NCBI RefSeq assembly: GCF_036287235.1
Contig: NZ_CP142850.1
Span: 274,001-338,000 of the forward strand
DNA length: 64,000 nt
Reading direction: 5' to 3'
Origin: Exiguobacterium sp. 9-2
Lineage (GTDB): Bacteria; Bacillota; Bacilli; Exiguobacteriales; Exiguobacteriaceae
Shown: one piece after another, positions 1-64,000 of the stretch
Layout: every line of letters starts with the position of its first letter
Position numbering within the stretch: the first letter of the stretch is position 1
Position numbers and translations under genes: made by a program
The notes under the pieces: generated by a model
Database searches by the model: none
Told to the model about the DNA's origin: nothing
What the model saw: only the letters and a program-made list of their open reading frames with translations

Positions 1-890
1 CGAATCGTCTGGACATAGATCGGAAGCAATAACATGCCCGAGAACATCGCCATCGTGACGACCATCGAGATCGCAGAAGACAAGGCGAACATCGGGTAAC
101 GATAAATCTTGAAGTTGAGCATCGGACGTTCCATATGCAGCTGACGATAAATGAATGTCACGAGTGCGATGACCCCGACGATCAGTGCTCCATAGACGTG
201 GAAACTATCCCAACCTTTAGAGCCGGCAGAACTGAATCCGTACAATAAGCCACCGAAACCAAGTGACGAAAGTGCAACGGAAGCCAGATCGATCCGAGCG
301 GCAGACCGTTCCTTGACGTCACGAAGTAAGAAGAAACCAGCGACGAGAACGATTAAGGCGATTGGTGTGATGAAGTGGAACAGCATCCGCCAATCGTAGT
401 GCTCAATGATCCAACCGGATAACGTTGGTCCGATCGCTGGAGCCCCCATCATAATCAATCCGAAGAAGCCCATCGCAGTCCCGCGTTTTTCAATCGGGAA
501 ACTGACGAGCATGACGTTCATCAGTAGCGGCATCATGATGGCAGAACCCGACGCTTGAATCATCCGTCCTGCGAGCAACACAGGGAAGACGTCTGCGAAT
601 CCGGCAAGAATCGTTCCGGTCGAGAAGAGGGTCATCGCAAGTAAGAACAAGCGACGAACCGAATACTTTTGAATCAAGAAAGCAGATGTCGGAATTAAGA
701 CACCATTGACGAGCATGAAACCAGTCGACAGCCATTGAGCAGTAGCTGGTTCGATCGCTAGATCCTTCATGATTGAAGGAAGGGCGATGTTGAGCAAGGT
801 ATTATTTAAGAAAGCGATGAATGCCCCGATCATCAAAACGGCGAGGATGCCGTAAGGAGCTCGAGCTGTGTGAGTTGCACTTTGTTGCAT
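1..890 (-). CDS. MFS drug exporter, DHA2 (EmrB/LmrB-like), 3' end cut off by window
   Basis: This is the first ~296 residues of a proton-driven multidrug exporter of the 14-helix DHA2 branch; the family is usually 460-500 residues, so about a third lies beyond the left edge. The ATG at 888-890 follows AGGAGG at a good distance. Successive hydrophobic helices are visible. The motif C region reads MMGAPAIGPTLSGW, typical of antiporters, and a D/R-rich segment in helix 2-3 matches motif A. No partner gene is visible. The upstream DNA has a possible TetR-type inverted repeat. The substrate cannot be told from sequence. Confidence 0.88.
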   Translation of the reverse strand, partial: MQQSATHTARAPYGILAVLMIGAFIAFLNNTLLNIALPSIMKDLAIEPATAQWLSTGFMLVNGVLIPTSAFLIQKYSVRRLFLLAMTLFSTGTILAGFADVFPVLLAGRMIQASGSAIMMPLLMNVMLVSFPIEKRGTAMGFFGLIMMGAPAIGPTLSGWIIEHYDWRMLFHFITPIALIVLVAGFFLLRDVKERSAARIDLASVALSSLGFGGLLYGFSSAGSKGWDSFHVYGALIVGVIALVTFIYRQLHMERPMLNFKIYRYPMFALSSAISMVVTMAMFSGMLLLPIYVQTI

Positions 891-918
891 GAATATCCTC
901 CTAACTAAACTAACGGTA

Positions 919-945
919 CAGATTTCTATACGGTCGTTCTATCTG
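919..945. promoter_or_regulatory. possible repressor operator upstream of the exporter
   Basis: Inverted repeat CAGAT/ATCTG with a 17-nt spacer lies about 30 nt upstream of the exporter start. TetR-family repressors often control such exporters, but no repressor gene is visible, so the assignment is weak. Confidence 0.22.
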
Positions 946-1062
946 TAGTTTATCTTAATCCGATTTAGTTCGAATTACAAATAATAATAGCTAAGAAAGA
1001 TAATTTTATTTTTTATGTAGTTTTGAAAGCGTTTTTCTAAATGAGGAAAATGATTCGTAGGA

Positions 1063-1106
1063 AATAAAAAAGCGCAATCCTTCTCGTTAGAGGAAAATTG
1101 CGCTTT
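1063..1106 (-). terminator. rho-independent terminator after ytxJ
   Basis: The arms AAAGCGCAAT and ATTGCGCTTT are followed by a T run when read on the minus strand. It ends the leftward gabD-2OGDC-like-ytxJ transcript. Confidence 0.8.
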
Positions 1107-1149
1107 GTCTTCAGTTTGAAACAGCCAGAAGCTTGTTTCATAGTTAGCG

Positions 1150-1476
1150 TTACTGAACGTTCGTTTCGAGTGCATCCTTTGTAATGTCGTAGTGAGATGC
1201 TGTCCAGACAGATTTGCCGTCCTGAATGAAAAGAACTTGTGGCGACTCATGTCGGACATTATAGTGTTCAGCGATGTGATTCGATAAGGTCCGAGCTTCT
1301 TGGACGAAGAGATATGCTGTCGGAACAGATGTTTCATCCGCGAACTTCGTATACTCTGAGAATCCTGCGGCACTGATCGGACACGTCGTACTGTGTTTGC
1401 AAATCACGAACGCGCTATGCTCGGACGCAAATTGATCAAAATCAGAAATAGACTGCAGTTTACGTGGTTGTGTCAT
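1150..1476 (-). CDS. ytxJ: YtxJ/BrxC-type bacillithiol-system redox protein
   Basis: A 108-residue thioredoxin-fold protein. The motif HSTTCPIS near residue 30 carries a single reactive cysteine, as in the monothiol bacilliredoxin YtxJ (BrxC) of bacillithiol-making Firmicutes. The later HESPQVLF segment holds the cis-proline of the fold. Expected role: removal or transfer of bacillithiol from oxidised cytosolic proteins. The length matches the family. The gene lies 6 nt downstream of the ThDP enzyme gene and before a terminator, so it is probably the last gene of that operon. The family call is strong; the electron donor is not shown here. Confidence 0.85.
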   Translation of the reverse strand: MTQPRKLQSISDFDQFASEHSAFVICKHSTTCPISAAGFSEYTKFADETSVPTAYLFVQEARTLSNHIAEHYNVRHESPQVLFIQDGKSVWTASHYDITKDALETNVQ

Positions 1477-1482
1477 AATATA

Positions 1483-3111
1483 TCACCCTCCATACGTCCG
1501 GAGACGTTCACTTAACTTTAGATTTTCCCGGTAATCGACCGGACAGTCAATCAATACGGGTCCATCGCTCGCGAAAGCTTGATCAAGACAATGGGCAAGC
1601 GAACCGTGTTCACCGACGCGAAGTCCAAGCGCACCGAAAGCATGAGCCAGTTGAACGAGATCCGGATTATCAAAGGTGATGTACGATGATTTTCCATATG
1701 CTTGTTGTTGTTTCCATTCGATGAGACCATATGTCCCGTCTCGCCAAATTAATACGACGAGTGGCAGCTTCAAACGAACGGCGGTCTCGAGGTCCTGACC
1801 GTTCATAAGAAAAGCTCCGTCTCCAGCGGCGCAGACGATACGTCGGTCGGGGTAGAGAAGTTTGGCTGCGAGTGCACTCGATAAACCATAGCCCATTGAA
1901 GCAAACCCATTCGAAATGAACAATTGATCTGGATGTGTCGTTTGATAATGGCGAGCGAGCCAGACTTTATGTGCTCCGACATCCGAGAAAACCATTCCGG
2001 CTTCACCAACCGTCCGTTCGAGCTCACGAACGATGCTTTGAGGATGTAAAGGGAGCGCGAGGGAATATGTTTCTTGAATCTCTTGGCGCAACTTATCGCG
2101 ATTCCGTTGCCAACCGTTCCAGGAACGCTTTGGAAGCAGTGGTGTCAAAACGGTCAATACATCTGAAAGATTGCCGACTAGATTTGCAACGACTGGATAG
2201 TAGGCATCGATTTCGTGAAGGTTCGTATCCAGATGAACGACCGGCGTCTTTTTCGGATTCCATTTTTCCGGGGGCAGTTCCGTGATGTCATAACCAATCG
2301 TAATGATTAAATCACTCGCATCAAGAATTCGTTGGTTGTAATCAACATCCGGCAAACCGATCGTATGCGCGGCAAGCGGATGTTGTGAGGAGATGGAGCC
2401 TTTTCCCATCATTGTCTCGACGACCGGAGCATCCAGCTGTTCGACGAATGCCCGAAACGCCTCAAGTGCGTGTTGACGGTGAATCCCGAAACCGGCAATG
2501 ATGACAGGACGTTGCGATCGCTCGATCAATCGTAAAACGTCCGGATCATCAATCGTCAACGGATGAAGATATGTCGGAGCACTGTCGTTTTTGACAGGAG
2601 TCACAGGTTGATCTCGTTCTTGTTTTGCAACGTCTTCTGGGAAAGAGATATGCGTCGCTCCCGGCTTTTCGCTCTGTGCCGTCGCAAAGGCACGACGGAC
2701 GATTTCCGGAATCACTTCTGGTGTCAGAACGGACGTACTTGACTTCGTAACCGGACGATATAGATCAACGAGATCAAACATTTGATGCGACGCTTTATGT
2801 TGCCGTGATAGTGCTCCTTGTCCTGTGATGGCAACGACAGGAGAATGGTCCATCGTTGCACTCGCAATTCCCGTCATCATGTTAGTCGCACCAGGACCAA
2901 GCGTCGATAAGCAGACACCCGGTCGTCCACTCAGGCGACCGAACATCGCTGCCATGAACGCAGCGTTCGTTTCGTGACGCGTCGTGATGAACGTGATCGA
3001 CGAACGACTAAGTGATTCGAGCAATGTGATGTTCTCTTCACCGGGAACACCGAAGATATGCGTGACTCCCTCTGCCTCTAAACATTGGACGAACCAGTCC
3101 GCCGCGTTCAT
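1483..3111 (-). CDS. ThDP-dependent decarboxylase annotated by family as acetolactate synthase; probable 2-oxoglutarate decarboxylase
   Basis: A 542-residue acetolactate-synthase-superfamily enzyme. It has the ThDP glutamate in TRHE (~residue 46) and the ThDP/Mg motif GDG(430-432)...N(437). The N-terminal IFGVPGEEN and C-terminal GLIEWKQ (462-468) differ from AlsS, which from memory has PGAKID and a VAFQQ-type segment. As I recall, they resemble the cyanobacterial 2-oxoglutarate decarboxylase once called acetolactate synthase. Its start overlaps the stop of the upstream gabD-like gene by 4 nt (ATGA), giving tight translational coupling. Decarboxylating 2-oxoglutarate to succinate semialdehyde, then oxidising it with the neighbour, would bypass 2-oxoglutarate dehydrogenase. 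True acetolactate synthase activity remains possible; there is no regulatory ilvN-type subunit beside it. Confidence 0.75.
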   Translation of the reverse strand: MNAADWFVQCLEAEGVTHIFGVPGEENITLLESLSRSSITFITTRHETNAAFMAAMFGRLSGRPGVCLSTLGPGATNMMTGIASATMDHSPVVAITGQGALSRQHKASHQMFDLVDLYRPVTKSSTSVLTPEVIPEIVRRAFATAQSEKPGATHISFPEDVAKQERDQPVTPVKNDSAPTYLHPLTIDDPDVLRLIERSQRPVIIAGFGIHRQHALEAFRAFVEQLDAPVVETMMGKGSISSQHPLAAHTIGLPDVDYNQRILDASDLIITIGYDITELPPEKWNPKKTPVVHLDTNLHEIDAYYPVVANLVGNLSDVLTVLTPLLPKRSWNGWQRNRDKLRQEIQETYSLALPLHPQSIVRELERTVGEAGMVFSDVGAHKVWLARHYQTTHPDQLFISNGFASMGYGLSSALAAKLLYPDRRIVCAAGDGAFLMNGQDLETAVRLKLPLVVLIWRDGTYGLIEWKQQQAYGKSSYITFDNPDLVQLAHAFGALGLRVGEHGSLAHCLDQAFASDGPVLIDCPVDYRENLKLSERLRTYGG

Positions 3112-4544
3112 GCTAGTCCACCGATTGAGATGTATTTTGTCTCGAGATACGCTTCGAGTCCTTCACTACCGCCTTCGCGTCCAAGACCGGATTGTTTCAT
3201 TCCACCAAATGGTGCTTGTGCAGCAGAAGGAACCCCATCATTCCAGCCGACGATTCCATAATCAAGCCCTTCGATCGCACGAATGGCACGCGCGTAATCC
3301 TTCGTAAAGACGTATGAAGCGAGACCGAATGGTGTCTGGTTGGCGTAACGAACCGCTTCTTCATCAGAACTGACACGCTGGACGGGAGCGACAGGTCCGA
3401 ACGTCTCCTCGTTCATGATCAACATGCCGGGTTTTACGTCAGCGAGCACGGTTGCTTCATAATAATAGACATCATTTTCCTCGTCCGTTGTTCCTGTTCC
3501 ACCCGTGACGACACGAGCACCGGCTGAAGTAGCGTCATCGACATGTTTTTTAACTTTATCGTAACCCGCTTTATTAATCATTGGACCGATCTTGGTTTCG
3601 GCATCCAGACCGTTCCCGGTTTTCAATTTTGCCGTCTCCTGACCGAGTTTTTCAACGAACGCGTCATAAATCGAATCAGATACATAGATCCGGTTTCCGC
3701 AGACACACGTCTGTCCGCCGTTGCGGAATTTCGACTTGATCGTCTCCGCAACAGCTAAATCGAGATCGCAATCATCAAAGACGAGAATCGGTGCATGTCC
3801 GCCGAGTTCAAGCGACATCGCTTTGATCGTCTCTGCTCCTTGAGCCATCAATGTCCGTCCGACTTCGGTCGAACCAGTGAAGGTGATCTTATCGACATGC
3901 GGATGTGTCGCGAGTGATTCACCGAGTGCTTTCCCGCTACCTGTAACGGCATTGACGACGCCTTCTGGAATCCCGACTTCCTGACAAAGTTCAAGTAAAC
4001 GAAGTGCTGTTAATGGAGTCGCGGTGGGTGGTTTGATGACGAACGTACATCCGGCAACGAGAGCCGGAGCCAATTTTCGGGTAATCATGGCTGCTGGGAA
4101 ATTCCATGGTGTGATCGCGGCGACGACACCAACCGGTTGTTTGATGACTTGAAGTCTTTTAGAAGCATCGTGTGTCGGTATGACACGTCCGTATGCCCGT
4201 TTTCCTTCCTCTGCGAACCATTTGACGAAGTTTGCCGCATACTGGACTTCACCTTCTGATTCAGCCAGCGGTTTCCCCATCTCAAGCGTCATTAACCGGG
4301 CGAGTTCATCTTTTTTCTCGATCATTTTGGCATAGAGTTTTTCCAAGAGTTCAGCGCGTTCATATACTGTCCGCTTCGACCATTCTGGAAAAGCCTTCCG
4401 TGCTGCTTCGACAGCATCATTGACGTCTGATTTTGTTCCGTTTGGTACGCTACCGACGACTTCTCCGGTTGCTGGATTCGTGACATCTGTCCGTTCTCGT
4501 CCGTGATCCAGCCATTGTCCACCAATAAAGAATTGTCCCTTCAT
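3108..4544 (-). CDS. gabD: succinate-semialdehyde dehydrogenase, NAD(P)-dependent
   Basis: A 478-residue aldehyde dehydrogenase. Visible motifs are TPWNFPAAM, the nucleotide-binding FTGSTEVG, the general-base glutamate in LELGGHAP, and the catalytic cysteine region GGQTCVCGNR, whose double cysteine is typical of GabD. The role is oxidation of succinate semialdehyde to succinate in the cytosol. The ATG at 4542-4544 follows an AAGGGGGA-type ribosome binding site. It is the first gene of the leftward operon gabD, 2OGDC-like, ytxJ. No GABA transaminase is nearby, which supports supply of the semialdehyde by the coupled ThDP enzyme rather than by GABA. Confidence 0.88.
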   Translation of the reverse strand: MKGQFFIGGQWLDHGRERTDVTNPATGEVVGSVPNGTKSDVNDAVEAARKAFPEWSKRTVYERAELLEKLYAKMIEKKDELARLMTLEMGKPLAESEGEVQYAANFVKWFAEEGKRAYGRVIPTHDASKRLQVIKQPVGVVAAITPWNFPAAMITRKLAPALVAGCTFVIKPPTATPLTALRLLELCQEVGIPEGVVNAVTGSGKALGESLATHPHVDKITFTGSTEVGRTLMAQGAETIKAMSLELGGHAPILVFDDCDLDLAVAETIKSKFRNGGQTCVCGNRIYVSDSIYDAFVEKLGQETAKLKTGNGLDAETKIGPMINKAGYDKVKKHVDDATSAGARVVTGGTGTTDEENDVYYYEATVLADVKPGMLIMNEETFGPVAPVQRVSSDEEAVRYANQTPFGLASYVFTKDYARAIRAIEGLDYGIVGWNDGVPSAAQAPFGGMKQSGLGREGGSEGLEAYLETKYISIGGLA

Positions 4545-4762
4545 CTTGAAAATCCCCCTTTTTTACGTGCATTGGTTAGGGTATACCCGAACGAATAAAA
4601 AAAGATTCATTTTGGAAAGGAAAGGTTATGCAAAAAGGTAGAAATTGACCGATAAACAGTGTAGGATGATTCAGTAAATGTAATGTAAATTCAACTGAAA
4701 TATTCGATGTAAACGAAGAGTGATCCCCATTGATGTGAAATGGTGAAATCATCCTCGAGACA

Positions 4763-4790
4763 TTGACTTTAAAAGTGGATTTGATAAGAT
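4763..4790 (+). promoter_or_regulatory. sigma-A promoter of the alpha-glucosidase gene
   Basis: -35 TTGACT (4763-4768), 16-nt spacer, -10 TAAGAT (4785-4790). The rest of the 4545-4893 gap holds no other gene. Confidence 0.65.
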
Positions 4791-4802
4791 AAAAGTAAAG
4801 GG

Positions 4803-4824
4803 TTTGCGCAATCGGTTGCGCAAA
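4803..4824. promoter_or_regulatory. LacI/MalR-type operator
   Basis: A 22-bp palindrome with arms TTTGCGCAA and a central CG, a single asymmetric position, placed just after the predicted transcription start. This form is typical of maltose-type LacI-family repressors, so the alpha-glucosidase gene is probably induced by its sugar. Confidence 0.7.
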
Positions 4825-4893
4825 ACAAAATGAAGGACGAACAAATATACCTAACTCCTACTAATGACTCACCTACGAGAGGATTTCTAACAC

Positions 4894-6594
4894 ATGACAC
4901 AAATGATACCGCGCCCTGAGACGGCCCAACAAACAATTACACGAGCTTGGTGGAAAGAAGCAGTAGCATACCAAATCTATCCACGCAGCTTTTATGACGC
5001 AAATAACGATGGAATCGGCGATATTCCGGGTATCATCGCAAAACTGGATTACTTGAAGGATCTTGGCGTCGACGTTTTGTGGATTTGTCCGATGTTCAAG
5101 TCACCGAACGATGATAACGGATATGATATCAGTGACTATGAAGACATTATGGATGAGTTCGGAACAATGGCAGACTTCGATCTCTTAATGGAAGAAGCGC
5201 ATAAACGAGACATCAAAGTGTTACTTGATCTCGTCGTCAACCACACATCTGATGAACATCCATGGTTCCTTGAATCGCGTTCGTCAAAAGACAACGAGAA
5301 ACGCGATTGGTACATCTGGAAAGATGCGATCAATGGAGGAGAACCGAACAACTGGGAAAGTATCTTCGGTGGATCAGCATGGGAATATGACGAGAAGACT
5401 GAGCAATACTTCCTGCACGTCTTCTCCCGTCGTCAGCCAGACTTGAACTGGCAAAACCGCGATATGCGTCAAGCGGTCTATACAATGATCAACTGGTGGC
5501 TTGATAAAGGCATCGATGGTTTCCGAATCGATGCGATCAGTCACATCAACAAGGATCAGTCGTTCGGCGATCTCCCGAACCCACTTGGTATGCCGTATGT
5601 GCCGTCGTTTGACATGCATATGAACGTCGAAGGCATCCATGCGTATCTTGAAGAGCTAAAGGATGAGACATTCTCGAAATACGACATCATGACTGTTGGG
5701 GAAGCAAACGGCGTCTCGCCGGAAGAAGCAGACCTTTGGGTCGGAGAAGAGAACGGCAAGATGAACATGGTCTTCCAGTTCGAGCACATGGATCTCTGGC
5801 GCGCAGATGCGGAAAAAGGCGTCGACGTCGTCAAACTGAAACAAGTGCTGACGAAGTGGCAAAAAGGACTTGAAGCGACCGGTTGGAATGCGTTGTACCT
5901 CGAAAACCACGATAAGGTTCGTTCGGTCTCCCTTTGGGGTGACGAGGAACAGTACTGGAAAGAGAGCGCGAAGTCGCTTGCGATGATGTATTTCTTCATG
6001 CAAGGCACACCGTTCATCTATCAAGGTCAGGAAATCGGGATGACGAACGTTCAGTTCCCGGATATTTCGGATTATGATGACGTCGCGACGAAAAACATGT
6101 ATGAGATGCAACTCGCTTCCGGGAAGACACATGAGGAAATCATGGAAGTCATCTGGAACTCGTCCCGCGATAACTCACGTACACCGATGCAATGGACGAA
6201 CGAGCAAAATGGTGGCTTCTCGAATCAATCCCCATGGTTCGGTGTTAACCCGAACTACGCGGACATCAATGTTGCGTCACAAGAACAAGACGAAGACTCG
6301 ATTTTGAACTTCTATAAACGAATGATTCAAATCCGTAAGATGGAAGAGACATTGATTTATGGTGCGTATGATCTCATCTTACCGGAAGATACGAAAGTCT
6401 ATGCCTATACACGGACGCTTGGTGACGAACAGTTCTTGATCGTTACGAACTTAAAAGGCGAAACAGCAGAAATCGATACGGATATCATCTTGCATTCGGA
6501 TAATATGTTGCTTGGCAACTATCCGACGATGCACCACGAAGGAACAGAACTGGAACTTCGTCCATTCGAAGCTCGTCTGTACCGTGTGCGCTAA
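4894..6594 (+). CDS. alpha-glucosidase, glycoside hydrolase family 13 (MalL/oligo-1,6-glucosidase group)
   Basis: A 566-residue cytosolic GH13 enzyme that releases glucose from malto- or isomalto-oligosaccharides. The barrel starts with WWKEAVAYQIYPRSF. Catalytic residues are the nucleophile D213 in GFRIDAISHI, the acid E270 in VGEANG and D340 in ENHD. The residue after the nucleophile is Ala; from family knowledge Val there marks alpha-1,6 and Ala or Thr marks alpha-1,4 preference, so a maltose-type alpha-1,4 activity is inferred. It is monocistronic, with its own promoter, palindromic operator and terminator. An earlier TTG/ATG is not needed: the ATG follows an AGAGGA sequence. Oligo-1,6-glucosidase or dextran glucosidase remain alternatives. 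Confidence 0.9.
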   Translation: MTQMIPRPETAQQTITRAWWKEAVAYQIYPRSFYDANNDGIGDIPGIIAKLDYLKDLGVDVLWICPMFKSPNDDNGYDISDYEDIMDEFGTMADFDLLMEEAHKRDIKVLLDLVVNHTSDEHPWFLESRSSKDNEKRDWYIWKDAINGGEPNNWESIFGGSAWEYDEKTEQYFLHVFSRRQPDLNWQNRDMRQAVYTMINWWLDKGIDGFRIDAISHINKDQSFGDLPNPLGMPYVPSFDMHMNVEGIHAYLEELKDETFSKYDIMTVGEANGVSPEEADLWVGEENGKMNMVFQFEHMDLWRADAEKGVDVVKLKQVLTKWQKGLEATGWNALYLENHDKVRSVSLWGDEEQYWKESAKSLAMMYFFMQGTPFIYQGQEIGMTNVQFPDISDYDDVATKNMYEMQLASGKTHEEIMEVIWNSSRDNSRTPMQWTNEQNGGFSNQSPWFGVNPNYADINVASQEQDEDSILNFYKRMIQIRKMEETLIYGAYDLILPEDTKVYAYTRTLGDEQFLIVTNLKGETAEIDTDIILHSDNMLLGNYPTMHHEGTELELRPFEARLYRVR

Positions 6595-6604
6595 TATGTT
6601 TTGA

Positions 6605-6637
6605 ACGGATTCGAAGTACATCGAATCCGTTTTTTTG
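6605..6637 (+). terminator. terminator after alpha-glucosidase gene
   Basis: Perfect 10-bp stem ACGGATTCGA/TCGAATCCGT with a 6-nt loop, followed by seven T. Confidence 0.9.
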
Positions 6638-6702
6638 TTGTGCGTAAGCAGAAGATGCATCAGACGAAAAAATCGTGTACGCTAAACGATGAGGTGATAG
6701 AA

Positions 6703-7125
6703 GTGAAACCAGTAAAGTACTCGGTGTCATTACGACAGGTGACGACGATTGAAGATGGTCCGATGCGTGAATCGGTCGAACTTGAGGCGGACGGCACGTT
6801 GTTCGAAACAAAGGACGGTTTTGCCGTGAAATTCGTTCAACCGGATGAACAACCGATTGATACGACGATCAAATGGTCAAAAGACCAGATCGCCTTGAAT
6901 CGCAAAGGTCCTGTTGCGATGCATCATGTCTTCATTTTAAAAGAGACGACTAAAAGCCAGTATGGCAGTCAGTTCGGTCAAATGTTGATGGAGACAGACA
7001 CGGAGACGATTGAGATGAAACCGCAGCAGATGAAGTTTCGCTATACATTAAAAATGAATGGACAAGCAGTCGGTACGTATACGATTGATTTAACTTGGAA
7101 ACGGAGTGAGACGAATGGCATTTGA
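6703..7125 (+). CDS. ywiB: DUF1934 protein (YwiB-like)
   Basis: About 140 residues of a beta-barrel (calycin-like) DUF1934 protein, as YwiB of Bacillus. The segment near the C-terminus, KMNGQAVGTYTIDLTW, is typical. The open frame runs upstream to 6601 through the terminator of the previous gene, so I chose the GTG at 6703, preceded by GAGGTGA at 5 nt. Function is unknown. It overlaps the next gene by 11 nt, so the two are translationally coupled. Confidence 0.72.
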   Translation: MKPVKYSVSLRQVTTIEDGPMRESVELEADGTLFETKDGFAVKFVQPDEQPIDTTIKWSKDQIALNRKGPVAMHHVFILKETTKSQYGSQFGQMLMETDTETIEMKPQQMKFRYTLKMNGQAVGTYTIDLTWKRSETNGI

Positions 7126-7534
7126 ACAAACAGTACGTCAAATGGAACAGATGTTGGAAGAGGAATGGTTCGAGTGGCTCGAGAACGATGAGCCGCGCTA
7201 CAACGAATGGCGTGATCAACTCGAAGGACTCGCAGAGCAGGTCATCACGGAATACAATCCGAAGGTCGATCCGGAGTCAATCGATACGCTACTTTTAATC
7301 AATGAAGAATTACCTGTCTTATACGGTGAAGATACCGTCATGCTGTATACAGCGCTTTTGAAAGCACGTCAGGAAGACGATCAAGTATATGAGCGTTACT
7401 TGACGATCCTGGGTGCGTTTGCGGACGAACAGCATCCAGCGATCCGTGAAGTCGAAAAGTTAGTCGCGAAAAAGGATTATAAAAATGCCTTCGCACGTGC
7501 AGTCCGTCTGCCACAGTCGCTCGGTCTAGAATAA
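7115..7534 (+). CDS. conserved hypothetical protein, acidic, helical
   Basis: 139 residues, strongly acidic and apparently all-helical, with no membrane segment or known catalytic motif. It begins FEQTVRQMEQMLEEEW. The ATG at 7115 is favoured over a GTG at 7106 because GGAGTGAG ends five bases before it. It overlaps the ywiB-like gene by 11 nt and ends before a terminator, so the two form a two-gene operon. I do not recognise the family. Confidence 0.7.
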   Translation: MAFEQTVRQMEQMLEEEWFEWLENDEPRYNEWRDQLEGLAEQVITEYNPKVDPESIDTLLLINEELPVLYGEDTVMLYTALLKARQEDDQVYERYLTILGAFADEQHPAIREVEKLVAKKDYKNAFARAVRLPQSLGLE

Positions 7535-7544
7535 ACAATCAGTG

Positions 7545-7576
7545 GACCATCTTGTTTTAGACAAGGTGGTCTTTTT
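7545..7576 (+). terminator. terminator between hypothetical and Nudix genes
   Basis: 11-bp stem GACCATCTTGT/ACAAGGTGGTC with one GU pair, followed by TTTTT. The Nudix ribosome binding site AGGAGG follows at once. Confidence 0.85.
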
Positions 7577-7589
7577 AGGAGGAAGCGTC

Positions 7590-8027
7590 ATGTATCCACT
7601 CTATCGAATCATCGTCGCGATCATCCGGAAGGGCGATCAACTGCTCATTGTCAACAATCAATCGGATCAGGACAATCGGTGGAGCTTACCCGGTGGACAG
7701 ATTGAAGCTGGGGAGACACTCGAGCAAGCACTTCGTCGTGAGGTTGCTGAAGAGACTGGCTTGGCAGTCACATCATCGTCGTTTGCCTTCTTGACGGAGA
7801 ACTTCATGCCAACTTATCAAGCGCACAGTCTCGTCACTTATTTTGATTGCGAGGTGAGCGGAGTACTCGATCCGAATGATCCTGATGAAGAAATTAGCGA
7901 GACGAAGTGGATCAATCAAAGAGAGCTAACGGAATACATCACAAGTGAGGATGTCCGTCTTCCGTTATATATATACTTAACAGAACAACACAAAGGTTAT
8001 TATATGTTTGAAGAGATGAAGTGGTAA
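7590..8027 (+). CDS. Nudix hydrolase
   Basis: 145 residues with a complete Nudix box, from GGQIEAGE to REVAEETGL (GX5EX7REUXEEXGU). The role is hydrolysis of a nucleoside diphosphate linked to another group; the substrate is not predictable. The ATG at 7590 follows AGGAGGAAGCGTC. The upstream extension of the frame crosses a terminator and is rejected. It stands alone between terminators. The acidic stretch DPNDPDEEISE after the box is usual for the MutT-like group. Confidence 0.88.
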   Translation: MYPLYRIIVAIIRKGDQLLIVNNQSDQDNRWSLPGGQIEAGETLEQALRREVAEETGLAVTSSSFAFLTENFMPTYQAHSLVTYFDCEVSGVLDPNDPDEEISETKWINQRELTEYITSEDVRLPLYIYLTEQHKGYYMFEEMKW

Positions 8028-8076
8028 GCAAAAAGAACGGATCATCCTTATAAAGGAGTGTATCCGTTCTTTTGCT
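8028..8076. terminator. bidirectional terminator
   Basis: Arms GCAAAAAGAACGGAT and ATCCGTTCTTTTGC lie between convergent genes and serve both strands. Confidence 0.82.
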
Positions 8077-8423
8077 TAGAATGCTGCTTCTTGACGAGCA
8101 GATGTTTCAGATAATAGACGTGTATGGATTCCGCGTTGTTTCAAAGCTTGTTGGAAGGAGGTGTCGATTGGACGATATCCTTTTTCAATCAACTCGTTTA
8201 TATAGATTTTATTATAGATGAACGAAAATACGAGACTGACGAGACCTGTTCCAAAGCCTACCGTAGCAGTACCGACGACAAGTGCAAGAACGAGTTGAAT
8301 CAATCCCCATTTAAAATCGCCTCGGAAAAAAGCTGGGAAAAAGCCGAAAAAGAATGTTGTCCAAGAAAAGCCTACTTTGACTTCTTTGACGAGACCGCTT
8401 GGATGTTGAAGAATACCTTGCAT
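8076..8423 (-). CDS. small membrane protein, HrgC/DUF2628-like
   Basis: 115 residues. The N-terminal pattern VGFSWTTFFFGFFPAFFRGD, followed by two hydrophobic helices and YNKIYINELIEKGY, resembles small proteins often called HrgC that occur in phages and chromosomes of Firmicutes. The ATG at 8421-8423 follows AGGAGG. Function unknown. It shares a bidirectional terminator with the Nudix gene and has no operon partner. Confidence 0.7.
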   Translation of the reverse strand: MQGILQHPSGLVKEVKVGFSWTTFFFGFFPAFFRGDFKWGLIQLVLALVVGTATVGFGTGLVSLVFSFIYNKIYINELIEKGYRPIDTSFQQALKQRGIHTRLLSETSARQEAAF

Positions 8424-8551
8424 AATGAAAACCTCCTGATATGTATATAAATAAAATGACCATATATACGATAACTTACTTTTTATGGATGTGTTTTATT
8501 TTTTTGACAGATTAAGTCAATGAATAAGTAAGAAATTTATTTGAAAATTTA

Positions 8552-8569
8552 TGAATGAATAGTCATTCA
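8552..8569. promoter_or_regulatory. FadR operator upstream of fadF
   Basis: TGAATGAATAGTCATTCA fits the Bacillus FadR box (TGAATGAnTAnTCATTCA). It lies 58 nt before fadF, overlapping the likely promoter with a TATACT at 8578-8583. It predicts repression lifted by long-chain acyl-CoA. Confidence 0.85.
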
Positions 8570-8627
8570 TTATATGCTATACTCATTTCAACACAACTGC
8601 TTTAGGGGGAAAGGGGTTTGTTCGAAC

Positions 8628-10763
8628 ATGAATACGTTTTTAATCATCAACTGGATTGCCTTCCTACTCGTTATCGGTTATGCAGGCTATCTGTTCACAT
8701 CACTTGTCAAAAGTCGTTACGCCGCCATTAAACGGGGGAAAAAGGCGGAATGGACGCTGACGAATAAAGAACGACTAGACGCAGTTTTAGTTAACGTCTT
8801 TGGTCAAAAGAAACTATTAAAAGATAAGAAAAGTGGCGCCATCCACGTCATGATGTTCTATGGATTCTTACTCGTTCAATTCGGAGCGATTGATTTTATC
8901 TGGAAAGGACTTGCCGTCGGTCAGCGTTTTCCGCATGTCCCGCTCGGTCCACTTTATCCATTTTTTACATTCTTTCAAGAGATCGTCATGCTCGTCATCT
9001 TGATTGCCGTCGTCTGGGGTTTTTATCGCCGGTATGTCGAGAAGCTCGTCCGTCTGAAGCGAAATTTCTTAGCAGGTCTTGCCTTGATCTTCATCGGTGG
9101 CTTGATGGTTGCCGTCCTCTTCGGAAATGGATTCTTCCTTGTCTATGAGAACCACTCGACGCTCGGTGAACCCGTCGCTTCAAGTATTGCGTTCTTATTC
9201 GGCTGGGTACCGGAATCGGTCGCTTTCGGATTATTCGTCTTCTTCTGGTGGGCGCATCTTTTGTTCCTACTTAGCTTCATGGTCTACATCCCACAAGGTA
9301 AGCATGCGCACTTGATTGCCGGTACAGCAAACGTCTGGCTCGGTCGGACATCGAAGGTTGGTCGTTTGGCACCGATTGATCTATCCGTCATGGAAGAAGC
9401 AGAAGGCGACGAAGCGGAATTCAGCTTCGGGGTCAATCGGATTGAAGATTTCAATCAAAAGCAACTCGTTGATCTATATGCCTGCGTCGAGTGCGGTCGC
9501 TGTACGAACATGTGCCCAGCAAGCGGAACTGGGAAGATGTTGTCACCGATGGATTTGATCGTTAAATTACGGGACCATCTTAATATGAAAACGTCAGCCA
9601 TCACACAACGTTCACCATGGGCACCTGCTTTTGCGTTCGAAGGATCGCAAGGAAATCAGATTGCCTCGCTCGCAGCAGCCGGACAGATGGATATCGTCCC
9701 GGATTCATTGATTGGGAACGTCATTACGGAAGAAGAAATTTGGGCGTGTACGACGTGCCGAAACTGTGAGGATCAGTGTCCGGTCATGAACGAACATGTT
9801 GATAAAATCATCGACCTCCGTCGCCATCTCGTCATGATGGAAGGCAAGATGGATCCGGAAATGCAGCGGACGATGGCAAACATCGAACGTCAAGGTAATC
9901 CATGGGGGATGAACCGAAAAGAGCGCGAAAACTGGCGGAAAAACCGTGATGAACTCGTCGTTCCGACAGCGAAAGAAAAGAAGAAAGCAGGCGAAGAGTT
10001 CGAGTACCTGTTCTGGGTCGGTGCGATGGGATCGTACGATAACCGGAGTCAAAAAATCGCGATGGCGTTTGCCCGTATTCTGAACGAGGCAAATATCTCG
10101 TTTGCGATTCTCGGTAATGACGAGAAGAACTCGGGCGATACACCACGTCGAATCGGTAACGAAGTCTTGTTCCAAGAACTCGCGGAAGCAAACATCAAAT
10201 CATTTGAGAAGTATGGCGTCAAAAAGATCGTCACGATTGATCCGCATGCCTACAATACATTCAAAAATGAGTACCCAGACTTCGGACTCAGTCTGGATGT
10301 CGAAGTCTATCACCATACCGAATTGCTCGCTCGTCTGATTGATGAGAAACGCATTACACCGTTACATGAAGTTAAGGAGCGGGTCGTCTATCACGATTCG
10401 TGTTACCTCGGTCGATACAATGATATTTACGACGCACCGCGTTATATTCTCGAGAAAATTCCAGGCATCACTCTCGTCGAGACAGAACGTAACCGTGAAA
10501 AAGGCATGTGTTGTGGTGCTGGTGGTGGCATGATGTGGCAAGAAGAAAAAGTTGGTGCACGTGTCAACGTCGCGCGGACGGAACAATTGTTGACCGTCCA
10601 ACCATCCGTCATCGGGTCAGCATGTCCGTACTGTTTGACGATGCTTAGTGACGGTACGAAGGCGAAGGAAGTGGATGAAGCGGTCGCCACGTATGATGTC
10701 GTCGAATTATTAGAACGGTCGATCGTTGGTATAGCGGTCGAAGAGCCAATTGCCACAGTTTAA
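8628..10763 (+). CDS. fadF: FadF-type iron-sulfur membrane oxidoreductase of fatty acid oxidation
   Basis: 711 residues. About 235 N-terminal residues form several membrane helices (cytochrome-like). Two 4Fe-4S motifs follow, CVECGRCTNMCPA near 285 and CTTCRNCEDQCPV near 374, then CCG-type cysteine domains with DSCYLGRYNDIYDAPR near 590 and GMCCGAGGG near 627. This is the heterodisulfide-reductase-like protein thought to pass electrons from acyl-CoA dehydrogenase/ETF to quinone. The FadR box upstream supports a role in beta-oxidation. The ATG at 8628 is preferred to an upstream ATG at 8574 because a GGGGGAAAGGGG element lies before it and the upstream codons overlap the promoter. No acdA partner follows directly. 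Confidence 0.88.
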   Translation: MNTFLIINWIAFLLVIGYAGYLFTSLVKSRYAAIKRGKKAEWTLTNKERLDAVLVNVFGQKKLLKDKKSGAIHVMMFYGFLLVQFGAIDFIWKGLAVGQRFPHVPLGPLYPFFTFFQEIVMLVILIAVVWGFYRRYVEKLVRLKRNFLAGLALIFIGGLMVAVLFGNGFFLVYENHSTLGEPVASSIAFLFGWVPESVAFGLFVFFWWAHLLFLLSFMVYIPQGKHAHLIAGTANVWLGRTSKVGRLAPIDLSVMEEAEGDEAEFSFGVNRIEDFNQKQLVDLYACVECGRCTNMCPASGTGKMLSPMDLIVKLRDHLNMKTSAITQRSPWAPAFAFEGSQGNQIASLAAAGQMDIVPDSLIGNVITEEEIWACTTCRNCEDQCPVMNEHVDKIIDLRRHLVMMEGKMDPEMQRTMANIERQGNPWGMNRKERENWRKNRDELVVPTAKEKKKAGEEFEYLFWVGAMGSYDNRSQKIAMAFARILNEANISFAILGNDEKNSGDTPRRIGNEVLFQELAEANIKSFEKYGVKKIVTIDPHAYNTFKNEYPDFGLSLDVEVYHHTELLARLIDEKRITPLHEVKERVVYHDSCYLGRYNDIYDAPRYILEKIPGITLVETERNREKGMCCGAGGGMMWQEEKVGARVNVARTEQLLTVQPSVIGSACPYCLTMLSDGTKAKEVDEAVATYDVVELLERSIVGIAVEEPIATV

Positions 10764-10780
10764 AATTAGAAGTGTATAAG

Positions 10781-10817
10781 CGATTATTCTCGTATCAACG
10801 GGAGTAATCGTTTTTTT
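10781..10817 (+). terminator. fadF terminator
   Basis: 13-bp stem CGATTATTCTCGT/ACGGGAGTAATCG (one GU pair), 4-nt loop, seven T. Confidence 0.9.
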
Positions 10818-10833
10818 ATTAAAAGCATGACGT

Positions 10834-10862
10834 TTTACTGTATGGTTTTGACATGATAAAAT
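10834..10862 (+). promoter_or_regulatory. promoter candidate of the MerR gene
   Basis: -35-like TTTACT, 17-nt spacer, TAAAAT. It lies 36 nt before the TTG that follows the ribosome binding site. Confidence 0.4.
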
Positions 10863-10897
10863 AAAAGAACTAACTATGGCAAGGAGGTGAGAATCTT

Positions 10898-11286
10898 TTG
10901 GGAAGGCGTTACTTCGAATCGGTCAGGTCGCGGAGACCACCGGCTTATCAAAACGAACGATTGATTACTACACATCACTCGGTCTCTTAACATCAGAGCG
11001 TACTGCATCGGGCTACCGTTTGTATGACGAATCGGTCATTCATCAAATCGAAAAGATTGAATATTTGAAGTCTCAACGGCTTTCCCTGCAAGAGATTCTT
11101 GCTTCTTTTACGGAACGAGAACAAAAAACAGGAGAGACGATTTATCAGGAAGTACAACAATTACAGACGACGGTTGAAGGACTCGAGCAACGTTTGTTGC
11201 AGTCGACGGAAGTCGAAAAACAAGCGATTCGCTTAGAACTGTCCCGACGTCTGACATTGATTGCTTCTCTGATTGCACAGCTTTAA
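10898..11286 (+). pseudogene. MerR-family regulator with its start codon out of frame
   Basis: From 10909 an intact MerR protein can be read: LLRIGQVAETTGLSKRTIDY, a helix-turn-helix, then TSERTASGYRLYDE and a C-terminal coiled-coil of about 80 residues. No ATG, GTG or TTG lies in that frame between the TGA at 10888 and TTG 11020. A perfect AAGGAGGTGA (10881-10890) instead points at TTG 10898, which is in another frame and stops after about two dozen codons. One base therefore seems to be missing near 10901-10908, or the start is non-standard. It lies just before a CNNM-type gene. Starting at TTG 11020 would delete the DNA-binding domain. Confidence 0.65.
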
Positions 11287-11322
11287 TACAAAACAATGGA
11301 GGTGACCCCTGTTTAGGGGATT

Positions 11323-12645
11323 TTGGATACTATATTATTCATCAATTTATTTTTAGTGGTGTTGTTGATCGTGTTGACGGCGTTCTTCGTCGGATCGGAA
11401 TTCGCTGTCGTCAAAGTGCGGATGTCGCGTTTGGATCAGATGATCCAGGATGGCAATAAAAGTGCGGTCCTTGCGAAAAAAATCGCCGGTGATCTTGATT
11501 ATTACTTGTCTGCCTGTCAGCTCGGTATTACCGTCACGGCACTCGGTCTTGGGGCACTTGGAGAACCGACAGTCGAAAAGATCTTGCATCCGGTCTTCGA
11601 TGACTTCGGGATCTCTGCTGCTGTTTCAACACTCTTGTCGTTTGGTATCGCATTTGTATCCGTAACGTTCTTACACGTCGTCATCGGGGAACTTGCTCCG
11701 AAGACACTCGCGATTCAGTATGCAGAACGCATGACATTGTTATTTGCTCGTCCGCTGTATGTGTTCGGGAAGATTATGTATCCGTTCATCTGGTTACTCA
11801 ACGGTTCAGCACGCCTGTTCCTTGGTCTGTTCGGTGTCAAACCAGCAGGACATGAACAAGCCCACTCAGAAGATGAATTGAAAATCATCATGGCGCAAAG
11901 TTTCCAAAGTGGTGAAATCAATCAGACGGAACTTGCTCTCATGCAGAACGTCTTCGCCTTTGACGAGCATATTGTCAAAGACTTAATGGTTCCACGAATG
12001 CGGATGGAGACGATCTCGGAACGTTTGACGAAGAATGAACTGATGGAAATCTTCATGGATAATCCGTATACGCGTTATCCGGTCACAGAAGAGAACGATA
12101 AAGACCGGATTCTTGGATACGTCAACGTCAAGGAAGTCTTGACGGATTTTGCGAACGGGAACGAACATCCGGTGACACATTACGTCAAGGAACTACCGGT
12201 CGTTTCTGAAGTAACATCACTTCAGGACACATTGCGGAAGATGAAACGGACCCGGACACACCTCGTACTCGTCGTCGATGAATATGGTGGAACAGCAGGA
12301 CTCGTCTCGATGGAAGACTTACTCGAAGAAATCGTCGGCGAAATCCGTGATGAATTCGATGCAGATGAAGTCGAAGAAATCGAACAAATCAAATCTGATG
12401 AATTTTTACTGGACGGTACTGTATTACTCGTGGATTTAGAAGAACGTTTCAACATTCGATTTACGAACGTCGAGGACGTGGATACGATCGGCGGCTGGAT
12501 TCAGATGCACAACATTGATCTTCAACCCGGTGAGCACATCGATACACCAGACTTTTCGGTTGAAGTAATGGAGATGGAGAACTATCAAATCAATCGCGTC
12601 AAGATTTGGTTGCATCCAGCTGAACAAGTAGAAGCAGAAGGATAA
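11323..12645 (+). CDS. CNNM/CorC-type hemolysin-family membrane protein
   Basis: 440 residues: DUF21/CNNM membrane domain with helices in ~1-190, a CBS pair at ~205-330 (VPRMRMETIS; VDEYGGTAGLVSMEDLLEEI) and a CorC/HlyC domain at ~350-435. The family handles Mg2+ or Co2+ efflux or Na+-coupled transport at the plasma membrane. The TTG at 11323 is used; its likely ribosome binding site GGAGGTGA is 17 nt upstream, separated by a CCCCT/AGGGG hairpin that would bring it closer. It follows the MerR gene by 36 nt and may be its partner. The exact ion is not known. Confidence 0.87.
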   Translation: MDTILFINLFLVVLLIVLTAFFVGSEFAVVKVRMSRLDQMIQDGNKSAVLAKKIAGDLDYYLSACQLGITVTALGLGALGEPTVEKILHPVFDDFGISAAVSTLLSFGIAFVSVTFLHVVIGELAPKTLAIQYAERMTLLFARPLYVFGKIMYPFIWLLNGSARLFLGLFGVKPAGHEQAHSEDELKIIMAQSFQSGEINQTELALMQNVFAFDEHIVKDLMVPRMRMETISERLTKNELMEIFMDNPYTRYPVTEENDKDRILGYVNVKEVLTDFANGNEHPVTHYVKELPVVSEVTSLQDTLRKMKRTRTHLVLVVDEYGGTAGLVSMEDLLEEIVGEIRDEFDADEVEEIEQIKSDEFLLDGTVLLVDLEERFNIRFTNVEDVDTIGGWIQMHNIDLQPGEHIDTPDFSVEVMEMENYQINRVKIWLHPAEQVEAEG

Positions 12646-12650
12646 GATGG

Positions 12651-12680
12651 TCGGTTCCTCATCGAGGAGCCGATTTTTTT
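12651..12680 (+). terminator. terminator after CNNM gene
   Basis: Stem TCGGTTCCTC/GAGGAGCCGA with a 3-nt loop and seven T. Confidence 0.88.
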
Positions 12681-12823
12681 ATATCACATCAGTCAAAAAA
12701 TTAAGAACTTGCGGATTGTGTGAACTTTCAGCGGTCATGATAGGAGAATGGCGGAGTGAGCGGGAATGTAATCTACAACTACCGTATTGTCGATTCGCGT
12801 CCTATGAAACGAGGAGGTATTCC

Positions 12824-14500
12824 GTGCTTGATCAGATTCCATTCTTACTGAGTCGTTTAGGTATGTTAGCACTGTTAGCCTTTCTATTGTCCCAGTGGCG
12901 CATTTCTCGATACATATTCAAGATGGACCGCGGGATGAATGTACCACTTCTTTTAGCATTCGTATCATCTGGTATTTTAATGAACTATGCGGGAATCGTG
13001 CTTTCGAATGATACAACGATCGATCCGTTACTCGGGTTATCCGTCAAAAAGGATGCTTTATTACTTGATACACGTTTAGCAGTCATCGTGACGAGCGGTC
13101 TGATCGGTGGACCAATCGTCGGTGGGATCACAGGATGTCTAGTCGGGTTGCACCGCTATTTACTCGGTTCTCTAGGAGCAGAAGCAGGTTGGATCATTGC
13201 GATGATAGCTGGACTCGTGAGTGGATGGTACCGGAAACGTTGGCGCTTACGGGATGACTATGCCTTGATTCCACCAGTCGGCATCGTCTTAGTCGCATTG
13301 TTCTTTGAAAGTGGAATCACGTTGTTGCTGGCTCCAGACACGACGCAGGCGCTTGATTTAATCAGTCATGCGGTGTTTCCGCTATTATTCGCGAACACAT
13401 GTGGTGTCATACTGTTTATCATGATTTTACGAACGCAACTTCGACTCGAAGGTGATCTCTTCGTCCGACAAACGGAGCGTTCTGATCGGTTATTACAAGC
13501 GTTGCAACCCTTACGAAAGCAGGGATTGACGTCAGAAGTCGCCCGACAAATCGGAGTGACATTATTAAAGGAAACGAAAATGCAACGTGTCGTCTTGCTC
13601 GGAGCGACGGAGGTCGTCATTGATATGACGGAACAGCAACCTGCTGTCTGTGGCGAACAACCGAGACGTGAGGAACAACAATGGATTGAGGCAGAAGAAC
13701 CCGTCCGACAGGAAGATGAACTGACGGGACAGATTCTAAGCTTTCATCCAATACGCATCAACGGTCAAAAGGCGGGTGTCATCTGTTATTTCTCGAAAGA
13801 TCTATTTGACGATACGGTCGAGCGAATGACGGAACAACTTGTCCGTTTATTAGCACGAGAGTTATACATGCACCGAGAAGAGCAGTTGCTCCGATTAAGC
13901 GGTAGAAAGATGAAACCTATGTTACACGTCAGTTATCTCAAAGGCATCATCGAAGAAATTCAGCGGACAGCCGATCCCGGAACTCCTGTAAAACATCAAT
14001 TGAATGCGTTGCTTCAACTTTTGACGACAGCGACGCGGCACGATGAACATCCACTGCGTGAGGAACTAGCGACGCTAAAAGCTTATCTATCGCTCGAAGG
14101 TACACGCCGCCGTCCGAATCAATTGACATCCGCTGATATCACGGTCGATCTCGACATCGAGACTTCCGTTGAGGAATACTTCGTTTTCCCGTTCCTCGTG
14201 ACACAGCTTGTCGATAATGCACTACGTCACGCGTTCGTAAAGGCAGGACGGCATCACCGGATTGATGTCCGCGCCTTTAAGTCGACGACGGGTTGGATCA
14301 TCGAAGTCGCAGACAATGGGCAAGGAATGCCGCTTGCTGTGATGCAACAACTGGATCAAAAAGAATCAGGTGATTCGAATCTGTTCTTGATTCGACGCGC
14401 ACTGGAGGTGACATATGGTCCGGCTGCGTCACTACGCGTCTATTCCATTATCCATCAAGGAACACGAATCGAAGTCCGGCTACCTTTTCCATCGCCTTGA
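12824..14500 (+). CDS. LytS/YehU-like sensor protein with degenerate kinase motifs
   Basis: 558 residues from GTG 12824, preceded by GAGGAGGT. The N-terminal five- or six-helix 5TMR-LYT domain contains TSGLIGGPIVGGITG. A GAF-like region (~215-340) follows, then the kinase part. The usual dimerisation motif (QxNPHFLFN) is reduced to MLHVSYLKGII around His ~368. The ATPase has a good N box (DNALRHA, ~464) and G1 (DNGQGM, ~497), but the G2 box is DSNLFLIRRAL rather than GxGL. No LytTR response regulator gene is adjacent; galM follows. It could be an orphan sensor or a modulator rather than an active kinase. Confidence 0.78.
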   Translation: MLDQIPFLLSRLGMLALLAFLLSQWRISRYIFKMDRGMNVPLLLAFVSSGILMNYAGIVLSNDTTIDPLLGLSVKKDALLLDTRLAVIVTSGLIGGPIVGGITGCLVGLHRYLLGSLGAEAGWIIAMIAGLVSGWYRKRWRLRDDYALIPPVGIVLVALFFESGITLLLAPDTTQALDLISHAVFPLLFANTCGVILFIMILRTQLRLEGDLFVRQTERSDRLLQALQPLRKQGLTSEVARQIGVTLLKETKMQRVVLLGATEVVIDMTEQQPAVCGEQPRREEQQWIEAEEPVRQEDELTGQILSFHPIRINGQKAGVICYFSKDLFDDTVERMTEQLVRLLARELYMHREEQLLRLSGRKMKPMLHVSYLKGIIEEIQRTADPGTPVKHQLNALLQLLTTATRHDEHPLREELATLKAYLSLEGTRRRPNQLTSADITVDLDIETSVEEYFVFPFLVTQLVDNALRHAFVKAGRHHRIDVRAFKSTTGWIIEVADNGQGMPLAVMQQLDQKESGDSNLFLIRRALEVTYGPAASLRVYSIIHQGTRIEVRLPFPSP

Positions 14501-14502
14501 CG

Positions 14503-14530
14503 ACAGTGGCACTTTGCTACTGTTGTTTTT
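14503..14530 (+). terminator. terminator after LytS-like gene
   Basis: Stem ACAGTGGC/GCTACTGT with one GU pair, followed by TGTTTTTTT. Confidence 0.75.
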
Positions 14531-14589
14531 TTGTGTTGCTTCAAGGGTAAATAGGAAAACAGCAAAACGTATTGTACAGGAGGAAGCAG

Positions 14590-15621
14590 ATGATGATTAC
14601 GACAACAGAAGTGGGTCAACTAGGAGATCAGTACTTGTTACGGTTCACGTTAGAGAATGTTCATGGACATAGTGTCGATATCTTGAACCGAGGCGCAAAA
14701 ATTCTTGCGATACGGGTTCCAGATCAGCAAGGGATGATTGAAAACGTCGTACTCGCATTTGATGACCTGTCAGAATACCAGGATGATCCACACCATTTAG
14801 GCGCAACGATCGGACGTGTCGGAGGACGAATCGCGAACGGAGCGTTCGCGCTCGAAGGAATGACGTATGTACTTGAACAAAATGAAGGCGAGCATCATCT
14901 TCACGGGGGAAGCGAGAATTGGGCGAACCGGATGTTCACGCACGAAATCAACGATGACCGACTTGTCCTACGATTAGATAGTCCGAATGGAGAGAACGGC
15001 TACCCAGGTCACTTATCGTTTGAGTTGACCTTCGAATGGACAGACGAGAACGTCCTGCATGTTCATTATGAAGCGGAGACGACGGCCTCGACACCGTTCA
15101 GTCCGACGAATCATACGTACTTCAATTTGACGGGTGAGGCGAAGACGACAATCGAACAGCACGTCCTACGAATGGACGCCCCTTTTTATATTCCGTTGAC
15201 GAAAGATGCCGTACCGACCGGTGACATTCTCCCGGTAACAGACACCGTTTTTGATTTTCTCGATGCCCGTTTTCTACATGAAGTCACACACGCACCAGAC
15301 GAACAACTTCGTCAAGCGGGTAGCGGGGTGGATCATCCCTTCCTGCTTAGAGAAGGTGGGGAAATCGTTCTTGACGAACCAATCAGCGGGCGGCGGTTAC
15401 GGGTCGTAACCGACCAACCGGGGGTCGTCGTCTACACGGCCAATCACTTGTCAGGCGAGTTCACGATTTGTGGAAGACGGGCAACGCCGTACCTGGGCAT
15501 CTGTTTTGAGACACAAGGGCTGCCGGATGCGATCAATCAACCAGATTTCCCTTCCGTTGTCTTGCGTGCCGGTGAGCACTATCATAAGCGTACATCGTTT
15601 CATTTTCAGATGATGTCATGA
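14590..15621 (+). CDS. galM: aldose 1-epimerase (galactose mutarotase)
   Basis: 343 residues of a GalM-type beta-sandwich enzyme that interconverts alpha and beta anomers of aldohexoses. Visible landmarks: GRVGGRIANG near the N-terminus, NGENGYPG, the catalytic histidine in NHTYFNLTG, GVDHPF, and the catalytic glutamate region CFETQGLPDAINQPDFPS near the C-terminus. The ATG at 14590 follows AGGAGGAAGCAG. It is a single gene; no gal operon is beside it. The family call is strong; the physiological sugar is inferred. Confidence 0.9.
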   Translation: MMITTTEVGQLGDQYLLRFTLENVHGHSVDILNRGAKILAIRVPDQQGMIENVVLAFDDLSEYQDDPHHLGATIGRVGGRIANGAFALEGMTYVLEQNEGEHHLHGGSENWANRMFTHEINDDRLVLRLDSPNGENGYPGHLSFELTFEWTDENVLHVHYEAETTASTPFSPTNHTYFNLTGEAKTTIEQHVLRMDAPFYIPLTKDAVPTGDILPVTDTVFDFLDARFLHEVTHAPDEQLRQAGSGVDHPFLLREGGEIVLDEPISGRRLRVVTDQPGVVVYTANHLSGEFTICGRRATPYLGICFETQGLPDAINQPDFPSVVLRAGEHYHKRTSFHFQMMS

Positions 15622-15691
15622 GGTATCTTGCGATTTCCACTCCTGTATATGGTAGGATAGAGCGAGAAGAATCTAACGGAGGCTAAGGAAA

Positions 15692-16546
15692 ATGACTAAA
15701 ATTGCATGGGTGACCGATAGTATGGCCTATTTCACGAAAGAAGAGGCGGAAGCGATCGGCGTCAATGTCGTGCCGATTCAAATTTTACTTGGTGATACGG
15801 CGTATCAAGAGAATGCCATTACGGTCGAGCGTCTGTTTCGTGCCCTGGATGCGGACAAAAAGCTGATTGCAAAAACTTCACAACCGATCTTTGGTGAGTT
15901 CGTCGGGACATACGAACGGCTAAAAGAAGAAGGATATGACTGCGCGATTGCAGTACATTGTACGAATGGCTTATCAAGTACCGTTCAAAGCTCAGCATCA
16001 GCAGCGGAAGCGGCAAGCTTCCCGGTTCATATCATCGATTCCCATACCGCGTTCGAAAACCAACAGGAATTCATTCGTTACGGAATGGAACTTGAGGCAC
16101 AGGGGAAATCGGTCGAAGAAATCGTTGCGGCGTTACAAGCATTGACGAAAAAGACCCATTTTTATATGATCGTCGGTAATATGGAGACGATGCGTCGCGG
16201 TGGACGTGTCTCGTCAGGAGACCTGTTCCTTGCGAACTTACTCAGCATCAAACCGATCATCACGACGGATGAAGCGGGAAAAGTCGTACCATTCAAAAAA
16301 GCGCGTTCTCTTAAGAAAGCCTACATCGAGATGGTCAAACAAATCGATGAGTCGATGCGTCAACACACGTTCTATAAGAACCGGATATATGTTGCGACGA
16401 CGATGGCACCCGAAATGGCAGCAGAACTGCGCCAACAGGTCGCAGCGAAATTCCCGGATCTGACGATTCTTGAAGGCACGTTCGGACCGGCAATTGGGAC
16501 ACATGCCGGAGCAGAGACGGTCGGTCTGTTCTGGATGAATGATTAA
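15692..16546 (+). CDS. DegV-family fatty-acid-binding protein
   Basis: 284 residues. It starts KIAWVTDSMAYF, the DegV ligand-loop signature, and contains TSQPIFGEF, IDSHTAFENQ and the conserved METMRRGGRVS. Such proteins bind fatty acids; one type (FakB) presents them to a kinase for phospholipid synthesis. No fakA is beside it. The ATG follows ACGGAGGCTAAGGAAA. It shares a perfect bidirectional terminator with crcB. Confidence 0.9.
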   Translation: MTKIAWVTDSMAYFTKEEAEAIGVNVVPIQILLGDTAYQENAITVERLFRALDADKKLIAKTSQPIFGEFVGTYERLKEEGYDCAIAVHCTNGLSSTVQSSASAAEAASFPVHIIDSHTAFENQQEFIRYGMELEAQGKSVEEIVAALQALTKKTHFYMIVGNMETMRRGGRVSSGDLFLANLLSIKPIITTDEAGKVVPFKKARSLKKAYIEMVKQIDESMRQHTFYKNRIYVATTMAPEMAAELRQQVAAKFPDLTILEGTFGPAIGTHAGAETVGLFWMND

Positions 16547-16557
16547 AATTACATGTA

Positions 16558-16592
16558 AGAGGCGATGGATTTTTCCATCGCCTCTTTTTTTT
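16558..16592. terminator. terminator between degV and crcB genes
   Basis: Perfect 12-bp stem AGAGGCGATGGA/TCCATCGCCTCT with loop TTTT and a T run. Confidence 0.92.
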
Positions 16593-16594
16593 AA

Positions 16595-16945
16595 TCAAGC
16601 GGTCAAGGTGATACCGAAAAAGGCAGCGAGGATTCCGAATCCATAACTGCATATCAAGTAGAAGGCGAGTACTTTACGGTTTCCATCTTGTAAGAGCTGT
16701 AACGTTTCAATCTTAAACGTCGAGAACGTCGTAAACGATCCGAGGAAGCCGGTACCAAGCAGTAACGTCCAAGTCGTATCGAGATGTGAACCGATGACGA
16801 GACCAAGCAAAAATGAGCCGAGTACGTTAATGAGGAATGTGGCTAGTGGGAATTCACGTTTCCACATCGTCTTGATCCATTGACTGACAGCAAAACGACT
16901 GATGGCTCCACAAAAAGCACCGATGGCAAGGGCGAGTAATTCCAT
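16595..16945 (-). CDS. crcB: CrcB/Fluc fluoride channel, second subunit
   Basis: 116 residues, four hydrophobic helices. It has the CrcB signature GTGFLGSFTTFSTF and the N-terminal GAFCGAISRF. It exports fluoride across the plasma membrane as a dimer. The start codon directly follows the stop of the other crcB gene, so the two are co-translated, consistent with the heterodimeric Fluc pairs of many Firmicutes. Confidence 0.92.
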   Translation of the reverse strand: MELLALAIGAFCGAISRFAVSQWIKTMWKREFPLATFLINVLGSFLLGLVIGSHLDTTWTLLLGTGFLGSFTTFSTFKIETLQLLQDGNRKVLAFYLICSYGFGILAAFFGITLTA

Positions 16946-17344
16946 TCACTCACGTCCTTTCGTCACGTGCCGCAATCGTCTTGTTCCAAGCGCGTAACCA
17001 AGATAAGACAGGAACAGACCGCCGAACAGGCTGACGAGTACGTAGAGGAACGCATCCGCTAAATGACGTTCGTTAAATAAGGTCACAGTCTCGACGCTGA
17101 ATGTCGAAAATGTCGTGAATGAGCCGATGAAGCCCGTTCCAATAGCTGTAATCGCATATTGATGCAAGAGTTTCGTTCGAAATAGGAAGTGTGTCGCATA
17201 GCCGAGCAGAAAGCTACCGATCAAGTTGATCGCAAGCGTGGGCCACGGAAACGGACCAGTCGTCAAGTTGCCAATCAGCAGTCCAAGTCCATAACGTGCA
17301 GAGGCACCGAGAACACCTGCGAGACCTACGAGTACATAGAGCAT
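16946..17344 (-). CDS. crcB: CrcB/Fluc fluoride channel, first subunit
   Basis: 132 residues with four helices, GVLGASARYGLG at the N-terminus and GTGFIGSFTTFSTF in the third segment. It pairs with the downstream crcB gene. The leader on the minus strand has a TTGACG -35-like box and a short stem AAGTC/GACTT followed by seven T, which could be an upstream terminator or attenuator. I looked for the conserved fluoride riboswitch sequence there and did not see it. Confidence 0.92.
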   Translation of the reverse strand: MLYVLVGLAGVLGASARYGLGLLIGNLTTGPFPWPTLAINLIGSFLLGYATHFLFRTKLLHQYAITAIGTGFIGSFTTFSTFSVETVTLFNERHLADAFLYVLVSLFGGLFLSYLGYALGTRRLRHVTKGRE

Positions 17345-17498
17345 AGGAATCCTCTTTTCTGAAAAAAGTCTACGTTAAACGTACTCCCGCTCTCAAGAAA
17401 GCGTCAAGAAAAAAAGTCATCCGAGGGACTTAACGATTGAATTCTTTCTGCCGATGAACAATTGTATGACTTTACTATGATGAAGGAGTTTGAACAAG

Positions 17499-18968
17499 AT
17501 GGTATCTGCCCTCGAGCAACAAAGTACAAAGATTTTATCCCGTCTGATTGCAACGTTGATTACAATTGCGCATCCGTTGATTTTCGTATTTGCCCAAATG
17601 AATTACGTTCCCATCAGTGTGTTCTATCAGTTTTTAGTCGGTGGTCTGATCTTGACGGTCGCGTTGCTGGTCGGCAACCGCCTCCTCGGACATCGTCCGA
17701 GTGGGAAATATGTTCAAGTGACATTAACGTATCTCGTCCTCGCCTTGGTTTTGACGACATTACCGTCCCTAAGTATCTGGACGATTGCTTATCTTTATTT
17801 GACGATTTCGATCGTCTATTTGATTCCGCGTCTCGTCGTTCTGGCTGGGATCTTCGGACTACTTGAAATGGCGTTATTCACAGCCAACGGTACGATTGTT
17901 TTTACGAACACATTTGACTTGATCGTCGCATATGTCATCTACTTGATGATCTTCTCAGCGGCTGTCTTCGTTGCCGTCTTCGGACGGAACGTCATGCTGG
18001 CAGTCCGCCAAGAACAGGAACGGTCGGAAGCTTACGCGGCAACATCGCAAGTCGCCCTTGAGCAAACGGCAGCAACGGCAACGGAAGTGACGACGTTCAC
18101 AGAAGAGATGAGTGAGACGGTCGACGCGGCGAAGGATTCCTTCAGTCAGGTCGATCTAGCGATGCAACAGCTGGCAAGTGAAGCGGCAGGCAGCGTCCAA
18201 GCGATTCGTGAAATCCGTCAACTGAACGAACAACAAGTTAACCGGATGCAAGAGGTAACGGTATCAGTCGACCGTGCGCTCGAGCGGAGTTCGTCATCGC
18301 GGACAACAGCTGAACAAAGCAGGCAGACGATCGGTCTTGCCGGACAATCGCTGCAACAATTAACGACGAGCATGGATGAGTCGGTCACGTCGTTCGGACA
18401 GCTTGCTGGGCGTTTCCAGGAGATCGTCGCTATCACGTCGAGTATTAACGCGATTGCGACGCAAACGAATCTGCTTAGTCTTAACGCGTCGATCGAAGCG
18501 GCTCGCGCGGGCGAGTTCGGAAAAGGTTTTACGGTCGTTGCGCAAGAAATTCGTAATCTATCATCACAGACGGCAGAAGCGTCGAAGGAAATCAATACGA
18601 TCATTGAACGTGTTGAGCAGGATGTTACGCAAACCGGAAACTCGATTCATGCCAGTACGACCTTGTTACGTGAACAGGAAGAACGGATGGCAGAGAGTCA
18701 ATTGGCGCTACAGACGATTGAGACGAATACAACGGAAGTCGTCGGTTCGATCCAGTCGGCGCAGACTCAGTTCGCGACGATGACAAGTAGTCTTACTGCT
18801 ATCACGACAGCAACCAGTCAACTCGACACGTTCATGAATGCCTTGCTCGCGCAAAGTGAGTCATTATCAGGTCTGACACGTCATCAAGTCGGACAGGTCA
18901 TGGAACTGCAACAGGCGATTCATGCCTTGAACGAGACGGCGTCTACCCTTCAGCAAACGAATCGTTAA
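17499..18968 (+). CDS. methyl-accepting chemotaxis protein with polytopic membrane domain
   Basis: 489 residues. The first ~175 form about six membrane helices with short loops and no extracellular sensor domain or HAMP. A long coiled-coil signalling domain follows, whose hairpin tip reads [20 protein letters not shown]. It relays membrane- or energy-linked signals to CheA/CheW. ATG 17499 is chosen because AAGGAG (17483-17488) is 10 nt away; the TTG at 17490 is too close. It is transcribed alone. Confidence 0.85.
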
Positions 18969-18971
18969 CGA

Positions 18972-19003
18972 AACAGCTCCTCATTGATCAGTGGGGAGCT
19001 GTT
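18972..19003 (+). terminator. hairpin after chemotaxis gene
   Basis: Arms AACAGCTCC/GGAGCTGTT with a 14-nt loop; the following T run is interrupted, so termination may be weak. Confidence 0.5.
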
Positions 19004-19080
19004 GTCTATTCTCAGACTGTTTGTTGGTGGAACGGACGGGGAAGAAGATAGGGAATGATTATCGAAGGAGGAGTCAACGG

Positions 19081-20016
19081 ATGAAAGCAGCTTACATTGA
19101 ACAGTATGGTGGATCGGAACAATTTAAGATCGGAGAACTGGAAAAGCCGGTCATCGGGCCAGATGATGTTTTAATTGAAGTCTATGCCGCGAGCGTAAAT
19201 CCGGTCGACTGGAAGTTACGAGAGGGGTACTTGCGTCAGATGCTGAGCTACGAAATGCCGCTCGTTATCGGTTGGGACGTTGCAGGAGTGATTCAGGAAG
19301 TCGGAGAAAACGTCTCGGATCTTCAAGTCGGGGACGCCGTCTTCAGTCGTCCAGAAATCGCTCGTCAAGGGACCTATGCGGAGTATGTCGCAGTTGATGC
19401 GCATCTTGTCGTGAAAAAACCAGAATCGCTCAGTTTCGCAGAAGCAGCGTCCCTTCCGCTCGTCTCGCATACAGCGTGGCAGGTCATGTTCGAAGTGATG
19501 GATGCGAAGCCAGGTGATCGGATCTTTATTGGTGCCGGATCAGGGGGCGTCGGAACGGTTGCAATCCAACTTGCGAAAGCGAACGGGTTGTACGTCATTA
19601 CGTCAACAAGTACGAAAAATGTCGACTGGGTAAAATCGCTTGGAGCCGACGAAGTCATCGACTACAAACAAGAAAATCCAGCCGACCGTGTCCGGGACGT
19701 CGATTTTGTATTCGATACAATGGGCGGAGACAAGCAAGGGGAGCTCTATCAGATGCTGAAACCAAATGGGATGCTTGTTTCGATTTCCACACCACCCGAT
19801 GAAGAGCAAGCGAAACAACACAATGCCCGTTCGGCCTACGTCTTCATGCAACCGACCGGTGAGCGTTTGCAACATATCGCTAAAGCCGTCGAACGTGGCG
19901 AGCTACAACCCGTCGTCGACCGGATCTTTGATCTCGACCAAATCAAGGAAGCGCATGATTATGGCGAAGAAGGACATGCAAAAGGCAAAATCGTCATCCG
20001 GGTCAAAGGAGAATAA
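19081..20016 (+). CDS. NADP-dependent quinone/enone oxidoreductase (MDR family)
   Basis: 311 residues of a zinc-free medium-chain dehydrogenase/reductase. It has ASVNPVDWKLREG, GWDVAGVIQEVGENV and the nucleotide fold GAGSGGVGTVAIQLAK. Members reduce quinones or alpha,beta-unsaturated ketones with NADPH in the cytosol. The ATG at 19081 lies behind AAGGAGGAGTCAACGG; the upstream open frame is not needed. It is flanked by hairpins, hence monocistronic. The substrate is unknown. Confidence 0.88.
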   Translation: MKAAYIEQYGGSEQFKIGELEKPVIGPDDVLIEVYAASVNPVDWKLREGYLRQMLSYEMPLVIGWDVAGVIQEVGENVSDLQVGDAVFSRPEIARQGTYAEYVAVDAHLVVKKPESLSFAEAASLPLVSHTAWQVMFEVMDAKPGDRIFIGAGSGGVGTVAIQLAKANGLYVITSTSTKNVDWVKSLGADEVIDYKQENPADRVRDVDFVFDTMGGDKQGELYQMLKPNGMLVSISTPPDEEQAKQHNARSAYVFMQPTGERLQHIAKAVERGELQPVVDRIFDLDQIKEAHDYGEEGHAKGKIVIRVKGE

Positions 20017-20022
20017 GAAGAG

Positions 20023-20055
20023 GAGAGCGCTGAAATCAGCGTTCTCTTTTATTTT
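20023..20055 (+). terminator. terminator after oxidoreductase
   Basis: Stem GAGAGCGCTGA/TCAGCGTTCTC with a very short loop, then a T-rich run. Confidence 0.82.
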
Positions 20056-20183
20056 TGTCAATCTTTTTATCAAACCATAAACAAAAAATAACCTGGTTAA
20101 AAAAGTGTAAAGGATAAGGGGTTGCTTCTTCCTATACTAGGGCTATTAGAAGTGAGTCAGCCATATTAAAAGGAGGAAGTAAC

Positions 20184-20768
20184 ATGAAAAAAGGATTGAA
20201 GTGGGCAGGAATCATCGTAATCGGAGCAGTCATCCTTGGAAATCTAGGAGATGATGAAGAACAAGTGGCACCAGAGAAAAAAGTAGAGGTCGAACAAGAA
20301 GCAGTCAAATCAGAAGCAAAACCAGTGAAAGCAAAAGCAGCGGCGAAGCCGGTCAAGAAAACCTATGGCATCAAGGATCAGGTAAAGGTCGGGAAATTGA
20401 CGTATGTCGCCAATGACGTCAAGATGGTCGACACGTTATCGAACGTCCTTGGCGAAAAGAAAACATCAGGACAATTCTTAGTCATCGGTCTGACGATTCT
20501 AAATGGAGATAAGGAAGAGCGCTTCGTCGATAGCAACATGTTTAAAGTCAATGTGGGCGATACCGAGTATTCAGCCGATACGGAACTCGATCTCTATGCG
20601 AATGAAGACGGCATGGGCTTCTTCCTAGAGACGATCAACCCGAATATCGAAAAAACCGGCAACATCGTCTTTGAATTACCGAAACAGGTCAAAAATCCGA
20701 AGCTTGAAGTCTCATCCGGTTTTGGCTGGGCAGGTGGACAATCAAAAGAGATTCAATTGACACGATGA
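20184..20768 (+). CDS. secreted or membrane-anchored DUF4352 protein
   Basis: 194 residues. A short N-terminal membrane segment (residues ~6-21) without a lipobox cysteine is followed by a charged Lys/Glu/Ala linker and a DUF4352-type immunoglobulin-like domain (~68-190) with GQFLVIGLTILNGDKEERFVD. Such domains sit outside the membrane and their role is unknown. The ATG follows AAAGGAGGAAGTAAC. It is single, with a strong terminator. Confidence 0.82.
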   Translation: MKKGLKWAGIIVIGAVILGNLGDDEEQVAPEKKVEVEQEAVKSEAKPVKAKAAAKPVKKTYGIKDQVKVGKLTYVANDVKMVDTLSNVLGEKKTSGQFLVIGLTILNGDKEERFVDSNMFKVNVGDTEYSADTELDLYANEDGMGFFLETINPNIEKTGNIVFELPKQVKNPKLEVSSGFGWAGGQSKEIQLTR

Positions 20769-20780
20769 TAGGTGAGCAGA

Positions 20781-20816
20781 CAAAGGAGTAGCAGGCAAAT
20801 GCCTGCTACTCCTTTG
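20781..20816. terminator. bidirectional terminator
   Basis: Perfect 16-bp stem CAAAGGAGTAGCAGGC/GCCTGCTACTCCTTTG with a 4-nt loop between convergent genes. Confidence 0.88.
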
Positions 20817-20819
20817 TTG

Positions 20820-21602
20820 TTATCGTTTTACTTGTTGCATCGATAGTTCATACGTTAATCGATCGAGTAAGTCGAGTGTTTCGGGATGCGTGACGAGCGT
20901 CCGATCGAGTGTCTTCCGTTCAGTCTCTAGACATGCCAGATAACGTTGAGCCGCTTCAGCATGCGTTGCGGGTGTCAAGACTTCATAGATTGATTCAAGA
21001 GAAAGGCGTGGACCGTCAGGCAATGTCGTCGGAATCGTCTTTAATCCGAGCTGCGCCCGATCTGGAGTATGGTGATGAAGCAAGACTTTCGCGAACTTGA
21101 TCAAGGCGCTCCGGAGCATCTCGACTGCCCATAAGTCGTTTCCCCGTGCCGCTGCTTTTTTGTATTGGAACAAGAACCAGACGGCATCAATCGCTTCATC
21201 GGTCGCTTCTTGTGCGGAAAGCGTCAAGTCGCAAGTATCCGTAAAGTCCGTCAATTGCTGTTTTGGATCGTACAGGACACGTAATTGATCCTTATGGTTT
21301 AGCGAATCAAGTGTCACCGTGAATAAATCGATATGTAACAAATCATCATAGACGACGATCATCTGTGGTGCGATGATGTCGATCTCATCTTTCCAGATGA
21401 TGGGGCGATAAACAGAGAGGTGGGACAGTCGACGTGATAAAAATTTCGTTTGGCGTTCTTCCGAGACGAGACAGTACAGATCGATGTCTGAATGAACGTC
21501 TTCTTCTCCTCGTCCGAAGGATCCTTTCAAGAAGATGGCTTCGACTGCAGGATCTTGTTTGAGCCGAGCAACGAGTTGCTCGATTGCATGGAGTTGATGC
21601 AT
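20820..21602 (-). CDS. nucleotidyltransferase-domain protein
   Basis: 260 residues. The N-terminal nucleotidyltransferase fold has GSFGRGEEDVHSDIDL (~27-42): Gly-Ser motif plus the metal-binding Asp pair. The C-terminal ~120 residues are helical, as in aminoglycoside or lincosamide nucleotidyltransferases. It probably transfers a nucleotide to a small molecule, but resistance activity cannot be claimed. It is monocistronic. Confidence 0.75.
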   Translation of the reverse strand: MHQLHAIEQLVARLKQDPAVEAIFLKGSFGRGEEDVHSDIDLYCLVSEERQTKFLSRRLSHLSVYRPIIWKDEIDIIAPQMIVVYDDLLHIDLFTVTLDSLNHKDQLRVLYDPKQQLTDFTDTCDLTLSAQEATDEAIDAVWFLFQYKKAAARGNDLWAVEMLRSALIKFAKVLLHHHTPDRAQLGLKTIPTTLPDGPRLSLESIYEVLTPATHAEAAQRYLACLETERKTLDRTLVTHPETLDLLDRLTYELSMQQVKR

Positions 21603-21706
21603 GAGGACTCATTCCTTTCCGAAAACAGAAGTCTATTAGGTTAGTATACGGGGGAATAGACAGTTTATTCCATACAAAAATGAGAAATCACATCGAAATG
21701 GATTTC

Positions 21707-22057
21707 TCATTGGGAGGCAGAAGTTACTTTTTCTTTATTTTCAAGATGAATGACGTGCTGTTCGCCCCATGCATTGATGGCGTCAAGAACCGGGATAAGT
21801 GTCCGACCGTAATCCGTCAGCGAATACTCAACGCGTGGCGGGACTTCTTGGTAAATCTCGCGATGCACGATATCGTTTAGTTCGAGCTCGCGCAATTGAG
21901 CTGTCAGCATCTTTTGCGTAATGTTCGGCAATTGTCGTTTCAATTCACTGAAGCGGAGCGTTCCGTGTGTGATCAAGACGAGTAAAATCGACGGTTTCCA
22001 TTTTCCGGTCAAGATTTCGAGTGCGGTCTCGACTCGACAGCTTGGTGTCTCTTCCAT
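21707..22057 (-). CDS. HxlR-family regulator (CatR/YodB-like)
   Basis: 116 residues of a winged-helix HxlR repressor: LTGKWKPSILLVL, then LPNITQKMLTAQLRELE and PPRVEYSLTDYG. A single cysteine sits at residue 7, the place of the redox-sensing Cys in YodB and CatR. It is divergent from a catE-like dioxygenase gene, the same arrangement of target and repressor function as in B. subtilis (CatR-catDE). It therefore likely represses catE and responds to quinones or diamide. Confidence 0.87.
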   Translation of the reverse strand: MEETPSCRVETALEILTGKWKPSILLVLITHGTLRFSELKRQLPNITQKMLTAQLRELELNDIVHREIYQEVPPRVEYSLTDYGRTLIPVLDAINAWGEQHVIHLENKEKVTSASQ

Positions 22058-22075
22058 CGGTCTTCCTCCTTCATG

Positions 22076-22091
22076 GTATCGTTTAGGATAC
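22076..22091. promoter_or_regulatory. candidate HxlR operator
   Basis: Inverted repeat GTATC-N6-GATAC lies in the divergent HxlR/catE gap, next to a TATAGT-like -10 for the repressor gene. Confidence 0.35.
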
Positions 22092-22178
22092 TATACCACT
22101 TATTCGTGCCTACTTCCGCTTCCATCACTTCCGCGTAATAATAGAGGTACAAGCTATTTCATTGAAGGAGGAAACAAC

Positions 22179-23027
22179 ATGTCGATTCACCCACAGATTA
22201 CACTTGGTCCCGTTCGTTTACGCGTCACGGATCTTGACCGTTCCGTTTCATTTTATACAGCATCACTCGGATTACGTGTACTGACACAAACGGATCAGCT
22301 AACAGTTCTTGGCGCACAAGGTACACCACTCGTTGAGCTCGAAGTTCATTCGAATGCCCGCCGTTTCCCACCGAACTCGGTTGCCGGGTTATATCATTTT
22401 GCGATTTTGCTACCGAACCGAAAAGAACTCGGTTTCGTCATCCGCAACTTGATCGCACAAGGGATTGAAATTGGTCAAGGTGACCATCTTGTCAGTGAAG
22501 CCTTTTATTTATCGGATCCGGATGGGAACGGGATCGAGATTTATGCCGATCGTCCACGTGAGACATGGACGTATGAAGCAAATGGAGATGTTAAGATGAC
22601 GACCGATCCTGTCGACTGGCAAAGTATGCTCGTCGAAGCTGGAGAAGAAGACTGGTATGGTATGCCGGCCGAGACGGTCATGGGACATGTCCATTTCCAC
22701 GTCAAGACACTCGAAGCAGCGCGGACATTTTATGTCGACACGCTCGGCTTTGAGGTTGCGGCTGACGCTTCGCGGATGCGTGCGTTGTTCGTCGCTGCTG
22801 GCGGTTACCATCATCACATCGGTCTGAACGTCTGGTCGGGAGTTGACGCACCGACGAATCCGGAAGATGCGGTCGGACTTGTCTACTGGACGCTGCGTTA
22901 TCCGGATCAAGCGACGCTCCGAGCAGCAATCGAGACGTTGAAGTCTTCTGCTTATACCGTTACGGATCAAGCAGATGCTGTCTATGTCACCGATGATGCT
23001 GGAATCACTGCTCGATTGACAACATAA
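22179..23027 (+). CDS. catE: CatE-like catechol 2,3-dioxygenase (VOC fold)
   Basis: 282 residues with two glyoxalase/VOC halves. The first has LGPVRLRVTDLDRSVSFYT and DPDGNGIEIYADRP; the second has MGHVHFHVKTLEAARTFYVD. Metal ligands are the His of the second-half HFHV, HHIGLN and a late Glu. It is close to CatE (YfiE), which cleaves catechol rings and protects against quinone stress. The ATG follows AAGGAGGAAACAAC. It is divergent from its likely HxlR repressor; no catD is adjacent. Confidence 0.8.
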   Translation: MSIHPQITLGPVRLRVTDLDRSVSFYTASLGLRVLTQTDQLTVLGAQGTPLVELEVHSNARRFPPNSVAGLYHFAILLPNRKELGFVIRNLIAQGIEIGQGDHLVSEAFYLSDPDGNGIEIYADRPRETWTYEANGDVKMTTDPVDWQSMLVEAGEEDWYGMPAETVMGHVHFHVKTLEAARTFYVDTLGFEVAADASRMRALFVAAGGYHHHIGLNVWSGVDAPTNPEDAVGLVYWTLRYPDQATLRAAIETLKSSAYTVTDQADAVYVTDDAGITARLTT

Positions 23028-23031
23028 CTGA

Positions 23032-23071
23032 AAAAATCCCCTTGTAGAGAAAAATCTGCAAGGGGATTTTT
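23032..23071. terminator. bidirectional terminator
   Basis: 13-bp stem AAAAATCCCCTTG/CAAGGGGATTTTT between convergent genes. Confidence 0.88.
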
Positions 23072-23075
23072 TGTT

Positions 23076-23861
23076 TTATCGTGAAGATGACGTTGCATTA
23101 CCGTCATACCGGCTGATCAGCTCATACGGTCTGACTTTATATAAGGCATGCGGGAAGTAGTGCGGATCCATTGCATCAAGCGTCCGCAACTGGAAATGAT
23201 CCCGTTTGATGTATTCACTCAGCGAGTCACGTGTCAGTGGGAAGAAGCCGACATCCGTCGTTTCGCCTTCTTGTGTCGTAAGTTCACCACCGACGTATTT
23301 TCCGCGGAAACAGACACAAAGGACATGACTTGAGACGTTTTGATAGATACCGGTAATTCCATCGATTGTGACATCAATCCCGGTTTCTTCTTTGACTTCT
23401 CGTTTGATCGCGTCAAGAATCGACTCATGATTTTCGACTTGTCCACCCGGCATCTCATACGTATCACCCCGGTGGAGGTTGCGAACGAGCAGGACTTCAC
23501 CGGCATCGTTTGTGATGTACGCGGTCACGCTGACGATCGCGCGAGGGGGAGCGTACGTACCAGTCGACGTCATGAAATCTTCATAGGATTTGATATAGAG
23601 GTTTTTGCCGAGGCGCGCGCGTTTCTTCATCGCTTCACGGCGTAAGGCACTGTTTCGGACATCACGATCGACTTGTTCGTAATGTTCGCGGTCGCGGTAT
23701 TCCCAGATAGCAATGACTTCATCTTCTGCTTCCGTCACCCAGCGACCAACGAGACGGGCACCATGACTGACTTGAAGCGGATACAGGTAGGTATGAAAAA
23801 ACTCAGTAAATTCTTCTAGGCGTTCGGGACGAATCGTATAGGTCTTCCGGCGATGCAACAT
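23076..23861 (-). CDS. NIPSNAP-Nudix fusion protein
   Basis: 261 residues. The first ~100 (LHRRKTYTIRPERLEEFTEF, then VGRWVTEAEDEVIAIWEY) look like a NIPSNAP/ABM-type ferredoxin-like domain. Residues ~115-250 are a Nudix domain whose box runs from GGQVENHE to REVKEETGI. It probably hydrolyses a nucleotide-linked compound, with the first domain as a binding or dimerising part. The ATG at 23859-23861 follows AGGAGG; the frame extends further upstream without a good start. The substrate is unknown. Confidence 0.8.
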   Translation of the reverse strand: MLHRRKTYTIRPERLEEFTEFFHTYLYPLQVSHGARLVGRWVTEAEDEVIAIWEYRDREHYEQVDRDVRNSALRREAMKKRARLGKNLYIKSYEDFMTSTGTYAPPRAIVSVTAYITNDAGEVLLVRNLHRGDTYEMPGGQVENHESILDAIKREVKEETGIDVTIDGITGIYQNVSSHVLCVCFRGKYVGGELTTQEGETTDVGFFPLTRDSLSEYIKRDHFQLRTLDAMDPHYFPHALYKVRPYELISRYDGNATSSSR

Positions 23862-24132
23862 GGAAATTCCTCCTATCAGATGAGCGTTCGGATGTACGTT
23901 GTACCCCTTCTCGAACGAACGGATGAAACCCTTTTTCTCGAGGTGGAAAAAGGATTTTTTATGAAAAGGGGCTGAACCCATTCATATGACGTAACAGGCT
24001 TTCCGAAATCGATGACGATTTATTTTGCTCAAAAAAGTACAGCTAAAGAAGAACTTAAGAAACGGACGGGGCTCAACTTTAGAAAAATCGGGGATACTGA
24101 ATATAGAGAGAAACAGAAAGTAGGGATATGTG

Positions 24133-24714
24133 ATGGATGTCATGGCACTCGTCCGCCTAGCTGGCGGAATCATGTTTACCCCATTGTCGGACGATGTCTT
24201 AATGATGGGTTTTGCAGCACTGCGTTTAAGAGAAGGAATGTATCCGGTCGTCATCTGGTTGACGGCATGGCCGATTTTCTTTATCGCTTTTACATGGTTT
24301 TATCTGCTTGCCCGGTTCTTTCGAGAAATTCCACTCGTCAAACGCTGGATGAAGTCCCGTTTCTTAGAACGAGCAAAAGCAATTATCAAACGACGCGGGT
24401 TATGGGCAATTGGACTATCATTTTTCTTACCCGGCGTCAGACATCCGATTCATTATGTCGCTGGACTTCTCGGTTATCCGTTACCGCGTTATTTAGCGAT
24501 GACGTTCTTAGCAGCAGGCGTCTATACGGGACTGTGGACATTCATCATCATTCGAATCGGAGAAGCTGTGACCTGGTCGGAACTGTGGAACTGGCTACAG
24601 GTGAATCCTGGCGTCATCGGATCAATCATCATGATCCTTATTGGAGCAGCAGTCATCGGGATCGTCCATCATCATCGTCAAAAGGAATCGTTGAAAGAAG
24701 AGTCCTCGATGTAA
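24133..24714 (+). CDS. DedA/VTT-domain membrane protein
   Basis: 193 residues, about five hydrophobic helices. The VTT signature FFLPGVRHPIHYVAGLLGYP marks the DedA superfamily, some members of which flip undecaprenyl phosphate or phospholipids. The start is uncertain: GTG 24130 and ATG 24133 both lack a strong ribosome binding site (only AGTAGGGA). It is monocistronic with a terminator. Confidence 0.82.
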   Translation: MDVMALVRLAGGIMFTPLSDDVLMMGFAALRLREGMYPVVIWLTAWPIFFIAFTWFYLLARFFREIPLVKRWMKSRFLERAKAIIKRRGLWAIGLSFFLPGVRHPIHYVAGLLGYPLPRYLAMTFLAAGVYTGLWTFIIIRIGEAVTWSELWNWLQVNPGVIGSIIMILIGAAVIGIVHHHRQKESLKEESSM

Positions 24715-24728
24715 ATCTAAATACAACG

Positions 24729-24756
24729 GCGAATCCGATAATGGATTCGCTTTTTT
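24729..24756 (+). terminator. terminator after DedA gene
   Basis: 8-bp stem GCGAATCC/GGATTCGC, 6-nt loop, six T. Confidence 0.85.
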
Positions 24757-24814
24757 GGATAAAGTTTGGTTTTATAAATGAGGATAGTTTTTTGAAATAA
24801 GAAATAATCCATCA

Positions 24815-24857
24815 AAGAAGTGAAATCATTGTCAAAAAATGACGCACATCACTTCTT
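24815..24857. repeat. nested inverted repeat upstream of PepSY gene
   Basis: Outer 9-bp arms AAGAAGTGA/TCACTTCTT enclose a second pair TGTCA/TGACG around an A run. It could be an operator or leader structure; no known family recognised. Confidence 0.4.
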
Positions 24858-24921
24858 AAAAGCAACGTGGTTTACACACTGGATTGGCAATTTATCGTCA
24901 CAAGCCAGTGGATGGAAAGGG

Positions 24922-24938
24922 ATTGTAAACGCTTATAC
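24922..24938. promoter_or_regulatory. cre-like site
   Basis: TTGTAAACGCTTATA matches the CcpA cre consensus with one mismatch, about 50 nt before the PepSY gene. It suggests carbon catabolite control. Confidence 0.4.
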
Positions 24939-24987
24939 TAAAAGGTGTTCACAGAGTGGACATATTTCCTGTCGAAGGAGGATACAT

Positions 24988-26355
24988 ATGAATCTCATAC
25001 AGACGGAAGAGACGGTCAAAAAAGCACCGACTTCTTCTGCTTATCGGACGATTTGGCGATGGCACTTTTATGCTGGTATCATTTTTGCACCGTTCCTAGT
25101 CATGCTTGCTGTGACAGGATCGATTTATTTATTTAAGCCACAAATCGAAAACGTCCTGTATCAATCATATTATGACGTTACACCAAAAGCAGATCGCATC
25201 ACTGCGACGGAACAAATCAATCGCGTTAAAGCGAAGTATCCGGACACGTTCGTCACGTCATACCGACCGGGTGAATCCGACAACCGATCAAGTGAAGTGA
25301 ATATCTCGTCACCTAAAATGTCGGCGACGGTCTTCGTCAATCCGTATTCCGGTAAGATCATTGGAACATTACCGGATGGTGACCGGATCATGAACAAAAT
25401 CGAAGAGATCCACGGAGAGCTGATGGCAGGAACGACAGGCGACCGGATTGTCGAACTTGTTGCGTGTTGGGCGATCGTTCTGATCGTGACAGGATTATTC
25501 TTGTGGTTCCCGCGTAAGCAAAAGGGGCTGTCAGGTGTTTTGTTCCCACGTCTTCGTCAAGGCAAGAAGTTATTTCGTCGTGACCTCCACGCCGTTCCGG
25601 CATTCTGGATCACAGCAGGAATGTTATTCCTCATCCTGACAGGTCTTCCGTGGTCTGGCTTCTGGGGGACGAACTTCCAGTCACTCGTCACGAACCAAGG
25701 TCTTGGTTATCCACCGTCCATCTGGGGTGGGGAAGCACCGAAGTCAACTCTTCAAACGAAGGATATCGCAGAAGTCCCGTGGGCTGCCGAAACACTTGAT
25801 GTTCCGCGATCGAAAGTCGAAGGAGCCGTCCCAGCTTCGATTGATGACATCGTTGCGATCGGCAAACAACAAGGGATGGACCCAAGCTTTAAGATCAGCA
25901 TCCCGAGTGATCCGAGTGGAGTCTATACGCTGTCCGCGTTTCCAGCGAAGGCACAGGATGAAGCGACGATTCATCTCGATCAATATTCAGGTGCCGTGCT
26001 CGCCGATTACCGCTATGACAACTATGGCGTCGTCGGTAAAATCGTCGCGACCGGAATCACGCTTCACAAAGGAACAGAGTTCGGCTGGTTCAACCAGTTA
26101 ATCAGTCTGCTGATTTGTCTTGGCATCATTCTTGTTGCAGTCAGCGGTTTCTATCTGTGGTTGAAGCGGAAACCAAGCAAGGGGATGGGGGCGCCGAAAG
26201 GACCGAAAGCATTCATGTTGAAAGGATTCCTTGCTGTGCTTGTTGTGCTGGGAATTGTCTTCCCACTTGTCGGACTCTCGTTGCTCGTCGTCTGGTTACT
26301 CGATTTCTTCGTCATTCGTCGTATTCCGAGTGTAAGGAGGTTCTTCAATGCGTAA
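24988..26355 (+). CDS. PepSY-domain membrane protein (PiuB/iron-regulated type)
   Basis: 455 residues. Four main membrane helices alternate with extracytoplasmic PepSY regions: WRWHFYAGIIFAPFLVMLAV, then a ~100-residue loop with SGKIIGTLPDGD, EEIHGELMAGTTGDRIVELV and SGFYLWLKRKP. Conserved histidines in WHFYAG, HGEL and LHAVPAF are those expected of a heme- or metal-linked membrane oxidoreductase family. The ATG follows AAGGAGGATACAT. It overlaps the next gene by 8 nt. Iron or copper metabolism is likely but not proven. Confidence 0.84.
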   Translation: MNLIQTEETVKKAPTSSAYRTIWRWHFYAGIIFAPFLVMLAVTGSIYLFKPQIENVLYQSYYDVTPKADRITATEQINRVKAKYPDTFVTSYRPGESDNRSSEVNISSPKMSATVFVNPYSGKIIGTLPDGDRIMNKIEEIHGELMAGTTGDRIVELVACWAIVLIVTGLFLWFPRKQKGLSGVLFPRLRQGKKLFRRDLHAVPAFWITAGMLFLILTGLPWSGFWGTNFQSLVTNQGLGYPPSIWGGEAPKSTLQTKDIAEVPWAAETLDVPRSKVEGAVPASIDDIVAIGKQQGMDPSFKISIPSDPSGVYTLSAFPAKAQDEATIHLDQYSGAVLADYRYDNYGVVGKIVATGITLHKGTEFGWFNQLISLLICLGIILVAVSGFYLWLKRKPSKGMGAPKGPKAFMLKGFLAVLVVLGIVFPLVGLSLLVVWLLDFFVIRRIPSVRRFFNA

Positions 26356-26833
26356 ATCGATGCAAACATTCGTGCTTGGTGGACTGCTCGTCACGACGAC
26401 GAGTCTTGCCGGCTGCGCCGTTGATTCTGATGCGGCGGAGCAGTACGCAGTCGTTCATCCGTTATCGATCAAAATGAATATCCCAAAAGACGTACAACCG
26501 GACGCAAAGAAAAAGCAAACGTTCGAAGCGACGGTTTGGCGTGAAGCGAAACCGGCTCAAAAAGTCGACTATGTCCACTTCGAAATCTGGAAAGCAGACG
26601 GAACAGTCCGCTATAGTATGGAACCGGCAGAAGAGACGAAGCCGGGTGTCTACACGATTGCGAAGACATTACCGAAATCCGGCTTGTATTATGTCAAAGC
26701 GCATGCGAGCAGGGAAGGTGCGATGATCATGCCGACACGGCAATTCATCGTCGGAAAACTGTCGGCGCAGGATTTAAAAATCTTACAAGGTGGAGCAAAA
26801 CCAGCTGGCGGAAGTAGTGGTCACCATCACTAA
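26348..26833 (+). CDS. FixH/YtkA-like lipoprotein with His-rich tail
   Basis: 161 residues. The signal peptide ends in lipobox TSLAGC (Cys ~23), so it should be a lipoprotein outside the membrane. The mature part is a YtkA/FixH-like immunoglobulin fold with VDYVHFEIWKADGTVRYSM and SGLYYVKAHAS. It ends GGSSGHHH, a possible metal-binding tail. It overlaps the PepSY gene and is translated with it, suggesting a joint metal- or redox-related role at the cell surface. Confidence 0.75.
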   Translation: MRKSMQTFVLGGLLVTTTSLAGCAVDSDAAEQYAVVHPLSIKMNIPKDVQPDAKKKQTFEATVWREAKPAQKVDYVHFEIWKADGTVRYSMEPAEETKPGVYTIAKTLPKSGLYYVKAHASREGAMIMPTRQFIVGKLSAQDLKILQGGAKPAGGSSGHHH

Positions 26834-26843
26834 TAGAGACATC

Positions 26844-26879
26844 AAAAAGAGAGGGCGGAATTTTCCGTCCTCTCTTTTT
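26844..26879. terminator. bidirectional terminator
   Basis: 17-bp stem AAAAAGAGAGGGCGGAA/TTCCGTCCTCTCTTTTT between convergent genes. Confidence 0.9.
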
Positions 26880-26890
26880 AGCATATATTC

Positions 26891-27898
26891 TTAATCCTCC
26901 TCATCATGATCGCCATGATCATCTCCATGATCGTCGGAATCGTCATCTCCTTCATCATCCCCGGAATCAGCCGATGTACCGTCGTCATCCGAGTGCTCAT
27001 CTTCCGATTCGAGTTCCTGTCCATTATAGAACTTGACTTGGACGTGTACCGTTTTGATGTTCGGTAATTGAAGTGCCTGTGCGATTAACGTTATTACTTC
27101 TTCTTCTGTCATCGATGGTGTGACGAGGAGGCGATCTTTTAACGTCGCAACGTCAGTGATACCGATTTCGTCTTTAAAGCGCAACTCTTTCCGTTGATGT
27201 TCATTACTATAGCGCCACTCGAACTTTTTCTTGTTCGTATCCGTTACTTTGATCATGATCCGCTTGAGTTCTTGATTATTTCGAACGCCGTCTTGATCCG
27301 TATCTTCCTGATCATCTCGTGTTCCATCCTGATCGCTATCGGCTTTTGTCGGATCGGAACCGAGTTCAAATTCATCTTCGTTGATAAGCGTATCTCGATC
27401 CCGGTCTTCTTCATTATCTTTGATGCCGTCACGATCTGAATCATTTTTTAGTGGCTGCGTACTCACGATGAATTCTTCTCGTGTCGTCAATCGATCTTGA
27501 TCTTGGTCTTCTTTATCATCAGAAATACCATCTTGATCAGAGTCCTTTTTCAATGGGTTCAAGTGCGCTGTGTATTCTTGTTGGTTCGTAAGAGAGTCGC
27601 GGTCCGCATCCTCTTTTCCATCCTTGATTCCGTCACGATCCGAATCTGATTTTGTTGGAGTGAGGCGAAGTTGATACTCTTGTGCATTCGTTAGACCATC
27701 GCGATCGTGATCTTTTGTTGCGACTTGTTTTCCATATCCCAAATGATATTGTTTTTGCCAAGCATCCGGGATGCCATTTTTGTCTCGATCGACTTGCACG
27801 ACAGGTTTCTTCTTCGATTTACTTTTTGCTTCGACAGGTCCAACTGCTTGCGAGACGACGAGGGAAGCGAGCAATGCGCCAATGACGATTCGTTTCAT
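26891..27898 (-). CDS. secreted calcium-binding protein with thrombospondin type 3-like repeats
   Basis: 335 residues with a signal peptide ending near VEA (25). Residues ~35-215 consist of about seven aspartate repeats of the form DSDxDGIxDxxEDxDxDxLTxxxE, each with DxDxDG-type calcium loops. A mixed domain of ~85 residues follows, then a ~35-residue Asp/Glu/His tail (SDDHGDDHGDHDEED). There is no membrane anchor or sorting motif. It probably binds calcium outside the cell; the metal and partners are unknown. The single gene has its own terminator. Confidence 0.82.
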   Translation of the reverse strand: MKRIVIGALLASLVVSQAVGPVEAKSKSKKKPVVQVDRDKNGIPDAWQKQYHLGYGKQVATKDHDRDGLTNAQEYQLRLTPTKSDSDRDGIKDGKEDADRDSLTNQQEYTAHLNPLKKDSDQDGISDDKEDQDQDRLTTREEFIVSTQPLKNDSDRDGIKDNEEDRDRDTLINEDEFELGSDPTKADSDQDGTRDDQEDTDQDGVRNNQELKRIMIKVTDTNKKKFEWRYSNEHQRKELRFKDEIGITDVATLKDRLLVTPSMTEEEVITLIAQALQLPNIKTVHVQVKFYNGQELESEDEHSDDDGTSADSGDDEGDDDSDDHGDDHGDHDEED

Positions 27899-27944
27899 GA
27901 TTTCACTCCTGTTCTAAAAAATAAAAGATGCGGTTATAAGAAGA

Positions 27945-27964
27945 TTCTAATGAATTGATTAGAA
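27945..27964. repeat. inverted repeat upstream of the calcium-repeat gene
   Basis: TTCTAAT-GAATTG-ATTAGAA, 7-bp arms, 47 nt before the gene start on the minus strand. It may be an operator. Confidence 0.35.
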
Positions 27965-28140
27965 AATAAGTCAGCTGTTTCGTGAAATGAGTAAATAAAA
28001 ACTAAAAATAATGAAAGTACTACATAAGTTTATTTCTAATTAAAAAATATTTTAAATAAAAAATGTAAAAAGATAAAACCATTTATGAACTCCATACGTT
28101 ATCTATGTGAAGTCCAAAAAATCAAAGGGGTGTTCATAAG

Positions 28141-29511
28141 ATGAAGATGAAAAAGTCGTATCTCGCTGTTCCGCTAAGTGCCGCATTGTTGATTCCAGCA
28201 GCAGGTGTCAGTGCACATGGTCATGAGGACCATAGTAAGATGTCTCACAGTTCAGGAAAAGTCTCACTAGATGTCTCCTCTCCAGCATCGGATCTGCGAG
28301 CGACACTCGATCAAATTCTATCTGAACACGCATATCTCGCAGTCGTCGCGATGCAAAAAGGAATTGATGGTAAAAAAGATTTTGAACAAGCAGCAGGCGC
28401 ATTGAATCAAAATACGGATGATTTAGCGGCAGCTGTCGGTTCTGTCTACGGTGACGATGCAGGAAAAGCGTTTAAAGATATCTGGTCGAGCCACATCGGT
28501 TACTTCGTCGATTACGTCAAAGCAACTGGAGCAAAAGATGAAGATGCTAAACAAAAAGCATTAAAAGATTTGGATGAATACCGTGTCGAGCAGGCTGCAT
28601 TCCTTGATAAAGCAACAGGCGGGCGATTGAAAGCAGCAGATCTCGAAGAGGGGCTCAAAGTCCACATCACGCAATTGTTAACATCGTTTGATAGTTACGT
28701 TGCTGGTGATTATGACGCTGCCTACAGCAATCTACGTGAAGCAATCGAGCATATGTATATGGTCGGAGAAGGATTATCTGGTGCGATCGTTGATCAGTAT
28801 CCGGACAAATTCAAAAATACGAAAGTCGATACACCAGCAGCCGATCTTCGTGCCGGGCTCAACCGGAACTTCTCAGAGCACGCAGCGCTTGCGGTGCTCG
28901 CGATGCAAAAAGGGATTGACGGTGCAAAGGACTTTGACGCGGCAGCCGGTGCCTTGAGTCAAAATACAGATGACTTGTCGGCTTCAATCGGTTCCGTTTA
29001 CGGCAGTGAAGCAGCACAACAATTCAAGAAAATCTGGTCGAGCCATATCGGCTACTTCGTCGACTACGTCAAAGCAACAGGTGCAAAAGATGATCAAGCA
29101 CGCGACATGGCTGTAAAAGAACTCGATGAGTACCGTGTCGAACAAGCTGCATTCCTCGATGCAGCAACGGAAGGACGCTTGAAAGCAAAAGATTTGGAAG
29201 AAGGGTTGAAGGTCCATATTGACCAACTCTTACTCGCCTTCAATAGCTACAATGAAAAAGATTACGACAAAACGTACCCAGCGATTCGCGAAGCGTACGC
29301 GCATATGTACGGCGTAGGGGAAGGAACAGCGACAGCAATCGTCGATCAGTTCCCAGATAAATTCAAAGGTGCACCATCTGGAATGCCGAACACTGGTCTC
29401 GGTGGTATGCAAGAAGCATCATCGACGACAGGTATCGTGTGGTCATTGCTTGGTATTGCAGCAGCATCGATCCTTGGATTCTTCGCACTCCGTCGTCGCC
29501 CGCAACAATAA
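28141..29511 (+). CDS. cell-wall-anchored protein with two tandem homologous domains, upstream of copC
   Basis: 456 residues. A signal peptide is followed by HGHEDHSKMSH, a likely metal-binding start of the mature chain. Residues ~50-225 and ~230-405 are two copies of one helical domain; each carries SEHAxLAVxAMQKGIDG, then SSHIGYFVDYVKATGAKD and DEYRVEQAAFLD. The C-terminus is MPNTG, a hydrophobic helix and RRRPQQ, a sortase-like anchoring signal. I do not recognise the domain family. The copC-copD genes follow after a terminator-like hairpin, so a copper-related surface role is inferred. Confidence 0.75.
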   Translation: MKMKKSYLAVPLSAALLIPAAGVSAHGHEDHSKMSHSSGKVSLDVSSPASDLRATLDQILSEHAYLAVVAMQKGIDGKKDFEQAAGALNQNTDDLAAAVGSVYGDDAGKAFKDIWSSHIGYFVDYVKATGAKDEDAKQKALKDLDEYRVEQAAFLDKATGGRLKAADLEEGLKVHITQLLTSFDSYVAGDYDAAYSNLREAIEHMYMVGEGLSGAIVDQYPDKFKNTKVDTPAADLRAGLNRNFSEHAALAVLAMQKGIDGAKDFDAAAGALSQNTDDLSASIGSVYGSEAAQQFKKIWSSHIGYFVDYVKATGAKDDQARDMAVKELDEYRVEQAAFLDAATEGRLKAKDLEEGLKVHIDQLLLAFNSYNEKDYDKTYPAIREAYAHMYGVGEGTATAIVDQFPDKFKGAPSGMPNTGLGGMQEASSTTGIVWSLLGIAAASILGFFALRRRPQQ

Positions 29512-29517
29512 AGGACG

Positions 29518-29541
29518 ACCCGCTGGAAACAGCGGGTTTTC
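29518..29541 (+). terminator. terminator/attenuator before copC
   Basis: 8-bp stem ACCCGCTG/CAGCGGGT, GAAA loop, four T; it may reduce read-through into copC-copD. Confidence 0.78.
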
Positions 29542-29574
29542 TTATACACATCAAGCAGAAAGGAGGTAAACGAC

Positions 29575-30102
29575 ATGCGTATCATCCGATTTGCACTTCT
29601 ATTCCTCATTTGTCTGCTTCCCATCTCCGTTGAAGCACACACGAGCCTCAAAAGTTCCAATCCGGCAGAAGGAGCGGTGTTATCAGAGCCCGTCGATCGA
29701 ATCCGCTTGACGTTTAGTGAGGCTGTCGAAAAGACGAGTACCTTACGTGTAGTGGATACGAACGGTGTCGAACAGCCGCTTGCGAAACCGCTCATCATCG
29801 GGAATGAACTCAGTGCCGTCGTCTCGAAACCATTGAAAAAAGGACAGTACACGATTAAATGGGCATCGATTTCAGATGATGGTCATCCCGTGAAAGGAAC
29901 GATCGGATTTACAGTGATGGGTGCCGCGACAACTGAAGCAAGTACAGTTGAAAAAGCAGAGCCAATGGAAACAAAGGCAGCGGTCGTCCCAGAAGCTGAA
30001 CCTGTTTCAAAAGGACTCGTTCCGACGCTTCTTCCTTGGATTGTTGGTGGACTATTAGTCAGCATCGTCTTACTTCTCTTATTCCGTCGTCGTTCGATAT
30101 GA
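29575..30102 (+). CDS. copC: CopC-domain copper-binding protein
   Basis: 175 residues: signal peptide cut after VEA so that the mature chain starts HTSLKSSNPAEG, the CopC copper site His1. Further ligands lie in DDGHPVKGTIGF. A ~50-residue linker and a C-terminal membrane helix (LLPWIVGGLLVSIVLLLLF) anchor it outside the cell. The ATG follows AAAGGAGGTAAACGAC. It overlaps copD by 4 nt; together they match the two halves of YcnJ-type copper uptake proteins. Confidence 0.88.
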   Translation: MRIIRFALLFLICLLPISVEAHTSLKSSNPAEGAVLSEPVDRIRLTFSEAVEKTSTLRVVDTNGVEQPLAKPLIIGNELSAVVSKPLKKGQYTIKWASISDDGHPVKGTIGFTVMGAATTEASTVEKAEPMETKAAVVPEAEPVSKGLVPTLLPWIVGGLLVSIVLLLLFRRRSI

Positions 30103-31085
30103 GTGCGTTTCTAGGAGAACTACTTGTCTACATGGGTGGAGCGATTTGGATGGGTTATTTGGTATTACGCTTCATCTCAACGAAACACAAACCGCCATTA
30201 ATGGACGGTACGTCGTGGGCGGTGGCGGGGCTTGGGATGCTTGTTCTTGGAACAAGTATCCCGGTCATCGGTGCCGTTCGTTTTCTGCTTTCGACGCAAA
30301 CGATGACGGAGGCTCTACGGACAGGATTATTTTTGCATATCGGTCGGATGTTTCTTGTCGTTTACTTCGCTGTCTTACTCCTATTGATCGTACTTGCTTG
30401 GCGAAAACATCGGTCCGTCCTACTCGCACTCTTGACGATCCCGATATGGATTGGCATTGCAGGAACGAGTCATGCCGCAGCGAAATACGGGGCGCTTGGG
30501 TGGACGCTTCAGTTCAGTCACTTTTTATGTGTGACGGCTTGGATCGGTGTTGTGTTTTGGGTAGCTGTTGGTGCCCGTTCGACCGAGCATTGGTCCGCCT
30601 TTTTAAACTGGTTCAGTCCGTTTGCTCGGATTGCTTTTACCGGTGTCATTCTGTCAGGTCTGTTGCTGATGCAACTGGCGATTCCGCTTGAACGTTATCC
30701 GAATCTATGGGGCGTGCCATACGGTCAAGCCATGTTGCTGAAGCATCTTTTGTTGTTGCCGCTTTTGTTCTACGCCTTTTGTAATGGCACACTTGTCCGG
30801 CGTCGGTTACGTTTCGACTCGACATACGATCCGCGTCCGTTACTCCGGATGGAGAGTATTATTTTAATCCTTCTGTTCATGGCAAGTGCATCACTCAGTC
30901 GTTTGGAACAACCGACGTTAGGTCAACTACCGGTCAGTGGTCCAGCAGGGGACGGGTGGGTCTTGATGATTGGGATTGCCACCTTACCACTGCTCTTACT
31001 CGGATTCAGGCGACATGCATTGGGTGTCTTGCTGAGCCTTCTTAGTGTCAGTCTGATCTACCTTGGACTACTTGCGACAGGGTGA
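30099..31085 (+). CDS. copD: CopD-family copper transport membrane protein
   Basis: 328 residues with about eight membrane helices. SHAAAKYGALGWTLQFSHF in the middle and LLLMQLAIPLERYP later are CopD-like, with histidines in helices suited to copper. ATG 30099 overlaps the copC stop (ATGA). It likely works with CopC to bring copper through the membrane. A bidirectional terminator follows. Confidence 0.86.
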   Translation: MSAFLGELLVYMGGAIWMGYLVLRFISTKHKPPLMDGTSWAVAGLGMLVLGTSIPVIGAVRFLLSTQTMTEALRTGLFLHIGRMFLVVYFAVLLLLIVLAWRKHRSVLLALLTIPIWIGIAGTSHAAAKYGALGWTLQFSHFLCVTAWIGVVFWVAVGARSTEHWSAFLNWFSPFARIAFTGVILSGLLLMQLAIPLERYPNLWGVPYGQAMLLKHLLLLPLLFYAFCNGTLVRRRLRFDSTYDPRPLLRMESIILILLFMASASLSRLEQPTLGQLPVSGPAGDGWVLMIGIATLPLLLLGFRRHALGVLLSLLSVSLIYLGLLATG

Positions 31086-31094
31086 ACACAAAAA

Positions 31095-31128
31095 AAACAA
31101 GGTAGCGGATAGTTCCGCTACCTTGTTT
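31095..31128. terminator. bidirectional terminator
   Basis: 15-bp stem AAACAAGGTAGCGGA/TCCGCTACCTTGTTT between copD and oatA. Confidence 0.9.
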
Positions 31129-31137
31129 GTCGTGATT

Positions 31138-32931
31138 TTATTTTATCGAAACGGCGCAATTCGTTGCTTTCGCAAGAATCTTCGAATAGGCCCGGGCGCC
31201 CTTAATATTCAAATGAACACCATCCGCTTCAAAATAAGATGGGTGTTTGATAGCAGTGGCATGCCAGTCGATCAGTTCGACCCGTTTCCGCTTTGATGCC
31301 TCTCGTAACATCTGATTGACTTCTGCTTCCCACGGGCGTGGCACCCGTGCTGTGACGAGATAGACGTGATCGGCATTTGCAAATTGGTCGAGTAAGCTAT
31401 TCAACTGATCTTTGCGGAAGCTGCCGTTCGTTCCAAGATGGAGGATGACTTGGCGTCCATGTTGATTGTACGACGCATACTGCTCACTTAGCGGAATCGC
31501 TTCTCGTAGCTGTCGACCGAGTTTCGCATCAATCGTCAGTTGTTTGAGTGTACTGCCGAGATAATCTTCGACACCGAGCAGGACGGAGTCACCAATCGCA
31601 AGCGTCGGTCGACAAATTTTTCGTTGATCAGGTTTTGCTTTCGGTGTCGTCGGTTTGAAGACCGGTTTCGGTTTTTCTTTTGGCGCCGCTATCTTATGGA
31701 AGGCGGGTTCTGGCTTCGGTGTATCGGAAACAGCAAGAATCGATAAGTTACCAATGAAGCTGACGATAAGGATCGTCAACACGGCAACACTCGCCCACTG
31801 TACCGTTGAGAACTGACGTAACTGTTGCGGATGTAGCGATAAACGCTTCAAGTAACCAGACAATCCGTGTTGACGAATCGGACGCTCGATGAAGCGATAC
31901 GACGCTTCTGTTAACGCAACAAGAATAACTATGATCAATATAGTCCGTAGTACCGAGAATGTTCCAATCTGCTCGACCGGTGTCAGCAACGTGATGACGG
32001 GAAAATGCCATAGATATAAGCCGTACGACCGTTTGCCGATCGCAATAAGTGATGGATGCGCAAACCAACGACTCCAAATCGACGCCGGATGGGCGATCGT
32101 AGCAATCAATAGGGCGGCAAGGAGCGAAACGATGAAAAAGCCACCGCGGTATAAAAAGCTTCCGAACTCACTCGTGACAACCATCAGTAAAAGTAAGAGT
32201 GGCAACGTGACAGCACCTGTTTGATTCAACAATCGAACACCACGTTTTGGGATATCAATCTTAAAGCGGGTCGGTTGCCACGCGAACGCGAGCAAGCTCC
32301 CGATCAATAAGGCGAATAATCGTGTATCGGTACCGTAGTAGACACGACTCGGATCCTCACCCGGTGTGAATTGAATCGCCATCGCGAGCACGGATGCGCC
32401 GATCGCGACACCAATCAATTGAAGGAACAGGCGACGATTTTTCATGCCGAACCAAAGTAGGATCGGGAATAGCAGGTAGAACTGTTCTTCGATCGCGAGC
32501 GACCAAAGGTTTTGAATCGGTGACGGTTTCCCGAACGACTCGAAATACGAAACGTCATGGAAGATATACCACCAGTTCGTTCCGTAAATAAGCGCAAAGG
32601 CACTATCTTGACGAACCGTGTGTAACAACTCGCGTTCAAAGACGGTTACATATCCGAGAACGAGTAACAGCATGACGAATAGAGCTGGGAACAAACGACG
32701 GAAACGATGAATCCAAAACCGTTTCAAATCGAGGCGCCCGGTCGTTTGCCACTCGCGTAACAAAAGACCAGTAATCAGGTAACCGGATAGGACGAAAAAG
32801 AGATCAACACCGAGGAAACCACCAGAGAAGAATGAAACAGATAAGTGGTAGAGAATGACAGACAGGACAGCGAAAGCGCGTAAGCCGTCAAGCCCTGGCA
32901 TATATGTAATCGAACGAGACGAGGATTTCAT
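31138..32931 (-). CDS. oatA: OatA-type peptidoglycan O-acetyltransferase
   Basis: 597 residues. The N-terminal acyltransferase-3 domain (~10-375, ten or so helices) starts MPGLDGLRAFAVLSVILYHL and has FLGVDLFFVLSGYLIT. After a Pro/Lys linker the C-terminal ~170 residues form an extracellular SGNH esterase domain with AIGDSV, HLGTNG and DGVHLN. This is the layout of OatA, which O-acetylates MurNAc and protects against lysozyme. It is monocistronic. Confidence 0.88.
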   Translation of the reverse strand: MKSSSRSITYMPGLDGLRAFAVLSVILYHLSVSFFSGGFLGVDLFFVLSGYLITGLLLREWQTTGRLDLKRFWIHRFRRLFPALFVMLLLVLGYVTVFERELLHTVRQDSAFALIYGTNWWYIFHDVSYFESFGKPSPIQNLWSLAIEEQFYLLFPILLWFGMKNRRLFLQLIGVAIGASVLAMAIQFTPGEDPSRVYYGTDTRLFALLIGSLLAFAWQPTRFKIDIPKRGVRLLNQTGAVTLPLLLLLMVVTSEFGSFLYRGGFFIVSLLAALLIATIAHPASIWSRWFAHPSLIAIGKRSYGLYLWHFPVITLLTPVEQIGTFSVLRTILIIVILVALTEASYRFIERPIRQHGLSGYLKRLSLHPQQLRQFSTVQWASVAVLTILIVSFIGNLSILAVSDTPKPEPAFHKIAAPKEKPKPVFKPTTPKAKPDQRKICRPTLAIGDSVLLGVEDYLGSTLKQLTIDAKLGRQLREAIPLSEQYASYNQHGRQVILHLGTNGSFRKDQLNSLLDQFANADHVYLVTARVPRPWEAEVNQMLREASKRKRVELIDWHATAIKHPSYFEADGVHLNIKGARAYSKILAKATNCAVSIK

Positions 32932-33033
32932 AAGACACGAACAACTCCTTTAAAACGACAACTAATTTCTAACAGTCTTTAGTGTATCGAATTCCAATTT
33001 CAAAGAAGTGTCTAAGAAGTAACAACCTAGCCC

Positions 33034-33063
33034 AAAAAAGCACCCGACGAGAGCATCGGATGC
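33034..33063 (-). terminator. terminator of the vanished histidine kinase gene
   Basis: On the minus strand GCATCCGA/TCGGGTGC is followed by six T, directly after the pseudogene stop. Confidence 0.7.
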
Positions 33064-33067
33064 TGAC

Positions 33068-33353
33068 TTATGAATGACGCGGAAAACGACACGTGACGGA
33101 AAAGCGTTTGTCTGCTGAAGTGAGCTGGACACTTCCGTGATGGCGCGCCATGTTTTGTTGAACAATCGACAGACCGATACCGGAACCGCCGGAAGAACGC
33201 GATGCGTCAGACGTTCCGAACGGCGTCAGTCACGCGTTTAGTTCCTCTAGCGTATAGATCGTTTCAATCGCATTCGAGCAAATCAGTTGGATGCCTTGTG
33301 CTCCTTCTTTGATTGAAATCCGAAGATCACCGATTCCGTGAAGTGTTTCTTTT
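33068..33353 (-). pseudogene. C-terminal remnant of a sensor histidine kinase
   Basis: On the minus strand one frame reads ETLHGIGDLRISIKEGA..., an in-frame TGA, then LTPFGTSDASRSSGGSGIGL followed by SIVQQNMARHHGSVQL and a normal stop. This is the F-box/G2 end of a HATPase_c domain, with an internal stop and no N-terminal part. Its terminator survives. No response regulator gene is nearby. The 32932-33530 gap holds nothing else but the ada promoter region. Confidence 0.75.
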
Positions 33354-33530
33354 AAAGAAATCTAACGTGAAAACCCTACTTTCCGTTGAGTATAGCATGT
33401 AGTATGCACGTCGTCCCTTTCGAAAACAGGAGGAGAATTCTTAACTGAATCTTAAACAGATCAATGCCTGATTTTCGGCGACATCGTAACTGGACAAGCC
33501 GTTATACTAGAGACAAAGGAGGGGAAAGCG

Positions 33531-34574
33531 ATGGAACACCACACGTATTATGAAGCACTCGTTCGACGAGACGCGACGTACGAAGGAACGTTTTTTGTCG
33601 GGGTCAAGACGACCGGTATTTTTTGCCGTCCGACGTGTCCAGCGCGAAAACCGAAGGCGGAGAACTGTGAGTTTTTCGAGACGGCGCAAGAGGCATTGCT
33701 TGCCTCTTATCGACCGTGCAGACGGTGTCATCCGCTCGCTTATCCCGGCGATCACGGTACGATTCAACGCTTGATCGAAGCAGTCGAGGCGGAACCAGAT
33801 AAACGGTTTAAAGAAGCCGATTTCCGAGCACTTGGTTTGGACGAATCAACAGCACGGCGCCAGTTCAAGAAACGATTCGGGATGACGTTCGTTGCCTATG
33901 CTCGGGCACGGCGGATGGGGTTAGCGATGAAAGAGATTCGGACTGGGAAGCCGGTCATCGAAGGACAGTTAGTAGGAGGCTATGAATCAAGCAGCGGTTT
34001 TCGTGAAGCGTCAGCACGGATGCTCGGGGAAGCACCGTCACGTTTTGACGGACAGGTCTTGCGCGCGAAATGGCTCGATACACCACTCGGTTCGATGCTT
34101 GCGATTGCTGATGAACAACACTTGCATCTCCTTGAATTCGTCGATCGACGGGGACTTGAGCGGGAAATTGAACAATTGCGTCAAAAAGCGCGTGCCGTCA
34201 TCGTGCCTGGGGAGTCACCCATCTTTGAACAGATTGAAGGGGAGCTCCGTCGTTACTTCAAAGGAGAACCGGTCTTGTTTCAGACGCCACTGATGCGGTA
34301 CGGAACGCCCTTTCAACGCCGCGTCTGGGAAGAACTTGAACGGATTCCGAGTGGCGAGACGATCTCGTATCAGGAACTGGCCATCCGAATTGGTCAACCA
34401 ACCGCTGTTCGCGCTGTCGCACGAGCCAACGGAACAAATCAACTAGCAATCATCATTCCATGTCATCGGGTCATTCGAACGAATGGGGATTTAGGTGGAT
34501 ACGCCGGGGGACTTGCACGCAAGGAAACATTGCTCAAACTGGAGCGTACAAAGAGAGGACTGGATGTAGGATGA
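33531..34574 (+). CDS. ada: Ada: bifunctional methylphosphotriester/O6-methylguanine transferase and regulator
   Basis: 347 residues, full length. The N-terminal zinc domain has Cys32, Cys36, Cys63 and Cys66 (FCRPTCPARK; RPCRRC). An AraC-type helix-turn-helix follows (~75-170). The C-terminal methyltransferase has PCHR with acceptor Cys311. It repairs alkylated DNA and activates its own operon once methylated. It overlaps alkC by 4 nt. Confidence 0.93.
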   Translation: MEHHTYYEALVRRDATYEGTFFVGVKTTGIFCRPTCPARKPKAENCEFFETAQEALLASYRPCRRCHPLAYPGDHGTIQRLIEAVEAEPDKRFKEADFRALGLDESTARRQFKKRFGMTFVAYARARRMGLAMKEIRTGKPVIEGQLVGGYESSSGFREASARMLGEAPSRFDGQVLRAKWLDTPLGSMLAIADEQHLHLLEFVDRRGLEREIEQLRQKARAVIVPGESPIFEQIEGELRRYFKGEPVLFQTPLMRYGTPFQRRVWEELERIPSGETISYQELAIRIGQPTAVRAVARANGTNQLAIIIPCHRVIRTNGDLGGYAGGLARKETLLKLERTKRGLDVG

Positions 34575-35617
34575 GTTTGATTAAAGATGTGTTTTCACCG
34601 AGTTGGCTCGATGGCTTAGGAGAAGCGGTCGATGTATCAGATTTTCGCAGACGAGTCGAACGGGAGGACTGGGAAGAGCTTGCGTTTAAACAACGCGTCC
34701 GTCGTGTTGCGGAGACACTAGAATCCGTCCTGCCACCGTTTCCGGACTCGATCGGGGAGCTGGAACGACTCGCACCGCAGTTTACTGGATTACCAGGGAT
34801 CGTTTTTCCCGAGTATGTCGAACGGACAGCAACACTCGTTGACTGGAAGCTTGCGTTAGAGACACTCGTTAAATTGACGCCGTATTCGACGTCTGAGTTC
34901 GCTGTCCGGCGTTTTCTACTCGCTGATCAAGAGCGTTATCTCGAGCAAGCACTCATGTGGGCAACATCAGACGATGAACATGTTCGGCGCTTAGCGTCGG
35001 AAGGGACACGACCGCGTCTGCCATGGGGACAAGCGATTCCGAGTCTGATTGCTGATCCGCGACCGGCGTTACCGGTTCTTGACGCGTTACTACAGGATCC
35101 GTCACTCTACGTCCGAAAAAGTGTCGCCAATCACTTGAACGATATTTCAAAGACACATCCGGAATATCTGATTGAGCGGATCGAACGTCACTTAGGAACA
35201 GATCCGAACACGGACTGGATTTTGCGCCACGCCTCCCGGACGTTACTCAAACGCGGAAATCCAGAAGTCTTACAGTTATTCGGACACGTTACGCAAGGGG
35301 AGGTCGAGATTACAAATTTAGTCGTCTCGCCGGTTACGATTGGTGGAGAGCTTGACTTCTCGTTCACTGTGACGAGTTCAGTTCCACAACGTTTACGCTT
35401 GGAGTACGCGATCGATTACGTCAAACAACGCAGAACGAGTCGGAAGGTGTTTCAACTGCGGGAGCGGGAAGTTAAAGGTGTCTTACAAGTCGAAAGACGC
35501 CAATCGTTTCGGAACATGACGACGCGTGTCCATTATCCTGGTACACACACATTGACGATTTTGATTAATGGAGAGGCTTACGCGACAGCAACGTTTGAGG
35601 TCGAGGAGGAGAGCTGA
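34571..35617 (+). CDS. alkC: AlkC-like DNA glycosylase (HEAT-like repeats plus Ig-like domain)
   Basis: 348 residues. Helical HEAT-like repeats cover ~1-235 with RRLASEGTRPRLPWG and VRKSVANHLNDISK, motifs of the AlkC branch. Residues ~240-345 form an Ig-like beta domain, known as a needed part of AlkC. It removes 3-methyladenine and 3-methylcytosine type lesions without base flipping. ATG 34571 overlaps the ada stop, so it belongs to the adaptive-response operon. Confidence 0.83.
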   Translation: MSLIKDVFSPSWLDGLGEAVDVSDFRRRVEREDWEELAFKQRVRRVAETLESVLPPFPDSIGELERLAPQFTGLPGIVFPEYVERTATLVDWKLALETLVKLTPYSTSEFAVRRFLLADQERYLEQALMWATSDDEHVRRLASEGTRPRLPWGQAIPSLIADPRPALPVLDALLQDPSLYVRKSVANHLNDISKTHPEYLIERIERHLGTDPNTDWILRHASRTLLKRGNPEVLQLFGHVTQGEVEITNLVVSPVTIGGELDFSFTVTSSVPQRLRLEYAIDYVKQRRTSRKVFQLREREVKGVLQVERRQSFRNMTTRVHYPGTHTLTILINGEAYATATFEVEEES

Positions 35618-35959
35618 ATGCAAGGACGGCATCCGGATTTTAAAACGTCACGATTATTTGTTGAAGCAACGGATGAAGAATCGGGTTGTAAGTGGACGTT
35701 GCATGCGATACGTGAGAAAACGATCGTTGGAACGATTATTTTTACATGGGATGATTCAATCGGAAGCCTGCGATATACGTCAAATGATGAAGACGATCAG
35801 CACGGGTACATCACGGAAGCTTTGACATCGATTTTGCCTTATCTCGCACGGACGTTATTACTGAAGCGTGTCTATAGTGAAGCGGGCAGTGACACGGTCT
35901 GGCGTCGGAACGGATTTCAGTTGCAGGCGAATCGATATGCACGCGAACTTCATCATTAG
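35618..35959 (+). CDS. short GNAT-like acetyltransferase
   Basis: 113 residues, starting directly after the alkC stop. HGYITEALTSILPYL with LLKRVYSEAGSDTVWRRNGF resembles motifs A and B of GNAT acetyltransferases, but the protein is shorter than usual and the acetyl-CoA pyrophosphate loop is not obvious. It is the third gene of the ada operon; a role in the alkylation response is only inferred. Confidence 0.6.
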   Translation: MQGRHPDFKTSRLFVEATDEESGCKWTLHAIREKTIVGTIIFTWDDSIGSLRYTSNDEDDQHGYITEALTSILPYLARTLLLKRVYSEAGSDTVWRRNGFQLQANRYARELHH

Positions 35960-35987
35960 AGCCCCGTCTGCTGAGCAGAACGGGGCT
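35960..35987. terminator. terminator of ada operon
   Basis: 8-bp stem AGCCCCGT/ACGGGGCT with inner complementarity; weak T run. Confidence 0.6.
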
Positions 35988-35996
35988 TATTTGTGA

Positions 35997-36575
35997 TTAG
36001 ACCGTTGTTTTCGACCAGTTGAAATGGTCGCAAATCGCTTCAGCGCTTTCACGCGCACTTAACTGTTCCGTATCAAGAAAGAGATAATTGACGTCCGGCA
36101 ATTCGCCTGGTAGCGAGCGTGTCCGGTATCCGTCCGCCGTCTCGCGTAAGTCTTGTTCAGAAGCGGCGAGGTCACGCTTCGTTACTTTGTGCGTCAATCG
36201 GTTTTCGGTCGTGTTCCGGTGCAGACGGGTCGCGACCGGCGCATCCAGTTCAACGATATAGACGTCAGCACCTGCTTGTTCGAACAACTCAACCGTTTCT
36301 TCGATGAACTCGAGACCACCACCTTCGACGCCGAATAGACAGAGGAATGTAAACAGGACACCTTCGAGCGAACTGTTCGCCATTTCCTTGAACATCTCGC
36401 GCCGAATCGTATCTTTTAAGCGGTGATGGGCGGGTTCAGAGAAATCAAAATAAGGCAATAACAAGTCGATCGTCTGGTGGTTATGGAAGACTTTCATCTC
36501 CGTCAACCGTTCGATTTCCTGACCAATCGTCATCTTTCCGACTGCTTGGGGACCAAGTAACAAAACAAATTTCAT
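35997..36575 (-). CDS. P-loop kinase-like ATPase, shikimate-kinase-like fold
   Basis: 192 residues beginning KFVLLLGPQAVGKMTIGQEI with the Walker A motif GPQAVGKMT. Later segments (VYIVELDAPVATRLHRN, NRLTHKVTKRD) fit the lid region of small-molecule kinases. There is no clear Walker B DE pair. The substrate is unknown. Confidence 0.72.
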   Translation of the reverse strand: MKFVLLLGPQAVGKMTIGQEIERLTEMKVFHNHQTIDLLLPYFDFSEPAHHRLKDTIRREMFKEMANSSLEGVLFTFLCLFGVEGGGLEFIEETVELFEQAGADVYIVELDAPVATRLHRNTTENRLTHKVTKRDLAASEQDLRETADGYRTRSLPGELPDVNYLFLDTEQLSARESAEAICDHFNWSKTTV

Positions 36576-36707
36576 GGACGAACCTCATTTCCTTTTTCTG
36601 CTAAGAATAGCACATTCCGATGAGTGACATCACTAGAACGTTTGTTCGTAATTTGGTATAATTCAGGTATGAAGTCCCGTCGTGTCCTTGTCTGAAGGAG
36701 GACAACT

Positions 36708-37235
36708 ATGCAAGAGCAATGGAAGGCCGTCATCGGCTATGTAGGTATATATGAAGTCTCGTCACTTGGTCGCGTAAGGTCGCTTGATCGGACAATCGTG
36801 ACGTGTCGCGGCGTCCGACAACGCCGAAAAGGTGTCTTGCTTCGACCGCGGCTCAATCGAGAAGGATATCGGAAAGTCACGCTCTATCAACGGGGGCGAG
36901 GAGAACGAGTGCAGGTTGGTCTACTCGTTGCGCAAGCTTTTCTGACGGTTGACGTCACGGAAGCGCGACTCGTTCGACGCAACGGTAAACGAGCTGACGA
37001 TCAGTTATCGAACTTGGACGTGTTGCCTTCATTTGATCAGCAGTATACCGAACTACTTGGTGAGTTTGATCTCTTATTAGAACAACATGTGACACTGTCA
37101 TCATTCCAGATTCGAGCGATTCGCGCCCAATATGAAAAAGGGAAGACGATTCGTCAACTGGCGGAGCAGTATCAGGTGACGGAGAACCGGATTCGCAATA
37201 TCATCGATAAAAAGGAAGCACGTTATATCGGCTGA
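36708..37235 (+). CDS. NUMOD4-containing DNA-binding protein with degenerate HNH
   Basis: 175 residues. The N-terminus EQWKAVIGYVGIYEVSSLGR is a NUMOD4 motif found in homing endonucleases. The place where an HNH motif normally lies reads LVRRNGKRADDQLSNLDVLP and has no histidine, so cleavage is unlikely. A C-terminal helix-turn-helix follows (~140-170: KGKTIRQLAEQYQVTENRI). Possibly a former phage or intron endonuclease that now only binds DNA. It is monocistronic with a good ribosome binding site (GGAGGACAACT). Confidence 0.7.
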   Translation: MQEQWKAVIGYVGIYEVSSLGRVRSLDRTIVTCRGVRQRRKGVLLRPRLNREGYRKVTLYQRGRGERVQVGLLVAQAFLTVDVTEARLVRRNGKRADDQLSNLDVLPSFDQQYTELLGEFDLLLEQHVTLSSFQIRAIRAQYEKGKTIRQLAEQYQVTENRIRNIIDKKEARYIG

Positions 37236-37248
37236 GAACAGAGGAAAA

Positions 37249-37281
37249 GAGCGCTTGCCAGGAATGGCAGGTGCTCTTTTT
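37249..37281 (+). terminator. terminator after NUMOD4 gene
   Basis: 12-bp stem GAGCGCTTGCCA/TGGCAGGTGCTC with GU pairs and five T. Confidence 0.85.
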
Positions 37282-37282
37282 G

Positions 37283-38932
37283 TTAAGACGACGATTCGCT
37301 CGAGCGAACGGTCTGTTGCAACGAACTGATCCGTGACTCGAGTACCGCGCTATGTGTCTTCAATTCCGTTTGCTGAATGACGTGGTGTTGCATTTGGTCC
37401 CCGAGTACTTGGCTATAGGACGAGAGCTCTGACATCAACTTTTGGACAGATTGTAGATGTTCCTGCATATTCGACTGGACTTCTGCGACGATTTGACGTT
37501 GGTGTTCGACGGTCCCCAGTGTCGTCTCGATCGTCGTCGCTTCAGTCAGCATCTGTTGCAAGTGCTCCGTTGCCGTCTCAAGCTGTTGTGACGTCGAGAG
37601 AAACCGTTCCGTCATCTGCGAGAGCGCTTGTTCGACTTGATTGAGCCCTGTCGTCCACGTCTGATTGACCTGACGGATGTGGCCCGTACTCGTCCGGATA
37701 TCGATCGCTAGTCTTTCGACTTCCTTGGCCACGACCGTGAAGCCACGACCGGCTTCGCCGGCACGAGTTGCCTCGATCAGCGCATTTAGCGATAGGCGGC
37801 GCGTCTCTTCAGCGACACGCTGGATGTGGGAAATTGAGGTCTCCATCTGCTGCTGTAGATGTGAGGTCTGTTGCAAGATTTGCTCTGTCGTCGCGGATTG
37901 TTCCTTCAGCAAGTAGCTTTCTTGTTGTAATGTCCCAAGTGTCGTGTGATTCGTCTGAACAGTCTGTTGAAAACGAGTTACGGCACGTTGGCTGTTCAGA
38001 AGTGTCGTTTGCATTTCGCTTAACGCATCGTGTCCTTGGGCAGTCAAACGTGTGGAGGCGATGATCGTCTGATTCATCTGCGTCGATTGCGCAAGTAAGG
38101 AACCGGCGACTTCATCGACGGCATGCACCGATTCATCCATCGCGGATAAATGCGATGAAAAGTGGGGCTGGACGGATTCAAGTTCCTGACTGGCTTGTTG
38201 CATCTCGACCGTCAAATCCCCAATCTGTTGCATCAATTGATTGTATTGAAACGTGAGCTGTTGTAACTCAAAGGTCGTCGTCTTAAGTGTTAACGGACGA
38301 TACGATCGCTTCGCATGGGCTTCTTCAATCTGTAGAGCGAGTTTCGATAACGGTGCTAGTTGTCGTTGAATTCGCCAGCGGATCAAGAGGCTGATGCTGA
38401 CAAGTGTGATCACGCTCACCCAGATGAGTGTCCAAGCTAAATCTCGAGCAGGAGCGATTAATTTATCGCGATCGGTCGTCAGCAAGATGACGTCATCAAG
38501 TTCCGGAATCGTCATCGCGACAAGAAACTGGTCTTGATTTGAAAAGGCATATGTACGAGCTGTTTTTAAATGCTGTAGTAGTTGTTTCCGTTTTGCTGGG
38601 TCGAGTGTCAACGGTCGGAACGCCTCACTCGTGTTCAGGCTCTGAAAGCGAGTCGTGTAGTCATCACGTGATAAGTCGGTTCGCTGTTGCTGTTGCAATC
38701 GTTTAATGGCACGCGTACGGTCTGTTGCGTCATTCGGATATGCGAGAAACGTTGCCCGGACGTTCACGTCAAACATCGTTAATTCGCGCATCAGCCGTTC
38801 CTCAGTTGCTGCGACGGATTGTTGGTACGACGCGTAAACACTCAGACCACTGATCACGATCAGTCCGATGGCGACGATCGGAATCAGCCATCCATTTAAT
38901 TGTTGTGCCAGTAATCGTTTTTTCTTTGGCAT
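37283..38932 (-). CDS. methyl-accepting chemotaxis protein with extracellular sensor
   Basis: 549 residues. Membrane helices at ~14-35 and ~168-190 enclose a ~130-residue extracellular domain. A HAMP-like linker ([20 protein letters not shown]) and a coiled-coil signalling domain follow, with tip [20 protein letters not shown]. The ligand is unknown. Its ribosome binding site GGGAGGAGAT lies in one arm of a perfect inverted repeat. Confidence 0.87.
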
Positions 38933-38937
38933 AAAAC

Positions 38938-38968
38938 ATCTCCTCCCGTATTCCTATCGGGAGGAGAT
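38938..38968. promoter_or_regulatory. perfect hairpin containing the chemotaxis gene's ribosome binding site
   Basis: ATCTCCTCCCG-N9-CGGGAGGAGAT, 11-bp arms. In the minus-strand mRNA the downstream arm is the Shine-Dalgarno sequence, 5 nt before the ATG; folding would hide it. No T run follows, so it is not a standard terminator. Confidence 0.6.
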
Positions 38969-39019
38969 AGCTCAACATGTATGAAGGCGTTGTACGACTT
39001 GTGTAAAGGTCTTGTGAAT

Positions 39020-39196
39020 CTAGTTCACGTAAATCGGAAGGACAGTCGCAAGATGTGTCATAAGTGCTTGTGTCTCTTCTTTTGGTTCAGACGTGACATA
39101 AATGATCAACGCAGCAGCAACGATGACAAAGATGGCAATGACAAGAATGATGAAGAACGGCATCTTACTTTTTCGTTTTTCGGCTTGACGGTCCAT
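39020..39196 (-). CDS. small single-span membrane protein
   Basis: 58 residues: a basic start MDRQAEKRKSKM, one hydrophobic helix (FFIILVIAIFVIVAAALIIY) and a short acidic tail. The ATG at 39194-39196 is preceded by AAGGGGGAATC at a proper distance. It lies ~50 nt upstream of the chemotaxis hairpin on the same strand and may share its transcript. No family recognised; it is too short for many gene callers. Confidence 0.6.
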   Translation of the reverse strand: MDRQAEKRKSKMPFFIILVIAIFVIVAAALIIYVTSEPKEETQALMTHLATVLPIYVN

Positions 39197-39285
39197 GAAA
39201 GATTCCCCCTTAATAATGTATACGATAGATATATTTAAGGGATTCCCTGTTCATTACTTTAAAAACACGACAACTGTCCGGTAAT

Positions 39286-39333
39286 GAAAAAAAATACTGT
39301 CTTGTCTGACGAGAGCGTTGGACAGGGCAGTAT
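39286..39333 (-). terminator. terminator of S51 peptidase-Nudix operon
   Basis: On the minus strand ATACTGCCCTGTC pairs with GACAAGACAGTAT and eight T follow. Confidence 0.87.
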
Positions 39334-39340
39334 ATTACGT

Positions 39341-39745
39341 TCAACTAAGGAGAGACCAGACATCATATCGCTCAAAATCAGCCAAAATATTTGGAGCGAT
39401 CAACTGACGGATCATTTCTTCGTCCGCCCAGAGATAAGCGTCGTGTTCTGCGGATAACTGAACGCTCGTCTGGTTCGTCGAGCAGACGTACATCAACAAA
39501 ATGATTTGCCGATCGGGATGCGTTAGGAAGCTCGAGGCATAGAGTAGACGCTCCGGCGTAACCGTCAACTGTGTCTCTTCTTTCATCTCGCGAACAAGAC
39601 TGTCGAGCGGCAGTTCACCGAAGTCGATCTTTCCACCTGGACATTCCCATGTTCCGCCGCCGAAGTCAGCAACAGCACGGCGGACGATCAGGAGACGTTG
39701 CTCGTGAATGATGATGCCTTTGACAGCAGGGACGATCGCCGTCAT
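39341..39745 (-). CDS. Nudix hydrolase (MutT-like)
   Basis: 134 residues with a Nudix box from GGKIDFGE to REMKEETQL. It starts MTAIVPAVKGIIIHEQ. The ATG at 39743-39745 overlaps the stop of the S51-like peptidase gene by 4 nt; the longer frame is rejected as it lies inside that gene. The substrate is unknown. Confidence 0.83.
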   Translation of the reverse strand: MTAIVPAVKGIIIHEQRLLIVRRAVADFGGGTWECPGGKIDFGELPLDSLVREMKEETQLTVTPERLLYASSFLTHPDRQIILLMYVCSTNQTSVQLSAEHDAYLWADEEMIRQLIAPNILADFERYDVWSLLS

Positions 39746-40392
39746 TTGACAGGACTCCGCGATAACACGACGGGATCGGTTCCTTCTGTTTCGATCAGGT
39801 ACTGATCGCACAGATAGATCCCGCTTGCGTCAGCAAGTCCGAAGGCACGGCTCGTGCCTTCTTCCGTAAAGGATTGCACGAGGTGGGCGGCTTCACCCCA
39901 CGTCTCGTAATGCACACAGACGACCGCGTCTTTCAGCAGGGCAAGACCAGGCAAGCGAAGGCGTCGATTGTCGCGTTGGTCAATCTCCGGAATCACGCAC
40001 CGTTCAGGCGAAACGAGGGCACCGGCAGAAAAGCCAGCGACCGGAACACTGTTTACGAAACGCGACTGGATGATGTCACCAATCGGTGTCGCGACCAAGT
40101 ATTGCTGATACAATTCGGTCTCGCCACCGGAGATGATGATCCCTTGACATTGCTGTAGTTGCGCGAGCTGTTCATCCGTTGGCGCGTCAGACAGTGGTAG
40201 ATGGACGAAGGACGAAATACCCTCTTCCTGCAACGCTTCCGTATAAATCGAGGCGTAGGTCACCCAGTCCTTACCAGTACGTGGGACATACAGAATCGCG
40301 ACCGGACCACCATTCGTTAATGCAGCAAACCGTTTTTGCAAATTCGGTGTAAATGGAGGACCGCCTCCAAATAAGAATAAATGAGTACGCAT
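39742..40392 (-). CDS. peptidase S51-like (PepE/cyanophycinase) serine hydrolase
   Basis: 216 residues. It has FLFGGGPPFTPNL at the start, the middle segment IIISGGETELYQQYL, and the nucleophile elbow AGFSAGALV with catalytic Ser, as in S51 dipeptidases and related class I glutamine-amidotransferase folds. The ATG at 40390-40392 follows GGAGGGATGAC. It is coupled to the Nudix gene. The natural substrate is not clear. Confidence 0.78.
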   Translation of the reverse strand: MRTHLFLFGGGPPFTPNLQKRFAALTNGGPVAILYVPRTGKDWVTYASIYTEALQEEGISSFVHLPLSDAPTDEQLAQLQQCQGIIISGGETELYQQYLVATPIGDIIQSRFVNSVPVAGFSAGALVSPERCVIPEIDQRDNRRLRLPGLALLKDAVVCVHYETWGEAAHLVQSFTEEGTSRAFGLADASGIYLCDQYLIETEGTDPVVLSRSPVK

Positions 40393-40440
40393 GAAGTCAT
40401 CCCTCCAACCATGTATTAGAAAAAGTATAGCAGAAATCAA

Positions 40441-41439
40441 TCAATTGGAAATATGCTGGTAGAATGATTGTCTGCGGAACCACGCGTGATGTTGTTTCCG
40501 TTCTTGAAAGAGAACGAATAGTACAAAGGCGATGACGAGACCGCGTCCAATCCATGGTAAGACGAGAAGACCGTAGTTCATCGCAGCCAACAGTTGGAGC
40601 AAGAAGCGGCGCTTACTCGGATCCCGCAGATACGTGATCAGTGGGAGTTGCTGGTGTGTCTGCTTGAATAGTCGTAGATGAAGGAAGGGTCGCTTTCGAT
40701 GAGACGGCTTCGGTAAGGCACCGTTCAATTCAAGGACGGTTGTTGATAAACTCGACTGTCGTTTCATCGACAACAGAATGTCCTCCGTTAATCCGTCCTC
40801 ACGTCGTGACCAGTGCCGGACATGGAGAGATCCGAACAGTAACACACCCAGTGCGACAACGAAGAGAACAGGGTGCGGTTGAAGCCAAAGCAGGAGCAAC
40901 AGGGAGATGCGTCCTGCTGCCAGGAAGAGATGACCGCTCCATTTCCGCAAGAACCGTTGCCCAGATAACCGGTATGTCCAGAAGCTAAAGAACGGTTGGA
41001 GTAAAGAAAGCGCGAGACTAGTCAGCAGTACGGTGATACTAGATTGGTCAAACCGGATGTGATGTAGCGGGAAACAAAGTAGATGTAAGCCGGCCGTTAA
41101 TAAGAAAATCCGCACGAAGTGATACCGAACAGAATACCGCTTCATTCGGACGATCGCTCCAGAAACCGGTTTGAAGAAGAGACGATCCGCCGGTTCGAAC
41201 CAAGCGTAAAAGGCGGGCAGGAACCCGTACAGCATCCAACCGAGTAAGATCCAAGCGATCGGAACGGTTTGGACCCAGTCCGCTTGACCATTTAAGATCT
41301 GAACCGTCTCATAGATGATGAACAGACCGACTGGAATGACGAGATACAGCAAAATCGTCCAATCGAAAACTTCTCGAAAGAAGCGACGCTGTTCCGCATG
41401 CCGTCGACGGATCCGTTGCTTCAAAAAGGTTTCAATCAT
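40441..41439 (-). CDS. ecsB: EcsB-like ABC transporter membrane protein
   Basis: 332 residues with about eight hydrophobic segments and a basic N-terminus (KQRIRRRHAEQRRFFREVFDW). Its start overlaps the ATPase gene by 8 nt. It is EcsB-like by size, topology and partner; the family affects secretion and protein processing in Bacillus. The transported substrate is unknown. Confidence 0.72.
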   Translation of the reverse strand: MIETFLKQRIRRRHAEQRRFFREVFDWTILLYLVIPVGLFIIYETVQILNGQADWVQTVPIAWILLGWMLYGFLPAFYAWFEPADRLFFKPVSGAIVRMKRYSVRYHFVRIFLLTAGLHLLCFPLHHIRFDQSSITVLLTSLALSLLQPFFSFWTYRLSGQRFLRKWSGHLFLAAGRISLLLLLWLQPHPVLFVVALGVLLFGSLHVRHWSRREDGLTEDILLSMKRQSSLSTTVLELNGALPKPSHRKRPFLHLRLFKQTHQQLPLITYLRDPSKRRFLLQLLAAMNYGLLVLPWIGRGLVIAFVLFVLFQERKQHHAWFRRQSFYQHISN

Positions 41440-42112
41440 GCTCGAGCACCATCGCTTCCATGATGTCGAACAAGCGGGCACCGGGCTGACCAGAGGCTTC
41501 ACCGATTTGAGCGAGTGTCCCTTGATGTTTGATGCGCCCTTGATCAATCCAGACGAAGTCGTCACACAGACGTTCCGCGGAATCAAGGACATGGGTGACG
41601 AGCAGAATCGCTACGCCACGCGTTCGTTCTGCTTCGAGTAAATGTAACAACCGAATCGTTGCGACCGCGTCGAGACCAACGAACGGTTCATCGATGATCA
41701 AGCAGTCTGCGCGTTGCATCAAGGCACAGACGAGCATCACCTTCTGTTTCATTCCTTTAGAAAAAGAGGATACATAGTCACCTGTGACGGCATGCAGTTC
41801 GAACGTCTTTAAGAGTCGTTCTGTATAGGCATGATCCGTCTCGTGGAGCGAGGCGACCAGTTCAAGATGCTCGGCGAGCGTCAAATATTCGTAATAGGTC
41901 GGCTGTTCCGGAATATAGGCGAGGGAGACCGGTAAATCGATCTCTCCTTCGACCCAAGGCAGCGTACCGAACATCGCTTGAATCGTCGTACTTTTTCCTG
42001 CACCGTTCGTACCGATCAAACCGGTGATGGATCCAGGCTGTAAGGCAAACGCAATCTCGTGTAAGACGGGCTGACCGACGTCATAACCGGCTTGGTGAAT
42101 GGATACATGCAT
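41432..42112 (-). CDS. ecsA: EcsA-like ABC transporter ATP-binding protein
   Basis: 226 residues. Walker A GTNGAGKST, signature FSKGMKQKV, Walker B CLIIDEPFVGLD, switch histidine LVTHVLD. The upstream ATG at 42121 sits against the ribosome binding site AAAGGAG, so the second ATG (42110-42112) is chosen. It powers the adjacent EcsB-like permease. Confidence 0.85.
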   Translation of the reverse strand: MHVSIHQAGYDVGQPVLHEIAFALQPGSITGLIGTNGAGKSTTIQAMFGTLPWVEGEIDLPVSLAYIPEQPTYYEYLTLAEHLELVASLHETDHAYTERLLKTFELHAVTGDYVSSFSKGMKQKVMLVCALMQRADCLIIDEPFVGLDAVATIRLLHLLEAERTRGVAILLVTHVLDSAERLCDDFVWIDQGRIKHQGTLAQIGEASGQPGARLFDIMEAMVLEHD

Positions 42113-42261
42113 GTGAAACATCTCCTTTCACTACATCTACTGATAGAAGGAGAAAAATGTTTCACAGCAACAGAAATCAGCAGAACCATAGTAAAAAATG
42201 TAACAGGTTAAAAATAGCAAATGGGCTATAATGGAAATATCAATTTTAGAGGATGAGCGTG

Positions 42262-42702
42262 ATGCAAGCAGTCAAACGAATTTATTTCCGAGAGTCCGGC
42301 ATGGGAAGAGGACAGACGTTTTGGTGGGACCGTGCAAGTCAGACAGTTCGTGTGGAAGATGAGGAAGGATTACTATGTCCATGGTATCTGAAGGGGCTCC
42401 TCTTTATAGATGAAGGAGACCATCCGTTATTCAGAAAGCTGACGGAAGAGGACATCTATCTGATCGACATGTGGTCAGATTTATTCGATGCCGAGAAATG
42501 GCGGGAGTACTGGAATCCTGAAAGCCTTACTATGACGGATGGAACGGATTGGGAGATTCATGTGACGACAGAACACGGCACAGAAAAAGTGTCACACTCA
42601 AACGTGTTTCCACCTGGATGGTGGATGATTCGAGAACTCTTATACGGTTACTACGATGCCAGGAGTAATCGAGAAGATGAAGAAGAGGAGGGTGAACTAT
42701 GA
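42262..42702 (+). CDS. hypothetical protein, acidic
   Basis: 146 residues with many aromatic and acidic residues (FYRE-type, ending EDEEEEGEL). No motif recognised. ATG 42262 follows AGAGGATGAG; ATG 42253 would lie inside that site. It overlaps the next gene by 4 nt. Confidence 0.65.
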   Translation: MQAVKRIYFRESGMGRGQTFWWDRASQTVRVEDEEGLLCPWYLKGLLFIDEGDHPLFRKLTEEDIYLIDMWSDLFDAEKWREYWNPESLTMTDGTDWEIHVTTEHGTEKVSHSNVFPPGWWMIRELLYGYYDARSNREDEEEEGEL

Positions 42703-43055
42703 AACGAGCACTACTGTATCTAATTCCGTTTGCGTGGCTAGGACCTTACCTCGATTGGAAAGAGGGTTCAATACTAGGATACGTCTTATTTTTGTTTGGA
42801 CTTGGTGCTTTATCGTATTCCCTTGCGCGGAGGGGGAAACCGAAATACATCGTCATCGGTAACATGGTTTCGTTTGCGATTTCGTACGGGATTGCACTCA
42901 GTGTAGGAGAAGGATATGGCGAAGGATACTTCAATCCATTGACAGTCAATCAACTGGTTGTTGGAGTGAGTGTCTTGAATCTGGTCGTGCAAATACCGAT
43001 TGTGATGAATGCGATTCAAAACAAAGTGATGAAAAAGGAGTTAGGTGAAGAGTAG
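42699..43055 (+). CDS. small membrane protein, hypothetical
   Basis: 118 residues with four hydrophobic helices (LLYLIPFAWLGPYLDW; YVLFLFGLGALSYSLA; VIGNMVSFAISYGIALSV; LVVGVSVLNLVVQIPIVM). It is coupled to the upstream acidic protein gene (ATGA overlap), suggesting a membrane-bound pair. No family recognised. Confidence 0.66.
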   Translation: MKRALLYLIPFAWLGPYLDWKEGSILGYVLFLFGLGALSYSLARRGKPKYIVIGNMVSFAISYGIALSVGEGYGEGYFNPLTVNQLVVGVSVLNLVVQIPIVMNAIQNKVMKKELGEE

Positions 43056-43067
43056 TCACTCTAAGTA

Positions 43068-43097
43068 GAAAAAACGCTACGCAACGAGTGCGTAGCG
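43068..43097 (-). terminator. ridA terminator
   Basis: 9-bp stem CGCTACGCA/TGCGTAGCG followed by six T on the minus strand. Confidence 0.85.
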
Positions 43098-43103
43098 ATC
43101 AAA

Positions 43104-43493
43104 TCAAACGAGCCCTAAGATTTCGACTTCAACTAATGCACCTTTTGGTAGTTCCTTAACAGCGATACAAGACCGAGCCGGGAAGTGATCGTGCGGTGCA
43201 AAGTAATCGGAGTAGATCGTATTAAAAGAAGCGAAGTGTTCCATGCTCGTTAAGTAGCATGTTGTCTTGACGACGCGGTCTGGTGTCAGTCCTGCCTCTT
43301 TCAGAATGGCATCGACGTTTCGCATGACTTGTTCTGTCTGCTCGGTGATTCCGCCTGGTACGAGTTCACCTGTTGCCGGATCAATAGGAATTTGACCGGA
43401 AGCATAGAGTGTACCGTTTGCGATGAAGCCTTGCGAGTAAGGACCGATTGCAGCAGGGGCATTCGTTGTGTCGATTTGTTTGAATGTAGACAT
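43104..43493 (-). CDS. ridA: RidA-family enamine/imine deaminase
   Basis: 129 residues of the RidA/YjgF/UK114 family: APAAIGPYSQGFIANGTLYA, GQIPIDPATGELV, and the catalytic arginine in FPARSCIAVKELPKGALVE. It hydrolyses reactive 2-aminoacrylate-type enamines in the cytosol. The ATG follows AGGAGGTTTTTTTC. Monocistronic. Confidence 0.92.
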   Translation of the reverse strand: MSTFKQIDTTNAPAAIGPYSQGFIANGTLYASGQIPIDPATGELVPGGITEQTEQVMRNVDAILKEAGLTPDRVVKTTCYLTSMEHFASFNTIYSDYFAPHDHFPARSCIAVKELPKGALVEVEILGLV

Positions 43494-43582
43494 GAAAAAA
43501 ACCTCCTCTTATAAAATACATATGTACGACACCGAGTGATTCGACTCGGATATCCCTCAACCCTTCAAAGGAGTGAATTGAT

Positions 43583-43906
43583 ATGCCACTTTATCATAAA
43601 TTAGTTCGAGACGCGATTCCAAATATCATCGACCAAAACGGGAAAAAAGCGACGTTCCAAACGCTGGACGAACATGAATTCCTAGTGGAAGCGAAAAAGA
43701 AATTACATGAAGAACTGGCTGAATACGAGGAAGCAACAACGGACGCAGACGCTGTCGAGGAGTTAGCTGATTTACTGGAGCTCATCCAAGCGTTAGCGAA
43801 GACACATGGCGTGACAGTCGAGGAACTGGAAGCCGTCCGAACGAAGAAACAGCAACTACGCGGTGGATTTGAAGAACGCCTCTACCTGATCGAGGTCGAG
43901 GATTGA
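43583..43906 (+). CDS. MazG/PRA-PH-like nucleoside phosphohydrolase
   Basis: 107 residues, all-alpha. It has HKLVRDAIPNIID, then HEELAEYEEA and VEELADLLELIQAL, the ExxE...ExxD metal pattern of the phosphoribosyl-ATP pyrophosphohydrolase/MazG group. It probably hydrolyses a nucleotide triphosphate to monophosphate. Its TGA overlaps the TTG of the PLD-helicase gene, so the two are translated together, which suggests one system. Confidence 0.8.
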   Translation: MPLYHKLVRDAIPNIIDQNGKKATFQTLDEHEFLVEAKKKLHEELAEYEEATTDADAVEELADLLELIQALAKTHGVTVEELEAVRTKKQQLRGGFEERLYLIEVED

Positions 43907-46230
43907 TCCCGGAAGCGAAGCTGACGACGCATCATTTATATGACTCACTCGTCAATGCCATTGATCAGGCAGAGGAAGTCTATATCGTCGCAGCATTTGC
44001 TCAGAAGTCAGGAGTTGCCTTGCTCGTTCCAGCATTTCGTCGTGCCTTACAACGAGGAGCCGAGATTCGGCTGTTGATTGGCGACTATCTACACATCACT
44101 GATCCAGAAGCATTGGCGCAGCTGCTTACGCTGGATGGGTTGTCAGTTCGCTTTTATCGGTCAGGCGGACGCTCTTTTCACCCGAAAGCGTATCTGTTTC
44201 GAAACGCAGAGACTGGCTTATCAATCGTCGGTTCGTCGAACATCTCGAACAGTGCGCTTCGCTCCGGTATAGAATGGAACGTTCATCTACCACAAGCTGT
44301 CGCTCCACAGATTCTTGATGATGCGATTGATGCCTTCATGGACCTTTACCTCAGCGAATCAGCAGAAGAACTGAATCTGGTTGTCTTAGAGGCTTACCGT
44401 CAAGAATATGCGGCACGTCAATATGTTGCGGAACCGGAAGTCGAGTATGACGAAGGAACGGTCGTCGTCGCGCCAGAAATCCTGCCGCATCGGGTCCAGG
44501 AAGAAGCGCTCCACGCGTTACGGGAAACGATGGAAGAAGGACGGACAAGGGCGTTGGCGGTGCTTGCGACTGGATTAGGGAAGACCTATCTTAGTGCATT
44601 CTTTGCGGGAGACTTTACACGGGTCCTATTCCTGGCACATCAAAAAGAACTGCTACTGCAAGCCGAGCGCTCGTTTCAAAAAGTCAATCCAGCGTGGCAG
44701 ACCGGATTTTACATCGGCAGTGACCGGACCGTCACGGAGACGACGGAGATTGTCTTCGCTTCCGTCCAGACGTTGGCACAAAAGCGACACTTGGACCGTT
44801 TTGCAACTGACCAATTTGATCTCATCATCGTTGACGAGTTTCATCATGCGGCAGCGACGAGCTATCGGAAAATCATTGATCATTTCACACCACGTTTCTT
44901 GCTCGGTCTGACGGCGACACCAGACCGGATGGACGGTGCGGATGTCTATGCGATCTGTCATCATAACGTTGCCTTCCAGATGCACTTCACAGCAGCGATT
45001 GCTGAAGGATTTTTAACGCCGTTTCATTATTACGGTATTCATGACACGATCGACTATTCTCAGATTCGACGAATCGGTCGGACTTATGATGCATCGCAGC
45101 TCGAGCATCGACAACTTGATCGTGAGGTCGCGGGTAATATCTATCATTCATGGGAGAAGCATCGTCAAACGAAGACGATCGGCTTTTGTTCGTCGATTAA
45201 GCAGGCGGAATATCTGGCGCAAGTATTTCGGGATAAAGGAACGACAGCATTTGCACTGACGGGGCAGACGATGAATCGCGCGCAATACATGCAAGCATTC
45301 GAGCAAGGTGAGATTGACGTCCTCTTTACAGTCGATCTATTCAATGAAGGTGTCGATATTCCGAAAGTCGATACACTGCTGTTCTGTCGTCCAACGGAAT
45401 CCGTCGCCATTTATACGCAGCAAATCGGACGTGGCTTACGTTTAGCGCAAGACAAATCACACTGTGTCATCATTGATTTAATCGGGAACTATCGTAACGT
45501 TGAGACGAAGCTGAAACTACTCGGAACGGTGAAAGAATCGTTTAAGCGAGGGGAAATAGAACCGATTACGCCACCACCTGGCTGTGTGATTGAGTTCGAT
45601 ACGCGAGCACTGGAGTTGATTCATCGACTCCGACAACCAAGTCAGCGGAAGTTACGACTGATTGAACAATATGAGCAAATCAAATATGAACTTGGTCGTC
45701 GACCATCGTATGTTGAGATTGGAGAGTATGCGGCAGTTCCGCAAGGTTATAAACAGGAATGGGGTTCTTACGTCGGTTTCTTGAAGGAGCAACAGGAGTT
45801 ATCAGATAAGGAGATTGAAGCGTACGATGCAAATCGCGAATTGATCGAGCAAGTCGAAAGGACAATCATGAATCGAAGTTATAAGATGGTCGTCTTGCTA
45901 GCGATGCTTGAACGGGGAGAAGAGCGCTGGATGGAGCCGATTACGGCTGAAGAAGTTGCGCCGTTCTTTTATGAATATTTGCATGCGGAGAAATATCGAG
46001 AGTTAAAGGATGCGCAAACGGCGGAGTTAAAAGGTCCATTTGATGCAGTAAAAGTAGAACGGTTATTGAAAAAGATGCCATTCCCAAAAATGGGTAAACC
46101 ATTTGAATTTGATAGTAAAACGTTAACTGTAAAAATAGCAGAAAAAAATATGTATAAAATACATCAAATCATATATGAGATTGTGTATTTGAGACTTAAT
46201 CTTTATTTTGCAATGAAAGATAAATTTTAA
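43903..46230 (+). CDS. PLD-nuclease/superfamily II helicase fusion
   Basis: 775 residues from a TTG overlapping the upstream stop. The N-terminal PLD-like domain (~1-165) has one HxK motif, FHPKAYLF, then GSSNISNSAL; single-motif PLD nucleases act as dimers. The helicase core has ATGLGKT (motif I), VDEFHHA (II), LTATPDR (III) and TQQIGRGLRLA (VI). The C-terminal ~180 residues (RRPSYVEIGEY..., YKMVVLLAMLERGEERW) are a family-specific domain. Base composition turns AT-rich from ~46050. Such COG3886-COG1061 fusions occur in defence islands; a role in DNA defence is inferred. Confidence 0.82.
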   Translation: MIPEAKLTTHHLYDSLVNAIDQAEEVYIVAAFAQKSGVALLVPAFRRALQRGAEIRLLIGDYLHITDPEALAQLLTLDGLSVRFYRSGGRSFHPKAYLFRNAETGLSIVGSSNISNSALRSGIEWNVHLPQAVAPQILDDAIDAFMDLYLSESAEELNLVVLEAYRQEYAARQYVAEPEVEYDEGTVVVAPEILPHRVQEEALHALRETMEEGRTRALAVLATGLGKTYLSAFFAGDFTRVLFLAHQKELLLQAERSFQKVNPAWQTGFYIGSDRTVTETTEIVFASVQTLAQKRHLDRFATDQFDLIIVDEFHHAAATSYRKIIDHFTPRFLLGLTATPDRMDGADVYAICHHNVAFQMHFTAAIAEGFLTPFHYYGIHDTIDYSQIRRIGRTYDASQLEHRQLDREVAGNIYHSWEKHRQTKTIGFCSSIKQAEYLAQVFRDKGTTAFALTGQTMNRAQYMQAFEQGEIDVLFTVDLFNEGVDIPKVDTLLFCRPTESVAIYTQQIGRGLRLAQDKSHCVIIDLIGNYRNVETKLKLLGTVKESFKRGEIEPITPPPGCVIEFDTRALELIHRLRQPSQRKLRLIEQYEQIKYELGRRPSYVEIGEYAAVPQGYKQEWGSYVGFLKEQQELSDKEIEAYDANRELIEQVERTIMNRSYKMVVLLAMLERGEERWMEPITAEEVAPFFYEYLHAEKYRELKDAQTAELKGPFDAVKVERLLKKMPFPKMGKPFEFDSKTLTVKIAEKNMYKIHQIIYEIVYLRLNLYFAMKDKF

Positions 46231-46278
46231 GGAGCCTGTTAACTACTAAAAATGAGTATTCGTATATGAAGTATTAAG

Positions 46279-46305
46279 ACGACTTTTCACGAGACGAAAA
46301 GTCGT
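46279..46305. repeat. inverted repeat after helicase gene
   Basis: 10-bp arms ACGACTTTTC/GAAAAGTCGT with a 7-nt loop, not followed by T. It lies in the 320-nt AT-rich gap between helicase and restriction genes. Confidence 0.55.
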
Positions 46306-46459
46306 AAGATTCTTTGAGCTTTCAAGAAAACTTTTTTTTACAATTAACATCATATTATTAGATATTAATAAAAAAGATAGTTTAGTATACAGTGAAAATA
46401 AAAATGCTGTATTGAGGCATGAATAAGTATCTGGTTAATAAGTCACAAATATTCTTTTT

Positions 46460-46503
46460 ATGCTAAGTTCAACAGGTATTTCTATATCTGTTGAACTTAG
46501 CAT
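46460..46503 (+). terminator. long hairpin terminator
   Basis: Perfect 16-bp stem ATGCTAAGTTCAACAG/CTGTTGAACTTAGCAT, 12-nt loop, T-rich downstream on the plus strand. It separates the helicase operon from the leftward nuclease gene. Confidence 0.78.
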
Positions 46504-46552
46504 TTTATTATTTGCGTTAAAAAAATAATCAAAAAAACTATATAGGGAGAAC

Positions 46553-47389
46553 TTAATTAGAGTATAGATGAAGTATCTTTTCGAACTTATACCAATCTTC
46601 CTGTGAGTTTCTTAACCATTTTATAGGTAAACCATAGTTTATATTAGCATCCAAAGTTCCCCCAATGTATTGCTTAGCCCCTCTAGTAGGATTCTTCAAG
46701 ATGTTAAGCAATTCACTTTGAAATTCTGAATGACTATATTTTTTATTAGTTAAATTGTTGCTTCTGTTTTTTCCTTTAAGATGTTTAAGGATCGAAGGAT
46801 TATATAATTTTTCTCCTTTTTTATACTCGATCCATCCTCGTCTTGTTATAGGATCTATTAAATCTCGATTCAATGCGTAACCGAGTATACTTACTTTCCA
46901 ATCGTGATCGATGAATTTATACGGATTTTCTTCAAATTCTTTTCCTTCAGGTATTCCTTTTAATATGCCAATAACGTAAATTTGCGTTCCGAAATCAGTT
47001 ACTTTTTGCTTTTCAACTAAAAGCCATCTTGAAGAAGCCCGACTGCCTTTAATATCTGTTTTAAATTGAAAAGTTCGTTTTTCTTTATTCACTATAATAG
47101 TAGACATATCATGTCCATTATCGTGAATGTGAGGATCGTTCCAAATTTCAAAATCAACGTGAAAGCTAATATTAAAATTTTCTTCTAAAAAGTGTTGAAA
47201 ACCATACTCTACTACCTTGCCAATGACATGATCTGCAATAAAATCGTTCTTCTCTCGAATTATGTCTTTTCGTCCGAATTGCTTCGTACTTGTTGCTTTT
47301 AAAGCATACAATTCGTGAGCAAAATCAAAACAACTGTTTACTTCCTCTCTAGAAATATTAAGCTCCATTTTGAAAGAATTAGTTCTCAA
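46553..47389 (-). CDS. candidate type II restriction endonuclease
   Basis: 278 residues from TTG 47389, chosen because GCGGAGGATATTACC precedes it and a TATAAT -10 (47417-47422) rules out upstream ATGs. The region DNGHDMSTIIV...RTFQFKTDIKGSR could be a D...QxK variant of the PD-(D/E)xK nuclease core. Its place near a C5 methyltransferase, its low GC and the lack of other motifs fit a restriction enzyme. I cannot name the family; the function is inferred from context. Confidence 0.5.
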   Translation of the reverse strand: MRTNSFKMELNISREEVNSCFDFAHELYALKATSTKQFGRKDIIREKNDFIADHVIGKVVEYGFQHFLEENFNISFHVDFEIWNDPHIHDNGHDMSTIIVNKEKRTFQFKTDIKGSRASSRWLLVEKQKVTDFGTQIYVIGILKGIPEGKEFEENPYKFIDHDWKVSILGYALNRDLIDPITRRGWIEYKKGEKLYNPSILKHLKGKNRSNNLTNKKYSHSEFQSELLNILKNPTRGAKQYIGGTLDANINYGLPIKWLRNSQEDWYKFEKILHLYSN

Positions 47390-47416
47390 AGGTAATATCC
47401 TCCGCTTTTTCATTCG

Positions 47417-47422
47417 ATTATA
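47417..47422 (-). promoter_or_regulatory. -10 element of the nuclease gene
   Basis: Perfect TATAAT on the minus strand, 28 nt before the chosen TTG; the -35 is not clear. It shows that the gene is transcribed apart from the methyltransferase operon. Confidence 0.45.
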
Positions 47423-47494
47423 CAATAAATACCACAAAAAGATGTTGATACTTGATATGATCAAGTGAGATTGCATTATTTTTTGGAACACATA

Positions 47495-47520
47495 TTAAAA
47501 AGGGCTGAAAATCAGCCCCT
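47495..47520 (-). terminator. terminator of methyltransferase-AbiJ operon
   Basis: 7-bp stem GGGCTGA/TCAGCCC, followed by five T on the minus strand. Confidence 0.8.
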
Positions 47521-47528
47521 CTATTCTA

Positions 47529-48437
47529 CTATTTATTTGTTAAATGATTTTCATGTGTTTTGATTAAAAATGTTATATTCGTCCCTGCCAAATTAAGTGC
47601 ATATTGCGTCAAATGATCAGGTATAGCAATGACGCTCATACCCTGACCATGACTAGCTTCTTTATTCCTAACTGTAGGTAGTCCTTCTAATGTTGTTTTC
47701 AAGGAATTAAGTTGTGTTTGATAATAACTTGGTAAGAAGTCATTGGAAAACAATGCATTAATTAAAGCTGAAGCAGTCCCTTTTCCATAATCCCAATGAT
47801 TGAAGTCACAAATACTCTTCATCGTACTCTCAAATGCCTTTGCTACGGAGAGAATAGTCGCCTTGTTATCTCCATTTTTATAGTGGTTATACGCTTCTTG
47901 GTACTCGTCTAACGCTCCACTAAATAAAGGATTATGCATCAGGATCAAAGCAGGCTTTATAGCTTCGTTATAAAGTACTGTTGAGCTGATAGGAAGTATT
48001 CGATCTTTTACATAATCTAAGCCTATGCCGTTTTCTTTAAATCTTGTATTTAACTTATCAATTACATATTCTTTTGAAACTCTAAATGAATATTCACGCT
48101 TTTCGAGTTGAATATTTGTTGTAACTAGCAACTCAATGATATCTACTACCCAATCGTTTTCCTCACAATTTAAAATAAACTCTAGGCAACTTTCGACCGG
48201 ATCATACTCATATTCAGTACAACCTGGAGCGTTATCAAATGAGTAAAGAGCATGATCCGAACAGATTCTATCATGAACCCACTTAAATATACCGGTTGTA
48301 TATCTAGAATCCATCGGATTATCTGTAGAATATACTTCTTTAATTAAATGATATGCTTGAACTCTAAATCTCTCTGAAAGCCCTGAATAAGGAAGTATTT
48401 CGATTTCTCGGGGATTATTTCTCTGTGAAAAAAGCAT
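47529..48437 (-). CDS. AbiJ-like abortive infection protein (STM4504/CBY_0614 type)
   Basis: 302 residues. The N-terminus (LPYSGLSERFRVQAYHLIKE ... DWVVDIIELLV) resembles AbiJ N-terminal domain 4. The C-terminal half has EAIKPALILMHNPLFSGALD, AKAFESTMKSICD and PTVRNKEASHGQG, typical of the Abi_C/HEPN-like end of this family. Members are linked to phage abortive infection. It lies 25 nt downstream of the methyltransferase gene on the same strand and before a terminator, so it is co-transcribed with it. The ATG follows CTGGAGGTATATC. The mechanism is not known from sequence. Confidence 0.68.
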   Translation of the reverse strand: MLFSQRNNPREIEILPYSGLSERFRVQAYHLIKEVYSTDNPMDSRYTTGIFKWVHDRICSDHALYSFDNAPGCTEYEYDPVESCLEFILNCEENDWVVDIIELLVTTNIQLEKREYSFRVSKEYVIDKLNTRFKENGIGLDYVKDRILPISSTVLYNEAIKPALILMHNPLFSGALDEYQEAYNHYKNGDNKATILSVAKAFESTMKSICDFNHWDYGKGTASALINALFSNDFLPSYYQTQLNSLKTTLEGLPTVRNKEASHGQGMSVIAIPDHLTQYALNLAGTNITFLIKTHENHLTNK

Positions 48438-48462
48438 GATATACCTCCAGTAGTTTAAAGTA

Positions 48463-49599
48463 TTAAACTGTTTGAACCTTAGGTAATTGCTTTGTAGCCT
48501 TTAAATTTTGAAGTTGTAATTTAGCAGTAGGATCGATTGATTCATACTCGATTCCAGCAAAAGTTTTTAAGATCGCTTCAAAAACAATTTGAGCACCCGC
48601 AGGAGGAACTGCCATTCCAATTTGCTTTCGAACCTTTTCTTTACTACCTACAAAGTAAAAATCATCTGGGAACGTTTGAAGTCTTGCCCGCTCTCGGTTT
48701 GTGAGAGCTCGTGGTTCCTCCCAGTGATACATATGTGTACCACCACCACCGCTACCCGTCACTGTATATGCTGGACGATTTGGATCAAGACGTTTGTAAA
48801 TCGAGCTCAAACGTGCGCCTTTAACATTCAATCGGAGATGCTCTGGGATCCCTATAAACCACGCATTTTCACCTGCAGGAATGTGCGTTAGCATCTCTAT
48901 CACTTTAGCGTTGTGTCTAGTGAGTTCATTATTTAATGCATCTTCTGGAATCGGTGGATTCAAAATCGCTTCACTAGATGTTTTCATATTATCTAACGTA
49001 TTGAGTGGAGCAGGTACCTTAAAGACAATACCTTCTTCTGCTAGGTCATTTCGAATTCCAACGATAATGATACGATGACGCGCTTGAGGAACGCCGTAAA
49101 GTTCAAATTTATAAAGATGAGGCGTGAGTACATATCCGCATTCTTCTAACTCCGTTAAAATTTGAATAAACGCTTTTCCTTCATTAGCGCTTTGTAAGCC
49201 ACCAACATTCTCAGCTACAAAAAACTTTGGTTGGTATTCTTTCAAGACCTTTACACCATAAGAATATAGAGGACCAAACGTACCGTTCAGACCTTGCTTC
49301 TCACCGACTTGGCTGTAGTCATTACAAGGAAAACCGAATGCAAAACAATCAATCTCGCCAAGAATGGACTTATCACCAATCGGAAGTTGTTCTACTGGTC
49401 CGTAATGAACAGACGGATCTTCAATGTCTTCGCATATATTGTATCGATAGGTTTTACACGCTTGTTCGTCATAGTCATTTGACCATTCGTGAACAATGCG
49501 AAGTTCCTCTTCTGTTTCTGGGTGAATCACTCTAGCATTTTTAGCCCCTAAAGATAATCCACCAGGACCGTTAAATAATTCGCCTTTTTTAAATATCAT
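48463..49599 (-). CDS. DNA (cytosine-5) methyltransferase
   Basis: 378 residues. Motif I FNGPGGLSLG, motif IV GFPCNDYSQVG with the catalytic Cys (PCN instead of the common PCQ), motif VI AENVGG, motif VIII QARHRIIIVG, motif X GMAVPPAGAQIVFE. The ATG at 49597-49599 follows AGGAGTTTTCAT. It methylates cytosine at a specific site, protecting against the local restriction enzyme(s). It heads a leftward operon with the AbiJ-like gene. Confidence 0.93.
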   Translation of the reverse strand: MIFKKGELFNGPGGLSLGAKNARVIHPETEEELRIVHEWSNDYDEQACKTYRYNICEDIEDPSVHYGPVEQLPIGDKSILGEIDCFAFGFPCNDYSQVGEKQGLNGTFGPLYSYGVKVLKEYQPKFFVAENVGGLQSANEGKAFIQILTELEECGYVLTPHLYKFELYGVPQARHRIIIVGIRNDLAEEGIVFKVPAPLNTLDNMKTSSEAILNPPIPEDALNNELTRHNAKVIEMLTHIPAGENAWFIGIPEHLRLNVKGARLSSIYKRLDPNRPAYTVTGSGGGGTHMYHWEEPRALTNRERARLQTFPDDFYFVGSKEKVRKQIGMAVPPAGAQIVFEAILKTFAGIEYESIDPTAKLQLQNLKATKQLPKVQTV

Positions 49600-49647
49600 A
49601 TGAAAACTCCTAACTATAAAATCGAAAGTGTGTTCTGGCATACTCCT

Positions 49648-49676
49648 ATGCTAAACATTGTACACGTGTTATTCAA
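49648..49676 (-). promoter_or_regulatory. promoter candidate of the methyltransferase gene
   Basis: On the minus strand TTGAAT, 17-nt spacer, TAGCAT. A small repeat GCATA/TATGC overlaps the -10 and the spacer holds the palindrome ACACGTGT; either could bind a regulator. Confidence 0.42.
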
Positions 49677-49712
49677 AAAATGCAGCAACTAATACTCAAA
49701 AAAAACAAAGAG

Positions 49713-49758
49713 CTACGAGTAATAAAACATTCAATACTGAATGATTTATTACTCGTAG
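49713..49758. repeat. 46-bp near-perfect palindrome in the divergent R-M gap
   Basis: Outer arms CTACGAGTAATAAA/TTTATTACTCGTAG, an A-A mismatch, inner arms CATTCA/TGAATG, loop ATAC. Eight T follow shortly downstream on the minus strand, so it may stop antisense transcripts. It may also be an operator. Confidence 0.7.
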
Positions 49759-49799
49759 AGTATTGTAAATTGAATATAGAAATTAAAAGGAGGAAATAA

Positions 49800-50328
49800 A
49801 TGGGGGATGACAGTCTTAAGAATTTAAAAGGCTTAATGGAAATGTACGTGAGCTCCATGCTGTTAAATAGAGAATTTATAGATCCTTTACGATCCTACCT
49901 TCCCGACAAAACAAATTCGAAAGCGTTTAGCTGAAGAAACAGGTAAGGACATCAATTCAATTTATCGAGATGAACGGACTGGAACGATTTATAACGGAAT
50001 CATGCTCTTGCGGTATTGGAGAGCGTTTCTAATAATTCATGAGGAAGTAGCACAAGGGAAATCGGAACCGAAACGGATCGAATCCATTCTTCAAACATAT
50101 GAAAGTCATCTCAAGATGATTTCTGAAATCGAAGGAGAAGTGGATGTTCAAAGCGCAATCGAACGACATCTCCCGTGTATTTTAGATGTCATCCAACATT
50201 TTGAACGACATCCACTTCCTCAAAATCGAATAGTGAAAATCAAGTTATTAAAACAACTACAAATGAATGAACAAGTAATAGCGGGCTTGAAGCACCGTAG
50301 ACGAGAGAGGATGACAAGCATTGACTGA
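49800..50328 (+). pseudogene. frameshifted small gene preceding the AlwI-type nuclease
   Basis: ATG 49800 has a perfect AAAGGAGG and starts MGDDSLKNLKGLMEMYVSS, but this frame stops at 49932 after 44 residues. A second frame without its own start codon is open from 49882 and reads PTKQIRKRLAEETGKDINSI..., continuing as RYWRAFLIIHEEVA to 50328. It overlaps the endonuclease start by 8 nt. Joined by a +1 shift, for example at CTTCCCGAC (49898-49906), they give one ~175-residue helical protein. It is either a mutation or a programmed shift. No family recognised; a controller or accessory role is possible by position. Confidence 0.55.
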
Positions 50329-51919
50329 ACGAAAAATTTGGTTTATCACACGTCCGGAACGAGATCCGCGTTATCATGCGGAAGCAATGAGCGCTTTGCA
50401 AGAAGCAACGAACAACTTCACATTGAAATGGGAAGGAAACCGTGATCTGCATAAGCATTACGAGGCAGTACTTGCTTCACGCAAATTGAAACGAAACAAC
50501 ATTAGTAACGATGGTTCAGGAGGACGCACATGGTGCGCATTACTTAAGACATTTGCATACTGTTACATTGATAAAAATGGTGTTGTTAAACCGACTAAAG
50601 TAGGACAAGCCCTTGTAGATGGTATTAAAGAATACGAGAACGTGAAAAAGCAAATTCTTACCTTACAAATTCCGAATGCCTATTTTTTAGAGCGAGGTTT
50701 TCGACCTAAATTTGAAAGTAGCTTTCGGATCCGTCCTGCGCGCTTTTTAATCAAACTTGTACAACGAGAAGATCTTCAGTACTCCATTAGTAAAGAAGAG
50801 ATTACCTACTTTGTCTTAACAGCTCAAGATGATCGTGAAGTAGAAGAAATTGCGAAAAAAATTCTCCTGTATCGTCAGTCGTCACCAGACGAGCAAGAGC
50901 AAATGAAACAAGAAATTGCTGTTCAATACGATCATCGTGCGCGCAATGATAAGGCAGCACGTGACTACTACCAGGCACATTCTGATGTCGCACACACCTT
51001 TATGATGTTGTGTGAGTATACCGGATTAGTAGAGTATGTACGTGGAGATAGCATTTTAACGACACAGCCCGACCTAGTGGAAGAGGCATTACGTGTACTG
51101 AATGAATATGATCGTCGTTATCCGTTTAATACACGTTATCGTATTTCGATCGAACGAATGGCACAAAATAATGGATTAGATGTGGATAGCTACAAATCGA
51201 ACGATTATGGCGACGTGAAGCCAGCCAACAATCTAGGTAAACGACAAGGGAAGATCGATACGATTTTAGGAAAAATGCCAAACTGGACCATGCAATCCGA
51301 TGAAGAGTTGATTCAAGTGTTCACAGAGTCTTTTGGTCCTAGGGATGCAACTCAATTGGTCTCTATTCTACGAAAAGAGCAACCTGCGCTACTAAATGTT
51401 TCGGAGCAGTTTGTCGAGTCTTACTTGGGGCAAATGACACCCTTAGAATTTGAGAAACTAACAGGAGATATTTTCAAAGAGCTTGGATTTGATGTGGTGT
51501 ATCAACCGAAGGTGCAAGGAACAAGAACAGAGATTGAATTATTGGTGAAGTACGGAGACCATTTTGGAATCATTGATACAAAGTATTACGAGAGTGGATT
51601 CCCTTTATCACAAAACCTAGCGAACTACATGGGATCGGAATACATTCCTAACTACTTAATCTATGGTGATGCTCGGTTATCTTTCTTCGGTTACGTCACG
51701 TCAGCCGGCTACTCAGGAGAAAAAAAGCTACAATCCATTACGAAGTTAAGTGAAAAGTTAGTGGGAGAATCGATTGAAGGATTTATGTTAACGCGGGAAG
51801 TACTTCTTGGCTTCCTTGATTACTGTATCGAAAATGAAATTCCCAAAGAAGAACGGATTCAACTATTCATTGATCGCATTCAAAATAAAGCATTTAGTGA
51901 TCTGAAGCTTTATCTGTGA
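50321..51919 (+). CDS. AlwI-family type II restriction endonuclease
   Basis: 532 residues. The start KIWFITRPERDPRYHAEAM and later NISNDGSGGRTWCALLKTFA match AlwI-family enzymes. A C-terminal PD-(D/E)xK core is seen at TEIELLVKYG with IIDTKYYESGF (~405-430). AlwI itself reads an asymmetric site; the specificity here is unknown. The TTG start follows GAGAGGATGACAAGCA. It is the main gene of a rightward operon that continues with a membrane protein and an HNH nuclease. Confidence 0.85.
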   Translation: MTERKIWFITRPERDPRYHAEAMSALQEATNNFTLKWEGNRDLHKHYEAVLASRKLKRNNISNDGSGGRTWCALLKTFAYCYIDKNGVVKPTKVGQALVDGIKEYENVKKQILTLQIPNAYFLERGFRPKFESSFRIRPARFLIKLVQREDLQYSISKEEITYFVLTAQDDREVEEIAKKILLYRQSSPDEQEQMKQEIAVQYDHRARNDKAARDYYQAHSDVAHTFMMLCEYTGLVEYVRGDSILTTQPDLVEEALRVLNEYDRRYPFNTRYRISIERMAQNNGLDVDSYKSNDYGDVKPANNLGKRQGKIDTILGKMPNWTMQSDEELIQVFTESFGPRDATQLVSILRKEQPALLNVSEQFVESYLGQMTPLEFEKLTGDIFKELGFDVVYQPKVQGTRTEIELLVKYGDHFGIIDTKYYESGFPLSQNLANYMGSEYIPNYLIYGDARLSFFGYVTSAGYSGEKKLQSITKLSEKLVGESIEGFMLTREVLLGFLDYCIENEIPKEERIQLFIDRIQNKAFSDLKLYL

Positions 51920-51947
51920 ATCGAAATGAAGGGGGCTATCCATTTAT

Positions 51948-52634
51948 ATGATAGAAACAGTACTAAGTGAATTTCGAACTCTCTCTAAAGAGTATTCCAA
52001 AACACATTTTCGACCTACTCAAAGGACACTTTCATTTAAGGTTTATTGCTGCTCTATGCTTTCGTTCTTCGTTTTATTATTGATTACATCATGGGCACTT
52101 TTTCACGCATATAGCTTTAATACAATTGTAAGCTATTTTGTAGTTACCGTTATATTGTTGGGAGTTGCCTTGATATCAGAGAAATTTTCCAATAAACATC
52201 TTGCTACGTATCGTCTCAAAAAAAATCATTATATAAAGTTTCGCTTAAAAGAGTACTTAAGAAATGATCATCGTATAGTTCAAGCGGAGCAAATGAAGCA
52301 CTTGTCTGCTATGATTTCGAAAACAATTCAAATTCAAAAAAAGCACTACAAGTTTAATCCGAGCTATTTTTCGATAGTGTTGGCTATGATTTTTGGATTT
52401 TCAAAGTTTTGGGACAATGGAACTCTTTTAGTTGCTCTTGGTCTTTGTATTTTGTGCATGTTCCTTTTTGCTATTACACATTTCTTCCTTACTGCCCGAA
52501 CTAATTACCTCAATTTTAAAGTAGAAACATGTGAGGAAATGCTAAGCGTTATTGATGAAATTACACTCGAGATGCTAATTGATCATCCAAACGAAAAGTC
52601 AGTTGTCGCTAAGAAGAAAAGATTCCGCTTGTAG
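51948..52634 (+). CDS. four-helix membrane protein in restriction operon
   Basis: 228 residues: two pairs of hydrophobic helices (~32-75 and ~140-185), with a charged helical stretch between them and a soluble tail. No motif recognised. It starts 28 nt after the endonuclease stop and ends 49 nt before the HNH gene, all on one strand. Two-nuclease operons with a membrane protein suggest an anti-phage effector, but this is inference. Confidence 0.66.
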   Translation: MIETVLSEFRTLSKEYSKTHFRPTQRTLSFKVYCCSMLSFFVLLLITSWALFHAYSFNTIVSYFVVTVILLGVALISEKFSNKHLATYRLKKNHYIKFRLKEYLRNDHRIVQAEQMKHLSAMISKTIQIQKKHYKFNPSYFSIVLAMIFGFSKFWDNGTLLVALGLCILCMFLFAITHFFLTARTNYLNFKVETCEEMLSVIDEITLEMLIDHPNEKSVVAKKKRFRL

Positions 52635-52683
52635 TAGTATTATCGGTAACGAAAAAATCAGTAAAGTACTGGAGGCGCATGAG

Positions 52684-53493
52684 ATGTCCATTCCTTTTAT
52701 AAAAAATCAAATTTATCAACGAAAAGCGATTCATGATGAGTTTGGTGGTAGTCGTGAGCGTGGAATCAGTATGTCTGCTAAATCTCCGATGATTTTTATT
52801 TTTTCGAGCGAAGCAGGAGCAGATTTTGGTTACAAAAATGGATGGAATAATGAGCGTGATCTTTTTTACTATACGGGCGAAGGACGCAAGGGTGATCAGG
52901 AATTTAAGATGGGGAATAAGGCGTTACGCGATCATGTTGCAAATGGAAAGGACATCTATCTTTTTAAAAATGTTTCAAAGGGAATGTTTCGTTTCGAGGA
53001 ACAATTAACTTTAGTAGACTACACCCTTTCTCCGGTTTCGAATGAATCAGGAGAGGTACGAGATGTAATCATTTTTGCTTTTACCGTTTTTGAGAATGCA
53101 GTAAATACGAATAACATCGAGTTAGGAACGCCAGGTACGCTACAAGAATTACGAGAACTGGCATTAATGGATACCTCTAACGGGGATGAAACTATTCAAC
53201 AGAAGAAAGTGCACGTTCGGAAGCGTTCAGAAGCGATCAAAGCATATGCGCGTAAAAGAGCATCTGGTATGTGCGAACTGTGTGAGATGCCTGAGCCATT
53301 TCAAGCAAAATCAGGAAGTGCTTTGGATGTCCATCATTTGCTACGACTATCGGATGGAGGTCCAGATCATCCTGAACATGTTGCTGCGATATGTCCTAAT
53401 TGTCATGCTCATATTCATCGTGGTGTAGAAGGATATAACTTGAATCAAAAGCTGATTGCTAAGATAAGAGGAAAAGAAGAGACATATATATAA
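52684..53493 (+). CDS. HNH endonuclease, McrA-like
   Basis: 269 residues. The N-terminal ~130 (IYQRKAIHDEFGGSRERGIS ... YYTGEGRKGDQEF, GNKALRDHVANGKDIYLF) form a domain that in related proteins reads modified or special DNA. The C-terminal HNH nuclease has MCELCEMP, DVHHLLRLSDGG and CPNCHAHIH, including the zinc cysteines. ATG 52684 follows GGAGGCGCATGAG. It is the third gene of the AlwI-type operon. Dependence on modified DNA is possible but not shown. Confidence 0.78.
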   Translation: MSIPFIKNQIYQRKAIHDEFGGSRERGISMSAKSPMIFIFSSEAGADFGYKNGWNNERDLFYYTGEGRKGDQEFKMGNKALRDHVANGKDIYLFKNVSKGMFRFEEQLTLVDYTLSPVSNESGEVRDVIIFAFTVFENAVNTNNIELGTPGTLQELRELALMDTSNGDETIQQKKVHVRKRSEAIKAYARKRASGMCELCEMPEPFQAKSGSALDVHHLLRLSDGGPDHPEHVAAICPNCHAHIHRGVEGYNLNQKLIAKIRGKEETYI

Positions 53494-53510
53494 GGCTAAA
53501 AAAGTTATTA

Positions 53511-53562
53511 AAAGAGCAAAAAGATCTATCGCATATACAGACGACAGATCTTTTTGCTCTTT
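53511..53562. terminator. bidirectional terminator
   Basis: Perfect 17-bp stem AAAGAGCAAAAAGATCT/AGATCTTTTTGCTCTTT with an 18-nt loop. Confidence 0.85.
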
Positions 53563-53833
53563 AGTTCACTTCTTCATCTACACCAAATTTATCGGCAAAG
53601 CCATCAATAGGGCGAAATTGAAGGACAGTAGGGATATCACGAAAAAGACAATCGAATGTCCAATAATTCGAAACATCATCAAAGTCGACTTCTGTTAATC
53701 CAAATTGATCGGATAACTGTTCTACAACGTTCTCCGTCATTTCAAATACGGAAGTTCCAGTTGCCGTAAGACTACCTTCTTCAATAGTTTGTCCATTTTG
53801 CTTAATGAGATAGTCCATTTTTTGTGTACTCAA
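53561..53833 (-). CDS. hypothetical small acidic protein
   Basis: 90 residues, acidic, no membrane segment. TTG 53833 follows AAAGGAG at 9 nt. It contains SVFEMTENVVEQLSDQFGL. No family recognised. It is convergent with the HNH gene and shares its terminator. Confidence 0.55.
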   Translation of the reverse strand: MSTQKMDYLIKQNGQTIEEGSLTATGTSVFEMTENVVEQLSDQFGLTEVDFDDVSNYWTFDCLFRDIPTVLQFRPIDGFADKFGVDEEVN

Positions 53834-53919
53834 TATGATTTTCTCCTTTGAAATATAGGAAATGCACGCTTGATTAAAATTTTCTTCGCATTCGTGAGAT
53901 TCTTTAAATCAAAACGTAA

Positions 53920-54045
53920 TCAGGCATTACACCCAAGTCGTCCGCCATTGGACCCATCCATTTTCATACCTGCAAAAAAGCTAATCCCAAACGCCCAAAG
54001 TGTTTCTAAAGTGATTGATTTAAAATGTTTTAACAATGTTTGCAT
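53920..54045 (-). CDS. small hydrophobic peptide with C-terminal cysteine
   Basis: 41 residues, starting MQTLLKHFKSIT and ending DGSNGGRLGCNA. The ATG at 54043-54045 has TAGGGAGG at 8 nt. The same frame is open upstream to 54216 with a membrane-helix-like stretch (FAILLPAFILIVFLRYL), so it could be the end of a longer protein. The size and one Cys near the end recall secreted or cyclised signalling peptides, but no motif proves it. Confidence 0.4.
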   Translation of the reverse strand: MQTLLKHFKSITLETLWAFGISFFAGMKMDGSNGGRLGCNA

Positions 54046-54258
54046 ATGCATCGCCTCCCTAATTGTCTCTTCTTCTAGTTGAATACTCAAATAACGCAAA
54101 AAAACAATTAGAATAAACGCAGGTAATAGGATGGCAAAGTATCGAAACTTTGGATAATGCCTCATTACGTTTTGTATATCTATACTTATTATGTCACTTA
54201 ATTTAATCAGTAACAACTTTTTGTGGTTCTAGTCAAATGATCATCAATCTATACATTA

Positions 54259-54289
54259 CTTATTTATTTACTTATTTATTTATTTATTT
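54259..54289. repeat. TTTA tetranucleotide repeat
   Basis: About seven imperfect units of TTTA (one interrupted by C). The stop codon of a small leftward reading frame lies in it. Confidence 0.75.
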
Positions 54290-54455
54290 CTTCAGATACT
54301 TGGATAGATAAGATTTGTTTGAACGGAACGATTTTGACGTCAAGATTTCGTTTAACGAGGTGGACTTTCTCTTGCACATAGTCGAGCTTCTCGACGCAAA
54401 AATCGAAAGAAAATTTATTGCGGTTATCGTGAGCATGAGGATAAGATTCGCTCAT
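54276..54455 (-). CDS. possible 59-residue protein or gene remnant
   Basis: It reads MSESYPHAHDNRNKFSFDF, then VEKLDYVQEKVHLVKRNLD and ends EEINK. Codon use resembles the better-expressed genes of the window. There is only a poor ribosome binding site (AGGTGA touching the ATG) and an in-frame TGA just before, so it may be a fragment. Confidence 0.3.
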   Translation of the reverse strand: MSESYPHAHDNRNKFSFDFCVEKLDYVQEKVHLVKRNLDVKIVPFKQILSIQVSEEINK

Positions 54456-54748
54456 TCACCTGTACACATCGATCACTTCATTATCTAACTATGCAATCTT
54501 AGTCGTTATTTCACGTATATTTCTGCAATTGATATTTCTCTGTGCTTAGTATTACGAAGCTGACATTTTTAATTTCTTGAATAGTCACCTGATCATAATA
54601 GATATCAAGATAAAAAATAATCTCTTTATTATGTAGAAATATAGAAATCATTTTAAACAGTTATTATTAGTTATATTATAGTAATTGTTTTATTTACATT
54701 GATTTTTAATGTGTAAAAAACATTTATTGGTTATAAGTATCTGTAATA
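54456..54748. other. AT-rich non-coding gap
   Basis: No supported gene or known RNA seen; AT-rich DNA before the promoter of the toxin-like gene. Confidence 0.5.
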
Positions 54749-54778
54749 TTGAAAATATTTTTCGTTTATTGGTATAAT
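54749..54778 (+). promoter_or_regulatory. strong promoter of the toxin-like gene
   Basis: -35 TTGAAA, 18-nt spacer, perfect -10 TATAAT. Transcription should start near 54785, giving a ~78-nt leader. Confidence 0.72.
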
Positions 54779-54819
54779 AAACAAGAATGCAGATGGTATT
54801 CCTCTGATAGGGGAGGACG

Positions 54820-54864
54820 ATTGGTATGCCTCGCTCGCAATAGCGAAAGGAGGATGATACCAAT
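54820..54864 (+). promoter_or_regulatory. leader hairpin sequestering the start codon
   Basis: ATTGGTAT (54820-54827) pairs with ATACCAAT (54857-54864), which includes the first two bases of the ATG; AAAGGAGG lies in the loop. The left arm is also complementary, with its flank, to the 3' end of the transcript (55187-55204). Confidence 0.6.
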
Positions 54865-55075
54865 GAAGTGGTTTTTGTTAATTTTGGTTGTAGAAATGAC
54901 GTTCACATTAGGTGGATACTTGATTTCAGACTTAGCAGGGTTATGCGTAATTTGCTCTTCCTCGATGTCGTTGTTTAGTTTCATCGTTAACGTTAACAGC
55001 AAAAAAAAGACACAAAAAAACACCCCAGACCTTGGCGAGTCTGAAGGTGGCCCTGATGAATCCGATAAAAAATAA
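54863..55075 (+). CDS. small membrane protein, candidate type I toxin
   Basis: 70 residues: a hydrophobic N-terminal part with one or two helices (KWFLLILVVEMTFTLGGYLI and LAGLCVICSSSMSLFSFIV) and a polar, Lys/Glu/Asp-rich tail. The ATG follows AAAGGAGGATGATACCA. The mRNA has a structured leader hiding the start codon, a long ~170-nt 3' part and 5'-3' complementarity, as in hok- and TxpA-type toxins. It has no known homologue that I recognise, so toxicity is inferred from layout only. Confidence 0.55.
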   Translation: MKWFLLILVVEMTFTLGGYLISDLAGLCVICSSSMSLFSFIVNVNSKKKTQKNTPDLGESEGGPDESDKK

Positions 55076-55104
55076 TTGGCGTTAAAAAATCGGATACTCT
55101 GAAT

Positions 55105-55127
55105 CCCTAGAAGTTGCTTATCTAGGG
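55105..55127 (+). repeat. hairpin in the 3' untranslated part
   Basis: CCCTAGA-N9-TCTAGGG, 7-bp arms, between the toxin-like gene and its terminator. Confidence 0.55.
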
Positions 55128-55186
55128 GGGAACAGATTAGACGGCTATACTCGAAAGAGCAAAGCATGTCATGAGGTTCGCCCCTT

Positions 55187-55204
55187 GTACGAGGCATCGC
55201 AATC
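55187..55204 (+). promoter_or_regulatory. 3' element complementary to the toxin-like mRNA leader
   Basis: ACGAGGCAT (55189-55197) and CAATC (55200-55204) can pair with GATTG and ATGCCTCG at 54819-54833; the 8-bp core ATGCCTCG is perfect. Pairing would compete with the start-codon hairpin. Confidence 0.5.
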
Positions 55205-55209
55205 AATTA

Positions 55210-55246
55210 GGCTATTTCGTATTGGCGTACGAAATAGTCTTTTTTT
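55210..55246 (+). terminator. terminator of the toxin-like transcript
   Basis: 11-bp stem GCTATTTCGTA/TACGAAATAGT with a 6-nt loop and seven T. Confidence 0.85.
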
Positions 55247-55705
55247 GTGACTCCACTAAGTAAGTAAATCCTGTTAGAAAACAAACTGTATTGATTGCTT
55301 ATTTTCATTATAGATTACTTAAATAGAGTATTCAACAATCAAGTTTGTGTAAGTTTGTGGTTACGCATCTTTGATTATTATAAAATTCTTTACCTTTTTT
55401 AACTCGATTTAAAACTTTTTCTTTATTATTACTTTGTAAAATCATTGAGCTCTAATTATTTATCAGGAAATAACATATAAACATAGAGGTGATTTACTTA
55501 TTGTTTACTTCTTATAATCTAACTTCAAAAAATTAATGAAAAAGATCTTTTCTCTTTTATATATACATAAAAGGTTAATTCTCTTTCTTCCTGAAACGAC
55601 TCTACTATCTTAAATAATGCCGTATTTATATCATACAGCGTTATTTGTAAAGACTCTCCATTCCGTTTTATATTGTGATTAACAAGACGACTAGGAGTGA
55701 AGTAT
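55247..55705. other. AT-rich gap without supported gene
   Basis: It has a direct repeat AAGTTTGTG (55341 and 55351) and a leftward 69-codon frame from 55734 that lacks a ribosome binding site. Nothing else seen. Confidence 0.5.
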
Positions 55706-55900
55706 GTGAGGATACTAAAATTGTTTGAAGTCATGGATCATGATAAAGGAAAGCAAGTAACAGGTAAGGTTACATTGATCGATGCTCAGCTTCGTTTCGT
55801 GCGAGAAGTAGATGGTTCAATCGAGCACGTGACATGGTTCATCGACGTTGATCGATTGACAGACTTCATGCAGGAACATTTTACTAAGCAGACCCACTGA
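55706..55900 (+). CDS. hypothetical small protein
   Basis: 64 residues starting RILKLFEVMDHDKGKQVTG and containing VTWFIDVDRLTDFMQEHF. GTG 55706 has CTAGGAGTG at 8 nt; GTG 55697 is too close. A terminator overlaps its stop. It looks like a small beta-alpha domain; no family recognised. Confidence 0.55.
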   Translation: MRILKLFEVMDHDKGKQVTGKVTLIDAQLRFVREVDGSIEHVTWFIDVDRLTDFMQEHFTKQTH

Positions 55901-55913
55901 GGTCTGTTTTTTT
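55889..55913 (+). terminator. terminator overlapping the stop codon
   Basis: 6-bp stem CAGACC/GGTCTG and seven T. Confidence 0.75.
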
Positions 55914-56040
55914 CATGCATCAAAGTACGTAATCAATAACCTAGAAAGATAAATAGATGGGTGGGAAAAATGTCCAACTTTATCCTGATATTCGCTGTAT
56001 ACTGAAGATAACTTACGAATCAGGAATGGAGAGATGGATG

Positions 56041-56886
56041 ATGAAACGAAAATGGATGGGTTCTAGCTTAGCGTTCGCAAGTGTCGGATTACTCGTGGGA
56101 CCACTTCAAGGAGTTGAAGCGGCGACACCGAAAATCAAGGTCCACTATATTGATGTCGGTCAAGGTGATGCGATCTACATCAAGATGCCAAGCGGTGAAG
56201 ATATCGTCATCGATGGTGGTAACAAGGGGAAGGGCGATGAACTCGTTGCCTATCTGAAGAAACAGAAGGTCGGCGACATCGAGGTGTTAATCTCGACGCA
56301 TCCGGATGCCGATCACATCGGGGGACTTGATGAAGTCCTCGACTCGTTCAAGGTCAAAAGCGTCTATGCACCTAAGGTCAAGCACACTACGCAAGCCTAC
56401 AAAGACTTCTTGTTGGCGGTCAAGCGCGAGAAGCTGACGATCAAGACAGCGAAGGCGGGCGTCTCATTCCCGGTTAAAGGCGTGAAGGCGCAGTTCGTCG
56501 GACCGGTCAAAGACTATGCGAAGAGTGATCTTAACAACTGGAGCGCGGTCCTACACGTTGCCTATAAGAAGAACACGTTCTTGTTCACAGGAGATGCAGA
56601 ATTAAAATCGGAACAAGACATGATTGCGAAGAAGAAGACGTTACGTGCGGACGTCCTCAAGGTTGGGCATCATGGGGCGAAGACGTCGACGAGTGCGACG
56701 TTCCTCAAGTATGTTAAACCAAAGTATGCCGTCATCAGTGTCGGCAAGAACGCGTATGGACACCCGACGAAGGAAGTCGTGACGAACCTAAAGCGGGCAA
56801 AGGCGACGATGTTACGTACAGACAAGAGTGGCACGATCGTCTTCGAAGGGAACGGATCGTCCTACACGATCAAGAAATCAAAATGA
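56041..56886 (+). CDS. secreted MBL-fold hydrolase (ComEC C-terminal-like)
   Basis: 281 residues. A signal peptide (VGLLVGPLQGVEA) is followed by a metallo-beta-lactamase fold: VHYIDVGQGDAIYI, the metal motif HPDADHIGG, FTGDAE, and VGHHGAKTS. Alone-standing proteins like this resemble the nuclease-like C-terminal domain of ComEC. ATG 56041 is preferred to 56038 for spacing from GGAG. It is coupled to a DUF3006 gene (ATGA), a common pairing. Function unknown; extracellular nuclease or phosphodiesterase activity is plausible. Confidence 0.87.
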   Translation: MKRKWMGSSLAFASVGLLVGPLQGVEAATPKIKVHYIDVGQGDAIYIKMPSGEDIVIDGGNKGKGDELVAYLKKQKVGDIEVLISTHPDADHIGGLDEVLDSFKVKSVYAPKVKHTTQAYKDFLLAVKREKLTIKTAKAGVSFPVKGVKAQFVGPVKDYAKSDLNNWSAVLHVAYKKNTFLFTGDAELKSEQDMIAKKKTLRADVLKVGHHGAKTSTSATFLKYVKPKYAVISVGKNAYGHPTKEVVTNLKRAKATMLRTDKSGTIVFEGNGSSYTIKKSK

Positions 56887-57107
56887 CGAAACGAAAAGGA
56901 ATCATCGACCGGATTGAGGGGAAGTGGGTCGTTGTCGAGTTCGACGATGGGATGCGCGACATCCTGATTTCCCACTTCCCGATGATGGTGGAGTCCGGCG
57001 ATGTCATCTGGATGGATGCGTACGGTCATATCGAGAAGGATGACCAAGAACGGAAGCGACTCTCGAACGAAATTGATGAGTTGATGGAAAAGCTATGGGA
57101 GGATTAA
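56883..57107 (+). CDS. DUF3006 protein
   Basis: 74 residues: KRKGIIDRIEGKWVVVEFDD, a small beta-barrel DUF3006, followed by a charged helix ending MEKLWED. It overlaps the MBL gene by 4 nt; this pair recurs in Firmicutes. Function unknown. Confidence 0.87.
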   Translation: MTKRKGIIDRIEGKWVVVEFDDGMRDILISHFPMMVESGDVIWMDAYGHIEKDDQERKRLSNEIDELMEKLWED

Positions 57108-57144
57108 GATAAACGATTAAAACATTTTGTGAAGGTTGTGCGAT

Positions 57145-60100
57145 ATGAAAATTTTTAATAGTTTTTTAAAACAAATAACTATTGTAATCATAAACAAACT
57201 AATTAACAGTTTGTATTTTGTGAAACAAAAAATTTTAAAAGGTAATAATAAAATTGAATTTCTTTTTGAAGACTTGACTCCTAGTACTGATATCGATGAA
57301 GACGAAAAATATTCAAATGCGATATCTTGGGGATTAGAAAATGATAATGTTAAAAATATAGCATTAACTGGACCTTATGGATCAGGTAAAAGTAGTTTAA
57401 TAAGCACATTTGAGAGCAGAAACAATAAACTTTATAAGTTTTTGAACATATCAATTGCGACATTTCAGGAAAATAAAGATATAGAAAACGAAAATGACTT
57501 AGAAAAAAGTATACTTCAACAAATGATTTATCAAGTAAAAGATCAAACAATTCCGTTTTCCCGTTTTTCAAGAATTAAGTATATAAAAAATAAGGATATT
57601 ATTTTCTTCATTTTGTTATTAATAGGATTTCTTTATGCAGGAATTGAATTATTTTATCCAATATATTTTAAAGAAACATTATTTAAAACACCATTTGTTC
57701 AAAATATTTCTAGCGGTGATAATTTCAAAATTATATTGTCAATTTTCTTATTCTTAGTAGTACTTTTTGCTCCAATTCTAATTTTTAAAAAAATGTATAA
57801 GTTTTTTCATGGTACTTTTAAATTTAGTAAATTGACTATTGCGAGCACTACAATAGAAAAAGGTAATAATAATGATCCACAGTCTATATTTGATAAATAT
57901 TTAGACGAAATTTTTTACTTTTTTGAAGCAACTAAATATGATGTTGTAGTGTTTGAGGATTTAGATAGATTTAACAACTTAGAAATTTTTGAGAGGCTTC
58001 GAGAACTAAACTCTCTTTTAAATAACTCTAAGCAAATTGATCGTAAAATTGTATTTATCTATGCCTTGAAAGATGAAATCTTTGGTGTCAACCAGCTTAA
58101 TCAAACTAATGACTCAATCGATTGGAGTAAAAATAGAACAAAATTTTTCGACTTTATAATTCCTGTTATTCCAATTATTAATTCTTCAAATTCAATTGAA
58201 AAGCTAATAATGAAAATTGATAGATTAGATTACAATCAAAAAATTGATAAGAGATTTTTAGGCGATGTAACTATATTTATAGATGATATGAGAATTTTAA
58301 AAAATATATTCAATGAATTTATAATTTATAAAGAAAAATTAGGAGTGATTGATTTAGATTTAAACAATCTTATGGCAATTATTATTTATAAAAATATTTA
58401 TCCTTTTGATTTTTCTGAATTACAATATGGAAAAGGCTTAGTGCATGACGTTTTAAAAAATAAAAAGAACGTTATAGATCATAATACGAATATATTTGAA
58501 AAGAAAATAAAAATGTTAAAAGAGGAACTAGAACGAGTTAGAAAAGAAAATTTAAACTCAATAGAGGAACTTCAAACTGTTTATTTAGAGGCGTTAGGAA
58601 TGTATAATCCCGTAATATACAATCGTAACAGTTCACGTATTACAATAGATTCTATCGAATTTAAAAATGACTTTTCCATTGATAAAAATTCATTTTTCAA
58701 TACTTTAGAAAACGCTAAAAAGGTGGGTTATTATTTAGATAAAAATAATAGGCATAAAAATGAAAGTTTTGAAGGGAAAAATGAAATAGAAACTGTTTTT
58801 GGTGAAAAACCAAATTACTTTGATCGAAAAAAAAGTATAGAAATTATCGAAAAAAACAATAGTAATAAACTGAAATTAGAAATTGATGAACTGCATCAAC
58901 TGAAGTTAGATATTACTTCAAAATCACTGAAAGAATTGATTGAAATTAGTGATCATTCATTAGTATTTCCTGAAGAAATAAGAGACAAAAAATTGCTAGT
59001 TTACTTGTTGCGTAATGGTTATATTGACGAAATGTATAATCACTATATTACCTATTTTTATCCCGGAAGTTTAACTGAAGAAGATCTCAAATTTGTATTT
59101 AGCATAAAAAATCACGAATCTTTAGATATGGATTACAAATTAGCAAATGTAAAAAAAGTTATTGAGCGATTACATGGAAATGAATTCAAACAAAAAGAAA
59201 TCTTAAACTTTCAATTAGTTGATTATTTAATTGAAAACTTAAATACAGAAAATTATAAAATCTACTTTTTAAACATTATAGAGCTACTTAGTAATAAGGT
59301 TGATGATCCTCTAGTATTTATAGACGCATACAGACAAAACGGTAAAAACAAAGGAATATTCTTTAAAATAATATGTAGCAAGTGGAATGGTTTTTGGAGT
59401 TTTATTAAAAATAATTCAAGTATTTCTAACGAAGAAAAAAACCATTATACTTCAAATATTTTTGAATTTGCAGACATAGAAGATATAAATGATATGAATA
59501 GTGACGGACAACTAACAGATTTTGTATCGGATCATCAAAATTTTATAGAGATTTCACCAGCTGACATAAATAAATCTTTAAAAATTTTATTGAGTTTAAA
59601 CATTAAATTTTATTCATTAGAAGCTATTAAAAATAATGAAGTTTTAATGGATTTTGTAGTTAAGAATAACTTATATAAAATTAATTTAGCCAACTTAAAG
59701 TTAATTTTAAAAATTACTAATTGTTCATTTTCTTATTCTAATATAAAGAAAAAAGCGTCGGAAAATATTTTAAATTATTTGGATGAAAATATAGTTTTGC
59801 TTTTGAACGAAACTGTGTTAAAAACGTCAACAGCAGAAGAAGATGAAAATACTCTTTTAGAACTTTTAAATCATGAAGAAGTTCCAATGGATTTAAAAAA
59901 AGCTCTTATCCCTATTCAAAATTTACTAATAACGGATATAACAACTGTGGATTCAGACAACTGGCATTTACTCTTAGGATTAAAAAAAATTGAGCCTTCA
60001 TGGTTAAATGTGATAAATTACTTTAACTATAAAAACGATTTAGATGAGTTGTTAATAGACTATCTTGAACAGAACTATGTAGCAAAAAAATTATCCGGGA

Positions 60101-60852
60101 CATATATTGAAGATTTTAGTGATTTTAATGAAGTCGTCTTAGACGAATTTCTCAATAAAATAATACATTCTAAAGAATTAAATGATAGAGTCATTGGTAT
60201 ATTATCACCAAGCTTTAATTCACCTTCTAAAATTAAATTAAAAGATTTAAATACAAAGAGGATCAGAACTTTAATTAATCATAAATTATTAAATTTGGAT
60301 ATGAATAATTATCTATTTATAAAAGATAGCTTTCCTAAATTATTACCTTTATTTTTCAAAAAAAATATAAAGAAATTTTTCAATGAAATAAACAATTATG
60401 ATTTAAATCTCGATGATATAAATTTAGTCGTACAATCAAATGAATTTTCTAAAAAAGACAAAGTTAAATTTATTAATAGTTTTTCGTTTGAAACTTTTTT
60501 TGAAATAGACTCTTCAATGGCTTTTAAAATTTCAGAACTTATTCAACGTTCTGGAGTAAATATTTCTATAGACTTACTAAATTTATTGTTGACAAAAGAT
60601 ATCAATAATGAACATAAAGTTATTCTTATTACAAAGTATATAAAAATAAGTAATTATAATGAGATTACTTCTATGATTGAAAAATTAGACCCTCCATCCT
60701 CGAAAATAGCTGTAAGTGGAAAGAGACCCTTGATTGAAAATAACAAAGTAAATAGAAATTTTGTAAAGGAATTAGAAAAAATAAATTACATTTCTTCTAG
60801 TAAAGAATTTAGAGAAAACATTAGAATTATGACAAAAAAATCTAAGAAATAA
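57145..60852 (+). CDS. YobI-like P-loop NTPase, candidate defence protein
   Basis: 1235 residues. Walker A GPYGSGKSS (~81), a membrane-helix pair inserted before Walker B (~155-230: IIFFILLLIGFLYAGIELF; IILSIFLFLVVLFAPILIF), Walker B VVVFEDLDRF (~270), then a ~850-residue helical, repeat-like C-terminal part. This matches YobI-like/KAP-like STAND-type NTPases, often tied to prophages and defence. ATG 57145 follows GAAGG at 9 nt. Codons are strikingly AT-rich (AAT, ATA, TTA), unlike the MBL genes on both sides, which shows recent acquisition. Confidence 0.75.
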   Translation: MKIFNSFLKQITIVIINKLINSLYFVKQKILKGNNKIEFLFEDLTPSTDIDEDEKYSNAISWGLENDNVKNIALTGPYGSGKSSLISTFESRNNKLYKFLNISIATFQENKDIENENDLEKSILQQMIYQVKDQTIPFSRFSRIKYIKNKDIIFFILLLIGFLYAGIELFYPIYFKETLFKTPFVQNISSGDNFKIILSIFLFLVVLFAPILIFKKMYKFFHGTFKFSKLTIASTTIEKGNNNDPQSIFDKYLDEIFYFFEATKYDVVVFEDLDRFNNLEIFERLRELNSLLNNSKQIDRKIVFIYALKDEIFGVNQLNQTNDSIDWSKNRTKFFDFIIPVIPIINSSNSIEKLIMKIDRLDYNQKIDKRFLGDVTIFIDDMRILKNIFNEFIIYKEKLGVIDLDLNNLMAIIIYKNIYPFDFSELQYGKGLVHDVLKNKKNVIDHNTNIFEKKIKMLKEELERVRKENLNSIEELQTVYLEALGMYNPVIYNRNSSRITIDSIEFKNDFSIDKNSFFNTLENAKKVGYYLDKNNRHKNESFEGKNEIETVFGEKPNYFDRKKSIEIIEKNNSNKLKLEIDELHQLKLDITSKSLKELIEISDHSLVFPEEIRDKKLLVYLLRNGYIDEMYNHYITYFYPGSLTEEDLKFVFSIKNHESLDMDYKLANVKKVIERLHGNEFKQKEILNFQLVDYLIENLNTENYKIYFLNIIELLSNKVDDPLVFIDAYRQNGKNKGIFFKIICSKWNGFWSFIKNNSSISNEEKNHYTSNIFEFADIEDINDMNSDGQLTDFVSDHQNFIEISPADINKSLKILLSLNIKFYSLEAIKNNEVLMDFVVKNNLYKINLANLKLILKITNCSFSYSNIKKKASENILNYLDENIVLLLNETVLKTSTAEEDENTLLELLNHEEVPMDLKKALIPIQNLLITDITTVDSDNWHLLLGLKKIEPSWLNVINYFNYKNDLDELLIDYLEQNYVAKKLSGTYIEDFSDFNEVVLDEFLNKIIHSKELNDRVIGILSPSFNSPSKIKLKDLNTKRIRTLINHKLLNLDMNNYLFIKDSFPKLLPLFFKKNIKKFFNEINNYDLNLDDINLVVQSNEFSKKDKVKFINSFSFETFFEIDSSMAFKISELIQRSGVNISIDLLNLLLTKDINNEHKVILITKYIKISNYNEITSMIEKLDPPSSKIAVSGKRPLIENNKVNRNFVKELEKINYISSSKEFRENIRIMTKKSKK

Positions 60853-60888
60853 AAAATGGATGAGCGTCCTCTTTCAAAATAGATGATT

Positions 60889-60916
60889 AAAGTAAAAAAA
60901 CTACTTTTATTTTTTG
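60889..60916 (+). terminator. weak terminator after the YobI-like gene
   Basis: 6-bp stem AAAGTA/TACTTT followed by a T-rich run. Confidence 0.5.
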
Positions 60917-61277
60917 ACTTGATGAAATCTTCGACTCGTTTAAGGTCAAGAGCGTCCATGTATTAAAGATAAAGCACACGACGCAAGCCTACAAAAGACT
61001 TTTTGTTAGGGAACAACGCGAGAAGCGTCCGATCAAAAACGTGGAGGCGGAGTTTTTTTTGACTGGTCAAAGACTATACGAAGAGTGATTTGAATAATTG
61101 GAATACGGTCTTACAAGTCGTCTATAAGAAGAATAGGTTACTCTTCACGTGGGACGCGGAACTGAAGTCGAAACAGCACATGATTGTGAAGAAGAAGACG
61201 CTTCGTGCGAAAAGATAAGCGTGGCGCGAGTGTCTTCGAAGGGAACAGGTTGTCCTACATGTTCAAGAAGTTGAAAT
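60916..61277 (+). pseudogene. decayed copy of the MBL-fold gene
   Basis: Clearly homologous to 56326-56886: it begins GACTTGATGAAATCTTCGAC like the intact gene and can be followed through the AAGAAGAAGACG segment. It lacks the first ~285 nt and about 180 nt holding the HHGA region, and has several frameshifts. No product expected. Confidence 0.85.
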
Positions 61278-61500
61278 CACAAAACGAAAAGGAATCATCG
61301 ACCGGGTTGAGGGGGAGCGGGTCATCGTTGAGTTCGATGATGGGATGCACCACATTCTGATTTTCCGCTTCCCGATGGTGGTAGAGTCAGGTGATATCAT
61401 CTGGATTGATTAAATTGTACGAATCAAAAAAGATGATCGAGAACGGTAACAATTATCAAACAAAGTCAACGAGTTAATGGAAGTTTTATGGGAAGACTAA
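61276..61500 (+). pseudogene. decayed copy of the DUF3006 gene
   Basis: Full-length 225-nt homologue of 56883-57107; the start ATG is ATC, and stops appear in frame (GATTGATTAA). It follows the MBL remnant in the same order as the intact pair. Confidence 0.85.
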
Positions 61501-61613
61501 ATCAACTATACTGTCTGAGAAAAATTTATAGTTCTAAAAATAATTTCTTTTCAAATAAGATACTTTCAAAGCAATAACAAACCACCAGTATTTAGCTGAA
61601 AGGAATAGGAAAT

Positions 61614-62465
61614 ATGAAGAATTTAATTTTCTTAGAAGGACTCCCAGGCTCGGGCAAAACAACAACAGCCGAAGCATTAACTCGTCTATTGCAAGAGCAA
61701 CAAACCGACACGCGTCTTCATATCGAAGGAGATCTCAACCATCCCGCAGATTATGAAAGTGTTGCTTACTTAACGATGGATGAATGGATAAACTTTCAAA
61801 AGAAGTATGACTTACTTGATGTTCTACGATTTGCTGAAGTGTTCAATGATTTCGTGCTGGTATCGTATCGTCAGTGGCAATCAAAACAGAATGTTCCTGA
61901 AGCGGCACTTGCATTTCTCCAAGCACGAGATATCTATGAACTACCATTTGAGTTACATCAATCATTGATCTTTAAGAAGTGGGAAGCGTTCGTCGCTCAA
62001 GTTTTAACGACGGATACAACATATGTTTTTGAGTGTTGCTTCTTGCAAAACCCATTGACGATTGGGCTCATCAAATACGATTTACCGGAAGAGACGCTAC
62101 GAGCGTATATTAATCGCTTAGTGACAATCATCGCACCGTTACAACCCGTTCTCGTCTATGTTGATCAACCGGATGTAGAACGAAGCTTCCGCAAAGCGTT
62201 ACAAGAGCGTCCTACAGAATGGGCTGACGGATTCGTATCCTATTACACCGAGCAAGCATATGGTGTAAATCGCTCGTTATCAGGAGTAGAAGGGACGATT
62301 GCAATTTTACAGGCACGACAAATGTTGGAGCGTCAATTGTTAAAAACGCTTCCTTTTAGAGTAGAGGTATTCGGAAATGAAGATTTTTCAATAGATGTGA
62401 GACAAAAATGGTTAAAGCAGTTGATTCAGTCAACTGTGCGTTCGACTTCTTTAAGCGAGAGCTAA
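61614..62465 (+). CDS. P-loop ATPase, thymidylate-kinase-like
   Basis: 283 residues starting KNLIFLEGLPGSGKTTTAEA with Walker A GLPGSGKTT. The region YVFECCFLQNPLTIGLIKYD may hold the second phosphate-binding part. The family is often found as a stand-alone gene in Bacillales; the substrate is unknown. The ATG follows AAAGGAATAGGAAAT. Composition is near the window average, so the accessory block ends before it. Confidence 0.75.
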   Translation: MKNLIFLEGLPGSGKTTTAEALTRLLQEQQTDTRLHIEGDLNHPADYESVAYLTMDEWINFQKKYDLLDVLRFAEVFNDFVLVSYRQWQSKQNVPEAALAFLQARDIYELPFELHQSLIFKKWEAFVAQVLTTDTTYVFECCFLQNPLTIGLIKYDLPEETLRAYINRLVTIIAPLQPVLVYVDQPDVERSFRKALQERPTEWADGFVSYYTEQAYGVNRSLSGVEGTIAILQARQMLERQLLKTLPFRVEVFGNEDFSIDVRQKWLKQLIQSTVRSTSLSES

Positions 62466-62467
62466 TT

Positions 62468-62502
62468 AAAAGGCGATTCTAAGTCAAAGAATCGCCTTTT
62501 TA
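62468..62502. terminator. bidirectional terminator
   Basis: 12-bp stem AAAGGCGATTCT/AGAATCGCCTTT, T run on both strands. Confidence 0.88.
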
Positions 62503-63135
62503 TAGTGAGAATGTCTGATCAATAGTGTTTTTATCATGGTTCAATATCCAATGCTTATAATCATTGTAGAGATCACGGATAGCGTCAGGTGTTTCGCCAA
62601 TCAGGTCACAGCCTTGGTCATCATAGATGTGAAACAGACTCTTTCGTCTCGGATTAAAGAAAAAGGTACGATGGATAAAAGAAGGGCGAGCCATGACATC
62701 ATGACTGCAAATATCACGGATCAAAGCTGGATAATGAATCTCTTGCCGCGTACAGGTCAAAGATAATGTGTATGTAGCATAGGGATGCTCTTCATCATGT
62801 TGTGGTGTACGATCGCACCGCAGGCGATAGCGGAAGGAAGGGGACTTCAAGTACTTCACAAATCCACTATGCACGACCGGTTTCCAACCGCTTGTTCTTT
62901 TGTAGGGACTGACCTGCACGATCCATGTGATAAGATCAGATGGAGCATGAATGGCTTCGAATAAGGTTAGGGCTTTTCGATAGGCGGACTCTAGATAATT
63001 CGGATCATCTAGACCAACGTTTTTAAGCAATGTTGAATCGCCTAGCTCAAAGCGGATTCCGTTCGCATTGTGATAAAATAAGTTCGGATATAAGACGAGC
63101 TGGGGAAAGATCGTATACAGCTCTTGTTGATTCAA
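62500..63135 (-). CDS. DUF3885 protein
   Basis: 211 residues. The C-terminal part RTFFFNPRRKSLFHIYDDQG with IRDLYNDYKHWILNHD is the DUF3885 hallmark. The family is common next to toxins and in variable regions of Firmicutes; function is unknown. The ATG follows GAAGGGAGGGGTTCCTATT. Confidence 0.8.
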   Translation of the reverse strand: MNQQELYTIFPQLVLYPNLFYHNANGIRFELGDSTLLKNVGLDDPNYLESAYRKALTLFEAIHAPSDLITWIVQVSPYKRTSGWKPVVHSGFVKYLKSPSFRYRLRCDRTPQHDEEHPYATYTLSLTCTRQEIHYPALIRDICSHDVMARPSFIHRTFFFNPRRKSLFHIYDDQGCDLIGETPDAIRDLYNDYKHWILNHDKNTIDQTFSL

Positions 63136-63181
63136 TAGGAACCCCTCCCTTCAATTTATAATGCGCTACACTTGTTTCTTG

Positions 63182-63225
63182 AATGAATAATGATCCGGCT
63201 TCTAAAAGCCGGATCATTATTCATT
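63182..63225. terminator. very long perfect hairpin terminator
   Basis: 20-bp perfect arms, AATGAATAATGATCCGGCTT and its complement, with a 4-nt loop; it overlaps the VOC gene stop. Confidence 0.8.
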
Positions 63226-63646
63226 AGCCCATACTCGTTTCATGATTAACCTGCCATTGTACGCCAAACGCATCTTCGACAATACCATAGGCTTCACTCC
63301 AAAACGTCTTTTGAATCGGCATGATGATCTTGCCGCCTTCAGCGAGCCGTGCGAACGTTTCGTGCAAAAGCTTCACATCAGCTAAGTGGAGGGCTAACGT
63401 GATGTTTTGTCCGAACGTCACAGGGTTTTGTGGCATCGCGTCTGAGAACATGAGACGTGTGCCATGAACGATGAGTTGTGCGTGTAAAATCAGTGTCTGG
63501 TGCTCCGGTGGATACGGTTGACCATCCGGTCCAGGACCTGGTCCGAACTCCATGATTTCCGGCATTTCTTCCTGGAACACCTCTGTGTAGAACGTCAACG
63601 CTTCACGGGTATTTCCATTAAAGACAAGATACGGATTAATCGGCAT
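63224..63646 (-). CDS. PhnB-like VOC-family protein
   Basis: 140 residues: NPYLVFNGNTREALTFYTEV, ALHLADVKLLHETFARLAEG, and a C-terminal AFGVQWQVNHE. It is a glyoxalase-fold protein of the PhnB/YjdN branch. It may be an enzyme or a ligand binder; the metal triad is incomplete as usual in this branch. The ATG follows AAAGGAGCTTTCCC. Confidence 0.87.
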   Translation of the reverse strand: MPINPYLVFNGNTREALTFYTEVFQEEMPEIMEFGPGPGPDGQPYPPEHQTLILHAQLIVHGTRLMFSDAMPQNPVTFGQNITLALHLADVKLLHETFARLAEGGKIIMPIQKTFWSEAYGIVEDAFGVQWQVNHETSMG

Positions 63647-63783
63647 GGGAAAGCTCCTTTCAAAAGGGAGAATGTGTTTCTTTCAGTGTACCAAACATTC
63701 GTTCGTATAAAAAGAGTAGGTTGCTGATTTATTTAGTATAAATGATAACGGTTTCAATTTATCTGATTTTTATAAAAAATAGG

Positions 63784-63812
63784 TTGCAACTTCCAGAAAG
63801 ACTTCGTATACT
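63784..63812 (+). promoter_or_regulatory. promoter of the LacI-family gene
   Basis: -35 TTGCAA, 17-nt spacer, -10 TATACT. Confidence 0.75.
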
Positions 63813-63820
63813 AAATTTAT

Positions 63821-63834
63821 CGAAAGCGCTTTCG
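63821..63834. promoter_or_regulatory. LacI-type operator, probable autoregulation
   Basis: Perfect palindrome CGAAAGCGCTTTCG directly after the predicted transcription start of the regulator gene. Confidence 0.7.
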
Positions 63835-63853
63835 GTGAAATGGAGTGAGTAGT

Positions 63854-64000
63854 ATGGGAACAATTTATGATTTAGCGAAGATGACTGGTTTTTCGATCAC
63901 GACGGTCTCGAAAGCCTTAAATAATTATTCAGATGTCAGTGAAAAGACGAAAGCGAAGATCGTCCAGGCGGCAGCTGAGATGGGATACTTGCCGAATGCA
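63854..64000 (+). CDS. LacI-family transcriptional regulator, 3' part beyond window
   Basis: First 49 residues: TIYDLAKMTGFSITTVSKAL and KTKAKIVQAAAEMGYLPNA, the LacI helix-turn-helix and hinge start. The ATG follows TGGAGTGAGTAGT. The palindrome at its promoter suggests it represses itself and nearby sugar genes to the right. Confidence 0.9.
   Translation, partial: MGTIYDLAKMTGFSITTVSKALNNYSDVSEKTKAKIVQAAAEMGYLPNA

Follow-up and report, generated by a model that had tools for sequence, protein, structure and literature searches.

How did a gene for a YobI-like NTPase come to stand between two copies of the same gene pair, one intact and one decayed? The arrangement was found in a 64,000-nucleotide stretch of the Exiguobacterium sp. 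9-2 genome (the window), where an intact MBL-DUF3006 pair (56041-57107), the NTPase gene (57145-60852) and a decayed pair (∼60909-61501) follow one another in the order that an earlier note on this DNA had described. The features of the bracket are as follows.

56041 to 56886, + strand: intact gene for a ComEC-type MBL-fold protein (Lactamase_B, 4.6e-23, Pfam).
56883 to 57107, + strand: intact DUF3006 gene, overlapping the MBL stop codon (PF11213, 2.6e-15).
57145 to 60852, + strand: intact cargo gene for a Tmn-like P-loop NTPase of the YobI/KAP type (PF20693, 7.3e-116).
60909 to 61501, + strand: fossil MBL-DUF3006 pair, truncated at its 5' end, with an internal deletion and stop codons.

The MBL gene starts at 56041 and encodes a product of 281 residues, for which a signal peptide was read by eye. 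The match to the ComEC_Rec2 profile (2.2e-47) lies under the cut-off of that profile, and the TIGR00361 equivalog was not reached (161.6 bits against a cut-off of 190, with only positions 434-663 of 663 covered). Judged by these matches, the protein is a free-standing relative of the C-terminal part of ComEC; its top match in the PDB was 9ic4, “Competence protein” (2.6e-41). dN/dS values of 0.016-0.034 were obtained for MBL against 14 same-genus copies. The G+C content is 0.51 for the intact pair, 0.24 for the NTPase gene and 0.42 for the fossil. Three further features lie upstream.

55697 to 55900, + strand: small ORF of 67 residues with a GTG start, part of a conserved upstream unit (tblastn).
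55886 to 55909, + strand: terminator-like hairpin 3' of the small ORF, a weak call (2 sites found against 2.4 by chance).
52579 to 53493, + strand: HNH gene (HNH, 2.3e-6).

By tblastn, the small ORF was present in all 14 same-genus loci tested (12 genome loci plus SI17 p1 and SI17 p2), in five of which the match covers the C-terminal two thirds or less, and it was missing from all five sister-lineage plasmids and all five Priestia/Geobacillus loci. A promoter scan performed at chance level (29 found against 29.8 expected). Parts of the HNH region (52691-52826 and 53137-53555) match G001:C2:107869-108431 at 75-77%, a stretch located ∼3.6 kb upstream of the plasmid pair G001:C2b.

The second copy of the pair was revealed by direct repeats D1-D3 (79-85% identity) and D6 (76%), which place it 4393-4592 bp downstream of the first. 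All 74 residues of DUF3006 recur at 61276-61497 (67.6%), with a match score of 242, whereas 60 shuffled versions of the slot scored 34 at most. MBL residues 96-152 and 121-203 are found in two different frames, with stops; the fossil lacks ∼284 nt from the start of MBL and a large internal stretch. Given that the longest exact match between the two copies is 24 bp, the excision between repeats that the earlier note proposed to look for seems unlikely for the present-day copies.

The pair is mostly plasmid-borne, and across 28 slots the space behind it holds variable cargo, including SIR2, CBASS, RelA/SpoT, GIY-YIG, HD-CE, HEPN, a macrolide phosphotransferase and genes of no assigned kind. PADLOC matches at ≤1e-15 were obtained in the plasmid slot for SIR2, a CBASS cyclase, RelA/SpoT (PDC-S33) and GIY-YIG (PDC-S14); most kinds of cargo gave no strong match. 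The 28 slots count one plasmid twice (G030 is E. mexicanum punnamed1, with the same length and coordinates) and include the near-twins G002:C3 and SI17 p1; the scan was run without G026, whose slot is cut off by a contig end. Of 27 plasmid-type loci, 25 have an ArdC-like gene as the far boundary of the slot (tblastn). In the two slots that lack this boundary, G001:C2b and G014:C1, the sequence was cut at 3500 nt. The ArdC-like protein was not found in the genome that carries the window, in a search run without a positive control; the same protein had found the 25 plasmid-type loci by tblastn. Plasmids of Priestia and Geobacillus carry the pair, and a tight slot with ArdC was not seen in them (7 records of 193 matching).

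The cargo gene in the window runs from an ATG at 57145 to a stop at 60852 and encodes 1235 residues without internal stops. It begins 38 nt past the DUF3006 stop, in the same orientation. The YobI-ATPase domain is full (PF20693, 388 bits against a cut-off of 27), and residues 34-1025 align with positions 19-1055 of 1273 of PDLC02220, the PADLOC profile of the anti-phage family Tmn (6.4e-74). A Walker A motif at residue 76 is followed by two TM-like segments inserted in the NTPase domain, at 147-165 and 188-206 (simple hydropathy), and Walker A with two hydropathy peaks is a pattern common to five relatives, including E. coli Tmn. Like the window protein, E. coli Tmn is a single-gene KAP-type P-loop NTPase with two membrane segments and a defence annotation, as described in PMC11846954; the order of Walker A and membrane segments is the same, and identity between the two is 22.6% over 1145 aligned residues. 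The product is a Tmn-like membrane ATPase of the KAP type; judged by its family, it most likely detects infecting phages and halts the infection. The gene is absent from 18 of 19 genomes of the genus. Neither MBL nor DUF3006 was matched in the fetched flanks of four relatives (L005, L006, L007 and L107), no donor replicon with the pair and this NTPase gene was found, and the NTPase gave no match among phage records or, by sequence, in the PDB.

The module occupies the right end of a larger variable region.

46200 to 61620, strand not applicable: variable chromosomal defence hotspot with conserved flanks and unrelated DNA between them.

The flanks are 86-92% conserved in G011 (the same species), G016 and G001; the left break comes as early as 43.5 kb in G003 and G002. 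In four other genomes, proteins from this site match DndFGH, Ssp, Orf5/HEC-06 or type IIG R-M (≤1e-10). Defence-profile matches were obtained for 9 of 10 proteins submitted from the chromosomal site, the matchless one being the sole protein from G016. An Rfam scan of 46000-62000 and a tRNA scan of the whole window returned nothing; the empty tRNA scan indicates that the window contains no tRNA-type integration site. Both the plasmid slot and the chromosomal site hold unrelated defence systems at one conserved position in different strains. Conserved flanking genes and defence systems that replace each other are also features of the core defense hotspots of Pseudomonas aeruginosa, as described in PMC10250203. 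Those hotspots are bounded by core genes, whereas the slot described here is mainly a plasmid feature and lies behind a pair that seemingly moves with its cargo.

Stacking of a second, decayed copy was observed in three of the 28 slots, those of the window, G018 and G034 (sister genus), as extra DUF3006 copies. The other 25 show no stacking, which is thus the exception. The G018 fossil is nearest to G014C2 and G013C2, with its own neighbour tied 11th-12th of 14. It is followed by a DUF5067 gene and a gene of 232 residues, which share 92% and 94% identity with their counterparts after the single pair of G014:C2, and the front cargo of G018 is a 66% relative of the RelA/SpoT gene of G014:C1. Because a short piece of upstream DNA remains on this fossil, a simple 5' truncation does not describe its junction. 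The G034 fossil is 87-90% identical to G030, G027, G036 and pMC1 and 79% identical to its own DUF3006, which ranks 7th of 12 alleles. In an identity profile computed without SI17 p1 and the E. mexicanum plasmid, the 5' part of the G034 MBL gene is 98-100% identical to G036 and the DUF3006 end only 80%. This is a mosaic of the kind expected from a crossover inside the pair; for G018 and the window, the profile gives a weak mosaic signal.

A tree of 22 pair sequences was star-like, with the window fossil on a long branch and of odd base composition. Under maximum likelihood, sisterhood of fossil and neighbour was not rejected (p-AU of 0.386 for the window and 0.146 for G018). Tests of private bases and allele sharing were run after this tree. 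The intact copy has 13 private sites; the fossil shows the common base at nine of them, a third base at three and the private base at one. Across 172 sites with segregating alleles, its own neighbour ranks 11th of 14; the allele test did not include the five sister-lineage rows or SI17 p1, which is almost the same as G002:C3. For both tree and allele tests, the first G018 fossil was trimmed to 579 nt and its second fossil scrap, of 111 nt, was set aside. An old local duplication with later overwriting of the intact copy by recombination would yield the same allele pattern.

By allele or identity ranking, all three fossils have their nearest relative elsewhere than in the local neighbour. The slot, the variety of its cargo, the three stacks and the unlikeness of the fossils to duplicates of their neighbours are what the data show. 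The earlier note had offered two histories. Duplication of the pair with the NTPase gene inserted between the copies is disfavoured, the window fossil being closer to pairs of other genomes than to its neighbour, and the sequences likewise disfavour a recent local duplication of the pair. Arrival of the NTPase gene by recombination on the repeat, followed by decay of the far copy, fits the data with one amendment: since the pair resides mainly on plasmids and is followed by a slot of variable cargo, the arriving unit was probably pair and cargo together. Two intact pairs without the NTPase gene, which the same note held would speak against its proposal, do literally occur in G001, on one contig with 53 kb between them, and in G014, divided between a chromosome-sized contig and a plasmid, but these pairs are dispersed and not in tandem.

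Modules of pair and cargo probably entered by recombination on the pair, the older pair being pushed downstream; we infer both this route and its direction. The intact pair would anchor a cargo slot whose usual place in Exiguobacterium is on plasmids, between DUF3006 and the ArdC-like gene. Cargo genes, several of them for phage defence, follow DUF3006 on the same strand and are probably transcribed together with it. A new module would enter by homologous recombination that uses the pair, or the DNA upstream of it, and its downstream junction would lie within the resident pair or close to it. Cut short, the resident pair would become redundant and decay, and the incoming or hybrid pair would be kept under strong purifying selection, with which the dN/dS of ∼0.02 for MBL agrees. 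In the window, the swap would have taken place in the chromosomal defence hotspot. Points against this history are the star-like tree, the failure to find a donor replicon, the junction of the G018 fossil, the weak mosaic signal in two of the stacks and the rarity of stacking.

Other histories have to be weighed against this one. Campbell-type integration, in which a circle with pair and NTPase gene recombined with one resident pair to give two full pairs around the cargo, the second of which decayed, is possible but somewhat unlikely. The pair-cargo-pair order is its expected product and the G018 fossil has kept upstream sequence; however, two of the three fossils (window and G034) lack the 5' part, and the exact match between the window copies now reaches 24 bp at most, though decay would account for that. 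Such integration is a variant in route of the preferred recombination, and the odds of the two overlap. We regard as unlikely an old tandem duplication in place, with the NTPase gene inserted later, the far copy decayed and the near copy overwritten by DNA of other strains. The tree leaves room for sisterhood, and pairs can be mosaics, most clearly in G034, which makes overwriting possible; against this, the fossil has only 1 of 13 private bases of its neighbour, the pattern is alike in three stacks, and downstream genes of another arrangement accompany the G018 fossil. It is quite improbable that the bracket is an accident at the edge of a defence island, with two unrelated plasmid-type insertions flanking a separately acquired NTPase gene. 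Turnover at the chromosomal hotspot is high and Tmn-like genes stand elsewhere without the pair, but the NTPase gene follows the DUF3006 stop at a distance and in an orientation like those of plasmid cargo genes, and a like bracket is present in two other replicons.

The arrangement favoured here, with recombination on the pair, has parallels in known systems. Integron cassette arrays place the newest cargo beside a fixed anchor and older material farther off. Here, the repeated unit is instead the anchor gene pair, and no annotated integrase was found within a few kb of the pair on the named plasmids. In the T6SS effector-immunity arrays of Vibrio cholerae, as set out in Kirchberger et al. 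2017 (PMC5361080), incoming modules are added at the front and displace the old genes downstream, where these persist as a trail, copies in the same strain are not mutual nearest relatives, and homologous as well as homology-facilitated illegitimate recombination are discussed. Same-strain copies that are not nearest kin are shared with the loci described here, and front entry with a downstream trail would be shared under the proposed history. The differences are that a ComEC-type MBL-DUF3006 pair, for the most part plasmid-borne, serves as anchor, that the cargo consists of defence and other genes and not of effectors, and that the remnant is a decaying anchor copy, accompanied by older cargo in two of three cases.

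In the literature searched, where most subscription journals were outside scope, no paper was found for “DUF3006”, for Exiguobacterium with MobP2, or for Exiguobacterium with plasmid and “defense island”; for “YobI”, the titles among the matches listed were unrelated to this protein. If the proposed history is true, the stop codon of the DUF3006 gene that follows this MBL gene would be a simple marker of a slot with known and candidate anti-phage genes. Cargo without an assigned kind (404 residues, 391 plus 390 residues, and 191 residues) and genes of 291-318 residues with a weak PDC-M14B match would be candidate new defence genes. It is very doubtful, though conceivable, that the pair is more than a passive anchor and forms an exported ComEC-type nuclease unit aiding uptake or processing of incoming DNA at the cell surface; were it so, the plasmid would itself supply help in exchanging the gene that follows the pair, with the stacked fossils as the record. 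Under the proposed history, the three stacks would be a record of plasmid gene exchange and of passage into a chromosomal island.

The NTPase gene at this locus stands between an intact MBL-fold/DUF3006 gene pair and a decayed second copy of it (the fossil), in the order that the earlier note had read.

56041-57107: intact pair, ComEC-type MBL-fold protein (281 aa) and DUF3006 protein (74 aa)
57145-60852: intact NTPase gene (1235 aa; G+C 24%)
about 60909-61501: fossil pair

The MBL-fold protein carries a signal peptide, as judged by eye. The NTPase gene starts 38 nt downstream of the DUF3006 stop codon, with no terminator-like site found in the gap. In the fossil the 5' part is missing, a large internal stretch is deleted, and stops and frame changes interrupt the reading frames; its DUF3006 match scored 242, against a maximum of 34 in 60 shuffles.

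Of the 19 genus genomes, 11 carry copies of the pair at least 95% identical in protein, 13 in total with the window's counted. Eleven of these reside on contigs 35-237 kb long; the other two are on chromosome-sized contigs, namely G014:C1 and the window's single-contig, 3.06-Mb genome (G000:C1:274001-338000). NZ_CP082334.1 (G001:C2), NZ_CP081879.1 (G003:C2), NZ_CP053558.1 (G014:C2) and the sister-genus NZ_CP040675.1 (G030:C3) are plasmids, and the remaining small pair-bearing contigs are probably plasmids too, judging from their size and adjoining ArdC- or relaxase-type genes. The pair is mostly plasmid-borne, and the nearest named plasmid copies of the window pair come from Exiguobacterium. 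Its MBL protein matched 193 of 72,556 PLSDB records, most commonly from Priestia (34), Geobacillus (17), Exiguobacterium (11) and Deinococcus (11). Comparison of the window MBL gene with 14 same-genus copies gave dN/dS values of 0.016-0.034; the intact gene is therefore kept by strong selection. A chromosomal MBL paralogue (G000:C1:1560498-1561223; 52% identical, in a 344-aa frame) was also observed, with a comparable one (50-54%) in all 19 genus genomes examined.

The pair is constant, and the genes behind it vary. Behind the pair, at a distance of 0.5-5.7 kb and in the opposite direction, lies an ArdC-like gene in 25 of the 27 plasmid-type loci; the exceptions are G001:C2b and G026, the second of which is at a contig end. 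A MobP2 relaxase lies beyond this gene in all seven named Exiguobacterium plasmids examined. The slot between DUF3006 and the ArdC-like gene holds variable cargo.

Cargo in the slot, by locus (G numbers, related genomes)
SIR2_2: G002:C3; SI17 p1 (from annotation)
Cap15 and CBASS cyclase: G015
RelA_SpoT: G014:C1; G018 (66% identical)
GIY-YIG PDC-S14: pE73
HEPN_Swt1: G028
HD-CE: G023
Weak PDC-M14B match: G001:C2a; 96% identical genes in G003, G007
Macrolide phosphotransferase: pMC1, pCXA, E. mexicanum (= G030), G027, G036
VanZ and IS30 transposase: PFWT01 (from annotation)
NIF3 and peptidase S51: G034
191-aa protein (sub-threshold match) and Mutator-type transposase: G016
No Pfam or PADLOC match: SI17 p2, G001:C2b, G019, G031

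A DUF5067 lipoprotein (92-97% identical) is encoded by the first slot gene in 7 of the 12 same-genus genome loci, with little or unknown further cargo in G010, G013 and G014:C2. PADLOC matches of 1e-15 or better were obtained for 5 of about 19 cargo kinds, the window NTPase included, as a raw count; three further kinds are weaker defence candidates, and the others were not defence genes in the Pfam and PADLOC tests. Hit-less cargo in L047 (from G001:C2b; 6017-8415, 391 + 390 aa) and in L101 (8322-9536, 404 aa) provides candidates for unknown defence genes. No such slot was found behind the pair in seven Priestia and Geobacillus records. On E. acetylicum SI17 plasmid p1, a Tn7-like TnsE gene (L100, 896-2422) was observed near the pair and SIR2 module.

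A second DUF3006 copy was present in 3 of 28 slots: the window, G018:C2 and the sister-genus G034:C55. In G018 the pair is followed in turn by a RelA/SpoT gene, a fossil pair, genes for a DUF5067 and a 232-aa protein, and an extra DUF3006 scrap. G014:C1 carries a pair with a RelA/SpoT gene, and G014:C2 a single pair with DUF5067 and 230-aa genes 92% and 94% identical to their G018 counterparts. Given that both occur singly in G014, G018 looks like the former arrangement set ahead of the latter. In G034 the order is pair, NIF3 gene, DUF3006 fossil and peptidase S51 gene.

The earlier note had offered local duplication of the pair, with later NTPase insertion, as one origin. The alleles tell against this. 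Thirteen sites carry a base private to the window's intact pair; there the fossil shows the common base nine times, the private base once and a third base three times. Its agreement over 172 segregating sites is highest with G002:C3 (0.767), and its own neighbour ranks 11th of 14 (0.663). For the G018 fossil the highest agreement is with G014:C2 and G013:C2 (0.719), the neighbour tying for 11th-12th of 14 (0.605); seven sites are private to that neighbour, and at them the fossil has five common bases, one private and one third base. The G034 fossil is 87-90% identical to four other plasmid copies versus 79% to its neighbour (7th of 12). On the other side, the pair tree, which is star-like, does not reject sisterhood of fossil and neighbour (p-AU 0.386 for the window, 0.146 for G018). 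Recombination overwriting the intact copy after a local duplication would also erase the signal. The G034 pair is visibly mosaic, its MBL 5' part being 98-100% identical to G036 and its DUF3006 end 80%; a left crossover within the pair would leave this pattern as well. Identity profiles of the G018 and window pairs gave no decisive mosaic signal. In all three stacks the fossil is unlike its own neighbour by allele or identity ranking. Re-excision between the present window copies is unlikely because their longest exact match is 24 bp.

The flanks at 43.1-46.1 and 61.6-63.7 kb match same-species G011 at 91-92%; between them G011 holds 12.3 kb without a match to the window, and G016 13.2 kb. The pair had no match in eight chromosomal stretches (L092-L099). 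Among ten proteins tested at this site, PADLOC matched DndFGH (G011), SspBCDH (G003; two checked proteins 96% identical in G002), Orf5/HEC-06 (G001) and type IIG R-M (G014); the only G016 protein among them had no match. The G014 pair and RelA/SpoT module occupies the same site, judging from flanks that match only briefly or with divergence: 76% on the left over about 120 nt (C1:569836) and 70% on the right (C1:581873). The rest of the window's defence island (46553-53493) encodes 312- and 228-aa proteins without matches, an AbiJ_NTD4/DUF7014 protein, a type II cytosine methyltransferase, a type II restriction enzyme and an HNH protein. Parts of the HNH stretch match G001 DNA 3.6 kb upstream of a plasmid pair there; plasmid origin may therefore extend beyond the pair. 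A perfect 20-nt inverted repeat with a 4-nt loop (63182-63225), is probably a bidirectional terminator; its 44 nt also match in the reverse direction at the equivalent position of G016 and G011. An internal repeat (28282-29367; about 540 nt, 70%) in a predicted 456-aa surface protein came to light through matches to these two genomes.

The NTPase matched Pfam YobI-ATPase (7.3e-116) and, over most of its length, the PADLOC Tmn profile (6.4e-74). Its Walker A motif at residue 76, followed by two membrane-like segments (147-165 and 188-206), is an arrangement common to E. coli Tmn and four further relatives. According to PMC11846954, Tmn is an NTPase of the KAP family that has two transmembrane domains and an exact mechanism still unexplored. 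Full-length relatives (46-49%) occur in Bacillus sp. RO1, Exiguobacterium s48 and a Sutcliffiella plasmid, and another (38%) in a Spirochaetes MAG; a search of phage records found no match. The gene is present in 1 of 19 genomes of the genus and 3 of 38 of the family. A more distant (32%) YobI/Tmn-like gene was seen on an 816-kb contig of a sister-genus genome (L147; G034:C21:470000-487000).

The nearest published logic is that of Vibrio T6SS clusters, for which PMC5361080 describes sequential displacement, applies the same reasoning to reject duplication and considers homology-facilitated illegitimate recombination. Cargo probably enters by recombining on the pair, the right junction being less exact, and, from the 38-nt spacing and the lack of a terminator-like site in it, would lie on the pair's transcript. 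The NTPase would probably protect its host against phage.
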